This document shows, in pieces, positions 1 to 64,000 of a stretch of DNA of 64,000 nucleotides (its first letter is position 1; every line of letters starts with the position of its first letter). Origin of the DNA: Flavihumibacter fluminis (GTDB taxonomy: Bacteria > Bacteroidota > Bacteroidia > Chitinophagales > Chitinophagaceae); assembly GCF_021491375.1 (NCBI RefSeq), contig NZ_JAKEVY010000001.1, forward strand, positions 806,001 through 870,000. The letters run 5' to 3'. The notes under the pieces were generated by a model. That model ran no database searches. It was not told the origin of the DNA and saw only the letters and a list, made by a program, of their open reading frames with translations. The position numbers and the translations under genes were made by a program.

Positions 1-657
1 ATCAAGTGTGCGGGGCTTTCCCACACTCACCCCAATCGGCTTATCGTGATAAAAAGCTAAATAAGGACTGCTTAATGGCAAATGATCCTCAATAGTTGGT
101 GCGGAGGATTGAATCTGCCATGATTGATTTTCCACTTTGGCCACGATTCCTTTACCAGCATGTTGCACCACGCCCTTCATATTCCACAACATTCCAACTT
201 CAATCACCAGGTGATGTTTGTACTGAGGTGTCCTTACAGGAGTTACAAGTATCACCATCCCATTCCCATCATGGGCCGTTTCCACTTTTGATTCTGCTCC
301 TTCCCATAAAACAGTGCATTCTGTATAACTGCCATCATATGCATGATGACCGGGTACAATCTGTTCAGGTCTTGGATCTTTTTCTGAAATATAAGATTCC
401 TGCAGGTATCTGTTACCCGATATTACATTGTTCTTAAATCCAATGTTAACAGCTAATCCCTCAGGCAACTTCACATGACTCAGGACACTTTTAGTATTCC
501 AGGTATTCCATCCGGAAGCTAGTTGTGTCTGCAGTTGGCGATAGGGATGCAGAGAGTTTTGCTGCGCAAAAGCATCAGCGTAATCAATAAGGAATAATAT
601 CACCAGAATGCTAACAAATCTTGACAAAAAAAAGTGTTTACTTGTGATCTCATTCAT
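1..657 (-). CDS. N-terminal part of a secreted (alpha/alpha)6-barrel glycosidase, GH63/MGH1-like
   Basis: The reading frame opens with ATG at 657 and is still open at base 1, giving 219 codons; the rest lies outside the window. The first ~30 residues form a hydrophobic signal peptide ending near AFAQ. The segment following (LASGWNTWNTKSVLSHVKLP, about residues 47-66) resembles the start of Bacteroidota glycosidases annotated as GH63-like or glycogen-debranching-like; this is from memory of the family, and the catalytic barrel is not visible here. It is the last visible gene of the minus-strand PUL, 171 bases after the beta-helix gene, with a hairpin in the gap. A role in trimming an oligosaccharide in the periplasm is inferred from context. 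Confidence 0.55.
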   Translation of the reverse strand, partial: MNEITSKHFFLSRFVSILVILFLIDYADAFAQQNSLHPYRQLQTQLASGWNTWNTKSVLSHVKLPEGLAVNIGFKNNVISGNRYLQESYISEKDPRPEQIVPGHHAYDGSYTECTVLWEGAESKVETAHDGNGMVILVTPVRTPQYKHHLVIEVGMLWNMKGVVQHAGKGIVAKVENQSWQIQSSAPTIEDHLPLSSPYLAFYHDKPIGVSVGKPRTLD

Positions 658-687
658 AATTTGAACTTTGAAATGAAAGGAAAGGAA

Positions 688-709
688 AGCCCTCCAGGAA
701 TGGAAGGCT
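688..709 (-). terminator. Intercistronic hairpin between beta-helix and glycosidase genes
   Basis: An 8-bp stem with one G-U pair (AGCCTTCC with GGAGGGCT on the minus strand) encloses a 6-nt loop and is followed by a pyrimidine-rich TTTCCTTTCC stretch. It lies in the gap between two co-directional genes, so it could be a partial terminator or an mRNA-stabilising structure. The weak U-tract keeps confidence low. Confidence 0.35.
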
Positions 710-828
710 CGGTAAGTATTAACTACTGCTCGCTAAATCAAATTTCTACTATTTAACAAGTTCTGAATTCCTGTATTTGAGCATCCTATTATACTATTCT
801 GGCATTGCCATTGCTTTCGAAAACGCGA

Positions 829-2868
829 TTAGTTTTTTTTATTTTTAAACAGTACAAGTGAGCTAAAAGGGTCAATAACCACTTTTTCCTGCAATGGCTC
901 ACCTTTAATAGAATAATGTTCCCCGGTAAGTAAAAATGATTTCGGATATCCCGAATCATTAACAAGAATTTTGGGTGCCATCCCTTTTGACCACTCTGTT
1001 CCAAAAGTAATTGCAGTACTTCCCTTATCGTTATCCATAATTGACTGCCACTGTTCGAATGAAAGATCTAGTCGTGTGGGTGCAGGAAATTGTTTAGTTG
1101 TGTAATAAAAACCCTGGGTGGATGTAAGGTTAACATATTGATTATTGCTGAATATTCCAGGCTTTAAATAAGGACCGATCCAGTTAGTTAAACTGAATAA
1201 TTTCTGCTGAGGCGATAACCCCACTACCAGGTTATTATCTACCACCATACCATAGATCTTACCGAGGTTCGCCCACTCGGCCATTCCTAGTCCCTCCTTG
1301 CAATCGAATATGGTATTGTTGCGTATGGTATTATTGAAGGAAGCATCATTGTTAACGATACCGGAAGCGCCTGTTGCTATAACGGTATTGCCTTCCACCA
1401 GCATTTCAGATGAGTTGTTATCGAGGTAGATCCCAAATGCCAGGTTGGGATTATCAGGTGTAGCCTGGCTGTCACCAACACTGTACCGTACAATATTGTT
1501 CCTGAAAATACTATTATGGGTTACCCCCGGCCCTGCGGCAAAACAATAGAGGTTCGCTCCATCATTTAGGGTCAGGCTACAATGGTCTATGACATTGTAT
1601 TCAACCAGGTTGTGGTGACCATCCACCCTTACCCCATTATAGCCACAACTATCTACACGATTATACCTTACTGTATTATGATGGGCAAAACTGGTATCGG
1701 TCTGGATCCTCCTCTCCACATTGTGAATGAGAATACCCGAAGCACCATTCACGCCAGTCCAGCCATGCCCCCGCGATAAACCGATCCTCGACAAGGTATT
1801 CCCTTCCACCTGAAGACCCATCGGTTCCAGCGCGGATATTCCCCGGCCAAGGATATCAACAAACTGATTCCTGCTGACTGAACAATTGGAAGAAGCACTA
1901 TCCATCAATACCCCAACACCATGGATCTGATGAAAGCGATTGTCCTTTATTGTAACATGGGAAAGTTTCCAGGCCCCGCCAACGCCCGCTTTCTCATATT
2001 GCCTGAAATGGATCCCTTCTACTACCACATGCTTTACACCTTCATTTAACCATACACCGTAGGGATGTACCACTGCCTGAATATCCATACCAGCCGCAGT
2101 TAGACCCTCAGGGAACTGCACCAAAAGCTTTCCATCCTGCCAGCTCCATTCAAAAGCAGTATCCACCATGGAAGGTAATCCTTCGAGGAAGAAACCATAC
2201 CCCTTCTGGAAATTATAGAGCGGTAACCGACCACCTTTCGTTCTATCCTGGAAACTCTTTTCGATCTGGTACCTGTTCTGCGGTCCTTGTATCAGCAAGC
2301 CTTTCTCATAGCGGGCAACCATCCTTGTCTCATATACCCAATCTATGGTTCTAATCCGAAGCAGCGCCCCATCCCAATACCCATCAGGCTCCTGAAGGGC
2401 AGCCGAAGCGATGGAGTCCTTACCATAACCTTTGTCAACTTTCAGGAATCCGCTATTGGGATAACGCGCATGGGTATACCTCAAGCCATTCACGAACAGG
2501 TCGAACACTTCCCTATCAAGCTTTGTTTCATAACGGTTATTACCAACCGTATTCAGGTTGGTTGCAGGTACCGACCCAGTAAAGACCGGGGCCTCACCGG
2601 TGCCATAAGCTGTGATGACGATTGGTTTTCCCATTTCTCCGGATTGATGCAGGTTAATGCCTCCTTCGAATACCGATCCCCTTTCAAAGAATAGGGTATC
2701 ACCGGATTGCAGTCGTAAGCCTGTGAGCCGCTGCAAGCTTCGCCAGGCTGACCGGGGACTTTTTCCATTGGACCGGTCATTACCCGTTTCAGAAAAGTAA
2801 AAATTGCGAGCTAAAACAAAATGGTTGACCATTAATAGAAAAAACAAACAAGAAAATATTTTTCTCAT
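829..2868 (-). CDS. Secreted right-handed parallel beta-helix protein
   Basis: A 679-residue protein with a signal peptide (about residues 1-20, ending VLA-RN). The mature start, FYFSETGNDRSNGKSPRSAW, is the usual opening of Bacteroidota pectate-lyase-like beta-helix proteins. Residues ~290-570 carry repeated short N-rich turns (NTIRNNTIFD, HNSIFRNNIV and similar) typical of PbH1/Beta_helix repeats. Such proteins are often polysaccharide lyases or GH28-like enzymes, but no family-specific catalytic set is obvious. It sits 143 bases after the putative TIM-barrel glycosidase gene in the same PUL. Likely role: binding or cleaving an acidic or branched polysaccharide in the periplasm or at the cell surface (inference). 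Confidence 0.75.
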   Translation of the reverse strand: MRKIFSCLFFLLMVNHFVLARNFYFSETGNDRSNGKSPRSAWRSLQRLTGLRLQSGDTLFFERGSVFEGGINLHQSGEMGKPIVITAYGTGEAPVFTGSVPATNLNTVGNNRYETKLDREVFDLFVNGLRYTHARYPNSGFLKVDKGYGKDSIASAALQEPDGYWDGALLRIRTIDWVYETRMVARYEKGLLIQGPQNRYQIEKSFQDRTKGGRLPLYNFQKGYGFFLEGLPSMVDTAFEWSWQDGKLLVQFPEGLTAAGMDIQAVVHPYGVWLNEGVKHVVVEGIHFRQYEKAGVGGAWKLSHVTIKDNRFHQIHGVGVLMDSASSNCSVSRNQFVDILGRGISALEPMGLQVEGNTLSRIGLSRGHGWTGVNGASGILIHNVERRIQTDTSFAHHNTVRYNRVDSCGYNGVRVDGHHNLVEYNVIDHCSLTLNDGANLYCFAAGPGVTHNSIFRNNIVRYSVGDSQATPDNPNLAFGIYLDNNSSEMLVEGNTVIATGASGIVNNDASFNNTIRNNTIFDCKEGLGMAEWANLGKIYGMVVDNNLVVGLSPQQKLFSLTNWIGPYLKPGIFSNNQYVNLTSTQGFYYTTKQFPAPTRLDLSFEQWQSIMDNDKGSTAITFGTEWSKGMAPKILVNDSGYPKSFLLTGEHYSIKGEPLQEKVVIDPFSSLVLFKNKKN

Positions 2869-3011
2869 ATAAAACTTTTATTTGGAAGTAAGTAGATAAG
2901 TTTATCACCTCCTGCTAGAATGCCTTGATTATTCAGTGAACACTACTAAACAATCAATACATCGTTTACCATCAATTTTTTCTTTAGCATTCACGGAAAA
3001 ACTGAAGTTTT

Positions 3012-5087
3012 CTAATACTCCATCACTATGCCAACATGCATGGAGAATGGAGACAGTTTTACCCTAATCAAATCTCCACTCCTCGAAAAAGATAATGGCT
3101 TATTATCTGGTATACTAAATACCTTCCGTATTTTCTCAGGAACCCTCACTTCAATAACAACATCACTGATCTTCGGAAAATCTTCAATAACGATCACTTC
3201 ACCACGCTGTAATGGGGGACTATACAGCAAATGAGCTACATATCTATCCTGAATTGACTGCTTAAGGAAACTTACCCTTCCGGCACTTGGCAGATTCTTT
3301 ATACTCAATGCAGGATGTTGATAGAGCAAGTCCAGAGCATTCTGGAAAAGTTGCCTGTGCACCCTGGCAGCATGGGAATAATACAACAGGTCAAGATCGT
3401 GGGAAAAATAGACCACATTTCCATGCCTTACCACCGCCGGATGATCAGACTCCACTAACCTATAGGGCGTTTCCCTATGACTGCTATAATGCGAATAGGT
3501 CCTACCGAAATAAGGTTCTACCACTCCTGCAAGCACATCAGCCTTTTCAGCCTTTATTTTTAACCCGGACTTATACGCCAAAAATGGAGAGCTTACCAAA
3601 TGTTTGTTTACTCCCTTTTTTACTTTTATATAATCAAAAGAATAAGTCCCATCACTTACATATCTCACACCTGCATCAATAAGAAAAGAAGTCCGTGTAG
3701 AATCCATCAAACCCTTTCCGAAGGAAATCAATTTGCCGCCCTTGTTTACCCATTCATTGATCCTTTTTGCCTGATCATTCCCAAGCCTGGTTTGGCTCGG
3801 AATGACCAGCACTTCCAGGTCATCCAGATTTCCAGTATCGGCTACCACAAAATCATAATGCATCTCAAGCAACATATTCACAATTCCGCGATCAGCCTGT
3901 TCATTCATACTCAGCCAAAGGCCAAGCCTGGAATAGGGTTTCCCATTCAACCCATACTGTTCTATTTTCTCCACATACTTATACGCTTCACCAATATTGC
4001 GATAGGTATCCATATCCATTTTTCCTGAGGGATGCAGCTGGTCACCAAAATTGCAGGAAGCACCATTAGCGATCATTGCGGCGGCCTCGTACTTTATAGC
4101 ATCCGGATGCTTAAATCCCCCGAACTCACCCCATGCCTTATGAAACTTCCCGCTCATAGCTACAACACTACTACCCTTTCCCAAGTGAAATTTCGCCTCC
4201 AATGGTAATTTATCGTAACCACCCCATGTGGTTGGGAGATCTTCTAACTCTTGTTGTGTATTCAGTTCATATAGCCTATTCGTGAATACCGCAGAGTTGT
4301 TCACATGAGGGGTTGCATTAAAAAAAACTGATGCATCAGGATGGTACTTTGCCACCAGGGACCTGATTTCAGCCATATGTTGCTTTGAAGCCCTGGCAAC
4401 GCTTTGCTCAACAGCAGCGTGATTATTCATATCCACTCCTTCCATACTATACCTGTGTACACAGCTGTAGCAATAACAGCGAGGGAGGATATGATACATA
4501 TCAAACCAGAATCCATCAACTTTATACCGTTGGCATAACTCTTCAACCTGCTTCAAGATGTGCTTATGATAATCGCCACCGGGCAACCAACACAAAGTGC
4601 GCCAGGAGTTAAATGGCTTGGAAGCCGAACCCGGGGCATTCATATCATAATTCTCCCCAATGAAGGAGCCATCCCTTTTTCGGGCGCACCATTCAGGGTG
4701 ATCATTGGCATCATTGGTAGACCACCCTACAATGTAATAGATCGGTGCCTTTACACCTATCTCCTTACAAGCCTCCAACTGAGCCCCTAACAAATCAAAT
4801 GATAGATTAGGATGCATTTTGCCAACCCTGGTCGGGTAATAGCTCCAACTATGGCAACACTTGGCAAATACATTGACCTGATTGACATTGGCCATCCTTA
4901 GAGCCTCCTGGAATTGTTTTTTATCAAATTGCTGACCTATGGCCGGGATATGTTCCGATGTATGAAAATCTAGATGTACCTGCCGGGATGGCGGATACGC
5001 ATTACGCTCTTGAACAACTTGTGCGCCGACCATAGTCCAATCAAGAATAAGAAGGATGATCAGGTATCCCAATAACCTATTTCTCAT
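3012..5087 (-). CDS. Putative secreted TIM-barrel glycosidase (hypothetical glycosyl hydrolase 6 / fucosidase-like)
   Basis: The start was placed at the ATG at 5087, opening a signal peptide (MRNRLLGYLIILLILDWTM, ending VGAQ). The longer frame from 5135 would overlap the GH2 gene by 44 bases, while this start leaves 4 bases. The mature protein begins with LDFHTSEHIP, followed by a TIM-barrel pattern (VDGFWFDMYHI with a WFD beta-strand motif). A middle domain (LEVLVIPSQTRLGNDQAKRI) resembles the GATase-like trimerisation domain of GH42/GH151-type enzymes. The DFHTS opening matches my memory of the hypothetical glycosyl hydrolase 6 family. Substrate unknown; alpha-L-fucosidase-like activity is possible. 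Coupled to the GH2 gene upstream. Confidence 0.6.
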   Translation of the reverse strand: MRNRLLGYLIILLILDWTMVGAQVVQERNAYPPSRQVHLDFHTSEHIPAIGQQFDKKQFQEALRMANVNQVNVFAKCCHSWSYYPTRVGKMHPNLSFDLLGAQLEACKEIGVKAPIYYIVGWSTNDANDHPEWCARKRDGSFIGENYDMNAPGSASKPFNSWRTLCWLPGGDYHKHILKQVEELCQRYKVDGFWFDMYHILPRCYCYSCVHRYSMEGVDMNNHAAVEQSVARASKQHMAEIRSLVAKYHPDASVFFNATPHVNNSAVFTNRLYELNTQQELEDLPTTWGGYDKLPLEAKFHLGKGSSVVAMSGKFHKAWGEFGGFKHPDAIKYEAAAMIANGASCNFGDQLHPSGKMDMDTYRNIGEAYKYVEKIEQYGLNGKPYSRLGLWLSMNEQADRGIVNMLLEMHYDFVVADTGNLDDLEVLVIPSQTRLGNDQAKRINEWVNKGGKLISFGKGLMDSTRTSFLIDAGVRYVSDGTYSFDYIKVKKGVNKHLVSSPFLAYKSGLKIKAEKADVLAGVVEPYFGRTYSHYSSHRETPYRLVESDHPAVVRHGNVVYFSHDLDLLYYSHAARVHRQLFQNALDLLYQHPALSIKNLPSAGRVSFLKQSIQDRYVAHLLYSPPLQRGEVIVIEDFPKISDVVIEVRVPEKIRKVFSIPDNKPLSFSRSGDLIRVKLSPFSMHVGIVMEY

Positions 5088-5091
5088 TTTA

Positions 5092-8000
5092 TCAATTGTT
5101 GGTTTTGCCCTGTAGATTGAATAATTCCAATGCAAACTGCCGGGCTACGGGGTTGTACTTTACCCTTCCATCCAACTGAACATGGTTGATCCTGAAAACG
5201 CCATTGCCAAGTTTCTTCTCGGCTGCAGCATTTGCATAATCATTGGCGCCGACCCACCCGGTTTGGCCAGTTGCAGCAAGGCTGGTCCAGCCCTTTATTA
5301 CTGACATCTCACCCAGTATCGGGCTGAACACGCCCTTATTCCCATTGTACCAGAATTTGAAATCATCCGGCCTGAATCCTTTCATGGCAGCATGTTCAAG
5401 TGAAGGAGCAACAAAATAGTATTGCCCCATAGTAGTTTTGGAAACAGTAACACTATCACCGGCTATTTGAAAGCTGCCCGCCCCGGGCTGCAGCACCACG
5501 GCAGTCTTACCCTGTTTCACCAGGGAATCGATCTGGCCTTGAAGGTCATGATAAGCTGGAAGGTGATCAATCAACAACACGGATGCTTCCATCATATCTT
5601 CAGTTATGGATAGTTCCAGTTGTTCTGCAATGGAATGTGCCACCCCTTTCGCATTACCGGCGATCCATGCCTTTCCGGTCGGCTTTGAAGGTGCAGGAAA
5701 AACCTCTGCATCAAAATCTGTTTCATGAACGGGTAGTCCTTTATCGTACACCAACTGAAGCCTCAGCAATAGCGGCATGCGTTTACTGGTCTTTGGGGCA
5801 ACCAACTGGATATAACCCTGGAAGCGGCTACGGTTAGCTAATATATTGGCAGGCGCCTGGCCAACGGACAGCACCTTTCCATTTTGCTCCCATTGGTAAC
5901 GAAGGGTTGCCTGCTGCGGCACAGTATTCCTGTCGTTGGCGATCCAGGCTTCCACTGCAATGGTATCGCCACTGAAGAACTGGCGACGATCAGACCTGAG
6001 GCTAACAGCCAGCGGAGCTAACGCATGGGCATACTCGAAATAGGCAGGTTTTGGTTGCCGCTTCACATCCATGATGCTTTTCATCCATCCTGCAGGCCAG
6101 GCATCAATAAAAAGATGGATTGCAAAACTTACCAGGTCATTGTTCCGGCGAAAGGATTCGGTTGTCAGCCTGGTGATCTTTGCCTGGTGATCCTGGCTTA
6201 CTCTAATCCAATCCTTAACACTATGCTGCCGGTTGAACCACATGTAATGGAACCTGTAGGATTGTGCCATACTGATCACATTGGGCGTCCAGTTTTTCTC
6301 CGCTTCCGCATTTTCAGGCAACCATTTTTTTGGGTAATACTCCCGCATAGTATTGTAAAAGTCAAGCCCTTCCGAACCAAACTCCCCACATGCATATAAC
6401 CATCCTGGTTTCACCGGGAGCCAGTACCCTTTATACATTTCCCCCAATCCCAACCCATGGCCATTATACCATCCATTGTACACATGGTTATCCGGAAGTC
6501 CTGGCGATGGCGGATCATAATCACCATCCCCAGCCTTGATCACCCTGTCGGGATTAGCCAGTCGAACTGCCTCATCGGCAGCACGGAAGAATCCAGCGAA
6601 CTCCTCGTATTCCGAAAAATGACGGTGGGGGTTACCTTCCCCATTTGGAAATCGTTCATTGATATAACTCACCATGATATTGGCCGGATGACTTCTTACC
6701 AGTCTTTCCAGTTCCTCCACCTGCCGGATACATTCAGCCCATTTATTTCTACGTAGCATACCAAACAAAGGCAGGTCCGACTGGGTCATCATGCCCAGCA
6801 TATCACAGTAATCATACACTTCAGGCTGTACCGGGAACTGGGTCATCCTGATATAATTCATGTTGGCTATCTTGGCCAGCAGGATATCATCAACAAGTTG
6901 ATCCCAGTCCTTTCTAATGACGCTCTGCATAAATGCACCCATGGTATTGGCTCCCCTGAGCCTGGTGAAAGCACCGTTGAGGTACATGGCACCCTTGGGA
7001 TAGGAAACCGTATCCATGCGGAAGGAGCGAATTCCGAAATGCTGTTTCATGGCATCCACCACCCTGCCATTTAAATCAAGCAATTCTATCTGCAACTGAT
7101 AGAGCCAGGGATGATCTGGATGCCATCGCTTACTACCGGGAATTATTATGCGAAATTTCAGGAAATTCATTCCCTTACCCATCTTCAATTCCTTTTTTTC
7201 CCAATCGGTAGGTTTCACAAGGTCACCTACACCCGGCACATGAACAGTAGCCGGTTTGTATAATGCCCCTGTGTAAATCGTGGCGGGAAAATTCTGGCCA
7301 TAAAGGGAATGTCGGACAGTTAGTTCTTTGTTATCCAGCAATGTGTTGTTTATTTCCAGCCATATTTCCGCGGTATCAGAATCCGCAATGGGCCGAACAA
7401 AAATATCGTGTACATGGAGGGTAGCCCTTGCTTCAACTGCCACCTCCTGCCAAATGCCCATACCGGGCGGGCAATGGTGCCAACCCAGTTCAGGATCATC
7501 ATAACCCAGGCCTGTTGCCGCATACACTTTGTCGCCATCCAGCTTACGCCCATCCTCACCAACATGCCCTAACATGGGATAATCATTTTCCACTTTCACC
7601 AGCAATGCATTCCTTCCAGCTTTGATATAGGCTGTCACCTCAAATTCAAAGGGCGCAAATGCACCTTCATGCGAACCAATATAGGCTCCATTCACAAAAA
7701 CATGGGCCTTGTAATCCACCGCTTTAAAGGAAAGGAAAACGGCCCCTTTTTCAATCATGGAAGGGCTGACCACAAAATCAGTTTGGTAGTAGGTAGTGGC
7801 TTTACCCAAAGGTGGGCCATAATGGGGCACCTGAACCTTTTTCCACTCCCCTTTTCCTGACAGGACAGATGGAAAATCTTTTTGATCAGCAGGAGTCTCC
7901 TCCCGCCAGTTGAAATTTGTCAAAATAATTCTTTCCCTTTTCTCTTCCATAACAGGAGCTAGTTGGCGCAGGAAAGGTTCATATTGCTTACGAAAACTTT

Positions 8001-8241
8001 TCAACACCAATTTGAGTTCTTCAGGTGTATCCAACCGGTCCATTGGTGAAAATCCCTTTGCCCAGGCTTCTAAAATTGGCAGATGTATATCGGGTAATGG
8101 GCCAGGAATCCGTTCTTTTAATAACTGTGTTCGGGTTGCCGGAATCTTATTTCCAATTTCTGCAAAACGATCTGGTGATTGCGCATATAAACTAATGCCA
8201 CTGAAAAAAGCAACTGCCAGTAACCAGCAATACTTTACCAT
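5092..8241 (-). CDS. Secreted GH2-family-like glycoside hydrolase
   Basis: A 1049-residue protein with a signal peptide (1-20, SLYAQ). Domain order matches GH2: a jelly-roll sugar-binding domain (about 130-275, including VFLSFKAVDYKAHVFVNG and GIWQEV), an Ig-like domain (~280-410) and a TIM barrel (~410-720). The likely acid/base is E529 in SYINERF and the likely nucleophile E620 in CGEFGSEG, about 90 residues apart as usual for the clan. The C-terminal ~300 residues are extra beta-rich and unassigned. Beta-galactosidase, glucuronidase or mannosidase activity cannot be told apart from sequence alone. It follows the DUF4397 lipoprotein gene after a strong hairpin and is tightly followed by a second glycosidase gene. 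Confidence 0.8.
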   Translation of the reverse strand: MVKYCWLLAVAFFSGISLYAQSPDRFAEIGNKIPATRTQLLKERIPGPLPDIHLPILEAWAKGFSPMDRLDTPEELKLVLKSFRKQYEPFLRQLAPVMEEKRERIILTNFNWREETPADQKDFPSVLSGKGEWKKVQVPHYGPPLGKATTYYQTDFVVSPSMIEKGAVFLSFKAVDYKAHVFVNGAYIGSHEGAFAPFEFEVTAYIKAGRNALLVKVENDYPMLGHVGEDGRKLDGDKVYAATGLGYDDPELGWHHCPPGMGIWQEVAVEARATLHVHDIFVRPIADSDTAEIWLEINNTLLDNKELTVRHSLYGQNFPATIYTGALYKPATVHVPGVGDLVKPTDWEKKELKMGKGMNFLKFRIIIPGSKRWHPDHPWLYQLQIELLDLNGRVVDAMKQHFGIRSFRMDTVSYPKGAMYLNGAFTRLRGANTMGAFMQSVIRKDWDQLVDDILLAKIANMNYIRMTQFPVQPEVYDYCDMLGMMTQSDLPLFGMLRRNKWAECIRQVEELERLVRSHPANIMVSYINERFPNGEGNPHRHFSEYEEFAGFFRAADEAVRLANPDRVIKAGDGDYDPPSPGLPDNHVYNGWYNGHGLGLGEMYKGYWLPVKPGWLYACGEFGSEGLDFYNTMREYYPKKWLPENAEAEKNWTPNVISMAQSYRFHYMWFNRQHSVKDWIRVSQDHQAKITRLTTESFRRNNDLVSFAIHLFIDAWPAGWMKSIMDVKRQPKPAYFEYAHALAPLAVSLRSDRRQFFSGDTIAVEAWIANDRNTVPQQATLRYQWEQNGKVLSVGQAPANILANRSRFQGYIQLVAPKTSKRMPLLLRLQLVYDKGLPVHETDFDAEVFPAPSKPTGKAWIAGNAKGVAHSIAEQLELSITEDMMEASVLLIDHLPAYHDLQGQIDSLVKQGKTAVVLQPGAGSFQIAGDSVTVSKTTMGQYYFVAPSLEHAAMKGFRPDDFKFWYNGNKGVFSPILGEMSVIKGWTSLAATGQTGWVGANDYANAAAEKKLGNGVFRINHVQLDGRVKYNPVARQFALELFNLQGKTNN

Positions 8242-8296
8242 TTCTATGAACTTGAATTAGAAAGGAGTTGTCTCAGAAAACATCCAAAGAGGTGAA

Positions 8297-8327
8297 ATAA
8301 AGCCTTTCAATGGTTGAAAGGCTTTAT
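8297..8327 (-). terminator. Perfect 14-bp intercistronic hairpin in the PUL
   Basis: ATAAAGCCTTTCAA pairs perfectly with TTGAAAGGCTTTAT across a 3-nt loop. On the minus strand it is followed by TTTCACC, a weak U-tract. It separates the susC-susD-lipoprotein genes from the glycosidase genes, so it may terminate part of the transcripts or protect the 3' end of the highly expressed susCD message. Confidence 0.6.
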
Positions 8328-8344
8328 AAGGAATTAGTTAACAA

Positions 8345-9121
8345 TCAATATGTCCACCGGTTGGCGTGATAGCTCAGCTGCAACTGATGATTCGCCAATG
8401 TAGAGCCTGGTGCAGGAATTGTTCTGAGTCCTCGAGCCCAAACTGTGTAAACACTATTGGCATCAATGATTAGATCCCTTGCCGCACGGAGTACCGTACT
8501 GGTACCTGCTGCATTGATCTGGTAACGGTAATTACCAGGGTTTACTTCAACATAACCTCTTCTGTCTTTATACGAAATATTAGCAGCCACAACTTCGCCG
8601 GTTACCGCATTCACAATATCAATCGGACCCGCATCAATACTCAGATTCAGAAATAAAATCTTTGCTTTGCCGGAAGAAGGAAATGACAGATCATCCCTGA
8701 TAAAGAAAGTATCTACCGCATAAATCGTTCCTACGGAAAACAAAGAGTAATAACTGTCCGCTTCAACTTGAAGGGACAAGTCTTTCACAGTTGCCCGGTC
8801 CAGCGATGGAGGGTTTGTTCCAGGTGAAAAACAGGTATCCAGTTTTAAATTCAATGTACCCGGATCAAAGGCCTTGTATCCATTCGTCCAGGGATATTGT
8901 ATGGGGTGGTTATTAAAATTCAGTCCATTATAAACGGGATATATGCCCACTTCTCTTAGCGCTTCACCCGGAACAGTTGAGTTATTGACAGTTGCGTTGA
9001 TAAAGACCAGCTTTGCCTTATCCCTCATCTCATCCATTCCAGCCGGATCATCTTTGGTGCAGGCGATAAAAAGCAACGAGAAAGACAATACCAATGACAA
9101 TATTTTCAATGACTTTTTCAT
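8345..9121 (-). CDS. DUF4397 lipoprotein of the SusCD operon
   Basis: A 258-residue lipoprotein: signal peptide with lipobox LLFIAC (Cys21). The body has the DUF4397 pattern: a beta-strand opening with AKLVFINATVNN, and a later AKILFLNLSIDAGPIDIVNA repeat followed by a NPGNYRYQINAAGT segment. Two DUF4397-like Ig modules are likely. It lies 17 bases after susD, where PULs often encode a surface glycan-binding protein (SGBP), so a surface-exposed binding role is inferred. No catalytic motif is visible. Confidence 0.7.
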   Translation of the reverse strand: MKKSLKILSLVLSFSLLFIACTKDDPAGMDEMRDKAKLVFINATVNNSTVPGEALREVGIYPVYNGLNFNNHPIQYPWTNGYKAFDPGTLNLKLDTCFSPGTNPPSLDRATVKDLSLQVEADSYYSLFSVGTIYAVDTFFIRDDLSFPSSGKAKILFLNLSIDAGPIDIVNAVTGEVVAANISYKDRRGYVEVNPGNYRYQINAAGTSTVLRAARDLIIDANSVYTVWARGLRTIPAPGSTLANHQLQLSYHANRWTY

Positions 9122-9138
9122 TCTTCTGATTTTTTGGA

Positions 9139-10695
9139 TTAATACCCGGGGTTTTGTTCCAGTAGCGGATTATTGATCAGTTCGATCTGAGGGAAAGGGA
9201 ACAACATTTTGCTTTGATTGAACTTTGTTCTCTTCTGATTGGTATTCAAAGCCTGGTTAGCGAAATCAAAACCATAGCGGCAAAGATCAAACCAGCGCTT
9301 GTTTTCCATAGCCAGTTCTTTTCTTCTTTCTGAACGAATGATTTCCCGGAAACTGTCCTGTGTCTGAACCGGGCTTATATCCTTGTCTGAAATCTCACTG
9401 AGTGGTAGTCCAAATGCTCTTCTCCTTAGCTGATTAATCAGTTCAACAGACAATGCATCAGGCCCTCCCAGTTCATTAGTAGCTTCAGCATAAATCAGGT
9501 ATGCATCTGCCATTCTGTAGAGTACCACATTACCTGTAGAAGAGGAGGCTCTTCCAACCTCATAATACTTTCGCGTTAACCATCTTGAAACACCTCCATC
9601 ACCAAGTACAAAATGAAAATTGTTAACTTTTCTGAGATCGCCTTCTTCATACATCTGGATAAGGCCTCCCGTAAATCCAGGTTCGTTGTCAGGTGATTCA
9701 TTATCAGTTGGCCTGTACCTTCCCAGATTCACATTTCCACCCACTGCTTCTGAAAGTGGTCCCATGATATAACTGAGATTATGTCCCTGAGGAGCTGTTG
9801 AGTTGGCAGCAATGCCAGCATTACTGAATTGAATTTCAAAAAGAGATTCCGGGGTATTTTCATTTCCTCCGTTTATAGCGGGAAAACTCGCTGCATAACC
9901 GTTGTTGAGTCTAAACCCACCCGTATTTTGCAGCACCTGTTGTGCAGTTGCCTTCGCTTCTGTATATTTTTTCTGCGTGAGATATGCTTCCGCCAAAACT
10001 ACCAGAGCTGTCCACCTGGTTACCCTGCCACGTTCATTTCCTGCACCACTTCCGTTATAGGATACAGGAAGTTTCTCCGCTGCTTCAAGCAGATCTGCCT
10101 CAATTTGCTGATATACTGCTTCTCTTGATGATCTGGGTAGATTAACTGCATCCGGACCTGTGATCGCTGTAATATGCAAAGGCACTCCTCCAAAAATCCT
10201 GACCAGGTTATAATAGGCAAATGCACGCATAAACAACGCCTCTCCAACAAATTGATCATTAAAGGAACTTCCCGTACCATTCCTTTGGAAAGCCAATGGA
10301 AAGTTGATTTCTGGTACCCGCTCAATGACCAGGTTAGAGCGATAGATAATCCGATAGAAATCATCCATGATCTGGAATGTAGTGGCATTATCAGGTACCA
10401 ATTCAAAATAATCTATGAAATCATACAAACCTGCAGGTGCACTTACACTCATCACATCATCACTGGCCTGGTCAATACTCAACCAGGAATTGGAATTACG
10501 GATCAGGTTACCATTGCTCCATTGTGCATAGATACCATTCACCGCATTCATGGCACCATTAAAATCTGTAAATGTTGCATCAACGGTTTGCTGTCCGTAA
10601 GGTATGGGATTCAAAACTTTTTTGCACCCTGCAATCCCCATTGCTGTTACCAGAAAAAGGAAATATCCTATATTAGAAAACGTAGTTCTTTTCAT
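9139..10695 (-). CDS. SusD/RagB-family outer-membrane glycan-binding lipoprotein
   Basis: A 518-residue protein with a lipoprotein signal (IAGCKK), followed by the family opening NPIPYGQQTVDATFTDFNGA. It has the SusD helical tetratricopeptide-like core (FVGEALFMRAFAYYNLVRIFGG, about residues 150-171) and the C-terminal signature (RSERRKELAMENKRWFDLCRYG, ~447-468) ending in a KMLFPFPQIELINNPLLEQNPGY tail split across the C terminus. Known role: a lid on the SusC barrel that captures oligosaccharides at the cell surface. It starts 19 bases after susC ends. Confidence 0.95.
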   Translation of the reverse strand: MKRTTFSNIGYFLFLVTAMGIAGCKKVLNPIPYGQQTVDATFTDFNGAMNAVNGIYAQWSNGNLIRNSNSWLSIDQASDDVMSVSAPAGLYDFIDYFELVPDNATTFQIMDDFYRIIYRSNLVIERVPEINFPLAFQRNGTGSSFNDQFVGEALFMRAFAYYNLVRIFGGVPLHITAITGPDAVNLPRSSREAVYQQIEADLLEAAEKLPVSYNGSGAGNERGRVTRWTALVVLAEAYLTQKKYTEAKATAQQVLQNTGGFRLNNGYAASFPAINGGNENTPESLFEIQFSNAGIAANSTAPQGHNLSYIMGPLSEAVGGNVNLGRYRPTDNESPDNEPGFTGGLIQMYEEGDLRKVNNFHFVLGDGGVSRWLTRKYYEVGRASSSTGNVVLYRMADAYLIYAEATNELGGPDALSVELINQLRRRAFGLPLSEISDKDISPVQTQDSFREIIRSERRKELAMENKRWFDLCRYGFDFANQALNTNQKRTKFNQSKMLFPFPQIELINNPLLEQNPGY

Positions 10696-10714
10696 GTCTC
10701 AATTTTTGGTATGA

Positions 10715-13700
10715 TTAAAATGCAATGTTTGCACCGAAGATCACTGACCTTGCTTGTGGATAAGCGCCAACATCAAGACCATTGGTGGTAACATTTGAAC
10801 CAAAACTGTTTACCTCAGGATCCCATCCTTTGTATTTTGTGAACACAAAGAAATTATTTGCCTGTGCGTACAATTTCATCCTGCTAAGCTTAACAAACTT
10901 GATTCTGCCAACAGGCAGCTCATAGCCAAGCGAGATGGTTCGGATTCGTAAAAAAGAACCATCCTGCAGATAAAACGGAATTGCCATAATGGGATTGTTA
11001 TTCCTGGGAATTGGAACAGAAGTCTCCACGCCCGGATTGCTGGGCTGCCAGCGGTTATCATACACTTCTCTCCAAACATTACCCTCAAACGTAGTAGCAT
11101 TCAGGAAAGGCTGGTTCCAGATTTTATTACCCACCTGGAATGGAGCAAATATTGCCATTGACCAGTTCCTGTAAGTAAAGGTATTGGTGATTCCGCCAAA
11201 ATAATCCGGGAAAGGAGATCCTGACCAAACCCTGTCCTGGTCATCAATAACGCCATCCTTATTCTGATCAACCGGTATGAAATCACCAGGTCCAAACCAG
11301 GGTTGGTTGCTTATCCGGTAAGTCGGAGCAGTAGCAGCCTCTTGCCAGGTCTGGTATTGTCCTGCTGTTTGAACCAGGTAGAATGCACCAATTGGCTGAC
11401 CAACTTCTGTGCGGTTGATGAATGAGTTGATACGCCATACAGAAACACCATTGATAAAGGGCTGACTACCCAGGCTGATCACTTCATTCTTATTCGTGGC
11501 GATATTGAAATCAAGGTTCCATGTAAAATTCTTTTTCTCAATGATATTAGTGTTCAATGCAAATTCAAATCCACTATTGCGGATCTCGCCAATATTCGTT
11601 ATCAGAGAATTACCAACACCTGATATAACTGACATGGGAGCTGATGCCAATAAACCTTTTGTACGCTTATCGTAATAATCCATTGTAATATTGACTCTGC
11701 CATTGTACAGGCTCAGGTCTAAACCGATATCGAACTGGTTGTTACGTTCCCATTGGATGTCTTCATTCTGAAAACGGGTAGGAGCCAAACCAGGAGTATA
11801 AGAATTTCCAAATACAGCTGTAGTACCACCCATCAATGCGGCATAGAGGAAATTTCCAATTTCCTGATTACCGGTTGAACCATAACTTGCACGCAACTTC
11901 AGATCACTGATCACTTTACTATCCATCAGGAAATTTTCCTGAGATAATCTCCAGCCTAATGAGAAAGAGGGGAAGATTCCATACTGATTATTTGCACCAA
12001 ATCTCGATGATCCATCTCTTCTGATGGTACCGGTGAACAGGTATTTTCCTTTATAAGCATAGTTAGTACGTACAAATTGGGAAACCAATCCCTGGTCCGA
12101 CTGACCACCAGAAATCATTGAGAAAGTTGGGTTATTACTCAACTGGTCGAGAGAATTACTTACTGATCCGTTTGCAGCAGCTGCAAAAGTTTTCACCCGG
12201 ATATTCTGAACAGAGAAACCTGCCACTGCATTTATGGTATGATCTCCCAGTCGCTTATCATAAGTAAGGGTTTGTTCAGTGATCCAGTTAAAAGTTTTAG
12301 GACTGCTTTCCAGTACCCTTAGGGGGGAATTGATATCAACACCTCTTACCCAGTAGGGATCAACCTGCCGAAGTTGCGTAAACAGGTAATCTACACCGAG
12401 TGATGTTCTGAATTTTAAACCACCGCCAAAATTATATTCACCAAACAGATTGGAGATGATGCGGTAGCGATCGGCTCTCCGGGTACGTTCTTTCAGGTTG
12501 GCAACAATGTTGGAGTTGCCAAAAAAACCGGCATTGATTACATTATTAGGACGACCGGCAAAATTACCCTGTGCATCATACACAGGCAGTAAAGGAGAGT
12601 TAACTGTCAGATAATTCAATTCACCCTGGAAGAACTCATCGGTTGCAACACCATTCTCCCACTGGTAACTCAGGTTGGTCCGGGTACCAAACTTTAATCT
12701 TTCGGTTGCCTTTACATCCAGGTTCACCCGCATGCCAGCCCTTTTGGAATAGGTATTCAGTACAATACCCTGCTGATCCATATAATCACCACCGATTGAA
12801 TAGGTAATCTTATCGCTACCACCTGTTACACTAAGGTTGTAGTTAGCGATGGGAGCATTCCTGAATACTTCATCCTGCCAGTCGGTACCTTTTGGATACA
12901 GGTAGGGATTCACTGACCAGACATCAAATACTTCATTTCCCGCAGAACCCCGATTGCGACGATGCTCATAGAGGATTGCCGCCCTTTCTCTTGCATTGAG
13001 TACTGGTATCTTTTCGCGGAGCGATTGAATGCCATAGGAAACATTGAGACCTACTTGTGGCTTTCCTGACTTTCCTGACTTAGTAGTAATCAGTACCACC
13101 CCATTAGCAGCCCTTGAACCATAAATGGCAGTAGCTGATGCATCTTTCAGTACTTCAATAGATTCAATATCATTTGGACTGATTGTATTCAGGGGACTGG
13201 CACCATTGGAAGCAGCACCACCGCTTGAACCTTCATTTCCAACACTCAAACTGTTAATACCTTCTACAAAAAGCAAGGGCACTCCATCAACTACATACAG
13301 TGGCTGGTTCGCTCCACCACCTGCTGTAGAGTTTACACCACGTACACGAACCTGAACCGCTCCACCAGGGGCACCACTGGTTTGCATAACCTGAACACCG
13401 GCTACCCGTCCCTGAATCGCCTGGTCTGGACTATTTACAGGCGTGGAACGGATGGCTTCTCCACCGATTCTGCTTACTGAACCAGTTACATCCCGCTTGC
13501 GCTGGGTACCATAACCTACTACAAGCACATCCTGAAGGTCTCGTACATCAGCCTTTAGCACTACACTGACCACTGAGTTATTGGATGGAACAGACAGTTC
13601 ATACAATTTGTATCCTACGGAAGTGATCAACAATACCACAGATTCTGATCCTGCATTAATACTGAAATTTCCATTTCCATCGGTAGCAACCGAAATACTT

Positions 13701-14206
13701 TCACCCTTTACTGTTACAGTTGCTCCGGATACCGGCTCACCTTTATCATTTATAACCCTTCCTGTAATGATTCTTTTGATCGTTTCCACCCCGCCAAATG
13801 CATCCGGGGATATTGCTGAATTAAATAAATTGATTGAAATCTCTTTCAATGGAAAAAGGATCACTTGCTCATTTACTATTTTGTAACCGATGCCATAACC
13901 GGAAAGGAATTCATTCAGGAATTCACCCACTTTTTTCTCAATGGCAGTATAACTAACCAAACGGTTACTTTTTATAGCACTGGAACTGTACGAAAATTTA
14001 ATAGTGGTTTGCCTGCTCACAGAGCGAAGCAGATCTTCAATTTGTATTTTAGATGCCTTAACCGTAAACTTTTTATCCAACAGGCCCTGACTATTGGCTT
14101 CTTTTGCATAAAGCCCGCCAACAAACAATATTGTCAAAGCCATTTGGGCTATCGTTAGTCTCATAGCAATCGTTAAAAGCAATACAACGTGTTGCTTATA
14201 TTTCAT
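10715..14206 (-). CDS. SusC/RagA TonB-dependent transporter with an N-terminal STN domain
   Basis: The start chosen is ATG 14206 (MKYKQHVVLL), which opens a signal peptide; the frame can be extended to 14296, but those residues are not signal-like. Domains in order: STN (LLDKKFTVKASKIQIEDLLR, about 43-120 of the mature numbering), a carboxypeptidase D-like beta-sandwich (GRVINDKGEPVSGATVTVKG), a plug with VVVGYGTQRKRDVTGSV and SIEVLKDASATAIYGSRAAN, then a 22-strand barrel. The STN domain is known to contact FecR-type anti-sigma factors across the periplasm, and fecR plus an ECF sigma gene lie immediately upstream. So substrate transport and transcription are probably coupled. Confidence 0.95.
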   Translation of the reverse strand: MKYKQHVVLLLTIAMRLTIAQMALTILFVGGLYAKEANSQGLLDKKFTVKASKIQIEDLLRSVSRQTTIKFSYSSSAIKSNRLVSYTAIEKKVGEFLNEFLSGYGIGYKIVNEQVILFPLKEISINLFNSAISPDAFGGVETIKRIITGRVINDKGEPVSGATVTVKGESISVATDGNGNFSINAGSESVVLLITSVGYKLYELSVPSNNSVVSVVLKADVRDLQDVLVVGYGTQRKRDVTGSVSRIGGEAIRSTPVNSPDQAIQGRVAGVQVMQTSGAPGGAVQVRVRGVNSTAGGGANQPLYVVDGVPLLFVEGINSLSVGNEGSSGGAASNGASPLNTISPNDIESIEVLKDASATAIYGSRAANGVVLITTKSGKSGKPQVGLNVSYGIQSLREKIPVLNARERAAILYEHRRNRGSAGNEVFDVWSVNPYLYPKGTDWQDEVFRNAPIANYNLSVTGGSDKITYSIGGDYMDQQGIVLNTYSKRAGMRVNLDVKATERLKFGTRTNLSYQWENGVATDEFFQGELNYLTVNSPLLPVYDAQGNFAGRPNNVINAGFFGNSNIVANLKERTRRADRYRIISNLFGEYNFGGGLKFRTSLGVDYLFTQLRQVDPYWVRGVDINSPLRVLESSPKTFNWITEQTLTYDKRLGDHTINAVAGFSVQNIRVKTFAAAANGSVSNSLDQLSNNPTFSMISGGQSDQGLVSQFVRTNYAYKGKYLFTGTIRRDGSSRFGANNQYGIFPSFSLGWRLSQENFLMDSKVISDLKLRASYGSTGNQEIGNFLYAALMGGTTAVFGNSYTPGLAPTRFQNEDIQWERNNQFDIGLDLSLYNGRVNITMDYYDKRTKGLLASAPMSVISGVGNSLITNIGEIRNSGFEFALNTNIIEKKNFTWNLDFNIATNKNEVISLGSQPFINGVSVWRINSFINRTEVGQPIGAFYLVQTAGQYQTWQEAATAPTYRISNQPWFGPGDFIPVDQNKDGVIDDQDRVWSGSPFPDYFGGITNTFTYRNWSMAIFAPFQVGNKIWNQPFLNATTFEGNVWREVYDNRWQPSNPGVETSVPIPRNNNPIMAIPFYLQDGSFLRIRTISLGYELPVGRIKFVKLSRMKLYAQANNFFVFTKYKGWDPEVNSFGSNVTTNGLDVGAYPQARSVIFGANIAF

Positions 14207-14240
14207 AACTTTAATTGATTTTGTTCTGAAATTGGAAGGA

Positions 14241-14269
14241 CAAAAATTGCAGCTTCTTACCGGAAGCTG
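14241..14269 (-). terminator. Terminator-like hairpin in the fecR-susC gap
   Basis: On the minus strand CAGCTTC pairs with GAAGCTG around a 6-nt loop, followed by CAATTTTTG. It stands 35 bases before the susC start, so it could terminate fecR-sigma transcripts or attenuate susC. Confidence 0.5.
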
Positions 14270-14274
14270 TTCCT

Positions 14275-14320
14275 GAGCCGGATAGTGCACCACCACTTAC
14301 CGGCTCTTTTTTTATTTTAT
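14275..14320 (+). terminator. Terminator-like hairpin in antisense orientation
   Basis: GAGCCGG (14275-14281) pairs with CCGGCTC (14300-14306) and is followed on the plus strand by TTTTTTTATTTT. No plus-strand gene ends here, so it would stop antisense transcripts, or form part of a folded fecR-susC leader. The loop repeats the CTTACCGG found in the neighbouring hairpin. Confidence 0.45.
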
Positions 14321-14355
14321 GGAGGTTTTAAGTACTTTCTCATATAGCAGCGTTT

Positions 14356-15456
14356 TTAATTATTGGTTTGATTGATACATCCATTCCCTTTGACCAGTAC
14401 CCTTGTCCCAATTACCTCATAAGAGGCATTAATTGTCAGACAGATAATTTTCAAGCTGGTAAAAAAATCCTGATTGTTCAAATCCCCGGTAAACAGGCAA
14501 TTGTTGAGGTTTTCATTTTCCACCAACACTTCAATGCCAAAAGTTTCAGCCAGTTTTACAAGTACCTGATCAATGCTACTCTGCTCAAATTGTAAACTGC
14601 CGGCTGCGATTTCCTTAAAATTTCCAGGTGCTACATGCTCTTTCAGTGCCAGGGGCAACTCAACCAGCGAAGTCTCAAATCGTCTTGAATTTTCCGAGTA
14701 AACTGCCTTTTGGTTGGGTGTTACTATAACCACGGCCAGTTTTGAGGAATCCATCGTAATAGAGGCATTTTCCATTACCTGAACCTTTCCGGTTTTCACA
14801 ATCACTGAAACATTATTTTGATTGGGGTCTGAAATAATATCGAATGAAGTGCCCAGTACCTTTGTCACTACCTGCCTGTTATAGACGTAAAATGGTAGCA
14901 AAGGATTTTTAGTCACATCAAAGGAAGCATTACCTGTCAAATGGGTTTTTCTTCCTGATTTTCCAAAGGACTGATCATAACGGATGATTGCCCCCGGTTG
15001 TAAGGTAACAATTGAACCATCCGGCAAGGAAAGAGTCAATGGCTGCTGGCCGGTATTTTTCTTTGCCAGGTAATTTTGATTAAGTACACTGGAAATTGAT
15101 TCCCCATCCGAATTTTTATTTATCAGACGGGTGAGAACGGGAACCATACCAATCAGTAAAATTATGGCTGCGGCGGCCACCCAAACCCAACGCTTCTGGT
15201 AAGATTTCTTGCCTGGCAGCAACTCAACTACTTTCTTTTCGGACTGAAGGATATTACGCATGATATCCTGTGCAATATGAGGAGGAAGATCTGTTCCTTT
15301 AAGCGGCTCAGCCTGCAAATCGGCCATAACTTTTGCAGCGAGTAAGGACTGTTCATCCTGTCCCGCCAGGTAATTCAGGAATTCGTCCAATTCCAAATCA
15401 GTTATCCTGTTGGACTTGTAGCGTTCCAATAAGAAAGCAAGTCGTTCGTTATTCAT
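14356..15456 (-). CDS. FecR-family anti-sigma factor
   Basis: A 366-residue protein. The N-terminal cytoplasmic part (1-90, LLERYKSNRITDLELDEFLNYL) would bind the ECF sigma factor. One membrane helix follows at ~91-111 (WVWVAAAAIILLIGMVPVL), then a periplasmic FecR domain (LSLPDGSIVTLQPGAIIRYD ... RKTHLTGNASFDVTKNP). The C-terminal DUF4974-like/STN-like region (FEQSSIDQVLVKLAETFGIEVLVENENL, positions ~290-366) resembles the contact domain for the transporter. It lies between sigma and susC, the classic trans-envelope order. Confidence 0.93.
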   Translation of the reverse strand: MNNERLAFLLERYKSNRITDLELDEFLNYLAGQDEQSLLAAKVMADLQAEPLKGTDLPPHIAQDIMRNILQSEKKVVELLPGKKSYQKRWVWVAAAAIILLIGMVPVLTRLINKNSDGESISSVLNQNYLAKKNTGQQPLTLSLPDGSIVTLQPGAIIRYDQSFGKSGRKTHLTGNASFDVTKNPLLPFYVYNRQVVTKVLGTSFDIISDPNQNNVSVIVKTGKVQVMENASITMDSSKLAVVIVTPNQKAVYSENSRRFETSLVELPLALKEHVAPGNFKEIAAGSLQFEQSSIDQVLVKLAETFGIEVLVENENLNNCLFTGDLNNQDFFTSLKIICLTINASYEVIGTRVLVKGNGCINQTNN

Positions 15457-15535
15457 TCGTGATGAGTGTAAAGCAGGAAATAGAAATCCTACTATTATTT
15501 ACACAATCGAACAACCAGAAAGGAGTACATCAGGG

Positions 15536-16129
15536 TTAAAAAAATAGAAAAAAAACTGAAATGCCTTTTGACTGCAGAGAAATCCTGATTTGGCGAAGTG
15601 CTCTTCCCATATGGGTTTTTATGGTTAAGGGTGAAATCCCAAGCTGCTCACCCGCTTGCGCATAAGATAAGCGCTGTACCCTAACTAACTGATAAACCTG
15701 CCGTTGTGTATCAGACAATTCATTCAGTACCTCTTGAAATACCTGCTGATAATACGATTTATCCAAATCCTGAAATACCTGGGGTTCAATTTCTTCTACC
15801 TCTTCTCCAGCTTTTCGCTGCAATGCTTTCCAATGGTTCGCTACCTTTTTCAACTGGTTGATAATCTGGTTACGGGCCACTGTAAACAACCAACCCTCCA
15901 AAGGCTGATTGTTTTTAATATTCTCCCGCTCAAACCAAAGTTTCATAAAAACATCCTGCACCACATCTTGTGCCAGTGCGGGACTCTTGAGGTATTCAAT
16001 ACCAACTCTGTATATCCTGCCCCGATACCGGTCAAACAATAATTGGAAAGCATATTCACTGCCTCCGTTGAGCAGGGCTATCAATTGATAGTCCTGGTAT
16101 TTTTCAGCATCAAACAGCAAGCGTTCCAT
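15536..16129 (-). CDS. ECF sigma factor (Bacteroidota PUL-type)
   Basis: A 197-residue sigma-70 factor with only regions 2 and 4. Region 2 is at ~25-95 (LLFDRYRGRIYRVGIEYLKS, AQDVVQDVFMKLW, GWLFTVARNQIINQL). The region 4 helix-turn-helix is at ~135-185 (LSDTQRQVYQLVRVQRLSY, AGEQLGISPLTIKTHMGRAL). It is followed after 79 bases by fecR, so FecR is its likely partner. Expected target: its own operon and the susC promoter. Confidence 0.93.
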   Translation of the reverse strand: MERLLFDAEKYQDYQLIALLNGGSEYAFQLLFDRYRGRIYRVGIEYLKSPALAQDVVQDVFMKLWFERENIKNNQPLEGWLFTVARNQIINQLKKVANHWKALQRKAGEEVEEIEPQVFQDLDKSYYQQVFQEVLNELSDTQRQVYQLVRVQRLSYAQAGEQLGISPLTIKTHMGRALRQIRISLQSKGISVFFLFF

Positions 16130-16245
16130 CGTTGGCGAGATTCAATTATGGTCAATTCAACAGTTTTCTAAGTATAAAGTTGAGATGATAAATGTATTCA
16201 ACGTTTGCCAAACTAAGCATATCATTACACTATTTTGTCAAGCAA

Positions 16246-17034
16246 TCAGGCATTAGCCATCGCCCTATCAAGGTGTACATAGCCCCCATCCACATGTATT
16301 AACTGGCCAGTGGTATGGCTGGATAAGGAAGATAACAGGAATACAACCATATTGGCTATCTCTTCAGCCGTAGTAAACCGGTGTTCAAAAGGAATCTTTG
16401 AAGTGATCTCCTTCAGTTTCTCTTCGGGATTGGGGAGGGCCCTGATCCAGTTCTCATACAACGGGGTATAACATTCTGCCACCACCACAGCATTTACCCG
16501 GATAGCATATTTAGCCAGTTCCACTGCCCATTCCCGCGTAAGCGCATTTCTTCCGCCATTGGAAGCCGCATATGCAGATGTGTTACCCTGACCGGTCTCT
16601 GCAGTTTTCGAAGTTATATTTACGATACTGCCTTTTGATTTTTTCAATTCCGGAAGCACATGATGAGCCATCAGGTAATAATGTACCAGATTTTTATGAA
16701 GGCTTTCTATAAAACGATTGTAATCACCTGATTCCAACCCCACTCCATCATTCACACCGGCATTATTTACCAGGCCATCAATTCGTCCGAATTGCCGGAT
16801 AATCTTTTGTACAGCTACAGCGCAGGCCTCAGGCTCCGATAGCTCGGCTACCACTTGCCCAACTTTGCCCCCTTTTGCTACAATGATTTCTACTGCCTTC
16901 TGATTATCAACTTCATTTCGTCCGATAATAACGGGAATTGCACCTTCTTTTGCCAATACCTCCACAATCCCAAAGCCAATACCTTTTGCACCACCGGTTA
17001 CAATAATAATTTTATCCTGTAAGTGAAAATTCAT
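16246..17034 (-). CDS. SDR-family sugar dehydrogenase, L-fucose dehydrogenase-like
   Basis: A 262-residue short-chain dehydrogenase of normal length. It has the cofactor motif TGGAKGIG (13-20), NNAG, and a catalytic Ser in NITSK. The active-site stretch reads SAYAASNGGRN: Tyr155 is present, but the usual Lys of YxxxK is Asn159 (codon AAT at 16558-16560). The sequence otherwise resembles Bacteroidota SDRs annotated as L-fucose dehydrogenase, which oxidise a sugar to its lactone. It lies 29 bases after uxaA on the same strand, which fits oxidative breakdown of a deoxysugar or uronate-derived sugar. The exact substrate is inferred. The missing Lys may be a subfamily trait or may mean altered chemistry. 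Confidence 0.75.
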   Translation of the reverse strand: MNFHLQDKIIIVTGGAKGIGFGIVEVLAKEGAIPVIIGRNEVDNQKAVEIIVAKGGKVGQVVAELSEPEACAVAVQKIIRQFGRIDGLVNNAGVNDGVGLESGDYNRFIESLHKNLVHYYLMAHHVLPELKKSKGSIVNITSKTAETGQGNTSAYAASNGGRNALTREWAVELAKYAIRVNAVVVAECYTPLYENWIRALPNPEEKLKEITSKIPFEHRFTTAEEIANMVVFLLSSLSSHTTGQLIHVDGGYVHLDRAMANA

Positions 17035-17063
17035 AACTGACTGTATTTATGACTGATTTTCGA

Positions 17064-18707
17064 TTACAATGAAACACCCCGCTTCCAGGGAATGAAATCA
17101 TCCTGGTTGAGCAGTACTGCTTTCGGCAGCACTTCACCACTGGCTGCCTTAATCACATATTCGAGAATCTCTTCGCCCACTTCTTCAATACTTTTTTCAC
17201 CTTCAATGATAGAACCGGCATCAATGTCGATTATATCTGCCATTTTTCTAGCCAATTTGGTGTTGGTAGAAATTTTAATGATCGGGCAAACCGGATTACC
17301 AGTTGGTGTTCCTAGGCCTGTAGTAAATAAAATTAAGGTAGCCCCACTGGCGGCTTTTCCGGTAGTGGCCTCAACATCGTTACCAGGTGTGCATACCAGG
17401 CTGAGTCCGGGCCTGGTTGCAGGCTCCGTATAATCCAGTACATTCACGACGGGAGAAGTACCCCCTTTTTTACAGGCACCGGCACTCTTGATGGCATCGG
17501 TAATTAAGCCATCTTTAATATTTCCGGGGGAAGGATTCATGTGAAACCCCGAACCTGCACGTTGAGCCAGCTTGCTATAATCAGTCATTAAACTGATAAA
17601 CTTATTTGCGGTAGGTTCATCTACAGATCGGTCGATCAGTTCCTGTTCGGCTCCGCACAACTCGGGAAACTCCGCGAGTAAAACACTGCCACCCAATGCC
17701 ACCAGCAGATCCGAACAATGTCCCACTGCCGGGTTTGCAGAAATTCCACTGAAACCATCACTACCACCACATTTTACGCCTATACACAAGGCACTCAAAG
17801 GGGCCTCTTGCCGTTCGGTTTTATTGGCTTCTATCAAGTGCAGAAAAGTCTTTCTGATAGCTTCCCTAACCAGTTCCGGCTCACTTTTACTTTCCTGCTG
17901 TTCAAATATCAGTAATGGTTTGTCAAAGCCGGGGTTACGCTCATTCAGGTATTGTAGCATATCAGATACCTGCAAATTCTGGCAACCCAGGCTAAGAACA
18001 GTAATTCCGGCTACATTGGGATGATCACAATAGGCAGCCAGCAGCCTTCCCAGGGTTTCAGCATCCTGCCGTGTACCACCGCAACCTCCTGCATGATTCA
18101 GGAACTTAATCCCATCAATATTACTAAATAACCGGCTGCTTTTTGATGGTCCAAGATCAATAAAGTCCTCCCTTGAATCCAGCTCTTTTCCGCTCCGATA
18201 GGCATTTACAAGATGTCGTGTGAATGATTTATATTGTTCCGTTACTGAGTATCCCAACTCGTTGTGCAGCGCTTCACGAATTACATCAAGGTTACGGTTT
18301 TCGCAAAAAACTGTTGGAATAAATAACCAGTAATTAGCTGTTCCATATCGTCCGTCACTTCGCCTGTAACCTTTAAATGTTCTTCCCCTGTATTTGCTGA
18401 CATCGGGCGGTGTCCATTGAAATTTTCTGTTTCGATACAGATAGGGATCAGCCGCATGTCTTGTATTTGATACAGTCATCAGGCTTCCAGCTGATAGATC
18501 CAATTGAACAGTTCCTACGGTAACACCATACATGATTACCTTTTCACCAATCTTCATAGATTTGGTAAATACTTTATGTTTGGCAGGAATAGTATCCAAA
18601 AGTTCTATTCGCTCGCCATCACAATGAATAGATTCGCCTTTATTTAAATTAACTAATGCAACTAAAACATTATCCGATTTATGAATTTTTATGACTTTCT
18701 GATGCAT
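17064..18707 (-). CDS. uxaA: UxaA-family sugar-acid dehydratase (altronate dehydratase-like)
   Basis: The start at ATG 18707 (MHQKVIKIHKSDNV) is preferred over the longer frame from 18752, since the SAF domain begins here. The protein has 547 residues. An N-terminal SAF domain (~1-95, VLVALVNLNKGESI) is fused to the large UxaA catalytic domain (~100-547: GYRRSDGRYGTANYWLFIPT, HAGGCGGTRQDAETLGRLLA, GVKCGGSDGFSGISANPAVG). Known chemistry: Fe/Mn-dependent dehydration of D-altronate to 2-keto-3-deoxygluconate; related family members act on other sugar acids. Beside an L-fucose dehydrogenase-like SDR it may act on a fuconate-type acid instead. Transcribed with the SDR and divergent from an AraC regulator. 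Confidence 0.88.
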   Translation of the reverse strand: MHQKVIKIHKSDNVLVALVNLNKGESIHCDGERIELLDTIPAKHKVFTKSMKIGEKVIMYGVTVGTVQLDLSAGSLMTVSNTRHAADPYLYRNRKFQWTPPDVSKYRGRTFKGYRRSDGRYGTANYWLFIPTVFCENRNLDVIREALHNELGYSVTEQYKSFTRHLVNAYRSGKELDSREDFIDLGPSKSSRLFSNIDGIKFLNHAGGCGGTRQDAETLGRLLAAYCDHPNVAGITVLSLGCQNLQVSDMLQYLNERNPGFDKPLLIFEQQESKSEPELVREAIRKTFLHLIEANKTERQEAPLSALCIGVKCGGSDGFSGISANPAVGHCSDLLVALGGSVLLAEFPELCGAEQELIDRSVDEPTANKFISLMTDYSKLAQRAGSGFHMNPSPGNIKDGLITDAIKSAGACKKGGTSPVVNVLDYTEPATRPGLSLVCTPGNDVEATTGKAASGATLILFTTGLGTPTGNPVCPIIKISTNTKLARKMADIIDIDAGSIIEGEKSIEEVGEEILEYVIKAASGEVLPKAVLLNQDDFIPWKRGVSL

Positions 18708-18855
18708 GATTAAGAAGCTGTTTTTTGTATATTTTATATCATGTTCAGTCAAAATTAAAATAGCTACTATCGAGATGTTTTTGTTTTTTTAGCCCATTGT
18801 TAAACTATTCTGGCAAATAATTATCAATCCCAGGTCACCTTAAACAACAGGTCAG

Positions 18856-19740
18856 ATGAACCCCAAATTGCTGAAAGTAGTACCCAAAATCAATCATTCA
18901 TTCAGTGTTAGAAGAGATGTAGTTCCCTACTTTTATAATCACTGGCATTTTCATCCTGAATTGGAATTGCTATTGGTCGAGAAAGGGTCTGGCATTCAAT
19001 TTATTGGCGACAGTATACTTTCCTTTAAAAAAGGCGATCTGATTTTAGTTGGAAGTAATCTGCCGCACTACTGGCGTTGCGATGATGCACATTTCGAAGC
19101 CGGATCCAAATTAAAAGCTATTGCACTGGTTGCACATTTCAGGGAAGAGTTTTGGGGTCAGGATTTCCTGGAACTTCCGGAAAATAAAAAAATAAAAGAT
19201 CTATTTCTAAGAGCCAAAAGAGGCCTACAGATAACCGGTAAAACAAAAACCAGCGTTTCATTCCTATTGAAAGAATTGCTGGATTCGGAAGGCTCTGAAA
19301 GAATTGTCCTATTGCTTCAGGTACTAAACGAAATCGCTAAATCGAAATCCGTTAAATTACTTTCGACCCAAGGCTTTCAACCTGCTCACCTTGAGGGAAA
19401 GGAAACAGAAAAAATCAATCAGATATTTAAATATTCACTTGATCACTTTAAAAACAAAATCACTTTAAATGATGTGGCCGCTAACGCGAATATTAGTCCC
19501 AATTCGTTTTGCCGCTATTTTAAGCAACACACAAGAAAGACTTATAACCGATTTTTGCAGGAATTAAGAGTTGGTCATGCCAGCAAACTATTGATTGAAA
19601 ATAAATTGAATATTACCCAGATCTGCTACGAAAGTGGATTCAACAATATCACTAATTTTTACAAGGCATTCAAAAAGATAACAGGAAAAACACCCTTAAG
19701 TTTCCAAAAAGCATTCATTAGTTTTGATGAGCAAGAATGA
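18856..19740 (+). CDS. AraC-family transcriptional regulator with a cupin sensor domain
   Basis: A 294-residue regulator. Residues 20-100 form an AraC-type cupin (YFYNHWHFHPELELLLVEKG, FKKGDLILVGSNLPHYW). Residues ~187-285 hold two helix-turn-helix units (TLNDVAANANISPNSFCRYF and NITQICYESGFNNITNFYKA). It is divergent from uxaA across 148 bases, so it probably controls the uxaA-SDR pair in response to a sugar. No clear operator repeat was seen in the shared gap. Confidence 0.88.
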   Translation: MNPKLLKVVPKINHSFSVRRDVVPYFYNHWHFHPELELLLVEKGSGIQFIGDSILSFKKGDLILVGSNLPHYWRCDDAHFEAGSKLKAIALVAHFREEFWGQDFLELPENKKIKDLFLRAKRGLQITGKTKTSVSFLLKELLDSEGSERIVLLLQVLNEIAKSKSVKLLSTQGFQPAHLEGKETEKINQIFKYSLDHFKNKITLNDVAANANISPNSFCRYFKQHTRKTYNRFLQELRVGHASKLLIENKLNITQICYESGFNNITNFYKAFKKITGKTPLSFQKAFISFDEQE

Positions 19741-19759
19741 AAAAAACTTATTCCTATTT

Positions 19760-20593
19760 TTATAATGGTTTAAATATTCCGTCCGGTTGAACAGAAATAA
19801 AGTACGCCTGTTTTTCAACATTGAAAGAATAGCACTGGAACAAGAATATCTTTCTAATAGCCTCCAGCCTTTCCATTGGAAATATTTTAGCTTCTATTCG
19901 CTTTATCTCCTCCTCTACCAGATAATCCTTCATGGTCTGCTTTATAGTAATCTTATAACCAAGGAATGGATTCTTATCTATCCACTGATTTACAATAGCT
20001 GTATTAATAACCTTCTTTAAGTTCTTGAGATATTTAGCGGTTGTATTGTGATTACAATTCCTGACAGTTTTCAGATAATGTTCAAAATCCTGTAAGAACT
20101 TAACAGACAGTTCAGATAATAAAAAATCTGTTCTCTGGTAATTATCAGAAAGAAACACAGTAAGAAGATTGGTAAGAGTTTGATAGCGGATTACAGTAGC
20201 TGGAGCATAATCTTTTCCTACCAGTGATTTCAGGTATTTGTTGTGGGAAACGATAGCTTCCATTAGTGTCCTTTGAGAAGCTTCTTGTTCACCCTGCATT
20301 CTTTTCTTGAAAGTTTCAGCAGTGTAGGATACTCTGGATTTTAAAAGGTCTCTATAAGTTTCATTGAATTTATCCCGGAGAATTTCTAGTGTTTCATTAT
20401 AAATCTCAGAATCTGGATGTTTGGAAAGGACTTTTTGAGCCTGAGAGTTCCAAAACTTTTCAGGAATTTTTACTCCAGTATTAATTTCTGATCTGGAGTC
20501 TCCGACCTGAATTCTCATGAAAATTGGGGAGTTCCCTTTTTTGTCTGTCTTGGATCGGCAAATCCAAAGTAGGTAGGTGGTTTTCAGTACCAT
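19760..20593 (-). pseudogene. Truncated tyrosine recombinase (integrase remnant) next to ssrA
   Basis: 277 codons remain. The N terminus is the Bacteroidota integrase arm-binding region (~1-90, FMRIQVGDSRSEINTGVKIP), followed by the SAM-like core-binding domain (~105-215, NHNTTAKYLKNLKKVINTAI). The frame then reaches the first helix of the catalytic domain (RLEAIRKIFLFQCYS, ~243-257) and changes into 21 unrelated residues before a stop. The R...HxxR...Y catalytic set is absent; a full protein would be about 400 residues. The break lies just beyond the 3' end of the AraC gene, so the rest of the element was probably deleted. The stretch is visibly more AT-rich than its flanks. Confidence 0.8.
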
Positions 20594-20619
20594 CTTTTTT
20601 AAGTTTTTGAGTTAAAAAA

Positions 20620-20694
20620 TTTGGTCACCTGAAAGCGAAATTTGGTCACCTGATTTGGTCACCAAAAAAGAAAAAGGTAACCGTTTTGGTCACC
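20620..20694. repeat. Five GGTNACC motifs between integrase and ssrA
   Basis: Four copies of TTTGGTCACC (20620-20629, 20641-20650, 20654-20663, 20685-20694) and one GGTAACC (20676-20682) occur within 75 bases upstream of the integrase start. The core GGT-N-ACC is a palindrome around one central base. Core start-to-start distances are 21, 13, 19 and 12. Most likely integrase arm-type sites or operators of the lost element. Confidence 0.7.
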
Positions 20695-20733
20695 TATTTT
20701 CTTGCATAAAACATTGATAATCAATTACTTAAG

Positions 20734-21106
20734 TGGAGCTGGGGGGAGTCGAACCCCCGTCCAAACATATTCGCCGAAAGCTTTCTACATGTTTAGTTGC
20801 TTATTAATTGTCGGGAAAGAGCAGGAAAACAACAAACCAATTCTCTCCTTAGCTGGATGGTCTTAAGTTCAACGCACAGCCTGGTTGAACAGCAACCTGT
20901 ATTTAGTTTTGAGTCGGCGGCGGAGCTTGGTAACAGATCAACCTGCTCAACGCGGCCCTAATGACTACTTAATCACTGATTAGGCAGCCATGGCATACTG
21001 TGTATTGCCATTTGAAGTTCGGGTATTCAGATTTACGTGCTAATTATCCAACGCACGACATGCTTACACTCTCAAAGAACTACGCTGTCGAAACCAGTAC
21101 AGCCCC
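20734..21106 (-). ncRNA. ssrA: Transfer-messenger RNA
   Basis: The minus strand begins GGGGCTGTACTGGTTTCGAC at 21106 and ends with the T-arm GGTTCGACTCCCCC and acceptor CAGCTCCA at 20734. The 5' GGGGCTG and 3' CAGCTCC pair over 7 bp (one G-U), followed by discriminator A. CCA is not encoded; the next genomic bases are CTT. The tag frame, GGC to TAA at 21009-20980, reads GNTQYAMAA, ending in the AA-type degradation tail. tmRNA rescues stalled ribosomes. Its 3' end is a well-known integrase target, matching the integrase remnant next door. Confidence 0.96.
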
Positions 21107-21187
21107 AATGGAATTGAGAAGTATGAATTTTGAATTATGAATTGAGGAACTCCTACTTCTAACTTCTTACTTCTAACTTCACAATTT

Positions 21188-21195
21188 CAAAGATA
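21188..21195 (-). promoter_or_regulatory. Possible -7 box for ssrA
   Basis: TATCTTTG on the minus strand matches the Bacteroidota TAnnTTTG box, 82 bases upstream of the mature tmRNA 5' end. No good -33 TTTG was seen. The interval 21145-21180 contains CTTCTAACTTC-type short repeats. Confidence 0.35.
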
Positions 21196-21219
21196 CAGAT
21201 TTATCCTAGTTTCACGGTT

Positions 21220-23046
21220 ATGTTACAGGATCCCAATAGTTTCTATTCCAGCTTTTACCAACAGCTTAACACGGAAAAACAGGCGCTTTCACAAAAAAGA
21301 AACCGCATCGCTGTTGCCAGGGTTCTCACCATTGGACTGACCGCCTTCCTGCTTTACCAGATCCGATCCGAATCGCTGCTGATGCTCGTCCTCGTATTTT
21401 CTGTGGCACTGGCTGTCTTTCTTTTCCTCGTGAAATTCAGCCTGCAACTAACCGATCGCATCAATCTGCTTTCCGAAATGATCCGGCTTACCGATGAAGA
21501 AAACCGCATCGCACAACACCAGTTCTTTCACCGGTTCCAGGGGGATGAACTGGCTCCATCCAAGCATCCTTATGCAGGCGATCTGGATCTCTTTGGCAAA
21601 GCATCCCTGTTTCAATTCCTGCACCGTACAACCAGCGAAGCAGGCCATCAAAAACTGGCCCAATGGTTACTGGAACCTGCTTCTACTGCTACCATTTTAG
21701 CCCGACAGGAAGCCACCAAAAACCTCGCATCCCTTCCAGCATGGAGCCTGCAATTCGAAGCGTACGGTCACCAACAACCGATCCCGAATGCAACCCGAAA
21801 CCAGGTGCTGAATTGGTCTGCTACCCCTTCCGGCTATTTCCCAAAAGCAGCGTGGAAATTGCTCCGCTTCGCCTGGCCAACCCTTGCCATTGGATTGTTA
21901 GTCTTACATCTTTTAGATCAACTTCCCTCCGCTTCCTTTTACGGATTGATCCTTCTCCTGATGGCAATTGCTTTTTATATTTCAAAAAGCATTGTCCCCA
22001 TTTATCGTAAACTTGATGCTGTTCTTCCCTCCCTTACTTCTCTTTCCAATTCGCTTCATTGGGTGGAAACTGCAAAATTTGAATCGGATCATTTGAAAAC
22101 TTTGCAGTCAACGATCTTACATTTCTCAGGTACCATTAGCCCCGCAGTTCGTACTCATTCCGCTTCCCGGGCAATAAAAAGTCTCCACCAGATTCTCGAC
22201 CGCTTCGACTACCGGCATAATCCACTGGTCTATATTCCGCTCAACACCTTCCTGCTTTGGGATATCCAACAGGTATGGGCCCTTGAAAAATGGAAACGCG
22301 ATCACCAGTCGGCCCTGAATGCCTGGTTTCAATCCATCGCAGAATTGGAAGCGCTCAACAGCCTGGGCCGATTTGCATTTAATCATCCGAATTATTCCTT
22401 TCCTGAAGTGAGTGAAATCCCCGGCCATTGGACTGCCACCGGTCTCGGTCACCCACTGATCCCAGCAGGCAAATGTGTTACCAATGATTTCAGCACCAGC
22501 GGTCGCCCCGCCATCGCGCTCATCACCGGTTCCAATATGGCAGGAAAAAGCACTTTCCTGCGCTCTATCGGTGTTAACCAGGTACTCGCTATGTCCGGTG
22601 CACCGGTTTTTGCCGGCCATCTAACGACTAGCAATATGCGCATCATGAGCAGTATGCGCATCGCCGATAATCTCGAAGAAAACACCTCTACCTTTTACGC
22701 CGAACTCAGCAAACTCAAAGCCATCATCGATGCTGTGAATGCCGGGGAGCCCGTTTTTTTATTACTCGATGAAATCCTGCGCGGCACCAATTCACAGGAT
22801 CGACAAACCGGTTCCAAGGCGCTGATCCGCCAACTGGTAAAACAAAATGCAACTGCCCTGCTTGCTACACACGACCTGGCCCTAACAGAGCTTGAAAAAG
22901 AATATCCAAACGCCCTCAGCAATTATCACTTTGATGTTAGTGTAGAGAAGGAGGAGCTTTTCTTCGACTATAAACTGAAAACAGGGATCTGCACCAGCAT
23001 GAACGCCAGCATCCTCATGAAAAAAATAGGTATCGAGATTACTTAA
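21220..23046 (+). CDS. Membrane-anchored MutS-like ATPase
   Basis: A 608-residue protein. Two membrane helices at ~28-67 (VLTIGLTAFLLYQI, LLMLVLVFSVALAVFLFLV) and two more at ~212-260 flank a MutS core/clamp region (~95-400). The ATPase domain V is intact: Walker A GSNMAGKST (437-445), Walker B LLLDE (Asp517, Glu518), and the dimer-interface segment GTNSQDRQTGSKALI. The mismatch-recognition domain I and connector are absent, as is a Smr domain. It is therefore not classical MutS or MutS2. Similar membrane-bound MutS homologues occur in Bacteroidota and have no settled function as far as I know. It overlaps rseP tail-to-tail by 8 bases. Confidence 0.85.
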   Translation: MLQDPNSFYSSFYQQLNTEKQALSQKRNRIAVARVLTIGLTAFLLYQIRSESLLMLVLVFSVALAVFLFLVKFSLQLTDRINLLSEMIRLTDEENRIAQHQFFHRFQGDELAPSKHPYAGDLDLFGKASLFQFLHRTTSEAGHQKLAQWLLEPASTATILARQEATKNLASLPAWSLQFEAYGHQQPIPNATRNQVLNWSATPSGYFPKAAWKLLRFAWPTLAIGLLVLHLLDQLPSASFYGLILLLMAIAFYISKSIVPIYRKLDAVLPSLTSLSNSLHWVETAKFESDHLKTLQSTILHFSGTISPAVRTHSASRAIKSLHQILDRFDYRHNPLVYIPLNTFLLWDIQQVWALEKWKRDHQSALNAWFQSIAELEALNSLGRFAFNHPNYSFPEVSEIPGHWTATGLGHPLIPAGKCVTNDFSTSGRPAIALITGSNMAGKSTFLRSIGVNQVLAMSGAPVFAGHLTTSNMRIMSSMRIADNLEENTSTFYAELSKLKAIIDAVNAGEPVFLLLDEILRGTNSQDRQTGSKALIRQLVKQNATALLATHDLALTELEKEYPNALSNYHFDVSVEKEELFFDYKLKTGICTSMNASILMKKIGIEIT

Positions 23047-24388
23047 ACAATCGGAATATATCGAGCCCCAGCGCGTAGGCCATCAGACCCAGTAGCAGGA
23101 TCATGCCCACCATCTGCGCGTACTCCATGAACTTGTCACTTGGCTTTCGGCCGGAGATGATTTCATAGATGGTAAATAAAGCATGACCTCCATCTAACCC
23201 TGGAATTGGCAGGATATTCATCAATGCCAGTACCAGGCTGAAAAAGGCCGTTAACGCCCAGAATTGCTGCCAGTCCCATACAGGTGCAAACATCTTTCCA
23301 ATACTGATTACACTGCCAAGGGATTCATTCGTATTCACTTTTCCACTGAAGATGAGTTTCAACTGCAACCAGTAGGATGTAAGGGTTTCAATACTTTTCT
23401 TAAAGCCCGCCGGAATCGCTTCTAAAAATCCATATTTCACTTCCTTCACTTCAAACTTATCCGCCCAGGAGATCGGATACACCCCAAGCGTTCCGGTCTT
23501 GGGTATCGCTGCATTCAGTTGCAGAGTATCGGTACCCCGAAGCACCTGCATCGCGATGGTTTTTTCTTTGCTCTTTTGAATCAATTGCCGGAACGTGTGA
23601 TAATAGGGTACCGGCTGATTGTTCACCGTCAATATCTGGTCTCCTTTGCGCAACCCGGCCTTCATCGCGGCACTGGTATCAGCTATTGAATCCAGGCCCA
23701 GGAAAGGCACGCGCATATCAATAAAAGAAATCGCTTTATAGTGTATCAGATCCGCCGCAAAACTTTCCGGAATTGTGATAGTTACAGGTTTTCCATCACG
23801 CTCAACTTCAAAAGTTTTCGCTCCGTTCAGAATAACACGAAGGGGAATTTTATTGAACCGGTCAATGTATTCACCGTCCACCGATACAATTTTATCACCA
23901 TCCCGCAGGCCAATACTTTGTGCCAGGGAATCTGTTGCGATACCATACGTGAATTTATTGGTCGGAACATAGGATTCGCCCCAGTACCATAAAGTCATGG
24001 CATAGATCAGGAATCCAAGAATCAGGTTCACGACCACTCCTCCGACCATGATGATCAGTCGCTGCCAGGCCGGCTTGCTTCTGAATTCATAGGGCTTGGG
24101 CGGCTGATTCAACTGCTCCTTGTCCATGCTCTCATCAATCATGCCACTGATCTTGACATATCCACCAAAAGGAACCCAACCCAATCCATATTCTGTTTCT
24201 CCTATCTTCTTTTTGAATAAGGAAAACCATGGATTAAAAAACAGGTAAAACTTCTCCACCCGGCATTTAAACCAGCGTGCCGGCAAAAAATGCCCCAGCT
24301 CATGGAGAATGACAATGATGGAAAAAGAAAGAATAAACTGCCCGGCTTTAACTCCAACTTCCGCCCAATTAATTGCTAAAAATATCAT
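23039..24388 (-). CDS. rseP: RIP zinc metalloprotease (site-2 protease)
   Basis: A 449-residue inner-membrane protease. The zinc motif HELGH is at 29-33 inside the first helix. The second metal motif, ILPIPGLDGGHAL, is near residue ~395. Two PDZ-like segments occupy the periplasmic middle (~125-225, IGLRDGDKIVSVDGE, and ~230-310, AGLRKGDQILTVNNQPV). Known role: cleaving membrane-spanning anti-sigma factors and leftover signal peptides. FecR-type anti-sigma factors such as the one at 14356-15456 are possible substrates (inference). Confidence 0.95.
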   Translation of the reverse strand: MIFLAINWAEVGVKAGQFILSFSIIVILHELGHFLPARWFKCRVEKFYLFFNPWFSLFKKKIGETEYGLGWVPFGGYVKISGMIDESMDKEQLNQPPKPYEFRSKPAWQRLIIMVGGVVVNLILGFLIYAMTLWYWGESYVPTNKFTYGIATDSLAQSIGLRDGDKIVSVDGEYIDRFNKIPLRVILNGAKTFEVERDGKPVTITIPESFAADLIHYKAISFIDMRVPFLGLDSIADTSAAMKAGLRKGDQILTVNNQPVPYYHTFRQLIQKSKEKTIAMQVLRGTDTLQLNAAIPKTGTLGVYPISWADKFEVKEVKYGFLEAIPAGFKKSIETLTSYWLQLKLIFSGKVNTNESLGSVISIGKMFAPVWDWQQFWALTAFFSLVLALMNILPIPGLDGGHALFTIYEIISGRKPSDKFMEYAQMVGMILLLGLMAYALGLDIFRLFK

Positions 24389-24516
24389 ATACTTCAGTCA
24401 GGTACAATGTATGAATGTTGACAAATATCAGGGAAAAAACCCTATTGGAACCATAAATTTTTTGTTCGTACAACGCTTGCAATCACAACTTTGTCATGAT
24501 CCCTAAACATCGATAC

Positions 24517-24933
24517 ATGAAGAAATTAGTTTTTTCCGCTGCCGTGGTGCTGAGCCTGAGCGCCTGTTTGAAAACCAAAGACTTACCACCAGATCAGCGG
24601 GTCCTGGTTACGATTTCATTTGCCAATGTAAATACGCCCGATACTGCTAAAGTGGGTGATACGGTTAAAACCCAGCTGCGCGTAACTGCCCCTGACCAAT
24701 GCTATAAATTTGAAGGGGTGGATGCGCGGAATTCAGGCCCCAACCAGTTTGATCTGCAGGCCATCGGCTCCAAGCCCAATCCTGCCTTGCCTCAGCCTTC
24801 CTGTTTGCCAAACTTATACGTGAAGGATACGATTTTCACGTTCCGTTTGATGACTCCGGGAAAATATGTAATGCGTTATTATAACGGCACCACTTTATTG
24901 CAGGCAGACACCCTGCACATTGTGACTAATTAA
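24517..24933 (+). CDS. Small lipoprotein of unknown function
   Basis: The ATG at 24517 (MKKLVFSAAVVL) is preferred over one 21 bases upstream because it gives a standard lipoprotein signal with lipobox LSAC. The mature protein of about 120 residues is beta-rich with a repeated VKDT/VGDT pattern (KVGDTVKTQLRVTAPDQCYK), like a small Ig-like or heme-free binding module. It has two further Cys residues (DQCYK and QPSCLPN) that could form a disulfide. No family was recognised. Divergent from rseP and ends 4 bases from the convergent dxr gene. Confidence 0.75.
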   Translation: MKKLVFSAAVVLSLSACLKTKDLPPDQRVLVTISFANVNTPDTAKVGDTVKTQLRVTAPDQCYKFEGVDARNSGPNQFDLQAIGSKPNPALPQPSCLPNLYVKDTIFTFRLMTPGKYVMRYYNGTTLLQADTLHIVTN

Positions 24934-24937
24934 AAGA

Positions 24938-26092
24938 TTACAAATGAATAAGCGTTGCGGCAAACTCACGGGCCGCCGCATCGGTTTCAAAATATTGTTC
25001 CAGGGTGGGTTCCGCAATAAACTCCAGTTTATTCATGGTCCGTTCGATCACATCGGTCATGTCCAGGAATCCCACCCTGTTTCTTAAAAAGGCATATACC
25101 GCAATTTCATTCGCGGCATTTAAGATACAGGGCAGATTACCTCCCTTATACAAGGCCTCTGTTGCCAGTGCCAGGTTTCTGAAGGTTTTTACATCCGGCT
25201 CTTCAAATGTTAGTGTATTCGGTTTACGGAAATCATAGCGCGGAAACTGGTTCACGATCCGCTGCGGAAAAGCCATCGCATATTGAATCGGTAATTTCAT
25301 ATCCGGCAACCCCATCTGCGCTTTGATTGATCCATCCTCAAACTGCACCATACTATGTATGATACTTTGCGGATGCACCATTACCTGCACCTGCTCCGGC
25401 TTCAGGTTGAATAACCATTTTGCTTCAATCATTTCCAGCCCCTTATTCATCAAAGTGGCCGAATCAATGGTGATCTTGGCTCCCATACTCCAGTTGGGAT
25501 GCTGCAACGCATGATCCCGCTTCACATTAACCAGGAAATTAGGCTTCTTTCCAAGGAAAGGCCCTCCGGATGCCGTTAATATGATTTTATCAATGGGGTT
25601 CAGGTTCTCTCCCACCAGGCACTGAAAGATGGCGCTGTGTTCGCTGTCTACCGGGATGATGGGCACCCGCTTTTCAATCGCTTTCTGCATCACGATATCA
25701 CCCGCCACCACCAGCGTTTCCTTGTTGGCCAGGGCTACCGGTTTTCCCTGCTCAACCGCCTGCAACGTAGGTTTTAATCCGGCAAATCCAACTATACCCG
25801 CCAGCATCAGGTCATAACAATCCAATGCCGCTACTTCCTCCAATGCCTTCTCCCCGGCAAACACCTTGATATCGGTGCCGGCCAGGGCCTGCTTCACTTT
25901 CTGGTAGCGGGATTCATCCCCGATCACCACAGTATTGGGCTGGAATTGAAGCGCCTGTTTGATCAGTAATTCATCGTTTTGCTGGGCAGTCAGAATTTCT
26001 GCCGTAAACAACTGAGGATTGGCCTCAATTACTGCCAATGCCTGGGTTCCAATGGAGCCGGTGGATCCGAATAAAGCGATACGTTTTTGCAT
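24938..26092 (-). CDS. dxr: 1-deoxy-D-xylulose 5-phosphate reductoisomerase
   Basis: The start at ATG 26092 (MQKRIALFGSTGSIG) puts the NADPH motif GSTGSIG at residues 9-15, as in the family; the frame can begin four codons earlier. About 384 residues, normal length. Signatures include VALANKETLVVAG, IIPVDSEHSAIFQCL (metal and substrate site), LTASGGPF and MVHPQSIIHSMVQF. It catalyses the second step of the MEP isoprenoid pathway, DXP to MEP. It follows argH by 45 bases on the same strand and may be read through from the arg operon. Confidence 0.97.
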   Translation of the reverse strand: MQKRIALFGSTGSIGTQALAVIEANPQLFTAEILTAQQNDELLIKQALQFQPNTVVIGDESRYQKVKQALAGTDIKVFAGEKALEEVAALDCYDLMLAGIVGFAGLKPTLQAVEQGKPVALANKETLVVAGDIVMQKAIEKRVPIIPVDSEHSAIFQCLVGENLNPIDKIILTASGGPFLGKKPNFLVNVKRDHALQHPNWSMGAKITIDSATLMNKGLEMIEAKWLFNLKPEQVQVMVHPQSIIHSMVQFEDGSIKAQMGLPDMKLPIQYAMAFPQRIVNQFPRYDFRKPNTLTFEEPDVKTFRNLALATEALYKGGNLPCILNAANEIAVYAFLRNRVGFLDMTDVIERTMNKLEFIAEPTLEQYFETDAAAREFAATLIHL

Positions 26093-26137
26093 GTATTGGT
26101 TCAATTAAGCACCTTTCCGGCGCAACGAATGGGCAAG

Positions 26138-27469
26138 TTAACGTAATAATTGCTCCACAGCGGCATTTACTGTGCTAAAATTGAACCGGCTCAGTACAGC
26201 TTCCATGGATTCTTTTATCTGATCCGTACATAGGTTGCCGATACTGCCTTCATGGGTATGCCGCAGCTCGGTTTGGTATTGATAATTGCCGCTTTCGATG
26301 GCCAGTCCTACCTGCCTGTAAGCATCCCGGAAAGGCACTCCCTCCAATACCAGCCTGTTTACTTCTTCCACACTGAACAAATATTTATATTTTTCATCAT
26401 GTAAAAGATTGGGGCGGATTTCGATCTGCGAAAGCATCAGTCCCGCCATATTGAAACAGTCTTTCAGCGTACTGAATGCCGGAAACAGGTGTTCTTTCAG
26501 CAATTGAAGATCCCGGTGATACCCCGACGGCAGATTAGTGGTCATCAGCATTATCTCATTCGGCAGCGCCTTGATTCGGTTGCCGTGTGAGCGGATCAGC
26601 TCAAACACATCGGGATTCTTTTTATGCGGCATGATGCTGCTGCCCGTTGTCAGCTCCGGCGGGAAACTGATGAACCCGAAATTCTGGTTCAGGTAGAGGC
26701 ATGCATCCATGGATAATTTCGCCAGGGTATCGGCCAGGTTGGCCAATGCCATAGCTACAATACGTTCCGCCTTACCTCTTCCCATTTGCGCATATACAAC
26801 ATTGTGATTCAATTGCGCAAATCCGAGCAGTTCGGTTGTCCGTTGACGCTTGATTGGAAATGATGATCCGTATCCCGCGGCGGATCCTAATGGATTTTTA
26901 TTTACTACTTCATAGGCCGCCTGCAGCGTGGTCAGATCATCCACCATGCTTTCCGCATAGGCGCCGAACCAGAGCCCGAAAGAGGAAGGCATGGCCAGCT
27001 GTAGATGGGTATATCCAGGTAATAAATGATCCTTGTATTTTTCGCTCTGAGCCTGAAGTAATTCAAAAAACGGTTGTACTACTTCCACCAGCGCCTGAAT
27101 TTCATCACGCAGAAACAATTTCAGGTCTACCAACACCTGGTCGTTCCTGCTTCGGGCACTGTGAATCTTTTTACCGGTATCGCCCAATGCCTGAGTGAGC
27201 AGGAACTCCACCTGGGAGTGAATATCTTCAATGCCTTCGCCGATGAGCAACTCGCCATTCGCGGCCACCGCATAAATTTGTTTCAACTCCGCCAGCAATT
27301 GCTCTTTTTCATCGGTTGTAAGCAAACCGATTTCCTCCAGCATGATGGCATGCGCCATATTTCCAAGCACATCCTGGCGAGCCATTTGCTGATCAAACTC
27401 ACGATCACGGCCAACCGTAAATTGTTCTACTTCCTTCAGCGATGCTGTATTTTTTTGCCAGAGTTTCAT
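26138..27469 (-). CDS. argH: Argininosuccinate lyase
   Basis: A 443-residue enzyme of the fumarase/aspartase superfamily. The signature GSSIMPHKKNPDVFELIR (about 279-296) carries the catalytic Ser loop. GEGIEDIHSQVEFLL and SARSRNDQVLVDLKLFLRD are family segments near the N terminus, and THLQLAMPSSFG supplies the usual substrate-binding His region. It splits argininosuccinate into arginine and fumarate, the last step of arginine synthesis. Last gene of the arg operon, 10 bases after argE. Confidence 0.97.
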   Translation of the reverse strand: MKLWQKNTASLKEVEQFTVGRDREFDQQMARQDVLGNMAHAIMLEEIGLLTTDEKEQLLAELKQIYAVAANGELLIGEGIEDIHSQVEFLLTQALGDTGKKIHSARSRNDQVLVDLKLFLRDEIQALVEVVQPFFELLQAQSEKYKDHLLPGYTHLQLAMPSSFGLWFGAYAESMVDDLTTLQAAYEVVNKNPLGSAAGYGSSFPIKRQRTTELLGFAQLNHNVVYAQMGRGKAERIVAMALANLADTLAKLSMDACLYLNQNFGFISFPPELTTGSSIMPHKKNPDVFELIRSHGNRIKALPNEIMLMTTNLPSGYHRDLQLLKEHLFPAFSTLKDCFNMAGLMLSQIEIRPNLLHDEKYKYLFSVEEVNRLVLEGVPFRDAYRQVGLAIESGNYQYQTELRHTHEGSIGNLCTDQIKESMEAVLSRFNFSTVNAAVEQLLR

Positions 27470-27478
27470 GTTACAGTT

Positions 27479-28600
27479 TTAACTATTTGATGCTTCAAAA
27501 AAAGGAAACGCGGTTTCAATCAGTTCAATATAGGTTTTGATGCCATCACGAATTTCATCCAGGTAAATGAATTCATCCGCAGTGTGACTTCTCCCGCTAA
27601 AACCCGGACCGCATTTCAATGCCGGAAAAGGCAGCAAGGCTTTATCCGAACAGGTGGGAGAACCATAGGATTTCTTACCCAATTTGCTACCGGCCATCAC
27701 CAGCGGGTGTGCATCACCAATAGCCGTAGCCCGCATCCGCATACTGCGCGGTTTAATTTCGGCGTCCACAGCATCCTGTACAATCTCCACAATTTCTTCG
27801 TGTGTATAAGCGTCCGTCACCCGGATATCCACCGTAAACTGGCAGGTTCCGGGAACCACATTATGTGCTTTATTTTCAGTTTGTATAACGGTCACGTTCA
27901 TGTGCACCGGTCCGAGTGTTGGCGATACCCTGGGAAACTGATAGTTTCTGAACCAGTTGATCGCATCTACTGCTTTATACAACGCATTAATTCCTTCCTG
28001 CCTGGCTGCATGTCCGGTTTTTCCGGTTACCGTGCAATCCAGCACCAGTAAACCTTTCTCCGATACCGCCAGTTCCATTTCGGTCGGTTCTCCTACAATA
28101 GCCGACCAGTTCCGGAAAGCCGTTTCACCGGATTGTTTTATAGCAGTTAAGAAGCTGGCATCTTTCAATAAGGCCTCCACTCCATTTACACCAGACACTT
28201 CTTCCTCTGCCGTGGCCGCTAAAACCAGGTTGACCGGCAAATCGGTTTGTTCATAAAAATGAAGAAAACAGGCGATCAGAGATACCAGCGCCCCTCCCGC
28301 ATCATTGCTGCCAAGGCCGTAAATTTTACCATCTTCAATGGCTGGCTCAAACGGGTCTCTTGTATACTGCGGATTCGGTTTCACTGTATCATGATGTGAG
28401 TTCAGCACTACCGTAGGTTTTCCTGGCTGGAAATAGCGGTTCAATGCCCATACATTATTCAATTGCTGCTGCACTTCCACTCCCCGGGTTTCAAGGAATG
28501 CACGAATCAGCTTCGCAGTACCCTGCTCCTCCCGGCTCAGGGACGGCGTTCTGATCAGCTGCTTCAACAGCTCCACTGCCTCCTCATATAATTGCTCCAT
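27479..28600 (-). CDS. argE: M20 metallopeptidase, N-acetylcitrulline/acetylornithine deacetylase
   Basis: The ATG at 28600 (MEQLYEEAVELLKQLIRTPS) fits the normal M20 N terminus; the 14-codon upstream extension lacks family features. About 373 residues. Metal-site motifs: LNSHHDTVKP (His, Asp), GLGSNDAGGALVS (Asp), and ATAEEEVSGVNG (catalytic Glu plus metal Glu). A dimerisation domain lies in the middle (~170-285). In organisms with an N-acylornithine carbamoyltransferase this enzyme removes the acyl group from N-acylcitrulline rather than from acylornithine, so it probably acts after ArgF' here. Confidence 0.88.
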   Translation of the reverse strand: MEQLYEEAVELLKQLIRTPSLSREEQGTAKLIRAFLETRGVEVQQQLNNVWALNRYFQPGKPTVVLNSHHDTVKPNPQYTRDPFEPAIEDGKIYGLGSNDAGGALVSLIACFLHFYEQTDLPVNLVLAATAEEEVSGVNGVEALLKDASFLTAIKQSGETAFRNWSAIVGEPTEMELAVSEKGLLVLDCTVTGKTGHAARQEGINALYKAVDAINWFRNYQFPRVSPTLGPVHMNVTVIQTENKAHNVVPGTCQFTVDIRVTDAYTHEEIVEIVQDAVDAEIKPRSMRMRATAIGDAHPLVMAGSKLGKKSYGSPTCSDKALLPFPALKCGPGFSGRSHTADEFIYLDEIRDGIKTYIELIETAFPFFEASNS

Positions 28601-28655
28601 ACTTTTTCTTTTCCTATCCGCCAAAGGCAGAATACCATTCACCGCGGCGGATGAA

Positions 28656-29441
28656 TCAAGCTGAAATTAACGTCCCTGTTGTTTCTGTGCCCGTATTCTG
28701 CACCAGATCGGCAGCATGTCCGATCAGTACCTGCTGCACCCCCTTTCCAATCGCATCAAAGGCATTGTCCAGTTTGGGTAAAATACCCGCAAATAATTTC
28801 TGCTCCGCTTTCAGTTGCGCATACAAATCCGGATTGATAAACCGGATCACGGATGATTCGTCCTCCACCTGCTCAAGAATCCCCTTCTTCTCAAAACAAT
28901 AGATCAACCGCACGGGGTATTGTGCTGATAATGCAATTGCAATTGTTGCCGCCATGGTATCCGCGTTGGTATTCAGCATATGGCCAGCTCCATCATGTGT
29001 CAGTGGCGCCAGCACCGGAACCAGGCCATTATCCAGCAACAATTGCCAGCGATCCACTGGTAAGGTAGCTGCTTTCACATCCCCCACCCAGCCATAATCG
29101 ATTGTTTTAACCGGACGTTTCACGGCCGGAAGCAGGTTTCCATCTGCTCCTGTTATCCCGATGGCATTACAACCCAGGGATTGCAATTGTGCCACCAGCT
29201 GTTTGTTTACGAGGCCACCATACACCATGGTTACCAGGTCAATGGTAGCATCATCTGTAATACGTCTGCCATCCACATACTTCGATTCAATCCCTAATTG
29301 ATCTCCCAACCGTGTAGCAATCTTGCCACCTCCATGCACCAGGATCTTGGGTCCATTGATCAATGCGAAATCTTGCAGAAACTGTTGCAATGCCGCCGGA
29401 TCATCCAGCACATTCCCACCTATCTTGATAACAAAAACCAT
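28656..29441 (-). CDS. argB: N-acetylglutamate kinase (or N-acylglutamate kinase)
   Basis: A 261-residue amino-acid kinase: KIGGNVLDD at the N terminus (Lys6), LVHGGGKIATRLG (phosphate-binding glycines), and NTNADTMAATIAIAL (~157-171). It phosphorylates N-acetylglutamate on the gamma-carboxyl. In some Bacteroidota the substrate is the N-succinyl form; sequence alone does not decide. Length fits the non-regulated type without the N-terminal arginine-sensing helix. Lies 5 bases after the carbamoyltransferase gene. Confidence 0.95.
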   Translation of the reverse strand: MVFVIKIGGNVLDDPAALQQFLQDFALINGPKILVHGGGKIATRLGDQLGIESKYVDGRRITDDATIDLVTMVYGGLVNKQLVAQLQSLGCNAIGITGADGNLLPAVKRPVKTIDYGWVGDVKAATLPVDRWQLLLDNGLVPVLAPLTHDGAGHMLNTNADTMAATIAIALSAQYPVRLIYCFEKKGILEQVEDESSVIRFINPDLYAQLKAEQKLFAGILPKLDNAFDAIGKGVQQVLIGHAADLVQNTGTETTGTLISA

Positions 29442-29446
29442 ATCTC

Positions 29447-30424
29447 TTATTTAGCACGAAGGATCGATGCCAGTACTGCCTGGGCCGCCCACACCCGGTT
29501 ACCCGCCTGAGTGGTTACCAGGCTATTCGGTCCATCCAATATCTCATCACTTAATTCCACATTCCGACGCACCGGCAGGCAATGCATCACCCTGGCTTCA
29601 TTGGTCAGCGCAAGTTTTTCGTTGGTGAGCATCCACTCCGGGTCGTTGTTATAAATCTTACCATAATCAGTAAACGTACTCCAGTTTTTCACATACACGA
29701 AATCAGCATCTTTCAATGCTTCTTCCTGGTTGTATTCGATACGTGCCCCTTTAGTGAATGCCTCCGATAATTCATAATCTTCGGGATGGGTGATTACAAA
29801 ATCCGCTTCGCCCCAGGCATTCACCCATTGCGCGAAACTATTTGCTACACATTGAGGAAGTGGTTTCACGTGCGGTGCCCAGGTCAATACCACCTTGGGT
29901 TTTCGTCCTGAAAAGGCTGCCGCCTTCGAAGGCTGCCGCATGTATTCCTGCATAGTGATGATATCGGTCAGGCTCTGCAAGGGATGCAGGGTAGCACTCT
30001 CCAGGCTCACGATCGGAATGCCTGCATACTTCATAAACTGCCGGATATACAATTCGGAGTAATCATCCTCCTTGTTCTTTAACGAAGGAAACGTGCGAAT
30101 GCAAAGAATATCAAAATACTTTCCCATAATCGGAGCTGCGTCTTTCACATGCTCCACTGTTGTTCCGCTCATGATGGCTTCTTCTTCAAATTCAAGCGCC
30201 CATCCCTCACTGCCCACATTGAATACCACCGCTTCCATTCCAAGTTGCTGGGCCGCCACCTGGGTACTCAAACGGGTACGCATACTCGGATTCAGGAATA
30301 ACATCCCGATCCGTTTCCGTTTTCCAAGATTTTCATCCTTATAGGGATCCGCTTTATAGGCTAAAGCTGCATCCACGAGTTGCTGAAGATCCGGAACATC
30401 CTGAACAGAAGTAAAATGCATCAT
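29447..30424 (-). CDS. argF': N-acylornithine carbamoyltransferase (acetyl- or succinyl-ornithine type)
   Basis: A 325-residue transcarbamylase. The carbamoyl-phosphate loop reads NPSMRTR (45-51) rather than STRT(R), as in N-acylornithine transcarbamylases. The HCLPVRR motif near the C terminus is shared with OTCases. At the position that separates succinyl-ornithine (Pro) from acetyl-ornithine (Glu) enzymes in published work on B. fragilis and Xanthomonas, recalled from memory, this protein has Val90 (GTTVEH). Product: N-acylcitrulline, which fits the M20 deacylase downstream. It is embedded in the arg operon. Confidence 0.9.
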   Translation of the reverse strand: MMHFTSVQDVPDLQQLVDAALAYKADPYKDENLGKRKRIGMLFLNPSMRTRLSTQVAAQQLGMEAVVFNVGSEGWALEFEEEAIMSGTTVEHVKDAAPIMGKYFDILCIRTFPSLKNKEDDYSELYIRQFMKYAGIPIVSLESATLHPLQSLTDIITMQEYMRQPSKAAAFSGRKPKVVLTWAPHVKPLPQCVANSFAQWVNAWGEADFVITHPEDYELSEAFTKGARIEYNQEEALKDADFVYVKNWSTFTDYGKIYNNDPEWMLTNEKLALTNEARVMHCLPVRRNVELSDEILDGPNSLVTTQAGNRVWAAQAVLASILRAK

Positions 30425-30445
30425 GAATTGTCAAAATTTATAGAG

Positions 30446-31588
30446 TTAACCCACGGGTACTGAAATCTCCTTGCGAACGGCCTCCAGGAACTCATCTGCT
30501 TCTTCTCTGGTTAAGGCCAGGGAAGGCAGCAGGCGAATCACATTCGGTTTGGCTTCGCCGGTGAAAATAAAATGATCAGTTAAGAGTTTCTTACGGAGAT
30601 CTGTATGCGAATCAGGCATATCAAAGCCGATCATCAATCCTCGCCCCCGCACATTTTTCAATTCCGGAATTTCCCGAAGTGATTGCATTAGATAATCGCC
30701 GATGGTTGCCGCATTTGCGATCAGCCCCTCCTTTTCGATTACTTCCAGCACTGCAATTGCAGCTGCACAGGCCAGTTGATTGCCACCAAAGGTTGTTCCC
30801 AGCATACCGTGTTTGGGATGCAGGTGGGGCGCTATGGAAATCGCTCCAATTGGAAACCCATTGCCCATTCCTTTGGCCATAGAATAAATATCTGCGTTTA
30901 CTCCCGCGAAATCGTGAGAATAAAACTTGCCTGATCTGCCATAGCCACACTGTACGGAATCCGCGATATAAACAGCTCCATAGGCATCACAGCATTCACG
31001 GATGGTTTGCAAAAACTCGTTCGTTGCCACATTAATTCCACCAACACCCTGAATGCCTTCTACAATTACTGCTGCGATGTCGTTACCCTGTGCGGTAAAA
31101 ACTGCCTTGAGTGCATCCACATCATTGAAAGGAAGAAAAATCACAGCATCCGTTTGATTCACCGGCGATATAATAGCCGGATTATCCGTTGCTGCAACTG
31201 CCAGGGAAGTACGGCCATGAAACGCTTTTTTAAATGCGATAATTTTTCTGCGTCCTGTATGGAAAGAAGCCAGTTTCAATGCATTCTCGTTGGCTTCTGC
31301 ACCTGAATTACAAAGGAACAACTGGTAATTCTCTTTGCCTGAAATACGACCCAGCAATTCCGCCAGCGCCTTCTGCTGCGGGATCACCACCGAATTGGAA
31401 TAGAAGGCTATCATTTCCAATTGCTCTTCAATTCGCTCTACCCAATGCGGGTGGGTATGACCTATTGAAATAACGGCATGACCTCCATACATATCGAGAT
31501 AAGACTTCCCCTGTTCATCCCATACCCGTGCACCCTTTGCCCGAGTTATAGTGATGTTGTTTAATGGATATACGTCAAATAGTTTCAT
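30446..31588 (-). CDS. argD: Acetylornithine aminotransferase
   Basis: A 380-residue class-III PLP aminotransferase. The N-terminal signature WDEQGKSYLDMYGGHAVISIGH, the phosphate-binding SGAEANENALKLA, and the PLP-lysine region DIYSMAKGMGNGFPIGAI (Lys near 237) are present. It transaminates N-acyl-glutamate semialdehyde to N-acyl-ornithine. The gap to argC (31589-31652) holds a CCTCCTTT repeat. Confidence 0.95.
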   Translation of the reverse strand: MKLFDVYPLNNITITRAKGARVWDEQGKSYLDMYGGHAVISIGHTHPHWVERIEEQLEMIAFYSNSVVIPQQKALAELLGRISGKENYQLFLCNSGAEANENALKLASFHTGRRKIIAFKKAFHGRTSLAVAATDNPAIISPVNQTDAVIFLPFNDVDALKAVFTAQGNDIAAVIVEGIQGVGGINVATNEFLQTIRECCDAYGAVYIADSVQCGYGRSGKFYSHDFAGVNADIYSMAKGMGNGFPIGAISIAPHLHPKHGMLGTTFGGNQLACAAAIAVLEVIEKEGLIANAATIGDYLMQSLREIPELKNVRGRGLMIGFDMPDSHTDLRKKLLTDHFIFTGEAKPNVIRLLPSLALTREEADEFLEAVRKEISVPVG

Positions 31589-31616
31589 GTTCGTTGTTTT
31601 GTTTTTTGTAGCTCGC

Positions 31617-31650
31617 CTCCTCCTTTCCTCCTTTCCTCCTTTCCTCCCTG
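31617..31650. repeat. CCTCCTTT pyrimidine tract inside the arg operon
   Basis: Three to four tandem copies of the octamer CCTCCTTT lie in the argC-argD gap. On the transcribed minus strand it is purine-rich (AAAGGAGG) and resembles repeated Shine-Dalgarno sequences. Related tracts occur at 32646-32690 and 37812-37930. Confidence 0.7.
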
Positions 31651-31652
31651 CT

Positions 31653-32633
31653 TCAAAACCCCACTCCCTTCAGCTTCAGCCCCATACATTCATCCAATCC
31701 AAACACCAGGTTCATATTCTGAACTGCCTGTCCGCTTGCACCTTTCAGGAGGTTATCAATCGCACTGTGGATGACAAGTTTGCTGCCCACTTTCTCGATT
31801 TGCACGATTGCTTTGTTGGTATTTACAATTTGTTTCAGGTAGATTGGCTCGGTACTTACTACTGTAAAGGGATGATCAGCATAAAATACTTCGTAAAGCG
31901 CCAGCAGGTCTTCATAGGGCAATTCCATATGAATAGTTGAACTGATGAAGATGCCCCGGGTAAAATCGCCCCTCCACGGTACAAAACTCAGGTCGATATC
32001 ACTATCCGGTTGTAACTGCAATAAGGACTCGCCGATCTCTCCCAGGTGCTGATGCGTCAGGGTTTTATAGGCCTGGATATTATTCGCTCTCCAACTGAAA
32101 TGAGAAGTGGAACTCAACCCTTGACCGGCTCCGGTAGATCCCGTAATTCCGGTAGTATAAATTTCATCCAGCAATCCAGCCTTGGCAAGTGGCAATAACC
32201 CTACCTGAATAGCTGTTGCAAAACAACCCGGATTGGCAATGGCATTTGCCTTACGGATGGCTTCCCGGTTCAATTCCGGTAATCCATAAACGAAGTTCCA
32301 GTTGCCAAACGTGGATTGCTCCTTCAATCGGAAATCATTCGACAGATCAATGATTTTTGTTCCTGCTGCAGGCGGATGTGCTTCCAGGAATTTCCGCGCT
32401 TCACCATGCCCCGTGCACAAAAACAGGCAATCCACTTTTGTTTCCAGCGAATCCGTGAAAAGTAGTTCGGTATCTCCAATCAAATCAGCATGTACAGAAT
32501 AGAGCGGTTTTCCTGCGCTACTCTTGCTGTGTACAAAACTCAGCTCCACACCCGGGTGATTGATCAGCAACCGGATCAATTCACCACCCGTATACCCCGC
32601 CCCACCGATAATGCCTGCTGTTATTTTTGCCAT
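31653..32633 (-). CDS. argC: N-acetyl-gamma-glutamyl-phosphate reductase
   Basis: A 326-residue enzyme: Rossmann motif GGAGYTGGELIRLL (10-23), active-site Cys in IANPGCFATAIQ (~145), and the C-terminal STSHFSWRANNIQAYKTLTHQH segment split around the catalytic His. It reduces N-acyl-glutamyl-phosphate to the semialdehyde using NADPH. Second enzyme gene after argG in the operon. Confidence 0.96.
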   Translation of the reverse strand: MAKITAGIIGGAGYTGGELIRLLINHPGVELSFVHSKSSAGKPLYSVHADLIGDTELLFTDSLETKVDCLFLCTGHGEARKFLEAHPPAAGTKIIDLSNDFRLKEQSTFGNWNFVYGLPELNREAIRKANAIANPGCFATAIQVGLLPLAKAGLLDEIYTTGITGSTGAGQGLSSTSHFSWRANNIQAYKTLTHQHLGEIGESLLQLQPDSDIDLSFVPWRGDFTRGIFISSTIHMELPYEDLLALYEVFYADHPFTVVSTEPIYLKQIVNTNKAIVQIEKVGSKLVIHSAIDNLLKGASGQAVQNMNLVFGLDECMGLKLKGVGF

Positions 32634-32645
32634 GTTCTTTTTTTT

Positions 32646-32718
32646 GATTTGTCTTCCTTCCCCTCTCCTCCATTCCTCCCTCTTCCCTTCTCACGTTTCA
32701 CGTCTGACGTCTGACGTT
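32646..32718. repeat. Mixed pyrimidine tract and TCACGTC-type heptamers in the argG-argC gap
   Basis: A CCTCCATTCCTCCC tract (about 32655-32690) is followed by degenerate heptamers, TCACGTTTCACGTCTGACG and similar (about 32690-32718). The same pair of elements recurs at 37685-37930, and the heptamer alone at 54735-54793. No promoter or terminator was evident here. Confidence 0.65.
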
Positions 32719-33912
32719 TCACTCTCCGTGTACCGCTTTCCAAATCGCCGTCTGGTTTCCGAAAATCTTACTAAAGCCTCTCACATCCTGTCCGGTCCAG
32801 CCGCTGTTCATCTCACCATATCTTCCAAACTTGCTCGACATCAGATCGTATTTTGATTCAATTCCGATGATCTGGAACCGATACGGATGCAACTGCACAA
32901 ATACATCACCTGTCACCGTCTCCTGTGAATGCTGCAAAAAGGCCTCAATATCCCGCATTACCGGATCCAGAATTTGTCCCTCATGCATCCAGTTCCCGTA
33001 AAACTGCGCCAGCTGGTCTTTCCAGCTCAACTGCCACTTGGTAAGCACGTGCTTCTCCAGTGCATGATGACTTTTTAATATTACCATCGGGGCGGCAGCT
33101 TCAAAGCCAACCCGTCCTTTGATACCGATGATGGTATCACCCACATGGATATCTCTTCCAATTCCAAACGGACCTGCAATCGCCTGCAATGCCTGGATGG
33201 CTTCCACCGGATGATCATAACTGCGGCCATTGATTCCCGTTAGGTGACCTTTTTCAAAATGCAGCACCACTTCTTCCGGCTGGGTTTTGCTTACTTGTGT
33301 AGGCCAGGCTTCTTCCGGCAACATGCCTTTGCTGTGCAGGGTTTCCTTTCCTCCCACACTGGTACCCCATAAACCCTTATTGATCGAGTATTGTGCCTTT
33401 TCAAAATTCATTTCTACATCACGTGCTTTGAGGTATTCGATTTCAGCCTCGCGACTCAGTTGCAGATCTCTAATCGGTGTCAGGATGGGCAAATCAGGAA
33501 TCATGATATGAAATACCATATCAAACCGTACCTGGTCGTTACCCGCACCGGTACTTCCATGCGCCACCGCATCCGCTCCGATCTTTTTTGCATGTTCTGC
33601 AATATGAATCGCCTGGATCAGTCGCTCTGCTGATACACTCAGCGGATAGGTATTATTCTTCAATACATTTCCAAACACTAGATATTGAATGATCCGATCG
33701 TAATAGTTTTTTACTGCGTTCACACTGGTGTGTGATTTCACTCCCAAACGGTTGGCATGTGCTTCAATCTTTGACAGTTCTTCTTCTGTAAATCCGCCTG
33801 TATTTACAATAATGGAATGCACTTCGTATCCCAGATCTTCAAATAGGTACTTTGCGCAATAAGTAGTGTCCAGTCCGCCGCTAAATCCGAGTACAACTTT
33901 TTTCGATGTCAT
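32719..33912 (-). CDS. argG: Argininosuccinate synthase
   Basis: A 397-residue ATP-dependent ligase. The PP-motif LGFSGGLDTTYCAKYL (8-23) binds ATP; HGSTGAGNDQVRFD (~118-131) and YSINKGLWGTSVGG follow as in the family. It joins citrulline and aspartate. Being placed directly after the GNAT gene (14-base gap) at the front of the operon is usual in Bacteroidota. Confidence 0.97.
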   Translation of the reverse strand: MTSKKVVLGFSGGLDTTYCAKYLFEDLGYEVHSIIVNTGGFTEEELSKIEAHANRLGVKSHTSVNAVKNYYDRIIQYLVFGNVLKNNTYPLSVSAERLIQAIHIAEHAKKIGADAVAHGSTGAGNDQVRFDMVFHIMIPDLPILTPIRDLQLSREAEIEYLKARDVEMNFEKAQYSINKGLWGTSVGGKETLHSKGMLPEEAWPTQVSKTQPEEVVLHFEKGHLTGINGRSYDHPVEAIQALQAIAGPFGIGRDIHVGDTIIGIKGRVGFEAAAPMVILKSHHALEKHVLTKWQLSWKDQLAQFYGNWMHEGQILDPVMRDIEAFLQHSQETVTGDVFVQLHPYRFQIIGIESKYDLMSSKFGRYGEMNSGWTGQDVRGFSKIFGNQTAIWKAVHGE

Positions 33913-33926
33913 CTTCGTAGAATAGT

Positions 33927-34661
33927 TTAGAAATGAAAGAATGAAAAGAACCTTTTTTTGGCCGTTCCGCCTCCGCCGCCACCTTCCGGTTTGGATTCGG
34001 TTCCGGTGATTTTGCGGAATGCTTTCAGAAAACGGGATTTCTTCAACCGCAACAACCGCTCATACCCTTTGGAATGTTGTTTGAAATCCGCAGCTGTTTC
34101 CTCCGGTTTGTAATGATCTTTGGGGTCATAGAGCATCGCAGTACAGAAACAGTTCTTGCGATCCTTGCTCATCAATATATCGTAGTTCACGCAGCTCTTA
34201 CAACCGGCCCAGAATGCCTCATCCTGCGTTAATTCCGAGTAAGTTACTGGTTCATACCCTAAATCGGAATTAATTTTCATTACAGCAAGGCCGGTAGTCA
34301 ATCCAAAAATTTTGGCAGTGGGGTATAATTTACGGGATAGCTCAAAGATTTTTTCCTTGATACGTTTGGCTACACCACTCTTGCGAAACTCAGGAGATAC
34401 GATCAATCCGGAATTCGCCACATATTCACCATGACTCCAGGTTTCGATATAACAAAAACCTACCCAGGTACCAGTTTCAGTAACTGCAATCACCGACTTT
34501 CCCTCTTTCATCTTTTGCTCGATATATTCAGGAGATCGTTTAGCGATACCCGTTCCTCTTGCCTTGGCAGAGGACTCCATTTCATCAGTGATGGTAACGG
34601 CGTAATGAATATCGTCGGGATTGGCTACCCTTACGATAATGGCGGAATTTTCCACTTGCAA
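33927..34661 (-). CDS. GNAT acetyltransferase, candidate N-acetylglutamate synthase
   Basis: A 244-residue protein. GNAT fold at ~8-150: acceptor strand VRVANPDDIHYAVTI and CoA loop IVSPEFRKSGVAKRIKEKIF. After it comes a Cys-rich piece (WAGCKSCVNYD ... KNCFC, ~168-190) that could bind metal, then a basic tail with a poly-Gly stretch near the C terminus. No ATG is available: the frame begins with TTG at 34661, or GTG at 34655, after an in-frame TGA at 34674-34676. No argA or argJ is otherwise visible in the operon, so this enzyme is the best candidate to acylate glutamate in the first step. It is the first gene after the leader. Confidence 0.75.
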   Translation of the reverse strand: MQVENSAIIVRVANPDDIHYAVTITDEMESSAKARGTGIAKRSPEYIEQKMKEGKSVIAVTETGTWVGFCYIETWSHGEYVANSGLIVSPEFRKSGVAKRIKEKIFELSRKLYPTAKIFGLTTGLAVMKINSDLGYEPVTYSELTQDEAFWAGCKSCVNYDILMSKDRKNCFCTAMLYDPKDHYKPEETAADFKQHSKGYERLLRLKKSRFLKAFRKITGTESKPEGGGGGGTAKKRFFSFFHF

Positions 34662-34732
34662 TAAATTAAAGGATCAGTAAACGTGCTGCGTACAACTCTG
34701 TTGTAAATAATAATACATTGGGGCTTTTTTCA

Positions 34733-34768
34733 CTGATAGGGGCCGGTGCAAAGGGCTCGTCCTATCAG
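34733..34768 (-). promoter_or_regulatory. Hairpin overlapping the leader-peptide stop codon
   Basis: CTGATAGG pairs perfectly with CCTATCAG (34733-34740 with 34761-34768) around a 20-nt loop, inside which GCC and GGC can add 3 bp. The 5' arm on the transcript begins at the last base of the leader's final codon and includes its TGA stop. There is no U-tract after it, so a simple intrinsic terminator is unlikely; a translation-coupled switch is possible. Confidence 0.5.
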
Positions 34769-34869
34769 CATCCACGTCGCGGTCGGGGAAGAAAACAAAA
34801 GGCATGTAAAAGTACATCAACCTGGCTGTCCAGCTGAAGGGGAGCGCTATATGGTTGGAAACTATTCAT
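34765..34869 (-). CDS. Candidate arginine-sensing leader peptide
   Basis: A 34-codon frame opens with ATG at 34869, about 28 bases after the predicted transcription start, and ends with TGA at 34765. The last residues are FLPRPRRGC: three Arg codons (CGA, CGA, CGT) in four positions just before a hairpin that contains the stop codon. It stands directly upstream of the arginine biosynthesis operon. The composition and geometry are those of a ribosome-stalling attenuator, but no homologue is known to me and translation is unproven. Confidence 0.45.
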   Translation of the reverse strand: MNSFQPYSAPLQLDSQVDVLLHAFCFLPRPRRGC

Positions 34870-34903
34870 TTTTCGTTTGATTGCCTATGTTTAAAATGCG
34901 AGC

Positions 34904-34937
34904 CAAAATTATACGTTTTTGATTGAATTTCCCCAAA
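34904..34937 (-). promoter_or_regulatory. Predicted promoter of the arginine operon
   Basis: On the minus strand TTTG (34934-34937) is followed after 22 bases by TAATTTTG (34904-34911), a full match to TAnnTTTG. Spacing is 1-3 bases longer than the usual 19-21. It places the transcript start near 34897, ahead of the leader frame. Confidence 0.55.
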
Positions 34938-34964
34938 ATATTCTTTAAAATATTGTTAGGCTAT

Positions 34965-35009
34965 CAAATAAAAAGCAGGATTTTGGAATGGTTTCCAAAT
35001 ATCCTGCTT
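34965..35009 (-). terminator. Terminator after the GH3-like gene
   Basis: AAGCAGGAT and TTTGGAA on one arm pair with TTCCAAA and ATCCTGCTT on the other, 16 bp with one bulged A, and the minus strand continues with TTTTATTTG. It lies 27 bases past the stop codon. Confidence 0.8.
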
Positions 35010-35035
35010 CAATATTGAAAATTATCGAACGGTTG

Positions 35036-36532
35036 TTAGCTTTCAAGCCAGGGCTGTAATGCCTCTGCCAATTTGCGATCATTACTCAACCTGGGGACTT
35101 TATTTTGGCCACCTAACTTGCCAATACTCTTCATGTAATCAATGAATCCATTCTTTTTTACAGGAGTAATTTTTAGTGGCAATAAAATATTGCCGGTTAT
35201 CAGGTCATCGTAGTAAATGTTTTTGGTTCGCAGGTTTTCATTTACCTGCTGCGCAAAGGCAGTCATATCTGCCGGGGCATTATCAAATTCGATGAACCAT
35301 TCGTGATAGGACTTTCCTTTATCCTGCGAGATCATCGGCGCAACGGTAAACTCTGTGATATGCACTCCATTTTCGGTGGCTGCTTTCATCAGGCTGTATT
35401 CCACTTCCTCTCCAATTACGTGTTCACCAAATGCAGAGATAAAATGTTTGATTCGTCCGGATACAATCAACCGGTATGGCTCAGTTGAAACAAATTTTAC
35501 GGTATCCCCTATATTATAACTCCACAAACCCGCATTGCTGTTGATGATGAGTGCATAGTTTTCTCCCACTTTCACATCTTTTAAACTCAGTCGCGTAGGG
35601 TTCTCATTAAACACTTCATTTACAGGAACAAATTCAAACCAGATCCCACTGTCGGTGTTCAGTAACAGTCCTTCTGCATGCTGACTGTCCTGGAAGGCAA
35701 AAAAGCCTTCCGATGCCGGGAAAGTTTCAATGGCTGCAACTTTTCTTCCGATGCTGTCAAACAGCTTTGATTTATAGGGCTCGAAATTCACCCCACCATG
35801 CACCAGCACTGAAAATTCCGGGAACAACTCTCCCACTTTCTTACCGCTTTTTTCCATCAACCGGTCGAAATACATCTGCATCCAGGGTGGAATCCCACTG
35901 ATCAGAGTCATGTTTTTTCGGATGGTTTCCTCCACGATTTTATCCAGTTTGCTTTCCCATTCCTCAATACAATTGGTTTCATAAGAAGGTAACTGATTCT
36001 TTCTGAGATAACTGGGTATATGGTGATTGACGATTCCGCTGAGGCGACCTGTTGGGATGTCTGCGATCCGTTCCAATACCGGGGAGCCGGATAAAAAAAT
36101 CATATTCCCATCTGCAAACCGGGAATTTCCCGACTCTGCCATATAACAGAGCAACGCATTTCGGGCAGTATTGATATGGTTAGGGATGGAATCCTTCGTA
36201 ATTGGGATGTATTTCACCCCGCTGGTGGTGCCTGAGGTTTTGGCAAAATAGATGGGCTTGCCTTTCCATAATATATTATGCTTGCCTTCTTTGATTAATT
36301 CAATATAAGGTTTGAGCTGTTCGTAGTCGCGAATAGGTACCGCCTGGCGGAATTCCTCCATCGTTTTAACCTCCCCCAGGTGGTGATCCTTCCCAAACTG
36401 GGTTCCGGCTCCTGTCTTCAGCAGTTCCCGGAAGATCGCCTCCTGGTCTGGGACAGCCTGGTGCATAGACCGCTTTACCTGCTTATAAACGTAGGAAGCA
36501 AAGGGTTTGGCAAGAAAAGACTTGAATTTCAT
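35036..36532 (-). CDS. GH3-family acyl-adenylating (auxin-responsive GH3-like) protein
   Basis: The start at ATG 36532 (MKFKSFLAKPFASYVYKQV) matches the family better than the one nine codons upstream. About 498 residues. ATP motif AKTSGTTSGVKYIPIT (~105-120), ASEGFFAFQ (second ANL-like motif), and SGRIKHFISAFGEHVIGEEVE (hinge to C-terminal domain). Plant GH3 enzymes join amino acids to carboxylic acids via an acyl-AMP; bacterial members have unknown substrates, although some neighbour sugar or lipid genes. Own terminator follows; transcribed away from rplU. Confidence 0.88.
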   Translation of the reverse strand: MKFKSFLAKPFASYVYKQVKRSMHQAVPDQEAIFRELLKTGAGTQFGKDHHLGEVKTMEEFRQAVPIRDYEQLKPYIELIKEGKHNILWKGKPIYFAKTSGTTSGVKYIPITKDSIPNHINTARNALLCYMAESGNSRFADGNMIFLSGSPVLERIADIPTGRLSGIVNHHIPSYLRKNQLPSYETNCIEEWESKLDKIVEETIRKNMTLISGIPPWMQMYFDRLMEKSGKKVGELFPEFSVLVHGGVNFEPYKSKLFDSIGRKVAAIETFPASEGFFAFQDSQHAEGLLLNTDSGIWFEFVPVNEVFNENPTRLSLKDVKVGENYALIINSNAGLWSYNIGDTVKFVSTEPYRLIVSGRIKHFISAFGEHVIGEEVEYSLMKAATENGVHITEFTVAPMISQDKGKSYHEWFIEFDNAPADMTAFAQQVNENLRTKNIYYDDLITGNILLPLKITPVKKNGFIDYMKSIGKLGGQNKVPRLSNDRKLAEALQPWLES

Positions 36533-36619
36533 AGCGCTATGATGGATGAACGGCGACAAATTTAGGCTCTACACCCCAGTAAACTCCTTAAATTTGCGCT
36601 AATTATTTTGGAAAATCTA

Positions 36620-36650
36620 TTTGGAGGTAAGGAAATTCCCCTTACCTTTG
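36620..36650 (+). promoter_or_regulatory. Promoter of rplU-rpmA
   Basis: TTTG (36620-36623) and TACCTTTG (36643-36650) are separated by exactly 19 bases, a full match to the Bacteroidota TTTG-N19-TAnnTTTG promoter. Predicted start near 36657, 15 bases before the rplU ATG. Confidence 0.8.
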
Positions 36651-36671
36651 CACTCCTAATTTTGGTAAGTT

Positions 36672-36974
36672 ATGTTAGCAGTTGTTAAAATAGCCGGTCA
36701 GCAATTCAAGGTTTCTAAAGACCAGACATTGTACGTTCCCCAGATTGCGGGCAACGCAGGCGACAAAGTAGAATTTGCAGATGTTCTGATGTTTGATAAT
36801 AATGGCAGCCTGTCTGTAGGTGATGCTGTTAAAGCTGTGGTTAAAGCAGAAATCATCGACCACCTGCAGGGAGATAAAGTGATCGCCTTCAAAATGAAAA
36901 GAAGAAAAGGTTTCCGCAAGAAACTCGGTCACAGAACTCACTATACCAAAATCAGAATCAACGATATCGCATAA
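36672..36974 (+). CDS. rplU: Ribosomal protein L21
   Basis: A 100-residue protein with the L21 opening MLAVVKIAGQQFKVSKDQTL and closing KMKRRKGFRKKLGHRTHYTK. It binds 23S rRNA in the large subunit. First gene of the standard rplU-rpmA pair. Confidence 0.98.
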   Translation: MLAVVKIAGQQFKVSKDQTLYVPQIAGNAGDKVEFADVLMFDNNGSLSVGDAVKAVVKAEIIDHLQGDKVIAFKMKRRKGFRKKLGHRTHYTKIRINDIA

Positions 36975-37016
36975 TCTGGTAACGTAACAACTGTTATCAT
37001 TTAAAATTCATACGTC

Positions 37017-37283
37017 ATGGCACACAAAAAAGGTGAAGGTAGTGTTAAGAACGGTCGCGACTCTCAAAGCAAACGCCTGGGTGTAAAGATCTACGGTGGT
37101 CAGCCTGCTATTGCTGGTAACATCATCGTTCGTCAGCGTGGTACACAGTATCATCCTGGAAAGAATGTAAGTGTAGGAAGAGATTACACACTGTTTGCAA
37201 CAGCTGATGGAGTGGTTGAATTCCGTAAAACCAGAGAGAACAAAACCATCGTTTCTGTATCTCCGGTAGAGGTAAGCGCTTAA
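37017..37283 (+). CDS. rpmA: Ribosomal protein L27
   Basis: An 88-residue protein; [20 protein letters not shown] and [20 protein letters not shown] are the L27 signatures. The N terminus begins AHKKG directly, with no cleaved Firmicutes-type extension. It reaches toward the peptidyl-transferase centre. 42 bases after rplU. Confidence 0.98.
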
Positions 37284-37311
37284 TCAATTCTGATTAAACA
37301 GCAAAAAAAAT

Positions 37312-37341
37312 TTTGCAGTTTCGGATTAGTTTATATTTTTA
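37312..37341 (+). promoter_or_regulatory. Predicted promoter of the histone-like gene
   Basis: TTTG (37312-37315) and TATTTTTA (37334-37341) are 18 bases apart, one mismatch from TAnnTTTG. The ATG follows at 37383. Confidence 0.4.
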
Positions 37342-37382
37342 CTTCCGAAAACCCATTTTACTAATCATTAAATTCTAAAAAA

Positions 37383-37628
37383 ATGGCAACTGCAAAAAAA
37401 GCTGCTCCTAAAAAAGCTGCTGCAAAGAAAGCCGCTCCGAAAAAAGCCGCTAAGAAAGCTGCTCCAAAGAAAGCCGCTAAAAAAGTAGCTAAGAAAGCTG
37501 CTCCTAAAAAAGCTGCAAAAAAAGCTGCTCCTAAAAAAGCCGCTAAGAAAGTAGCAAAGAAAGCCGCTCCGAAGAAAGCTGCTAAAAAAGCTGCTCCTAA
37601 AAAGGCCGCTAAGAAAGCTGCGAAATAA
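37383..37628 (+). CDS. Histone H1-like Ala/Lys/Pro-rich protein
   Basis: An 81-residue protein built almost wholly of KKAAPKKAA and KKAAKKVA units, with no aromatic residues. This matches the Hc1/H1-like basic tails seen in Chlamydia and many Bacteroidota, thought to bind DNA non-specifically and compact the nucleoid. The DNA is a near-tandem repeat with mixed synonymous codons (GCT/GCC, AAA/AAG), so the protein repeat is kept while the DNA drifts. It has its own promoter candidate and a strong terminator. Confidence 0.85.
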   Translation: MATAKKAAPKKAAAKKAAPKKAAKKAAPKKAAKKVAKKAAPKKAAKKAAPKKAAKKVAKKAAPKKAAKKAAPKKAAKKAAK

Positions 37629-37655
37629 GTTTCGACTTTTTACAGCAAAAAATAC

Positions 37656-37684
37656 AATCCCCGGTTTTCCGGGGATTTTTTTTT
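37656..37684 (+). terminator. Terminator of the histone-like gene
   Basis: AATCCCCGG pairs with CCGGGGATT around a TTTT loop, followed by eight T residues. Textbook intrinsic terminator, 27 bases past the stop codon. Confidence 0.92.
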
Positions 37685-37788
37685 GACGTGAGATGTGAGA
37701 CGTGAGACGTGAGATGTGAGACGTGAGACGTGAGACGTGAGACGTGAGACGTGAGACGTGAGATGTGAGACGTGAAAAGTGAAAGTTG
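37685..37788. repeat. GACGTGA heptamer array
   Basis: Thirteen tandem heptamers from 37685 to 37775, ten GACGTGA and three GATGTGA, followed by a degenerate copy AAAGTGA. Similar arrays on the other strand are found at 32690-32718 and 54735-54793. Confidence 0.9.
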
Positions 37789-37811
37789 TCAAAGGAAATT
37801 AGGTCAAAGAG

Positions 37812-37930
37812 ATGATGCCCCTTCATTCCTCCCTCCCCCATCTTCCTTTCCCCCATCTCCCATTCCTCCCATCTTCCATTCCTCCCTCTTCCTTTCCTCC
37901 TTTCTTCCCTCTTCCATTCTTCCGTACCTT
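37812..37930. repeat. Degenerate CCTCC/TTCC pyrimidine tract before polX
   Basis: Over 100 bases of C/T-rich sequence made of varied CATTCCTCCC, CTTTCCTCC and CTTCCATTC units, ending 7 bases before the polX start. It is open in one frame and gives a false Pro/Ser-rich N-terminal extension to PolX. Confidence 0.8.
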
Positions 37931-37936
37931 CGCTCC

Positions 37937-39646
37937 ATGCTCGACAATTACGCTATCGCCGATCAGTTCAGCCTGCTGGCTAAACTCATGGATATCCACG
38001 GAGAAAATTCTTTCAAGGCCAAATCATATTCAAGCGCTGCCTTCTCAATTGAAAAATTACCTGTTCAACTCAGCGATACCCCAAGGGAAAAAATAGCCGG
38101 CCTAAAAGGAATCGGCGATAGTACCTCCAAAAAAATATCGGAGTTGCTCGACACTGGTAAACTCACCGTATTGGATGAACTCATTTCAAAAACGCCGCAG
38201 GGCATTTTGGAAATGATGCAAATCAAAGGATTGGGCCCCAAAAAGATTGCAACCATCTGGAAAGAAATGGGCATCGAATCGCTGGGTGAATTATTATACG
38301 CCTGCAACGAAAACAGACTCCTGATGTACAAAGGTTTTGGAGAAAAAACGCAGGAGAGCGTCAAACAATCCATCCAGTTCTACAATGCCAATAAGGGACA
38401 ATTTTTGTATGCAGAAATTGAACCCTTTGCACAACAACTCGAAAACTTTTTCATCAACCGCTTTCCCGATCAACAAACCAGTTTATATGGTGATACACGC
38501 CGGCAGGCAATCATCATCACCAAAGTGGAACTGCTCACTACTACCAGTATGCCTGATATTCAATCGGCACTCGAAGCGCTTCAATTCCAATCCATACAAA
38601 CTGAAAACGAATCTATCCATGCGCAGGCACCAGACGGTACCCAGGTAATTGTTCACCAATGCCTGCCGAATGAGTTTATTCAACAATTGTTTACCAGCAG
38701 TTGCAGCCAGCTTTTCCTGGATAGATTCCAACAACTTGCCATAACTGCGAAAGCAGGCAGTAGTGAAAGTAGTGCAACCGAAAGCAGCAATCGATTTAAA
38801 ACGGAAGCAGCTCTTTTCCAATCTGCCGGCATACATTACCTTCCACCCAATCAACGCGAACTTCCGGAAGCCATTCAACCGCTCAGCAATTCCGAACCAG
38901 CCCCAGTTATCACTACAGCCGACATAAAGTCTGTCATCCACTCCCACAGCAACTGGAGCGATGGCCTCCACACGATTGAAACCATGGCCAAAGCCTGCAT
39001 CGAAAAAGGATATGAATACCTGGTCATCAGTGATCACAGCAAATCTGCATTTTATGCCAACGGTCTTTCCGTGGATCGCATCCGTGAACAACACCAGTAT
39101 ATAGATGAACTAAACGCCAGCCTCAGCCCTTTCCATATTTTCAAAAGCATCGAATGCGATATCCTGAGTGATGGCTCACTTGACTACGATAACGATACAC
39201 TTAACAGCTTTGACCTGGTAATTGCTTCTGTACACAGCAATCTGAAAATGACGCAAGAAAAAGCCATGCAGCGTTTACTTACAGCGATTCAACATCCGGC
39301 AACTGCCATACTCGGACATATGACCGGTCGTCTTCTGCTTAGCCGTCCGGGATACCCGATAGATCATAAAGCCATTATTGATGCCTGTGCCGACAATAAC
39401 GTAGTTATCGAAATCAACGCGCACCCTCGCAGACTTGATCTCGACTGGAGCTGGATCCCCTATGCACTGGAAAAAAACTGCCTCCTCTCGATTGATCCGG
39501 ACGCCCACAGCGTGGAAGGATTTGAAGATATCCGGTATGGTGTAATCGCTGCGCAAAAAGGCGGACTAACAGCCAGGCACAACCTAAGCAGTTTTACACT
39601 CGACCAATTCAGGAACTGGCTGACGGCAAGGAAACAAAGAAAGTAG
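37937..39646 (+). CDS. polX: PolX-like protein: HhH and PHP phosphoesterase with degenerate polymerase domain
   Basis: The start is ATG 37937 (MLDNYAIADQFSLLAKLMDI); the 55-codon extension upstream is encoded by repeats. 569 residues, the usual PolX length. The N-terminal 8-kDa and HhH regions (~1-150, LKGIGDSTSKKISELLDTG and IKGLGPKKIATIWKEMG) are intact. The polymerase signature normally reads GSxRR...DxD; here it is GDTRR at 185-189 with KVE (196-198) in place of DxD, and no third Asp is apparent, so nucleotide transfer is unlikely. The C-terminal PHP domain keeps HSHSNWSDG (His335, His337), ISDHS, SVHSN, GHMTGRLL and DPDAHS, so phosphatase or 3'-5' nuclease activity is likely. Overlaps the kinase gene tail-to-tail by 38 bases. 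Confidence 0.85.
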   Translation: MLDNYAIADQFSLLAKLMDIHGENSFKAKSYSSAAFSIEKLPVQLSDTPREKIAGLKGIGDSTSKKISELLDTGKLTVLDELISKTPQGILEMMQIKGLGPKKIATIWKEMGIESLGELLYACNENRLLMYKGFGEKTQESVKQSIQFYNANKGQFLYAEIEPFAQQLENFFINRFPDQQTSLYGDTRRQAIIITKVELLTTTSMPDIQSALEALQFQSIQTENESIHAQAPDGTQVIVHQCLPNEFIQQLFTSSCSQLFLDRFQQLAITAKAGSSESSATESSNRFKTEAALFQSAGIHYLPPNQRELPEAIQPLSNSEPAPVITTADIKSVIHSHSNWSDGLHTIETMAKACIEKGYEYLVISDHSKSAFYANGLSVDRIREQHQYIDELNASLSPFHIFKSIECDILSDGSLDYDNDTLNSFDLVIASVHSNLKMTQEKAMQRLLTAIQHPATAILGHMTGRLLLSRPGYPIDHKAIIDACADNNVVIEINAHPRRLDLDWSWIPYALEKNCLLSIDPDAHSVEGFEDIRYGVIAAQKGGLTARHNLSSFTLDQFRNWLTARKQRK

Positions 39647-42600
39647 TACCATCCGTTTCACTGGTCTCAAACCAGATCCTGCCACGAGCCTGTTCCACTA
39701 TACCCTTGCTCATAGCCAATCCCAGGCCTGTGCCTGATGTTTTGGTAGTGAAATTCGGCGTAAAGATCCTGGACTGTGTAGCAGCCGGAATTCCCTGCCC
39801 GTTGTCGTGAACTGAAATAATGATCGTATCCTCACCCCATTCTTCCTTCACTTCCACGAGGCGCAACTCCCGGTTTTCGGTAGCCTCCATAGCATTCTGC
39901 AACAGATTGGTGAACAGGCGGTTCATTTGCGTTTTATCAGCAAATACCCAAACGGGGCCGTCCACCGGCTTCCAGGTAAACACTACCAGGTCGTTGGAAT
40001 CATACAGGGAGGAGAGCGATTGTAAAATCTCATGCAGGTCGAACAACTCATTATGCGCATTGCTGATATTTGCGAACTGTGAAAATTCGGATGCGATCTT
40101 TGACAGGTGATCAATCTGCTCTACCAGGGTATTCGCCACATTGAAGGTAAGCTGCTTTACATCTCCATTATTACCCTGAATCGCTTTCTGCAGATACTGA
40201 ATGCTAAGTTTCATCGGAGTTAGCGGATTCTTGATCTCATGCGCCACCTGACGGGCCATCTCTCTCCAGGCTCCTTCCCGCTCACTCTTAGCCAGGGCTG
40301 CCGCACTTTCTTCGAGTTTTAAGACCATCTTGTTGTACTCCTTCACCAACTCACCAATTTCATCGTTCCGGTTCCACTGTATCTCATCATTGTGCTGACC
40401 CAGGTTCACGGCCCGCATTTTCTCACTAATCAGGGAGAAGGATGCTGTAATCCGGTTGGTAATAAAGAGCGCAATCACACCTGCAATCAGGAAAATAAAG
40501 GCATTCAGGTTGATGATCGTTACAAGAAAATTTGAGATCTCCCGCTTCAACTCTTCCTGGGAGTCGAAGGAAGGCATGTTCAGATACGCATAAGGATTAC
40601 CATTTTCATCTCGCACTGGAGAATATATACTTTGGTAACTGATTCCTCCTATTTGTTCTGTAGTAGTAAACTGCACCAACTTCTGCCGGTGGATCCGGTA
40701 ATAAGCTTCGGGATTCATACGCGAGCTCAGTATCCCCTTATCATAAATGAAAGGGTTCGAAGACAAACGTAACTCGCCCTGGGTATCATAAATATTGATA
40801 TCGGTTCCGTGAATTTCTGACACCTCCCGCACCAGTACTTCCAGGTACTCGTTGTATCCACTGTCGTACAGACGCAGCATATAATCAAAAAATGTCTGGC
40901 TGTCAATCTTATTCTCCACCTCATTGCTCATAATTTGGATAGCCCGGCTTAGCTGGTCCTGCTTATTTCGGTTGTACCGGTTAATAAAGAAAAAGATCGT
41001 GGCCGCCCCAATCACCAGGAAAGAAAAAAGGCTGATAAAAATGATCGTACCATGCACCTGTGTACGGAGGTTCAATTGCATTTCTTTTCGCAGGTTCGAT
41101 AAGCGCAACCTGGATCGAACCAGGAGGGAGATTAATTGAAAAATTCCCAATAGAAGCAGAAAAGTGGAAAACAGGTAAGCGACGAGTGTTATGGATTCAA
41201 GCCAGAGATTATTCAGTTTGGCGATAATCACCACCTTATTGTTATCGCGGTACCACAATTCATCATATCCCTCATTTTTCCGGAAGGTGAAATTGTTGGG
41301 CGGCAACTGTTTATCGCTCAACCTGGTGGGAAAGGCGTAATCATTGAAATAATCTATCAGCTCCCGGTTATTGTAAATCGCATAACTGTAAATCGGAGAA
41401 TACTCATCCGGTAAAAAATCCTTTCTACCCCGAAACAGTTCCGGAACCAGTGCGTCGTTCTTATATTTCTTCGGCTCAGATAAAATAAATACATAACCAA
41501 TGGCTGTACCGGAGGTATCGGTTACCATCTTACGACTTATATACGCATACTTATCAAATGCCTTTTCGAAATAGCGCATATCCGGCACATTGGTCGGTTT
41601 GCCTTCCATCCGGTAAATGATATCGAGCGTATCGTAGGAAACCGGCGCATCATTGTAAAGCGGCCTTTCCTGCGAATCAAAGGTGTAAATCCGGGTATCG
41701 TATTTGTTCAGATAGGCACTGAAGTTCTTGTTGATCAGGCTGTCTTTCAGGTACTGATTGGAAGAAGCCAGCCGAAAGCGATTGAAATTCGCGTACAGGA
41801 AATCATTATCAAAATATGTAAGTGCAATACTCAGCAGTCGCTCGGATGTTGGATCCGCCTGTGTTGCTAACTTCTCGGCTGTTCGTTTCCGCTGCTCCAG
41901 TTCAATCCGGCTATTCTCGGCAATAATGATCAGCGAAATCGATCCGGAATAAAGGAAAATCCAAAGCAATAACACCGAAACCGACCAACGATGATCCTTT
42001 GTGATCAACAACGGCTGACGTAACAGCCAGGTATAACCGATCAGCCAGACCAGCACAAACAGGTTCAGCTCTACAATATTTCCACTCTGAATAAAAGTGA
42101 TCAACAACAAACCAAAAGCGGCCAGGAAAGCGTACAGATAATATGCATTGGTACGCAGCAAAGGAGCCAGCACCCGTAGGATTACGGACGATGCCAGGAA
42201 ATAACTCAGGGCCAGCGTTGCCAATACCACAAAGCCCCAGAAACTATACACATCCAGGCTAAAGAAGTTGGTCACATTAAAGGAAATTCTGGCTGCATCG
42301 GCGATCAGGCTACGAATGATAATGGCAAAAGAAAAGGTAATACTTACCAATAAAAAAGCACCAACAGCAACCAGAGGCCATTTCAGCCAATGTTGTTGAA
42401 ATGCCTGCAGATTCATTCCCACGCTCTTCCGGTAGATAAATAACAGTATCCAGCAGAACAACAGGGAGTTGATAAGCAAATCCCCCAGCGATGGCAGGAG
42501 TAAACTTGAACTATAAATCCCCGGATCAAATAATTCAAACTCTGACCATGCAAGGGTGTCGGAAAACATATAAGTCAGCAGTCTTAATCCGATCACCGTA

Positions 42601-43364
42601 CCAGCCAGGAATATCAGTCCCCGCACAAAACCATATGTTTCTGCAATACTGTTCGCAGCACTGTGTACAGCGATCAGTAATAATACAATGCCAATAATAT
42701 CCAGTACGATCGCCCACTCATTGGCCGAAGAATCCGCAGACACTTTACGTGGCTGCAGATAAAATAACAGCTTACCACTTAAACTCCGAACCGGGTAGGC
42801 TGTTTCTGTATCGGTTATGGCCACCGAAGATTCCGCACTTGGAAATCCAGCAAACTGGGACGAGAGGTTGCTGTTTTGCACAAAATACTCTTTCCTGACC
42901 TCAATCATCGCAATTAGTAATAATTGCTCCCTGGCCAGTGGAATCAGCTTTCGGATGCATTCATATTGCCCGTTCTGCAAACCTACCAGTTGAATACTAT
43001 CCTCACTGTAAATAATATCGGCTGCTGGTTCCGTTTGCTGATAACTCCAGAACTGCAGTTTCCAGTTATTGTATTGATCCGGACGATACAGAAATACCCC
43101 CAGGTTATTCCTGCTCAGTTTTTCCAGGTGATCCACATCATAAGTTCCTTCCGCCAGCACTTTTAACAAGGCAGTATCCCCAGACAATATTTCCACCTGC
43201 CGCTCCTGCACCTGGATCCTGTCTTCAATCGCTTTGCGCAGGTAAGGGGCCGATGAAGCTCCAACAAAATAATTATTGATGATAAATGCTATGGTGAACA
43301 ACCAGGCGGCCGCCAGCAGGAAATAGGCATTCTTTTTTAATATTCCGATGACAAACTGGATCAA
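39609..43364 (-). CDS. Large membrane sensor histidine kinase, NtrY-like
   Basis: A 1251-residue protein. A first helix at ~10-30 is followed by a periplasmic part, a cluster of about seven helices (~215-470), a second extracytoplasmic region, helices near 725-815, an extracytoplasmic sensor, then a last helix (~945-967). HAMP follows at ~968-1020. The H-box HEIKNPLTPMKL has His1042, then the N-box NLLQNAMEA, G1 DNGQGIP and G2 GTGLGLAMSKG. The H-box and HAMP pattern fit the NtrY/GHKL group. No response regulator gene is adjacent. Its ATG overlaps the mazG stop (ATGA), so the two are translationally coupled. Confidence 0.92.
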   Translation of the reverse strand: MIQFVIGILKKNAYFLLAAAWLFTIAFIINNYFVGASSAPYLRKAIEDRIQVQERQVEILSGDTALLKVLAEGTYDVDHLEKLSRNNLGVFLYRPDQYNNWKLQFWSYQQTEPAADIIYSEDSIQLVGLQNGQYECIRKLIPLAREQLLLIAMIEVRKEYFVQNSNLSSQFAGFPSAESSVAITDTETAYPVRSLSGKLLFYLQPRKVSADSSANEWAIVLDIIGIVLLLIAVHSAANSIAETYGFVRGLIFLAGTVIGLRLLTYMFSDTLAWSEFELFDPGIYSSSLLLPSLGDLLINSLLFCWILLFIYRKSVGMNLQAFQQHWLKWPLVAVGAFLLVSITFSFAIIIRSLIADAARISFNVTNFFSLDVYSFWGFVVLATLALSYFLASSVILRVLAPLLRTNAYYLYAFLAAFGLLLITFIQSGNIVELNLFVLVWLIGYTWLLRQPLLITKDHRWSVSVLLLWIFLYSGSISLIIIAENSRIELEQRKRTAEKLATQADPTSERLLSIALTYFDNDFLYANFNRFRLASSNQYLKDSLINKNFSAYLNKYDTRIYTFDSQERPLYNDAPVSYDTLDIIYRMEGKPTNVPDMRYFEKAFDKYAYISRKMVTDTSGTAIGYVFILSEPKKYKNDALVPELFRGRKDFLPDEYSPIYSYAIYNNRELIDYFNDYAFPTRLSDKQLPPNNFTFRKNEGYDELWYRDNNKVVIIAKLNNLWLESITLVAYLFSTFLLLLGIFQLISLLVRSRLRLSNLRKEMQLNLRTQVHGTIIFISLFSFLVIGAATIFFFINRYNRNKQDQLSRAIQIMSNEVENKIDSQTFFDYMLRLYDSGYNEYLEVLVREVSEIHGTDINIYDTQGELRLSSNPFIYDKGILSSRMNPEAYYRIHRQKLVQFTTTEQIGGISYQSIYSPVRDENGNPYAYLNMPSFDSQEELKREISNFLVTIINLNAFIFLIAGVIALFITNRITASFSLISEKMRAVNLGQHNDEIQWNRNDEIGELVKEYNKMVLKLEESAAALAKSEREGAWREMARQVAHEIKNPLTPMKLSIQYLQKAIQGNNGDVKQLTFNVANTLVEQIDHLSKIASEFSQFANISNAHNELFDLHEILQSLSSLYDSNDLVVFTWKPVDGPVWVFADKTQMNRLFTNLLQNAMEATENRELRLVEVKEEWGEDTIIISVHDNGQGIPAATQSRIFTPNFTTKTSGTGLGLAMSKGIVEQARGRIWFETSETDGTTFFVSLPSASS

Positions 43365-44140
43365 CTGCTTGATTTTTTCGCTTTGATTTCATTCCACAAG
43401 GCATCCATCTCTTCCAGATTCATATCCTTGAGCTCCAGCCCCTTTTCACGGGCCAGTTCTTCCATCTGCGTAAAGCGGTTGATAAACTTCTGATTGGTCC
43501 GGGCCAGGGCATGTTCAGCATCCACCTGCAAAAACCGTGCATAATTAATCAGTGAAAAAACCACATCCCCAAACTCGTCTTCCACCTGGTCCTGGTTCCC
43601 GCCTGCTACCGCATCTTTTAATTCCTGCATTTCCTCTTCCACTTTCTCCCAAACCTGTTCCCGGTTATCCCATTCAAATCCAACCTGCTTCGCTTTTTCC
43701 TGCAGGCGCATAGCCTTAACCGTTGCAGGCAAAGACTTCGGCACTCCGCTCAATACCGACTTCTTCCCTTCCTGCAGTTTGATCTGCTCCCAATTGCGTT
43801 TGACGTCTTCCGCATTCTCCAGTTTTACTTCGCCATATACATGCGGGTGCCGGCGGATCAGCTTCTCATTGATCCCCTTTAAAACTTCATCAAGGCTGAA
43901 TTGTCCCTGCTCCTGCCCGATTTTTGCATAGAATAACAGGTGCAGAAACAGATCACCCAATTCCTCTTTTATGCCTTTCCAGTCTTCATCCGAGATCGCA
44001 TCCGCCAATTCATACAATTCCTCTATGGATTGCTGCCGTAAACTTTGAATGGTCTGCTTTTTATCCCAGGGGCATTTCTCCCTCAGGTCGTTCATAATAT
44101 CGATCAATTGCCCAAATGCTTCCTGTGCTGCTGCTTTCAT
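43361..44140 (-). CDS. mazG: Nucleoside triphosphate pyrophosphohydrolase MazG
   Basis: The start at ATG 44140 (MKAAAQEAFGQLIDIMNDLR) leaves 10 bases to the DUF3667 gene; an earlier start would overlap it. About 259 residues, the two-domain length. First MazG domain: CPWDKKQTIQSLRQQSIEELYELADAI with EELGDLFLHLLFYA metal-binding Glu/Asp. Second: KVEEEMQELKDA and DEFGDVVFSLINYARFL. It hydrolyses (d)NTPs to NMP and PPi, cleaning abnormal nucleotides. Confidence 0.96.
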   Translation of the reverse strand: MKAAAQEAFGQLIDIMNDLREKCPWDKKQTIQSLRQQSIEELYELADAISDEDWKGIKEELGDLFLHLLFYAKIGQEQGQFSLDEVLKGINEKLIRRHPHVYGEVKLENAEDVKRNWEQIKLQEGKKSVLSGVPKSLPATVKAMRLQEKAKQVGFEWDNREQVWEKVEEEMQELKDAVAGGNQDQVEDEFGDVVFSLINYARFLQVDAEHALARTNQKFINRFTQMEELAREKGLELKDMNLEEMDALWNEIKAKKSSS

Positions 44141-44150
44141 GGTGGTAGTT

Positions 44151-45380
44151 TTAATGGCCCGGATTAATGGCTTGTGCCGCACTGATGGCGGTAAAGATCA
44201 CCAATAGCACCATCATCATAAAGAAAGAGAGGATATTTAACAGTATAAATTTAAGCAGGGTCTTTTTGCGGCTCTCACCGTAAAACCTCCGCATTCCCTT
44301 ATACAGGTATAAATAAACTGCTATAGTAATGATTACCTGTAACAGGTTAATAATTCCCCACTCGGTATAATCCTGCAAGGCTCCCAATGCAAAACTGCCG
44401 AGCAGAAAGATAAAAGTGGCGCAATAGGTATGAATGGTAAATATGGCATGATCCGAGTAAAACAGATCCTTTCTGCGCCCATACAACAGTTGCAGGAACC
44501 AGGCAAACAGGGGAAGAGAGGCAAACAACATCTTGGGGAAGCTGTGAAACAGGTTGTTTAGAAAACTCTGTAAATAAGCCCGTTCCCCCTTGAGTTTTCC
44601 GGTTTCAGATGCTGCTATGATCTTGGTTACAAATATTTTTTTAATCCAGCTGTCTTTCTTGTCTTTTGGTAAAGCCTCCTGCATTCGACGATAAGCCTCC
44701 AGCGATTCATAATTGGATGAACTGAAGGCATCATTGCTGCTATCCGTGGACATATTGATATTTAATCCCTGATCCTCCTGATCAATCTTCAAATCACCCG
44801 GCACTTTGATACCTTCTTTTTCCAGGGTATCCAGAATCTCCTGGCCTTTTTCGGAGCGGATGGAGTCTGCTATTTTCTTATCGCTGATTTCTTTTTCAAT
44901 GGTTTGAATGTCTTTTTCAAGTCCGGCCAATACACGCTGCGCCGTTTCCCTTTCTACTTCATTTGCAGACAGTAACGGTTTCTCCTGAACCACATCCCTT
45001 GCCAGCTTCAGGCTCTCCAGTTTTTCCTTTTTCTTGTCAGAATCCGATTTTCCAATATTTTCCGCGTTGTACATCGTGAAAAAAATGATGAAGAAAAAGG
45101 CGGAAGTGAACACATACATCCGGATGGGATTCAACTGGCTGTTTCTTTTTCCCTGAATGTATTCAAGGGATAATTTCCCCGGCTTCGTCAGCAACTGGCT
45201 CATTGTGCCAAAAAACTTGCTGTCGAAATGCGTTATATCATAAACAAAATGCGTAAGCAAACTCCAGAAGGATTCCCTGGCAATAATATTCTCCTGTCCA
45301 CATTGCTGGCAATAATGGCCAGCTACTTCCGTTCCACAGTTCAGGCAATTCTTTTCCGTTCTTTCCTTATAATGCGACAC
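44151..45380 (-). CDS. DUF3667 membrane protein with N-terminal zinc ribbon
   Basis: A 409-residue protein. Residues 13-29 carry CLNCGTEVAGHYCQQCGQ, a four-Cys zinc ribbon. The next segment (ITHFDSKFFGTMSQLLTKPG, GKRNSQLNPIRMYVF) is the DUF3667 core. A membrane helix (~85-105) is followed by a ~150-residue charged, coiled-coil-like loop (~110-260), then about four more helices to the C terminus. Function unknown. First gene of the DUF3667-mazG-kinase run. Confidence 0.85.
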   Translation of the reverse strand: MSHYKERTEKNCLNCGTEVAGHYCQQCGQENIIARESFWSLLTHFVYDITHFDSKFFGTMSQLLTKPGKLSLEYIQGKRNSQLNPIRMYVFTSAFFFIIFFTMYNAENIGKSDSDKKKEKLESLKLARDVVQEKPLLSANEVERETAQRVLAGLEKDIQTIEKEISDKKIADSIRSEKGQEILDTLEKEGIKVPGDLKIDQEDQGLNINMSTDSSNDAFSSSNYESLEAYRRMQEALPKDKKDSWIKKIFVTKIIAASETGKLKGERAYLQSFLNNLFHSFPKMLFASLPLFAWFLQLLYGRRKDLFYSDHAIFTIHTYCATFIFLLGSFALGALQDYTEWGIINLLQVIITIAVYLYLYKGMRRFYGESRKKTLLKFILLNILSFFMMMVLLVIFTAISAAQAINPGH

Positions 45381-45455
45381 TTGTTAAAATTTGAATAAAA
45401 ATAAATACAATTAGTTAAGTTGCACTCATTCGCCAGTGTATAAACAATAGTCCAG

Positions 45456-46283
45456 ATGAAAAACATCGCTTTTATTCTCATTTTAACCCTTAGTTCCTCC
45501 CCGCTTTGGTCACAATTCTATTATAACGACCTGTTGGCCAATCGCCAGACCAATCAACGTTACCAGCAATTGCTTGAAAAAGGAATCAAAAAAGTGACTA
45601 TTACCAGTTACGACGGAAATACTCCTGAATCAGCTGGCTTCACCGCAGAACAAACCCTGGATTCGAAAAAAGGGCTGTTGGTTACCCGCACACAAACCAG
45701 TCAAACAGGTGATACGCGTATCGAAGCCCGCTACAATGAAAAGGGATGGCTGATCAGCAGCAAGGATACCGCCCAGAACGCTTCCAGCCAGTCTTCCTAT
45801 TCCTATAACCCCAATGGCCAGTTGATCCGCCTGGAAAGCAGCAGCAGTTCTGATAATATCACCACAACAGAAATTCATAACTGGACTTACAACGAAGCCG
45901 GATTACCCCAATCCATGCAACGGATACGCAACCAGGTGGACACTACCACCGTTAGTTTTGTATATGACGAAAAAGGAAACCTCGTAGAAGAAAAGGCAAT
46001 CCGTGCGAACCTGCCTGCGATCACCTATTATTATTACTACGATGCCAAAAACAGGCTGACCGATATCGTACGGTTCAATGTTAAAGCACAGCGGCTCCTG
46101 CCTGATTATATCTTCGAGTACAATGAAAATGACCAGCTAAAAAAAATGACCATGGTACCCGAAGGCACCAATGCCTACGAGCAATGGTTCTATCAATACC
46201 TGCCCAATGGCCTGCGCAGAATGGAGCTGGTTTACAACAAACAACAACAACTCATGGGTAAAGTGGAATACGAATATGAATAA
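45456..46283 (+). CDS. Secreted YD/RHS-like repeat protein
   Basis: A 275-residue protein with a signal peptide (1-19, PLWSQ). From ~85 on it has short repeats of the RHS/YD type: YNEKGWLISSKDT, YNPNGQLIRLES, YNEAGLPQSM, YDEKGNLVEE, YDAKNRLTDI, YNENDQLKKM. These form extended beta-strips in larger toxins, but here there is no toxin or core-shell region. Probably a cell-envelope protein of unknown role. Overlaps the next gene by 8 bases. Confidence 0.7.
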   Translation: MKNIAFILILTLSSSPLWSQFYYNDLLANRQTNQRYQQLLEKGIKKVTITSYDGNTPESAGFTAEQTLDSKKGLLVTRTQTSQTGDTRIEARYNEKGWLISSKDTAQNASSQSSYSYNPNGQLIRLESSSSSDNITTTEIHNWTYNEAGLPQSMQRIRNQVDTTTVSFVYDEKGNLVEEKAIRANLPAITYYYYYDAKNRLTDIVRFNVKAQRLLPDYIFEYNENDQLKKMTMVPEGTNAYEQWFYQYLPNGLRRMELVYNKQQQLMGKVEYEYE

Positions 46284-47367
46284 ACATCTCAGTTTGCTTT
46301 TATTATGCGTGGTTTTCAGTTCCTTTAGCAGCATTGTTTCCGCCCAGTCGCAGGAAAAACTAAAGGTGCTGGTTGTTGGCATGACACACGATCATGTGCA
46401 TGGAATCCTTCAATTTCATAAACAGGGAAGAGTTATCATCACAGGAATTGTGGAAAGCAATCCCGAACTCATTGAACGCTATAAAAAGTCTTACCAACTG
46501 CCTGATGCTTTATTCTTCAATACCATCAGCTCGGCGTTAAAAGCGACCAAACCACAGGCTGCATTGGCTTTCAATGCCATCAATGAACACCTGGCCGTTG
46601 TAGAAGCCTGTCTTCCGCAGGGCATTCCCGTTATGGTGGAAAAACCACTTGCCACTACCCTGGAAGACGCAAAAAAGATAGAAGCGCTCTCGAAAAAATA
46701 CAATACGGCCGTACTTACGAACTACGAAACAACCTGGTATAACAGTAACCACTATGCGAAAGACCAGGTTGATCAGGGCAACCTGGGCAAGATCCATAAA
46801 ATAGTAGTGCATTCCGGTCATGAAGGTCCGAAGGAAATTGGCTGCAGTAAAGAATTCCTCGACTGGCTTACCGATCCGGTTAAAAACGGGGGTGGTGCAT
46901 CCCGTGATTTCGGCTGTTATGGCGCCAACCTGATGACCTGGCTGATGCATGGGAAGGCCCCCAAATCCGTTACGGCCATCATCCAGCAATACAAGCCGGC
47001 CGTATATCCAAAAGTGGATGATGTGGCTACTATTTTGCTGGAATACGAAAATGCAACCGGGGTTATTGAAGCATCCTGGAACTGGCCCTACTCTATCAAG
47101 GATATGGAAATTTTTGGTTCTTCCGCTTACTTCCATGCGGTTGATGCACAAACTATTGTTCAGAAAAAGCAGCAATCCAAACCCATCAGCGGAATGGCAC
47201 CTGCAGCTGTGTATGGCGATTTTATCAGTTACCTGGAAGCTTTTCTGACAGGAAAAATTACTGATACGAATGACCTTTCCTCGTTATCCAACAACCTGCT
47301 GGTGGTAAAAATCCTGGAAGCTGCTACCCGTTCTGCCAAAGAAGGCAAAAAAATCATGCTGGATTAA
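46276..47367 (+). CDS. Exported Gfo/Idh/MocA-family oxidoreductase
   Basis: The start at ATG 46276 gives a clean Sec-type signal peptide (MNKHLSLLLLCVVFSSFSS, ending VSAQ); the longer frame from 46171 runs inside the upstream gene. About 363 residues. The Rossmann strand KLKVLVVGMTHDHVHG lacks the usual GxGxxG. The EKP motif is present (VMVEKPLATTLEDAKKIEAL), and HSGHEGPKEIGC and GGGASRDFGCYGANLM resemble the substrate-site region of the C-terminal domain. Such proteins oxidise or epimerise sugars, or use bound NAD for redox-neutral glycoside cleavage (GH109-like). Ends 4 bases from the convergent XylR gene. Confidence 0.82.
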   Translation: MNKHLSLLLLCVVFSSFSSIVSAQSQEKLKVLVVGMTHDHVHGILQFHKQGRVIITGIVESNPELIERYKKSYQLPDALFFNTISSALKATKPQAALAFNAINEHLAVVEACLPQGIPVMVEKPLATTLEDAKKIEALSKKYNTAVLTNYETTWYNSNHYAKDQVDQGNLGKIHKIVVHSGHEGPKEIGCSKEFLDWLTDPVKNGGGASRDFGCYGANLMTWLMHGKAPKSVTAIIQQYKPAVYPKVDDVATILLEYENATGVIEASWNWPYSIKDMEIFGSSAYFHAVDAQTIVQKKQQSKPISGMAPAAVYGDFISYLEAFLTGKITDTNDLSSLSNNLLVVKILEAATRSAKEGKKIMLD

Positions 47368-47371
47368 ATAG

Positions 47372-48538
47372 TTACTTACGGGGAAGATGTTTTTTCCTGT
47401 ATTCACTCGGCGAGCAGCCATGGATCTGCTTGAATTGCCGGGCTACATTGTTCGTCAGATTCAATCCGGCTTCGTGCGCAATCTCTGAAATCCGTTTATC
47501 CGTTTCCAGGAGCCGCTCAGAAAACTTCTGCATTCGCACCTTGCTGATGTATTTATAAACACTGGTGCCCGTTACCTCCTGGAATTTCTTTTCCAATGAG
47601 CGCCTGGAGATCGTTAATTGTCCCAATACATCCGACACATTTATATCATGATCCAGGTTTTTATGAATAAACTTCAGCGCTTTCGCAATATAGGCATCAT
47701 CTACTGCAGCAATATCGGTTGACTGCCGGGTTACAATATAGGTAGGCATTACCATTACATTCCGCGGCTTTTTAACCTTACCCTGGATCATCAGATCCAT
47801 TAGCCGGCCTGCTTCATATCCTCCTCTCTCCGTATCAAGGTTAATACTCGACAAGGGCGGATCTGATAAGTTACAGGTTAATTCATCGTTATCAACTCCC
47901 AGCACAATAACATCTTCCGGTATGCGAATATTTGCATGCTTGCAGGCTTCAGCAATGTGAAGGCCCCTGGCATCGTCGCAGGCCATGATTGCAATTGGCT
48001 TAGGCAGTTGCTGTAGCCATTCACTCAGATCAGAAGGTTTGTAATACCAAAGTTCCGAGTTACCAGTATCTTCTTTCTGGTTAAAATAATAAACATCAAA
48101 TCCGCGTTCATTCAGATAATCTTCATATCCCATTGAACGTTCGCGCGACCAAACAATATTTTTAAACCCGTAAAAGGCGAAATTCTTAAACCCTTTCTTG
48201 ACAAAATATTCTGCCCCCATCTGACCGGCTTCATAATATCCTCCGGTAATATTGGGAAACTCTTCAAAGCGCTCTTTATAATCCTCTACAATCAGGTGTA
48301 TTCCTGATTCGGCAATCTTCCGTACATCTCTGGTATTATTCAGTTGTGCAATGATCCCCTGTGCACCCCACTCTTTGGCAAATTTCAGAATTCCTCTGAT
48401 ACCCAATGTTTCCCTGTAATAAATTGGCATATTACAAAACAGGGCATTGCTGTTTTCCTTAAAATACCGAACAATACCCATCATCAGACTCTGCCCGTAT
48501 TTTTCAGAAATATCAAATAGTAAGATGATCTTATTCAT
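47372..48538 (-). CDS. XylR-type regulator: LacI-fold sensor plus AraC DNA-binding domain
   Basis: A 388-residue protein, the same size as E. coli XylR (392). Residues ~1-275 are a periplasmic-binding-protein fold (IILLFDISEKYGQSLMMGIV, MACDDARGLHIAEACKHANI, VIVLGVDNDELTCNLSDPPL). The last ~105 residues are an AraC double helix-turn-helix (INVSDVLGQLTISRRSLEKK and RISEIAHEAGLNLTNNVARQF). It should bind an intracellular sugar and activate promoters carrying two direct half-sites about 21 bp apart. Exactly such sites stand before the two susC genes and the glycosidase gene downstream, so it is their likely activator (inference). Confidence 0.9.
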   Translation of the reverse strand: MNKIILLFDISEKYGQSLMMGIVRYFKENSNALFCNMPIYYRETLGIRGILKFAKEWGAQGIIAQLNNTRDVRKIAESGIHLIVEDYKERFEEFPNITGGYYEAGQMGAEYFVKKGFKNFAFYGFKNIVWSRERSMGYEDYLNERGFDVYYFNQKEDTGNSELWYYKPSDLSEWLQQLPKPIAIMACDDARGLHIAEACKHANIRIPEDVIVLGVDNDELTCNLSDPPLSSINLDTERGGYEAGRLMDLMIQGKVKKPRNVMVMPTYIVTRQSTDIAAVDDAYIAKALKFIHKNLDHDINVSDVLGQLTISRRSLEKKFQEVTGTSVYKYISKVRMQKFSERLLETDKRISEIAHEAGLNLTNNVARQFKQIHGCSPSEYRKKHLPRK

Positions 48539-48590
48539 TCAGAAAAGAGTTGCAACAGGTAAATTAAAGCAGTTTGAAGATTTTACAAAA

Positions 48591-49430
48591 TCATACCAGC
48601 GCTTTGACAGGAACAAGTGCCGCTGCTCCCAATAACGCAATGTTCTCTGTTTTGGAATGAATCACTTTTACCTGTTTGAGCAGGGATGGATACATAAAGT
48701 CATCCATACTCAGATACATACTTTCTTCAAAGTATTTGTAGGCATTGGAAATCGAACCTCCAAGCAATACAGCCTGAGGAGCATATGCATACAAAACCAC
48801 CTTTAAAACATTGCCCAGGTGATGACCGTATTCCTGCCAAACCTGAAGGGCTTTGGGTTTCCCTTCCTGTGCGTCATAAAAAAGTTCTTCCGCAGTTGTA
48901 TCATGTATGTCAAAAAAACTGCTGCTGGAATAATATTCCAGATTTTTATCGAGATAAGGAAAATAGCCGATTTCTCCTGCCCCGCAATTCACTCCAAGAT
49001 ATAACTCCCGGTTAATTACAATAGCAGTTCCAAGTCCCGTCCCCACTGAAATTGCTACAAAGGAATCAAATGGCTGTGCAGCACCAAATTGGTGTTCCCC
49101 CAGAGCAAAACAATTCACATCATTATTTACAAACACCGGTTTATGAAACTGTTCTTCGAGTATTTTCTTCAACTCAACTTTCTTCCAGGAAGGAATATTC
49201 ACCACATCAAACACCACTCCATTGTCCACATCCACAATGGAAGGAACTCCGATCCCTATGCCTTCAACCTCTTCACTTACCAATGGTTCTATAACTGCTA
49301 TTATTTGCTCCAGCGTTGCATCCAGTGAATGTTTATTGGTTAGCTTATGACTGATCGATTGCAACACCTCACCTCCCTGAATTAATCCGGCCCTAATATT
49401 CGTCCCGCCTAAATCAACGCCTATGATCAT
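48591..49430 (-). CDS. ROK-family sugar kinase
   Basis: A 279-residue protein. ATP-binding start MIIGVDLGGTNIRAGLIQGG, catalytic Asp in VNNDVNCFALGEHQFG (~100), phosphate-2 region SVGTGLGTAIVINRELYLG, and GAGEIGY. The usual ROK zinc motif (GHxx...CxCGxxGC) is replaced by GYFPYLDKNLEYYSS, with no zinc-binding cysteines. No N-terminal helix-turn-helix, so it is a kinase rather than a NagC-type repressor. Probably phosphorylates the sugar released by the locus. Transcribed with the XylR-type gene after it and divergent from susC. Confidence 0.88.
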   Translation of the reverse strand: MIIGVDLGGTNIRAGLIQGGEVLQSISHKLTNKHSLDATLEQIIAVIEPLVSEEVEGIGIGVPSIVDVDNGVVFDVVNIPSWKKVELKKILEEQFHKPVFVNNDVNCFALGEHQFGAAQPFDSFVAISVGTGLGTAIVINRELYLGVNCGAGEIGYFPYLDKNLEYYSSSSFFDIHDTTAEELFYDAQEGKPKALQVWQEYGHHLGNVLKVVLYAYAPQAVLLGGSISNAYKYFEESMYLSMDDFMYPSLLKQVKVIHSKTENIALLGAAALVPVKALV

Positions 49431-49535
49431 AATAAATTAATTAAATGATAATACAGGAGTAATACCTGCCAACGGATGGTAACAAAACTACCCGCTGTAT
49501 ATCAGAATACTACCTATATATGCGTATCTATCACA

Positions 49536-49634
49536 TCAAATTGCGTAGCATAGATCGTATTTTGATGATTACGCATTTTGATGATTAATATTCGCTTCAT
49601 GTCCCAATGCAACTGAATAGCTAATCTAATTTTA
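49536..49634 (+). promoter_or_regulatory. Regulator site and -7 box upstream of susC (site 1)
   Basis: The core site begins TACGCATTTTGA at 49570, with a second half-site TTCGCT 21 bp on at 49591. A -7 box TAATTTTA (49627-49634) begins 57 bp after the site start. Upstream there is an inverted copy TCAAATTGCGTA (49536-49547) and a tandem duplication of a 16-bp unit, CGTATTTTGATGATTA (49556-49571) and CGCATTTTGATGATTA (49572-49587). No -33 TTTG precedes the -7 box, as expected for an activator-dependent promoter. Confidence 0.75.
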
Positions 49635-49671
49635 TAGAGCCTTTGTTTTAAACTGAATAACCAACTAGATT

Positions 49672-52600
49672 ATGAAATTAAACTTACTGCTAAAGAGGCT
49701 TTTTGCTTTCATAGCAGCGATTGCACTCCATCAACTTGCATTCGCGCAAACATCGGTTACCGGGAAGGTAACAGATCAAAGCACCGGTGCTCCTCTCTCC
49801 AATGTAAATGTGACAATTAAAGGAACCAGCAGGGGTACCACTACCAACGACAACGGTGTTTTTTCCATCAACCTGCAGCAGGGTGATGCAGTACTTGTTT
49901 TTTCAAGCACTGGTTTTGCTGAAACAGAAATTGACATCAACGGACGCAGCACTATCGATGTTACACTCTCAACTTCCAGCACCAAACTTTCTGAAGTGGT
50001 GGTGGTAGGTTATGGTACCCAATCGCGCCGGGATCTTACCGGAGCTGTTGCTTCTGTAAAAGGCGATGCCATTCAAAACCTGCCGGTCTCCAGTGCCTCA
50101 CAGGCGCTCCAGGGACGTGCAGCCGGTGTAAATGTGGTGCGCAGTGGCGGTAACCCCGGTAACCCCGGCAGTATTCGCATACGCGGTACAGGCACCATCA
50201 ACAACGCAGACCCGCTGATCATCATTGATGGTATTCCCGCAGGTGATCTGAACGCTGTTAATCCCAATGACATTGCCTCCATCGAAGTACTTAAGGACGC
50301 TTCGGCTTCCGCTATCTATGGTACACGTGCTGCTAATGGGGTGGTAATCGTTACAACCAAACGCGGTGGTTTCGAACAACCAATGCGAATGAATGTGAAC
50401 GCCTACACCGGTATGTCAAATGCTATTAAAACGCTTGACATGCTGGATGCAGCCACCCTGGTTGAATTGAAAAGAGAACGTTTTACCAATGACGGCCTCA
50501 CAATTAACCCCGTATGGAATGATCCCTCCAACTCTACTCAAAGAACCAACTGGCAAGATGAATTATTCAGAACAGGTACTGTAAACAACATAGATGTGGC
50601 GCTTAGTGGCGGTTCTGCCAAATCCTCCTATATGTTATCAGCAGGCATGTACGATGAAAAGGGAATCATTACCAATTCCTTTTTCAAACGTTACAGCATG
50701 CGCTTAAATTCAGATCATCGTATCGGAAAGCGCCTGAAAGTGGGACAAAGCATTCAGCTCACCCGCTCCAATGACAACAGCCTTAATACCTTGTCTGCAC
50801 AGGACGGTCTGATCTGGAGTGCCATCCGTTTCATGCCTTTTATTCCGGTTAAAAATGATGACGGATCCTGGGGTACCTCCAAAGCCTCCAATGAATTCGG
50901 CGATATTAACAACCCTATATTTACTGCCAATACAATTGATGCAGACAATATTAACACCCGACTCCTGGCGAATATCAATGCAGAATATGAAATCCTGAAA
51001 GGCCTCAAGTTCAAAGTGAACCTGGGTGTGGATGGAAACCATTATACAGGTCGTAATTTCAACATCATCATCAGTGATCAAACCCGCACGAGAAACAACA
51101 ACTCACTCGGAAGATCATTCAGTGAATCTTATTCTCTGTTGGGTGAATACTTCCTTTCCTACAGCAATATTTTCGCCGGCAAACACAAACTGGATGCCGT
51201 GGCAGGTTATACTTCACAAACCTTTGACGGAGATAATTTCTCAGCGGCCAAACGCGATTTCCTCAATGAAGATCCCAACCAGCGCTTTCTTGATGTAGGT
51301 CAAACCTTACAAGGTATCGGTGGTAATCGCTATTACGATGCCCTTCAATCAGTTTTCGGAAGGATTAACTACGACTACGATCAACGTTATCTTTTCACGG
51401 CTACTTTCCGTGCGGATGGTTCTTCCAAATTCGCAGACGGAAATAAATGGGGATATTTCCCGGCCTTCTCTGCAGGCTGGAGAATTTCCAATGAAAAATT
51501 CTTCAATGTTTCATTTATTGATGAATTGAAACTTACCGCAGGCTGGGGACAACTGGGCAACCAAAATGTAAACCGTTTGCAGTACCTCGCATTGATTGGA
51601 AATGGCGGTCGCTATTCCTTCAACAACAACACCACGGTAGGCAATACGCAAACCAGACTTCCCAACCCGAATATTTCCTGGGAAACAGCAGAAATGTCCA
51701 ACATTGGACTAAGTGCAGAGTTGTTCAATCGTAAACTGGCTGTGAACCTGAACTACTTTGATAAAAAGACACGCGATATGCTGCTGTCTCCTCCTACCAT
51801 CGGAACAGTGGGCACACTCAGTATTCCTGATCAGAACGTAGGCGTATTGAAGAACAGCGGTTTTGAAATGGATCTTTCCTATTCGAATCGCGCCGGAGAA
51901 TTTTCCTATCGGTTAGGTGCCAATGCCGCTTTCATCAAAAACAAAGTGATTGAATTGTATGATGGTAACTTCATCGGCTCCCGTACCTACGGTCGCCCTA
52001 ATGAAGAGATCTCCCGTACCTACGAAGGATTACCTATAGGTATCTTCTACGGATGGAGAACCGACGGACTTTACCAGACTACAGACGATATCAGCAAGGA
52101 TCCTAATATCGCAAATGATCCTCGCCGTACTGCAGGTTTAATTGAACCCGGAGATGTACGCTTCCTTGATATTAATGGTGACGGACTGATTGATGACCGA
52201 GATCGCGTTAACCTGGGCAGCCCACACCCGAAAATGGTATATGGTTTCAATGCTGATTTCAATTACAAAGGTTTTGACCTCGGCTTGTTCTTCCTTGGTA
52301 ATGCAGGTGTGAAAATCTTTAATGCAGACCGCATGCAGGGCCTTGATCCTACTTATTCATTCAACATGTATGAAGAAGTTAAAGATCGCTGGACAGGCCC
52401 GGGTACCAGCAACAGCATTCCCCGTATGACCACGCGCAGGAACAATCGAAATTATCGCACATCCGATATGTTTATCGAGAAAGGAGATTTCCTTCGACTG
52501 AAGAATCTCAGCATCGGATATACGCTGAACGACAAACTGACGAACCGCCTTGGTATTGGCAAAACCAGGTTCTATATCACTGGTCAAAACGTATTCACCG

Positions 52601-52725
52601 TTACGGGTTATTCAGGCCTTGATCCTGAATTGGGATATACAGATGGTAACAGGCAGATCAATGTGGATTACGCACAGTATCCGCAATCCCGGACCTGGAT
52701 TTTTGGACTCAATGTTACCTTTTAA
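49672..52725 (+). CDS. SusC/RagA TonB-dependent outer-membrane transporter
   Basis: A 1017-residue protein without an STN domain. Signal peptide 1-25 (LAFAQ), a carboxypeptidase D-like domain (SVTGKVTDQSTGAPLSNVNV), a plug with VVVVGYGTQSRRDLTGAVAS and SIEVLKDASASAIYGTRAAN, and a barrel ending in ...RTWIFGLNVTF. It imports oligosaccharides with the SusD lid encoded 18 bases later. Regulated from site 1. Confidence 0.96.
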   Translation: MKLNLLLKRLFAFIAAIALHQLAFAQTSVTGKVTDQSTGAPLSNVNVTIKGTSRGTTTNDNGVFSINLQQGDAVLVFSSTGFAETEIDINGRSTIDVTLSTSSTKLSEVVVVGYGTQSRRDLTGAVASVKGDAIQNLPVSSASQALQGRAAGVNVVRSGGNPGNPGSIRIRGTGTINNADPLIIIDGIPAGDLNAVNPNDIASIEVLKDASASAIYGTRAANGVVIVTTKRGGFEQPMRMNVNAYTGMSNAIKTLDMLDAATLVELKRERFTNDGLTINPVWNDPSNSTQRTNWQDELFRTGTVNNIDVALSGGSAKSSYMLSAGMYDEKGIITNSFFKRYSMRLNSDHRIGKRLKVGQSIQLTRSNDNSLNTLSAQDGLIWSAIRFMPFIPVKNDDGSWGTSKASNEFGDINNPIFTANTIDADNINTRLLANINAEYEILKGLKFKVNLGVDGNHYTGRNFNIIISDQTRTRNNNSLGRSFSESYSLLGEYFLSYSNIFAGKHKLDAVAGYTSQTFDGDNFSAAKRDFLNEDPNQRFLDVGQTLQGIGGNRYYDALQSVFGRINYDYDQRYLFTATFRADGSSKFADGNKWGYFPAFSAGWRISNEKFFNVSFIDELKLTAGWGQLGNQNVNRLQYLALIGNGGRYSFNNNTTVGNTQTRLPNPNISWETAEMSNIGLSAELFNRKLAVNLNYFDKKTRDMLLSPPTIGTVGTLSIPDQNVGVLKNSGFEMDLSYSNRAGEFSYRLGANAAFIKNKVIELYDGNFIGSRTYGRPNEEISRTYEGLPIGIFYGWRTDGLYQTTDDISKDPNIANDPRRTAGLIEPGDVRFLDINGDGLIDDRDRVNLGSPHPKMVYGFNADFNYKGFDLGLFFLGNAGVKIFNADRMQGLDPTYSFNMYEEVKDRWTGPGTSNSIPRMTTRRNNRNYRTSDMFIEKGDFLRLKNLSIGYTLNDKLTNRLGIGKTRFYITGQNVFTVTGYSGLDPELGYTDGNRQINVDYAQYPQSRTWIFGLNVTF

Positions 52726-52743
52726 CTGAAAAAAGAATTGACT

Positions 52744-54192
52744 ATGAAACATACGATAGTATACAAAGGATTTCTGTTGCTGCTGGCCGTTGGCGCAGTG
52801 AGCTGCAATAAAGACCTGCTGGATTCGCCTCCTTATGGGCAGTCCACCTCCGCGGATTTCTGGAGAAATGCCGATGACGCCGTCTCTGCATCCAATGCAC
52901 TGTATTCTTTCCTGGGCGACGAATATACGTTTGCTCATACGGAACAAACCTGGGACATCTGTTCAGACGACCAATGGAGAGCCGGTGACCACCCGGAAGA
53001 CCAGGCCATTGAAGATTTCACGGTTGAACCTTCCAACCCCCAATTGAACGACAGTTGGGCCAGGAAATATGAAATTGTATCTCGAGCCAATGCTGTCCTG
53101 ATCAATGTACCAGAAATCAATATGGATAATGCCCTGAAAAATCGCATCCTGGGCGAAGCGCATTTTATTCGCGGACTCATCTACTGGCAGTTCTACAAGA
53201 TCTACGGCGAAGTGCCTTTGATTCTGGAAGCCAATGTTCGGGAAAACAATTACAATGTTCCCAAAGCAAGCATGGCTGAAATGGAAGCGCAGATTGAATC
53301 CGATTTTCTTGCTGCCGCAGACCTACTGCTTACAACCAATGACAATGCGAATCTGGGTCGCGCTACCAAAGGTGCAGCCTGGGGTTACCTTGCCAAATTC
53401 TATATGTATAAAGAGAATTTCCCCAAGGTGATTGAATTCGGCAACAAAGTAATTACCGGCCCGTATGCGCTGGCTCCAAGTTTTGGCGACAACTTCACAC
53501 CCGCTACCAAAAACAACCCGGAAGTTCTTTTCTCTATTCAGTGTACAGAAGGCTGGACAGAAAACGTAGCTTCAATTTATTACGGTCCTCGTCCCTGGGG
53601 CGGATGGGGCTTCCAGGAACCAATTGATGATCTGGCAGATGAATTTGAACCAGGCGATGAGCGCATGGGCTACACCATGGCAAAAGTGGGTGACATGATT
53701 GATGCTGGTGCCTCCAATGGCGGATTACAACCTGTTCCGGCCGGACTCACCAACACCGGTTATTTCTTCCGCAAATATGTAAGCTGGAGACCGGATGGCG
53801 GCCTGGACAACAATATGAACATTGTAATGCTCCGCGCTTCTGATATTTACCTGCTGGTTGCTGAAGCAAAGATTCGTTCCGGACAAAACGGAGACAACGA
53901 GATCAATGCCGTGCGCCGTCGCAATAATATACCAGATGTAAGCAATGCAACCATGCAGGATCTTATTCATGAAAGAAGAGTGGAACTGGCTGGTGAAAAC
54001 GAACGTCATCTCGACCTGATGCGTTGGGATCGCGCCAATATCATCGATTTGCGCGCCCATTATGCAATCAACCGTGGTCAGTGGAAACCTGCCCGCACGT
54101 TCACTCGCCCTAAAAATTATAAATTCCCGATTCCCCAGCGCCAGATTGATCTGAGCAATGGAGTACTGATACAGAACCCAGACTACCAATAA
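52744..54192 (+). CDS. SusD/RagB-family outer-membrane lipoprotein
   Basis: The start at ATG 52744 (MKHTIVYKGFLLLL) was chosen over an in-frame TTG six bases before. 482 residues; lipobox VSCNK. Family features: LLDSPPYGQSTSADFWRNAD, LGEAHFIRGLIYWQFYKIYG, and the C-terminal HERRVELAGENERHLDLMRW followed by a PIPQRQIDLSNGVLIQNPDY end. Partner lid of the preceding SusC. Confidence 0.95.
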   Translation: MKHTIVYKGFLLLLAVGAVSCNKDLLDSPPYGQSTSADFWRNADDAVSASNALYSFLGDEYTFAHTEQTWDICSDDQWRAGDHPEDQAIEDFTVEPSNPQLNDSWARKYEIVSRANAVLINVPEINMDNALKNRILGEAHFIRGLIYWQFYKIYGEVPLILEANVRENNYNVPKASMAEMEAQIESDFLAAADLLLTTNDNANLGRATKGAAWGYLAKFYMYKENFPKVIEFGNKVITGPYALAPSFGDNFTPATKNNPEVLFSIQCTEGWTENVASIYYGPRPWGGWGFQEPIDDLADEFEPGDERMGYTMAKVGDMIDAGASNGGLQPVPAGLTNTGYFFRKYVSWRPDGGLDNNMNIVMLRASDIYLLVAEAKIRSGQNGDNEINAVRRRNNIPDVSNATMQDLIHERRVELAGENERHLDLMRWDRANIIDLRAHYAINRGQWKPARTFTRPKNYKFPIPQRQIDLSNGVLIQNPDYQ

Positions 54193-54218
54193 TTGGTTAC
54201 GGCTTTTTGAGCAATCCC

Positions 54219-54272
54219 AAACCGGCTCCTATACTTTTGCAGTTTTGTATAGGGCCGGTTTTTTTATTTTTA
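54219..54272 (+). terminator. Terminator of the first susCD pair
   Basis: AAACCGGC/CCTATAC pairs with GTATAGG/GCCGGTTT, 15 bp with one bulged T, a 12-nt loop, then TTTTTATTTTT. Very strong intrinsic terminator 27 bases past susD. Confidence 0.93.
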
Positions 54273-54294
54273 CATCTCCGCAGTTATATATGTT

Positions 54295-54732
54295 ATGAAT
54301 CAGAACGATTTAAAGGCTTCGCATAAAAATTTTAGTAGCGCAATTGCAGTACTGGTAATTGCCTGTAGCCTGAATGCCTGTACCACTGATTATGCTCCCA
54401 AACTGGTAGGCACCTGGGAGATTGATTCGGTATTTGATTACCATAACGGATTTACTTTTACAAATACGAACCCAAGTCCCAGGGAGACACATACCTATAA
54501 TCCGGATGGCACCATGTTACGAGAAGGAATGGGAGAAAAAAAACAATACTATTATGAATTGAATGATAAACAGCTCATCATTCGAGATTTGCCCAATGCC
54601 AGTGTAGGAAATGAAATGGAAATTATTAATCTGGATAACACCCAACTGGTACTCAAAAAAAATAAACGCCCGCTCTTCGAAGGCAAAAAGGAAGTCCGTT
54701 ATGAACTTCGATATTTCAGCCGAAAGCAATAA
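54295..54732 (+). CDS. Small lipocalin-like lipoprotein
   Basis: A 145-residue protein with lipobox SLNAC and the lipocalin-like pattern KLVGTWEIDSVFDYHNG ... HTYNPDGTMLREGMGEKKQYYYELNDKQLI split over beta-strands. Such small proteins (lipocalin-like / DUF4488-type) are common near Bacteroidota PULs and have no known ligand. It sits after the susD terminator and so has its own promoter. Confidence 0.7.
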   Translation: MNQNDLKASHKNFSSAIAVLVIACSLNACTTDYAPKLVGTWEIDSVFDYHNGFTFTNTNPSPRETHTYNPDGTMLREGMGEKKQYYYELNDKQLIIRDLPNASVGNEMEIINLDNTQLVLKKNKRPLFEGKKEVRYELRYFSRKQ

Positions 54733-54734
54733 TC

Positions 54735-54793
54735 ACTTCTGACGTCTCACTTCTCACGTCTCACTTCTCACGTCTCACTTCTCACGTCTCACT
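54735..54793. repeat. TCACGTC/TCACTTC heptamer array overlapping a gene end
   Basis: Alternating heptamers TCACTTC and TCACGTC, about eight units, the reverse complement of the 37685-37775 array. The distal part encodes the last residues and stop codon of the minus-strand FG-GAP gene (to 54775). Confidence 0.88.
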
Positions 54794-57700
54794 TCCAAAC
54801 AAATCACTGCTCCATTACTGATTCCTGCCAACACCAGATTAGTTCTCCCCGGCCGATCTAATTTAATCAGTGACCTTCCCTCTCCGGTTACACGAAAATT
54901 ATCCCGCTTCTTGGTGAATTGACCATCGCCCATTCCATGCAGAGAGAGTCCATTTAAGGCATCCACTGGCCCATTGATCACTTCATAACTATAGTCGTTT
55001 CCGGTCAACAACAGATCCTGATTCCCATCCCCGTCCCAATCATTCACAAGGATAGCATGAACAGGAGCAAACTGTGCCTCCATAGGCAAAGGCTGAAATT
55101 TCCAGGCACTGTCACCACCAGTTAACAACACACCTGAACGCCATTCATTTAATTGCCTGAATTCGGCAGCATTCAAATCAACCTGGGGAAAGAGGTCCTG
55201 CATTCTTGCCTTTGCATAATCGTTATACAGCGGAAATTTCTTTCGTAAAAAAGGCAATTGCATCATCAGATCGTCTCTTGGATGAATAGGATATGCCTCT
55301 CCGTTAGTAGTATAACTTATCACGCCATGGCGGGTACCTGTTTTACTAAAATCATACCAGTAAACTCCCAGCGACTGATAATCAGACCTGGCATATCGAC
55401 TGTTCAACCCATGGTTACCCAATACCAGGTCTGGTTGCCCATCCTTGTTACAATCTGCCACTTGCACCGTATTCCACCAGCCTACGGTTTTAGCTAATCC
55501 TAATTTTTCCGTGGTGTTTTCAAAACGGCCCTGCCGGTTCATAAATACTGTCACCGGTATCCATTCTCCAACTACCACCAGGTCCATCCAGCCATCCTTG
55601 TTCAGATCAACCCAAACAGCTCCGTTCACCATACCAATTGCTTCTAATCCGGGTGCTTTTTCAGCAGCTACCTGAATAAAACGTCCATTCCGGTTTTCCA
55701 ATAATTGAGAAGTTCCTCCTTCCGGATAATGCTGTGGCCGGATTCTACCGCCAACGAACAGATCCATATCTCCATCCCGATCAAAATCCATTGCAACTGC
55801 AACAGATCCACTGGCTGGTATTGCAGGCAATAGATCCTTCGATAGCGTAAATCCTCCCCTGCCATTGTTGATATACAACCGATCCTGGTAATGAACCGAT
55901 CCCTCAGGAAACTCATTACCACCACTTACTACGTAGAGGTCCTGGTCTCCATCTCCATCAGCATCCAAAAACGCAGCTCCCATATCCTCCGGCATTTTTT
56001 TCCCTTCATTAAGTAGCTGACTACGAAAAGCACCATTCGGTTGTTGCAGGTAGATTAAACCCGATTGATTATAGGCGCCACCTATGAAAAAATCATCCCG
56101 TTGGTCTCCATTCAGATCAGCTACAGCCATTGGCGGACCACCGGTTGAAAATTTATGTGGTATGAGTGGCTGAATATTAAAATCAGTATAAGGCGTTTCA
56201 TGGTGGAAAAAATTGATACCCAACTGTTCTTTTTCCAGCTCAAAAAATCCATTTTGTAACATCGTATACGGAAAATAATAAGCCTCCCGGCTATCCTTAT
56301 ACGAAATAACCAGTTCCCTGTTTAAAGGAGGTGATTTGAGTGTCTGCTGCCGACCATCGGGCCAGTTGATAACAAGTGAATCCAGCTGGTTGATGGCACC
56401 CAAACCAATCAGCATCCTATTATCAACGGAAGACTGGTAACCTCTAACTACCTGTTGCTCTGAAAACCACATTTCAGTTCCTGCATACAGACGACAACTG
56501 GCTCCTATCCCATCCCGGTTTCCTGGTTTCCCTTCCAGCCGTATCCGTAAAAAACTATGTTTTGTTTTTTCAGCAGCAGTATTCCTGTACACAGAAGCCG
56601 GTTTTCCCGTATTCACTACAACCAGGTCCAGGTCGCCATCATTATCCAAATCAGCATAGGCAGCACCGGTAGAATACGCATCTGTACTGAATCCCCAATA
56701 CTTTGACTGATCTGAAAATCGATAATCACCCTCATTACGAAACATGAAATTGTGCAGATAGGCACCCTCCAGTTTTTGCAGTACTGCAAACTGGTCCCTG
56801 GTAAGCGGTGCTTTCGGATCAGTTCGCGACAACCCCTGCGCCTGGTAGGTGATAAAATCCCGGTTCGTAATATCTCTTGGATAGCCATTGCTAATAAAAA
56901 GATCACGACGACCATCAAGGTCAAAATCAGCAAGGAGCGGGCTCCAGCTCCAGTCGGTAGCGGAGATACCTGCCAGTTGGCCAATTTCACTGAATTCGGG
57001 TACATCTCCTTTTATCAATCCTGTATTCAGGTGTAATGAATTCCGCATGAACTGAGGAGCATAACCCACCTGCAACTCGGAACGATAGCGGTCGTGATTG
57101 GTAAATCCCAGCATCAGTTTCTGCCGGTAATTATCCGGAGGCAACATATCCACTTCTACCAGATCAGGGAAACCATCGTTGTTGATATCACCTGCATCAT
57201 TACCCATGGCAGAATAACTGGTATGCTTAAACGCAGAAGTAGCCTGGTCGGTAAATGTTCCATCCCGGTTGTTGATATACAACAAGTCGTTGGAGAGATA
57301 ATCATTGGAAACGAAAATATCCGGCCAGCCATCCCGGTTTAAATCCGAAACAGCAACACCAAGGCCATATCCTTCCTTTAAAATTCCGGCTTCCCTCGAT
57401 ACATCTCTGAATTTTCCATTTCCCTCGTTCTTGTAAAGTCGGTCAGTATTGATCATTTCCCCATTCACCCGCTTGGGACGAATAATATTCGGCCCCATTT
57501 CATCTGTGATATTGGTCAGCAGGTAACAATCCAGGTCATCATCCAGGTCATAGTCAAAAAAAACAGCTTGTACAGTATGGCCGGTATCTGCTAATCCATA
57601 GGCTGCCGCCTGATCTGTAAAGCGTCCTTTTCCGTCGTTTACATAAAGCGCATTTGCCCGCTTGTCCGCGGCATGCGGACCAGCAAAACAGAGATAAATA

Positions 57701-58080
57701 TCCGGGTAACCATCCTGGTTGATATCTACAATGGATACACCTGTAGCCCACTTCCCACGGGTATCAATACCCGAAGATTCCGTTTTGTCTTCAAATTGAA
57801 AATTACCCTTATTTACATAGAGTTTAGAAGCACCCATATTGGAAGAAAAGAAGAGATCCGGCAGAGAGTCCTGGTTAAAATCTGCTACCCCCACTCCCGC
57901 TCCATTATAGAAATACTCAAAACTCAGGATATTCAGTTGCTCATCTTCCCGGATTTCATTGGTGAAATCAATACCTGTTTGCTGCAACGACAGTTCCTCG
58001 AACAGAAAATTTTCAGGCGCTTCCGGTTTGCAGGACCAGCAATAAAAAAGAATAATACACAACCAGCTAATTCGTATCAT
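54775..58080 (-). CDS. Large FG-GAP/VCBS and ASPIC/UnbV repeat lipoprotein
   Basis: The start at ATG 58080 (MIRISWLCIILFYCWSCKPE) gives a lipoprotein signal with Cys near 17. About 1101 residues. FG-GAP/VCBS Ca-binding blades recur throughout (ADFNQDSLPDLFFSSNMG, VDINQDGYPDIYLC, SDLNRDGWPDIFVSNDYL, ADLDNDGDLDLVVVNTG, LDADGDGDQDLYVVSGG). An ASPIC/UnbV domain lies at ~500-590 (GIGASCRLYAG, VRGYQSSVDNRMLIGLG, INWPDG). Such proteins are abundant in marine and soil Bacteroidota PUL regions, likely surface-exposed sugar or protein binders; function unproven. Divergent from the glycosidase gene. Confidence 0.9.
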   Translation of the reverse strand: MIRISWLCIILFYCWSCKPEAPENFLFEELSLQQTGIDFTNEIREDEQLNILSFEYFYNGAGVGVADFNQDSLPDLFFSSNMGASKLYVNKGNFQFEDKTESSGIDTRGKWATGVSIVDINQDGYPDIYLCFAGPHAADKRANALYVNDGKGRFTDQAAAYGLADTGHTVQAVFFDYDLDDDLDCYLLTNITDEMGPNIIRPKRVNGEMINTDRLYKNEGNGKFRDVSREAGILKEGYGLGVAVSDLNRDGWPDIFVSNDYLSNDLLYINNRDGTFTDQATSAFKHTSYSAMGNDAGDINNDGFPDLVEVDMLPPDNYRQKLMLGFTNHDRYRSELQVGYAPQFMRNSLHLNTGLIKGDVPEFSEIGQLAGISATDWSWSPLLADFDLDGRRDLFISNGYPRDITNRDFITYQAQGLSRTDPKAPLTRDQFAVLQKLEGAYLHNFMFRNEGDYRFSDQSKYWGFSTDAYSTGAAYADLDNDGDLDLVVVNTGKPASVYRNTAAEKTKHSFLRIRLEGKPGNRDGIGASCRLYAGTEMWFSEQQVVRGYQSSVDNRMLIGLGAINQLDSLVINWPDGRQQTLKSPPLNRELVISYKDSREAYYFPYTMLQNGFFELEKEQLGINFFHHETPYTDFNIQPLIPHKFSTGGPPMAVADLNGDQRDDFFIGGAYNQSGLIYLQQPNGAFRSQLLNEGKKMPEDMGAAFLDADGDGDQDLYVVSGGNEFPEGSVHYQDRLYINNGRGGFTLSKDLLPAIPASGSVAVAMDFDRDGDMDLFVGGRIRPQHYPEGGTSQLLENRNGRFIQVAAEKAPGLEAIGMVNGAVWVDLNKDGWMDLVVVGEWIPVTVFMNRQGRFENTTEKLGLAKTVGWWNTVQVADCNKDGQPDLVLGNHGLNSRYARSDYQSLGVYWYDFSKTGTRHGVISYTTNGEAYPIHPRDDLMMQLPFLRKKFPLYNDYAKARMQDLFPQVDLNAAEFRQLNEWRSGVLLTGGDSAWKFQPLPMEAQFAPVHAILVNDWDGDGNQDLLLTGNDYSYEVINGPVDALNGLSLHGMGDGQFTKKRDNFRVTGEGRSLIKLDRPGRTNLVLAGISNGAVICLEVRREK

Positions 58081-58140
58081 AAAAATCAGATATACACTCA
58101 AGCTACAAGTTACAATTCCTGGCCGGCTAAGAGGGAGTAC

Positions 58141-58205
58141 TACGTATTTTGAAGACTATTATTCGCAAAAAGTGAAATAGTTGACTAATAGCAAAGTTAA
58201 CTTTA
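58141..58205 (+). promoter_or_regulatory. Regulator site and -7 box upstream of the glycosidase gene (site 2)
   Basis: TACGTATTTTGAAG (58141-58154) with second half-site TTCGCA at 58162, 21 bp on, and -7 box TAACTTTA at 58198, 57 bp after the site start. The gene ATG follows at 58227. It lies in the divergent gap with the FG-GAP gene and may affect both. Confidence 0.72.
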
Positions 58206-58226
58206 GCTTTACTCAAAACTGGTAGC

Positions 58227-59867
58227 ATGGATTCGAGAAGAAAATTTTTACGCAACTCCTTTTTACTGGCTGGGTCTGCTGCATTACCGGCACCATCCCT
58301 GTTAGCAGGTGAAGGCCCCTCCTCTGCTCCCGATCAGGATATTGAACTGCAAAACGATTTCAAAAACACATACGTAAAAAACGTATTTGTAACAGAGAAT
58401 GAATTTCGCAATGCGCAGCCCAACCTGGTACCGGCTCCTTCTTTCGCGCAAGCCAAAGAAATGTTACCCCTCCCCAACTGGAAAGGTAACCAGGCTGCCA
58501 TCGACATGTACTGGAAAGCCTGGGAAATTGCGTTTAAAAATATCAAGGATCCTGCTCCGAAATCCGGCTTTATTGCTTCCTACATAGATACTGCCTACAA
58601 TGGCAATATTTTCATGTGGGATTCAACCTTTATCACCATGTTTGCGCGATATGGCACACGGGCCTATCCTTTTCAGCAAACGTTGGATAATTTCTATGGA
58701 AAACAACATCCGGATGGATTTATTTGTCGCGAAATATGGGGGCTAACCGGCAAAGACTGTTTCCATCGCTACGATCCTACCAGCACAGGCCCCAATCTGA
58801 TCCCCTGGAGTGAGTTGGAATATTACCGCCAATTCGGAGATATTCAGCGACTGCATAAAATCTTCCCGGTATTGTGCGCTTATTATCAATGGCTCCGGCT
58901 TAACCGCACCTGGAAAGATGGATCCTACTGGTCCAGTGGATGGGGTACCGGTATGGATAATCAACCCCGCGTGCATAAAGAATACAACCCGATCTTTTCA
59001 CACGGCCATATGACCTGGCTGGATACCTGCCTGCAACAATTGTACATTGGAAAAATCCTGGTTGAATTTGGCTTTTATGTAGAACGCTGGCAGGAAATTG
59101 AAGACATTGAATCAGAAACCAAATTCCTGAAGAAATGGATCCGCGAAAATCTCTGGGATTCCAAAACTTCGTTTTTCTATGACCGTTATGCCGACGGTTC
59201 AATTGGCAATTTCAAATCAGTCGGTGCCTACTGGGCACTCTGGGCGGATATCCTGGAACCGGATGAATTAAAAAAATTTACTGCACATTTAACGGATACG
59301 CAAACTTTTGCACGCAAACATCCAATTCCATCCATGCCGGCCAACCATGAAAAATACCAGCCGGATGGGCGCTACTGGCAGGGAGGTGTATGGGCTCCGA
59401 CTAATTATATGGTAATTGCCGGACTGAGACAAAACAACCTTCACACCCTGGCATTTGATCTCGCTAAAAAACACCACCAGCAGGTATTACAGGTGTTCAA
59501 AGACACAGGCACTTTCTGGGAATATTATGCTCCTGAAACAACTAGTCCCGGACTACTGGCAAGACCTGATTTTATTGGCTGGACCGGCCTCGTTCCCATC
59601 TCCATTTTATTTGAAGGAATTTTTGGAATTCGATCCAGCATTCAAACCAATACCATCAATTGGGATGTACGACTGACAGAAGAACATGGAATTGATCGGT
59701 ATCCGATTGGAAAGGAAGGCATCTTATCATTACAGGCTGCTGCAAGAACCAGTGAAAAACAAAAGCCTTCCCTTACCATTCAATCAAACCTTCCACTCAA
59801 ATTAAAACTTAGTTGGGCAGGTGGTTCGGATACAATTGATATTAAACCCGGAATGAATAAGATTTAA
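58227..59867 (+). CDS. Tat-exported (alpha/alpha)6-barrel glycoside hydrolase, MGH1/GH63-like
   Basis: A 546-residue protein. The twin-arginine signal DSRRKFLRNSFLLAGSAAL is followed by a cleavage site near LLAG. The rest is a six-hairpin barrel: NGNIFMWDSTFITMFARYG (~125-143), SSGWGTGMDNQPR, YWQGGVWAPTNYMVIAGL (~386-403), GTFWEYYAPETTSPG and FIGWTGLVPISIL. These fit the GH63-C-terminal/trehalase/MGH1 family, where the acid and base sit in the WD and FWE-type motifs. Substrate unknown; an alpha-glucoside or alpha-mannoside is possible. Controlled by site 2 and followed by a strong terminator. Confidence 0.8.
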   Translation: MDSRRKFLRNSFLLAGSAALPAPSLLAGEGPSSAPDQDIELQNDFKNTYVKNVFVTENEFRNAQPNLVPAPSFAQAKEMLPLPNWKGNQAAIDMYWKAWEIAFKNIKDPAPKSGFIASYIDTAYNGNIFMWDSTFITMFARYGTRAYPFQQTLDNFYGKQHPDGFICREIWGLTGKDCFHRYDPTSTGPNLIPWSELEYYRQFGDIQRLHKIFPVLCAYYQWLRLNRTWKDGSYWSSGWGTGMDNQPRVHKEYNPIFSHGHMTWLDTCLQQLYIGKILVEFGFYVERWQEIEDIESETKFLKKWIRENLWDSKTSFFYDRYADGSIGNFKSVGAYWALWADILEPDELKKFTAHLTDTQTFARKHPIPSMPANHEKYQPDGRYWQGGVWAPTNYMVIAGLRQNNLHTLAFDLAKKHHQQVLQVFKDTGTFWEYYAPETTSPGLLARPDFIGWTGLVPISILFEGIFGIRSSIQTNTINWDVRLTEEHGIDRYPIGKEGILSLQAAARTSEKQKPSLTIQSNLPLKLKLSWAGGSDTIDIKPGMNKI

Positions 59868-59895
59868 TTAGTTTACTAAAAACTAACAATAAATT

Positions 59896-59931
59896 AAACT
59901 GTGTATCATGTAGAAGATACACAGTTTTTTT
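59896..59931 (+). terminator. Terminator after the glycosidase gene
   Basis: AAACTGTGTATC pairs perfectly with GATACACAGTTT (12 bp) around an 8-nt loop, followed by a T-run. Confidence 0.92.
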
Positions 59932-59988
59932 ATGCGTTTATTGATTGCCGTTAGCTAGTTGATATCCGTCAAATTAAAATTTCATTTC

Positions 59989-60053
59989 TACGCATTTTGA
60001 AGTTTATTATACGCATATGCGTAGGATGCAGTACAACCAGGCCCATATCTTTA
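59989..60053 (+). promoter_or_regulatory. Regulator site and -7 box upstream of the second susC (site 3)
   Basis: TACGCATTTTGAAG (59989-60002), second half-site TACGCA at 60010, 21 bp on. The second half-site is part of a perfect 14-bp palindrome TACGCATATGCGTA (60010-60023). The -7 box TATCTTTA begins at 60046, 57 bp after the site start. The susC ATG is at 60153, leaving a ~95-base 5' untranslated leader. Confidence 0.75.
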
Positions 60054-60152
60054 TGTTTACTACTGCTAAACATTTGTTCATAAACCAAAATTTCTACTCC
60101 TCTACAATCAGCATTATTTAACCCTACATATTAATCAACGAAAGCCACTGGT

Positions 60153-63100
60153 ATGAAAAAAATCACAGGTATTTTAGTATTCCTGTTCGGGCTTGCTATT
60201 TCCGCAAGCGCCCAACAAAAAATATCCGGAACGGTCAGTTCCGGTAAAGACGGTACGCCCATCGCAGGTGCCTCTGTGATGATTAAAGGCAGTTCGACAG
60301 GAACCGTAACAGAAAATGATGGCACTTACACCATCAATATCCCTGCAGGCACGAAAACACTTGTATTCTCTGCCGTTGGCATGAAAACAATCGAACGTTC
60401 GGTTGGAAATTCAATCACGGTTGATGTGGTATTGGAGCCAACAGGATCCAGTTTCGATGAAGTGGTTGTGATTGGTTATGCCAATGCCCGCAAACAGGAT
60501 TTGCAGGGCGCTGTTTCTACAGTAAAAGTGACTGATAATTTTAAAGGACGGCCGGCATCACTGGGTAATATCATACAGGGACAAATGCCCGGTGTGAATG
60601 TTACTCAAAGTGGCGATCCTACTTCCTCTGGCTCCATCAGTATCAGAGGTAAAGGCAACAAAAATGGTGATGCCGTACTGATCGTTGTAGATGGTGTTCC
60701 AGGCGCTCCTTATAACCCTGCCGATATTGAAACCATCACGGTTTTAAAAGACGCATCCTCTGCTGCCATTTACGGAGCCTTCGCCGGATCAGGTGGTGTG
60801 GTACTCATTACCACCAAACAGGCAAAAGCCGGAAAAATGACTATCGAAGCCAATGTTTGGAATGGTACGCAGCAGGCCTGGCGCACGCCCAAAGTGCTCA
60901 CTGCAGAACAGTTCAACATGGTTTGGAAAGACGCTTCCACTGCTGCCGGCAGAACTGTTCCGAAAACCTACGACCCCATCACCTTCCCTTACGGAAATGT
61001 TACCCGTACCGACTGGGTGGATGAGATTTTCCGTACAGGCCGCATGCAACACTATGACCTGACCATCCGTGGTGGTACCAATACGATCAAAGCGCTTGCT
61101 TCGGTTAGTTATGATGACGTACAGGGCACCCTGATTAATACCTACAATAAAAAACTGACCACCCGTTTGAATGTTGATTTCAACCTGGCAAAATGGATTG
61201 AAATCGGTCAGCATGTATTATATGATTTCAACAAGGGGCAAAGTGCTATCGGTGATGGGCACACGGGAACAATCTTCGGTGCAATGGCTTATCCCCGTTT
61301 CAGCACTGTTCGCGAATTCGGTCCGGATGGCGAACTGCTCTACGGCGGTACCGTTCCCCGTTGGGCGCTTGCTGAAGGTTTCAGTGTAGAAGCCGACTTA
61401 CGTAACCCTGTTGCCATGCTGGAAAAAGTGAAGCATAACAATCCAGCCAATAAGATTTTCTCCAAAACCTCCTTACGTTTGAAACCCTTACCTGGCTTAC
61501 AGTTCCGCTCTGAATTTTCTGCTGACGTAACCAGCTTCCGCAATGAATCTTTCCAGATGCGCTTCCTGGAACCTGGTCGTACGATCAACCAGAATTACCG
61601 TTCAATCTCTAACACCCTCGCGTCGGGATGGAACTGGGATAATATCCTCTCTTACAACAAGACCTTCAACAACGTGCACGATGTAGCCGCCATGGGAGGT
61701 TTCCTGATGAACAAACGCACATCCCGCTATAACTGGGCGGAAGTTCGGGGTTACGCGTTCGAAGATCCTTACCAGACTATCTTCAACAACGGTACCGACT
61801 GGTCAATCCGTCCGAGTGAAGATATTTGGGAAGAAACCTTCGTTTCTGTTCTGGGAAGAGTGTCCTACTCTTTTGACAACCGCTATTTTGTTTCAGGTAG
61901 CGTTCGCCGGGATGCCTCCTCCAAATTGAGCCCAACCAATAACTCGGATGTTTTCCCGGCGGTTTCTGCTTCCTGGAAAATTTCTTCCGAAAACTTCATG
62001 CAGCGCTTTCAACAAATCAACCTGTTGAAGATTCGTGCCAGCTGGGGACAGGTTGGAAATATCGCATCCGTGCGCCGATTCATTTATGCACCTCCCTACC
62101 AGGTTACTTCCTGGCCGCTTTTCCTCGGACCTAACGGTGAGGGACAGGCTTTTGGAATTTTCCAGCCCACTATTCCCAACCCTAACCTGAAATGGGAAAG
62201 AACTGAGCAGATCAATATTGGTCTTGACCTCAGCCTGTTTGACAATTCCCTAACTGCCACTGTCGATTATTTCTCTAAGAAGACCAAGGATCTGATAGAA
62301 TCCATGCCCACTCCTTCTGTTGCAGGGGTAGCATCTCCTCCTGAATTCAACATTGGACAGGTGGAAAACAAAGGATGGGAATTCACACTGAACTATAACC
62401 GAAAAATCGGATCCGTTGATTTTAACATCGGCGGCAACCTGGGTACCTTCGATAACAAGGTGATCAGCATAGGTCAAACCGCGTTCATCGCACATGGCAA
62501 CGGTGTAAACTCCATGAACCCGCTTCGCTCAACAGCAGGTATGCCCTGGCATTCTTTCTTCCTGATCGATGCTGTAGGTATCTTCCGCAACCAGAAAGAT
62601 ATTGATGATTATACCTGGACCGATCCTGTTAGTGGTACTACCAAAAAAATCCAGCCCAATGCACGTCCCGGTGATCTGCAGTTCCGAGATGTTAACAATG
62701 ACGGAACCATCAACGACGGAGACCGCGTTTATATGGGCGCGTATGATATGCCGGATTTCAGCTATGGTTTTAACCTGGGAGCCAACTGGAAAGGATTCAG
62801 TCTCTCTCTGTTCATGCAGGGTATTTCCGGAGTGAATGTATTCAACGGTGTGAAAGCCATGACCTATACCGGTTCCAAAGGATGGAATATGAGCACCGAT
62901 GTATTGAATTCCTATAACTACAATCCAAACTCAGATATTCCCAACCTGGCCGTAGTTGAAGATCCGAACGGAAACTTCAGCAAAGTATCTGACTATTTCC
63001 TGGATAAAGCAGATTACCTGCGGTTGAAAAACCTGCACCTCGCTTATACACTGCCAAGCAGTTTGATGCAGCAGGTATTAGCATTAAAAGACGCACGGGT

Positions 63101-63242
63101 ACGTGTATACGCAAACGCAGAAAACCTGATCACCATCACCAAGTACAAAGGATTTGATCCGGAAGTAGGCAACCTGGGTATTGATGGCGGAAGATTTCCT
63201 GTGTCCCGGATGTTTAGTGTAGGTATGAATGTTTCATTTTAA
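60153..63242 (+). CDS. SusC/RagA TonB-dependent outer-membrane transporter
   Basis: A 1029-residue protein: signal peptide (1-20, ASAQQ), carboxypeptidase D-like domain (KISGTVSSGKDGTPIAGASV), plug (EVVVIGYANARKQDLQGAV, ITVLKDASSAAIYGAFAG) and barrel to the C-terminal Phe (SVGMNVSF). No STN domain. Paired with the partial susD that follows after 11 bases. Distinct in sequence from the SusC at 49672, so a different ligand or fragment size is likely. Confidence 0.96.
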   Translation: MKKITGILVFLFGLAISASAQQKISGTVSSGKDGTPIAGASVMIKGSSTGTVTENDGTYTINIPAGTKTLVFSAVGMKTIERSVGNSITVDVVLEPTGSSFDEVVVIGYANARKQDLQGAVSTVKVTDNFKGRPASLGNIIQGQMPGVNVTQSGDPTSSGSISIRGKGNKNGDAVLIVVDGVPGAPYNPADIETITVLKDASSAAIYGAFAGSGGVVLITTKQAKAGKMTIEANVWNGTQQAWRTPKVLTAEQFNMVWKDASTAAGRTVPKTYDPITFPYGNVTRTDWVDEIFRTGRMQHYDLTIRGGTNTIKALASVSYDDVQGTLINTYNKKLTTRLNVDFNLAKWIEIGQHVLYDFNKGQSAIGDGHTGTIFGAMAYPRFSTVREFGPDGELLYGGTVPRWALAEGFSVEADLRNPVAMLEKVKHNNPANKIFSKTSLRLKPLPGLQFRSEFSADVTSFRNESFQMRFLEPGRTINQNYRSISNTLASGWNWDNILSYNKTFNNVHDVAAMGGFLMNKRTSRYNWAEVRGYAFEDPYQTIFNNGTDWSIRPSEDIWEETFVSVLGRVSYSFDNRYFVSGSVRRDASSKLSPTNNSDVFPAVSASWKISSENFMQRFQQINLLKIRASWGQVGNIASVRRFIYAPPYQVTSWPLFLGPNGEGQAFGIFQPTIPNPNLKWERTEQINIGLDLSLFDNSLTATVDYFSKKTKDLIESMPTPSVAGVASPPEFNIGQVENKGWEFTLNYNRKIGSVDFNIGGNLGTFDNKVISIGQTAFIAHGNGVNSMNPLRSTAGMPWHSFFLIDAVGIFRNQKDIDDYTWTDPVSGTTKKIQPNARPGDLQFRDVNNDGTINDGDRVYMGAYDMPDFSYGFNLGANWKGFSLSLFMQGISGVNVFNGVKAMTYTGSKGWNMSTDVLNSYNYNPNSDIPNLAVVEDPNGNFSKVSDYFLDKADYLRLKNLHLAYTLPSSLMQQVLALKDARVRVYANAENLITITKYKGFDPEVGNLGIDGGRFPVSRMFSVGMNVSF

Positions 63243-63253
63243 AAAGTTCCATC

Positions 63254-64000
63254 ATGAAGACGAAACTAATAGCAATCGCTTTAATTATAGCTGCAGGCAG
63301 TTTGAGCTCCTGCAAAAAATTCCTCGAATTACAGCCTTATGGGCAGCCATCTGAACTTAATAACCTGACGGATGCCCAGGCAATGCAGGCAGTATATTCC
63401 CTGTTTTACTGGCAATACCGGGAAGGCACACTGGGCCGTGGTTTCATGTGGTTTGAAAACTGCAGCGACAACTTCGTTACCGGTCGTACACAGGCCGAAG
63501 CACAGAACATTAAAAACTTTCTGGATGAAGGTTCCAGCAGCAGGGATGTGCGTGATAACTGGCCTCAAATGTACCAGACGATCAACTATTCCAACAACCT
63601 GATCCGTTCGGCACCCAATGCCACCAAACTTTCCAACCGGGTGCGCAACAGTGTATTGGCACATGCTTATTTCATGCGGGGGTTCTCCTATCTCTGGCTC
63701 GCGCCCTGGTATGGCGATAACGGCCCGAATGGCGGTATTCCCATCGTTACAGAAAACACACCAATCGATGAAATCGATGTGCCTCGTCCGACTTCTGTCC
63801 TGGAGAATTATGATATGATCATCGAAGACCTGCAAAAAGCAGCTGACCTGCTTCCCTGGTTTGATGAATTGCCGCAGGCAGAATGGGGACTAATGCACAA
63901 AACCGCTGCATGGTCGCTCATGGCAAGAGCTGCCCTATACGCTGCACAATACGATCCTTCTTATTACGAGAAAGTAATTGAGTATACTGATCGTGTGATC
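63254..64000 (+). CDS. SusD/RagB-family lipoprotein, partial at window edge
   Basis: The frame opens with ATG at 63254 and is open to the last base, 249 codons. Lipobox LSSCKK, then FLELQPYGQPSELNNLTDAQ and AHAYFMRGFSYLWLAPWYGD, matching the N-terminal half of SusD proteins. Partner of the preceding SusC; the C-terminal half is outside the window. Confidence 0.92.
   Translation, partial: MKTKLIAIALIIAAGSLSSCKKFLELQPYGQPSELNNLTDAQAMQAVYSLFYWQYREGTLGRGFMWFENCSDNFVTGRTQAEAQNIKNFLDEGSSSRDVRDNWPQMYQTINYSNNLIRSAPNATKLSNRVRNSVLAHAYFMRGFSYLWLAPWYGDNGPNGGIPIVTENTPIDEIDVPRPTSVLENYDMIIEDLQKAADLLPWFDELPQAEWGLMHKTAAWSLMARAALYAAQYDPSYYEKVIEYTDRVI

Follow-up and report, generated by a model that had tools for sequence, protein, structure and literature searches.

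Known regulators and promoters of related type

AraC and XylR proteins carry out class II activation, making up for a missing contact of the -35 type, and to our knowledge the way in which activators of Bacteroidota cooperate with the unusual primary sigma factor of this phylum is poorly described. A direct repeat at 21 bp is present in the DNA of the Escherichia coli xylA promoter. E. coli XylR is an activator of both xylA and xylF, at each of which it uses two sites, according to excerpts of PMC7567609. For the hybrid two-component systems (HTCS) of Bacteroides thetaiotaomicron, direct-repeat operators with tandem sites averaging 21 bp apart are described in part of PMC3878776, and the Sigma-ABfr-type promoter of Bacteroidota is given in the sections used of PMC7366714 as a -7 box TAnnTTTG with a TTTG at -33.

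We analyzed a stretch of 64,000 nucleotides from Flavihumibacter fluminis (hereafter the window). It encodes a 388-aa regulator with the Pfam domains Peripla_BP_3 (residues 109–274) and HTH_18 (residues 308–382); its best PDB sequence match is E. coli XylR (4fe4/4fe7, residues 2–382, E 8e-45). The protein has the XylR-type architecture, a LacI-AraC hybrid with an N-terminal LacI/periplasmic-binding-like part and a C-terminal AraC double HTH. It shares with E. coli XylR the domain order and the 21-bp direct repeat, since the putative operators consist of direct half-sites 21 bp apart adjoining the promoter. However, the half-site sequence is unlike that of E. coli XylR, the putative promoters have a -7 box as in Bacteroidota and no -33 TTTG, and importer and glycosidase genes take the place of xylose isomerase and an ABC transporter as presumed targets. 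The locus resembles those of the HTCS in its direct repeats of about 21 bp, its susCD genes, and the AraC-type HTH (PMC3878776, in part). The HTCS sense from within the membrane and contain kinase and receiver domains, whereas no such Pfam domains were found in the 388-aa hybrid, which is therefore not a hybrid two-component protein. The likeness to the Bacteroides XylR (BT0791) lies in the name only, as BT0791 belongs to the NrtR family (same excerpts of PMC3878776). The kind of gene switch is known, and the operator and this member of the regulator type are new. Among the open-access papers listed, none on the regulator was found, which is a weak sign of absence.

Organization of the locus and its operator sites

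The features of the locus are given in Table 1. The original prediction described operators A, B, and C as sharing one geometry, and their coordinates, the half-site spacing of 21 bp, and the box at +57 all proved correct. However, the set of three was incomplete: operator D, on the minus strand and with identical geometry, had been overlooked. The pattern as worded needs a small correction, because two more bases (AT, AC, or TT) lie between [AT]G and TAATAT or TATTAT; typed literally, without this two-base spacer, it gave 0 matches. The extra half-site, likewise overlooked, lies 16 bp upstream of operator A, has a counterpart at that distance in only one of nine loci (G004), and is probably a short tandem duplication.

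Table 1. Genes, operators, and promoter boxes of the locus (positions in the window)
Feature	Position	Strand	Remarks
Sensor histidine kinase	39609–43364		Pfam
XylR-type regulator, 388 aa	47372–48538	-	LacI-like sugar-binding domain and AraC-type double HTH; Pfam
ROK-family sugar kinase	48591–49430	-	First gene of regulator operon; Pfam
-7 box of ROK/XylR promoter	49483–49490	-	TAGTTTTG, read from 49490 down; +57 relative to operator D
Operator D	49522–49547	-	TACGCAATTTGATGTGATAGATACGC, read from 49547 down; faces ROK/XylR operon; second half at +21
Extra half-site	49554–49567	+	Upstream of operator A
Operator A	49570–49595	+	TACGCATTTTGATGATTAATATTCGC; upstream of susC1; first half at +0, second at +21
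-7 box of susC1 promoter	49627–49634	+	TAATTTTA; +57 relative to operator A
susC1	49672–52725	+	TonB-dependent outer-membrane importer; Pfam
susD1	52738–54192	+	Pfam
145-aa protein	54295–54732	+	Without Pfam family; position after susD1 conserved
FG-GAP/UnbV_ASPIC protein	54775–58101	-	Conserved in locus
Operator B	58141–58166	+	TACGTATTTTGAAGACTATTATTCGC; before Tat glycosidase gene
-7 box of Tat glycosidase gene	58198–58205	+	TAACTTTA; +57 relative to operator B
Glycoside hydrolase	58227–59867	+	Tat-like SRRKFL start; MGH1-like, GH63-like (alpha/alpha)6 barrel
Operator C	59989–60014	+	TACGCATTTTGAAGTTTATTATACGC; before susC2
-7 box of susC2	60046–60053	+	TATCTTTA; +57 relative to operator C
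susC2	60153–63242	+	Pfam
susD2	63254–64000	+	Pfam; runs on past window end

No operator facing the FG-GAP/UnbV_ASPIC gene was found in the scan of the locus. The SRRKFL start of the glycoside hydrolase resembles the Tat consensus. With a mean pLDDT of 65.7, the confidence of the structure model of this enzyme is modest, and the entries matched by its fold range from GH63 and trehalase to rhamnosidase, glucosidase, and sialidase, so that no substrate is claimed for it. Among the 14 proteins scanned (39609–64000), no Pfam family of xylose catabolism (xylose isomerase, xylulokinase, xylose transport) was detected, and the GFO/IDH/MocA protein reached 43.5 bits against the xylose-dehydrogenase model, whose cut-off is 350 bits. 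The scanned locus thus offers no support for xylose as the inducer; the regulator would resemble XylR in its mode of working, and the name “xylose regulator” should not be applied to it.

Occurrence of the operator in the genome

The 26-bp operator pattern has four exact matches in the 4.71-Mb genome of F. fluminis, all at this locus; this number owes something to the way the pattern was built, since it was loosened to W at the seventh base after site D had been seen, and operators A–C by themselves satisfy the narrower original pattern. The reversed control pattern gave no matches in this genome with up to two mismatches. The strict box TAnnTT[TA][AG] occurs at a frequency of 0.0008 per position in a 40-kb region, compared with four of four at +57. 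A genome-wide search had been set beforehand as a refutation test of the original prediction, and it revealed no random sites away from promoters in F. fluminis. At three mismatches, ten matches appeared, which equals the control level, and none of them has a box at +57, so that a wider regulon in F. fluminis was rejected. One of these ten lies in the window, at 45255 on the minus strand.

Conservation in close relatives

The close comparison set comprised ten loci with regulators 75–100% identical, from which 32 promoters were compared. The operator is present in all 32, as anticipated for relatives that keep the locus, which was the second refutation test. The strict box stands at exactly +57 in 30 of them; as susC1 of G012 and the GH gene of G066 (14/19 matches) entered the list only through having the box, the figure for the promoters selected by the operator alone is 28 of 30. 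Counterparts were found for operator A in 10/10 loci, for operator B in 9/9, for operator D in all nine loci with a ROK gene at that place, and for operator C in all four possessing susC2. Of the elements of the Sigma-ABfr-type promoter, TTTG at +28 to +37 occurs in none of the 32, in agreement with the lack of a -33 TTTG noted originally at operators A–C. Five of the 32, none of them in F. fluminis, have TTTG at +27, where it falls inside the second half-site and precedes the box by 30 bp.

The column profile shows high conservation at 0–13 and 21–29 (positions 1, 12, and 22 vary) and at 57–64 (59 and 60 vary), and little at 30–56, between operator and box. Compared with the first half-site, the second is the weaker one toward its 3' end. 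Ten other matches of at least 15/19 in nine Flavihumibacter-type loci all lack a box at +57; three of them represent one conserved minus-strand match at the susC1 start with a box at +56, which we regarded as coding conservation.

Exact operators are confined to genomes with an orthologous regulator, being found in five of nine carriers and in none of the 110 others. The operator accompanies the XylR-type gene across genera, into the rearranged locus of G066 and into more distant relatives. Four off-locus matches with two mismatches were detected in the carriers. Three lie inside long stop-free stretches; the fourth, in F. petaseus, precedes a remote alpha-L-fucosidase gene on another contig and, alone among the four, has a box, at +57. 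In this respect, as with operator D, the original interpretation was incomplete and not in error.

In a congener (G013), no regulator match was obtained at E 1e-20, and the glycosidase gene retains its -7 box and leader but not the operator. This is consistent with a single event that removed regulator and operators together, and does not count as independent support. In relatives without an orthologous regulator, about 68 matches at one or two mismatches occur, of which 22 with loci were examined and the other 46 left out; 20 of the 22 fall in stop-free stretches of at least 184 codons, and none combines an operator score above 16 with a box at +57. L030 scores 22.2 and has no box, and L035 has a box-like TAATTTAA with an operator score of 2.1. 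At the locus of a 32% paralog (L026, in G068), the operator-like match (16.9) was rejected, as it has no good box.

More distant loci

Twelve loci with regulators 38–64% identical were compared with 30 resampled sequences. The joint score of operator and box exceeded 20 in seven of the 12, the resampled maximum being 16.0; G431 (15.1) and G294 (12.5) do not exceed this maximum by operator score alone and pass only with the box. The operator was not found in four loci (G333, G625, G684, and G665), and G411 has only a degraded one. The box is at +58 instead of +57 in Siphonobacter, G281, and G200. In G294, TTTG occurs at +32, the position expected of a -33 element, and in G247 at +28.

Discussion

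Taken together, the sequence data suggest, with a probability of roughly 0.84, that the XylR-type protein uses the four sites as operators, binding immediately ahead of the core promoter as the activator of a local regulon to which its own operon belongs. We assign the sites to this protein because they are linked to its gene, occur together with it, and were lost along with it, and because there is precedent in the family; the position of the sites is our sole reason for proposing activation rather than repression. The predicted dimer would contact two direct half-sites, about TRCGCAWTTTGANG and then TRCGCATTT, 21 bp apart, and would sit directly upstream of a promoter whose single element is the -7 box TAnnTTTR, at a constant +57, with TTTG lacking at -33; there it could compensate for the absent -33 contact as in class II activation. 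The inducer may be a sugar freed from the imported and cleaved glycan, binding the LacI-like domain. The genes turned on would be susCD1, susCD2, the Tat glycosidase gene, and the ROK-XylR operon, and the ROK kinase may phosphorylate the inducer sugar, whereby the sugar would be used and the signal damped. The original proposal that both susCD operons and the Tat glycosidase gene form one regulon is supported by the exclusivity and conservation of the sites, although it missed the ROK-XylR operon.

It is improbable that the XylR-type protein binds the sites but mainly represses and is released by the sugar as LacI proteins are. Its sensor domain is LacI-like, and its own operon carries a site, as do many repressor genes; however, the DNA-binding domain is of the AraC type, the site ends before the -7 box and never reaches over it, the distance to the box is fixed, and the lack of TTTG at +28 to +37 in all 32 promoters fits a need for an activator. 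Slightly less probable still is that something else binds the sites, be it a two-component system, an unlinked AraC protein, or an ECF sigma factor, and that the XylR-type gene is linked to them only incidentally. Since HTCS repeats in B. thetaiotaomicron also average about 21 bp (PMC3878776, in part), this geometry is not in itself specific to XylR, and the sensor histidine kinase gene is nearby in six of ten loci (counterparts in G004, G008, G014, G002, and G012). Nevertheless, Pfam shows neither a receiver nor a DNA-binding domain in this kinase, which is missing from the examined pieces of G009, G066, G007, and Terrimonas, all with operators, and is retained in G013, which has none. The operator instead tracks the XylR-type gene from genus to genus, in the rearranged locus of G066, and into more distant relatives, and exact sites are absent from all 110 relatives without the ortholog.

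The presence of two susCD pairs at the same locus points to duplication, and the similarity might then be a functionless residue of duplicated promoters. This is very improbable, as bases 30–56 are hardly conserved between the retained operator and box, the ROK site is on the opposite strand, where the gene that follows it is unrelated, and the site of the fucosidase gene lies on a different contig.

A short operator at an exact distance from a lone -7 box, in four natural promoters, offers a ready means of studying how promoters lacking a -33 element are activated, to which the natural absence and gain of the operator in relatives add. For regulators of unknown sugar, it also provides an operator that can be searched for and can tie scattered glycosidase genes to importers. 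As a tentative and rather doubtful generalization, a Bacteroidota LacI-AraC clade may bind half-sites 21 bp apart, 57–58 bp before the -7 box, usually replacing the -33 element, with genes joining via a 65-bp cassette. Its members may serve the uptake of N-glycan-like glycans, which we propose because GH20, GH92, GH125, GH2, fucosidase, and ROK genes lie near them. The TTTG at +32 in G294 and the four of 12 distant loci without a site reduce our confidence in this rule. Under such a reading, the cassette would have been gained by the fucosidase gene of F. petaseus, by an ECF sigma gene in Siphonobacter, and, in four genomes, by susCD2.

Operator sites in the locus and their specificity

Re-reading of the locus bore out the three operators of the original prediction, located before susC1 (A), the Tat glycosidase (GH) gene (B), and susC2 (C). 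In each, the second half-site falls at +21 and the -7 box, of the form TAnnTTTA, at +57 (offsets are counted from the operator start). The half-sites and spacing of the predicted pattern stood, whereas its wording omitted the two-base spacer that separates [AT]G from TATTAT/TAATAT. A fourth operator absent from that prediction (D) lies on the minus strand, back to back with A, with TACGC at +21 and TAGTTTTG at +57. It faces the ROK gene, and the regulator gene comes next after a 52 bp gap; thus, the regulator's own operon is part of the set.

Features of the locus (window coordinates)
Feature	Position	Strand	Remark
Sensor histidine kinase	39609-43364		Large gene near the locus; Pfam
Regulator	47372-48538	-	XylR-type LacI-AraC hybrid
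Operator D	49547-49522	-	Before ROK gene
Extra half-site	49554-49567		16 bp upstream of operator A
Operator A	49570 (start)	+	Before susC1
Operator-like match	49742	-	At susC1 start; 15/19 matches
FG-GAP/UnbV_ASPIC gene	54775-58101		
Operator B	58141 (start)	+	Before GH gene
GH gene	58227-59867	+	
Operator C	59989 (start)	+	Before susC2
susC2-susD2	60153-64000		Own operator

The pattern TACGYAWTTTGAWGN7TWCGC, previously widened so as to admit site D, was searched in the genome of 4,710,176 bases (window, G000:C11:806001-870000). Exact matches numbered four, all in this locus, and there were no further matches at one or two mismatches; the -7 box at +57 was absent from all ten three-mismatch sites. 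A backwards control pattern gave 12 matches at up to three mismatches and none at up to two. Occurrence at random genomic sites, which would have spoken against the prediction, was not seen in this genome.

The extra half-site, shared among nine loci by this genome and G004 alone, resembles the product of a short tandem duplication. The conserved minus-strand operator-like match, with a box at +56 in this genome, G004, and G008, probably reflects coding conservation.

Conservation in close relatives

A search for the regulator in 119 genomes including its own (cut-off E 1e-20) matched 11, nine with orthologs at 76-100% identity and two (G022 and G068) with merely 32-34% paralogs. The loci include those of F. 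cheonanensis, F. petaseus, F. solisilvae and, at 75%, Terrimonas pollutisoli. The gene order XylR-ROK / susC-susD-p145 / FG-GAP protein / GH was conserved across the close loci, with susCD2 as an addition in G000 (this genome), G008, G014, and G002; the G066 locus was rearranged, with no ROK gene in the piece examined.

The predicted conservation of the operator in relatives keeping the locus was observed at all 32 compared promoters: susC1 (10/10), ROK (9/9), GH (9/9, since the Terrimonas piece stops short of this gene), and susC2 (4/4). The strict box TAnnTT[TA][AG] began at +57 in 30 of the 32, the exceptions being G066 susC1 (TATCTTGA) and G009 GH (TAAATAAA); leaving out two sites (14/19 matches) listed solely for having the box gave 28/30. 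Information content was high in columns 0-13 and 21-29 (columns 1, 12, and 22 being variable), moderate in 16-20, and low, never above 0.58 bits, in 30-56; columns 57-64 were again high save 59 and 60. The claimed lack of a -33 TTTG held, with no TTTG at +28 to +37 in any of the 32 sites; five carried TTTG at +27, inside the second half-site.

The susC2-susD2 pair with its operator is a gain/loss module, present in 4/9 loci and absent from the examined piece of the nearest relative, G004. The FG-GAP/UnbV_ASPIC gene was conserved in the ten loci, but no operator directed towards this gene was detected in the scan. In G002 (L073), the GH gene was split into three frames, with the GH operator intact.

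Probable loss and gain of the operator

Exact operators occurred in five of the 119 genomes, all regulator-bearing. Genome G013 has a 77% GH ortholog and no regulator match (E 1e-20); ROK, susCD1, and the two genes following susCD1 are missing from its 36-kb piece, and its GH gene is preceded by the gene found next to the regulator in G012. Aligning the two genomes at GH showed the -7 box TATCTTAG and leader retained and the operator missing. We read this arrangement as a deletion, a single event that takes away regulator and operators together.

In the regulator-bearing genomes, four off-locus matches at two mismatches were detected. The one in F. petaseus (G009, contig C18) is accompanied by the box TATCTTAG at +57 and precedes the start of an alpha-L-fucosidase (Alpha_L_fucos) gene by 102 bp. 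The other three (G002, G014, and G008) scored -1.2 to 10.8, had no box, and lay within stop-free stretches of 354-570 codons.

The nearby histidine kinase had no receiver or DNA-binding domain by Pfam. Counterparts occurred in G004, G008, G014, G002, and G012, five of the nine remaining loci, and in operator-free G013, and were absent from the examined pieces of G009, G066, G007, and Terrimonas, all operator-bearing. Thus, the kinase does not track the operator.

More distant regulators

When 394 genomes of the family and 395 of the phylum were searched (E 1e-80), with scoring confined to the top few candidates of each genome, at least 13 and at least 6 genomes, respectively, gave a match. All 11 new loci and that of Siphonobacter were scanned with a 30-column matrix built from 21 sites; the DNA-binding domains were 29-59% identical to that of the window regulator. 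The joint operator-plus-box score exceeded 20 in seven of the 12 (Siphonobacter, G247, G281, G200, G431, G294, and G778), against a maximum of 16.0 in 30 Markov-resampled copies of five distant loci; G431 and G294 passed only thanks to the box. The box lay at 57 in G247, G431, and G294 and at 58 in Siphonobacter, G281, and G200, and was poor in G778. A degraded operator copy with a box at +57 was present in G411, and the scan found no operator in G333, G625, G684, or G665. TTTG occurred at +32 in G294 and +28 in G247; therefore, the missing -33 element is not general among distant loci.

In Siphonobacter (L082:3787-4523), the operator faces an ECF sigma factor gene followed by a susC-like gene, an arrangement that would place the ECF sigma factor under a XylR-type regulator.

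Proposed mechanism and possible substrate

With the operator covering 0 to about +34 and the -7 box starting at +57, a bound dimer would end near the expected position of the -33 element. Such a placement, beside a promoter that has no -33 element, is the one AraC-type proteins adopt in class II activation. By sequence, the closest solved protein to the regulator is E. coli XylR, and the DNA of the E. coli xylA promoter contains a direct repeat at 21 bp, matching the half-site spacing here. XylR activates xylA and xylF from paired sites (PMC7567609), and Bacteroides hybrid two-component regulators have direct repeats at a mean of 21 bp (PMC3878776). Given these 21-bp repeats, the kind of switch is already known; what is new is this operator, this member of the kind, and the strict spacing of +57.

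Genes beside the distant regulators include those for GH20, ROK, and MFS transporters (G625 and G684), GH20 and PIG-L deacetylase (G281), GH92 (G247), GH92 and GH125 (G665), a GH2 enzyme (G200), and fucosidases (G333, G411, and G294). These neighbourhoods hint at N-glycan-like material; since G625, G684, G665, and G333 showed no operator, the hint comes from gene neighbourhood only. The window glycosidase may be GH63-like, as judged from weak sequence and fold matches. An alkaline phosphatase gene adjoins the GH relative in G665, and a putative alkaline-phosphatase-like reading frame, read from the letters by eye, lies downstream of susD2 in L015.
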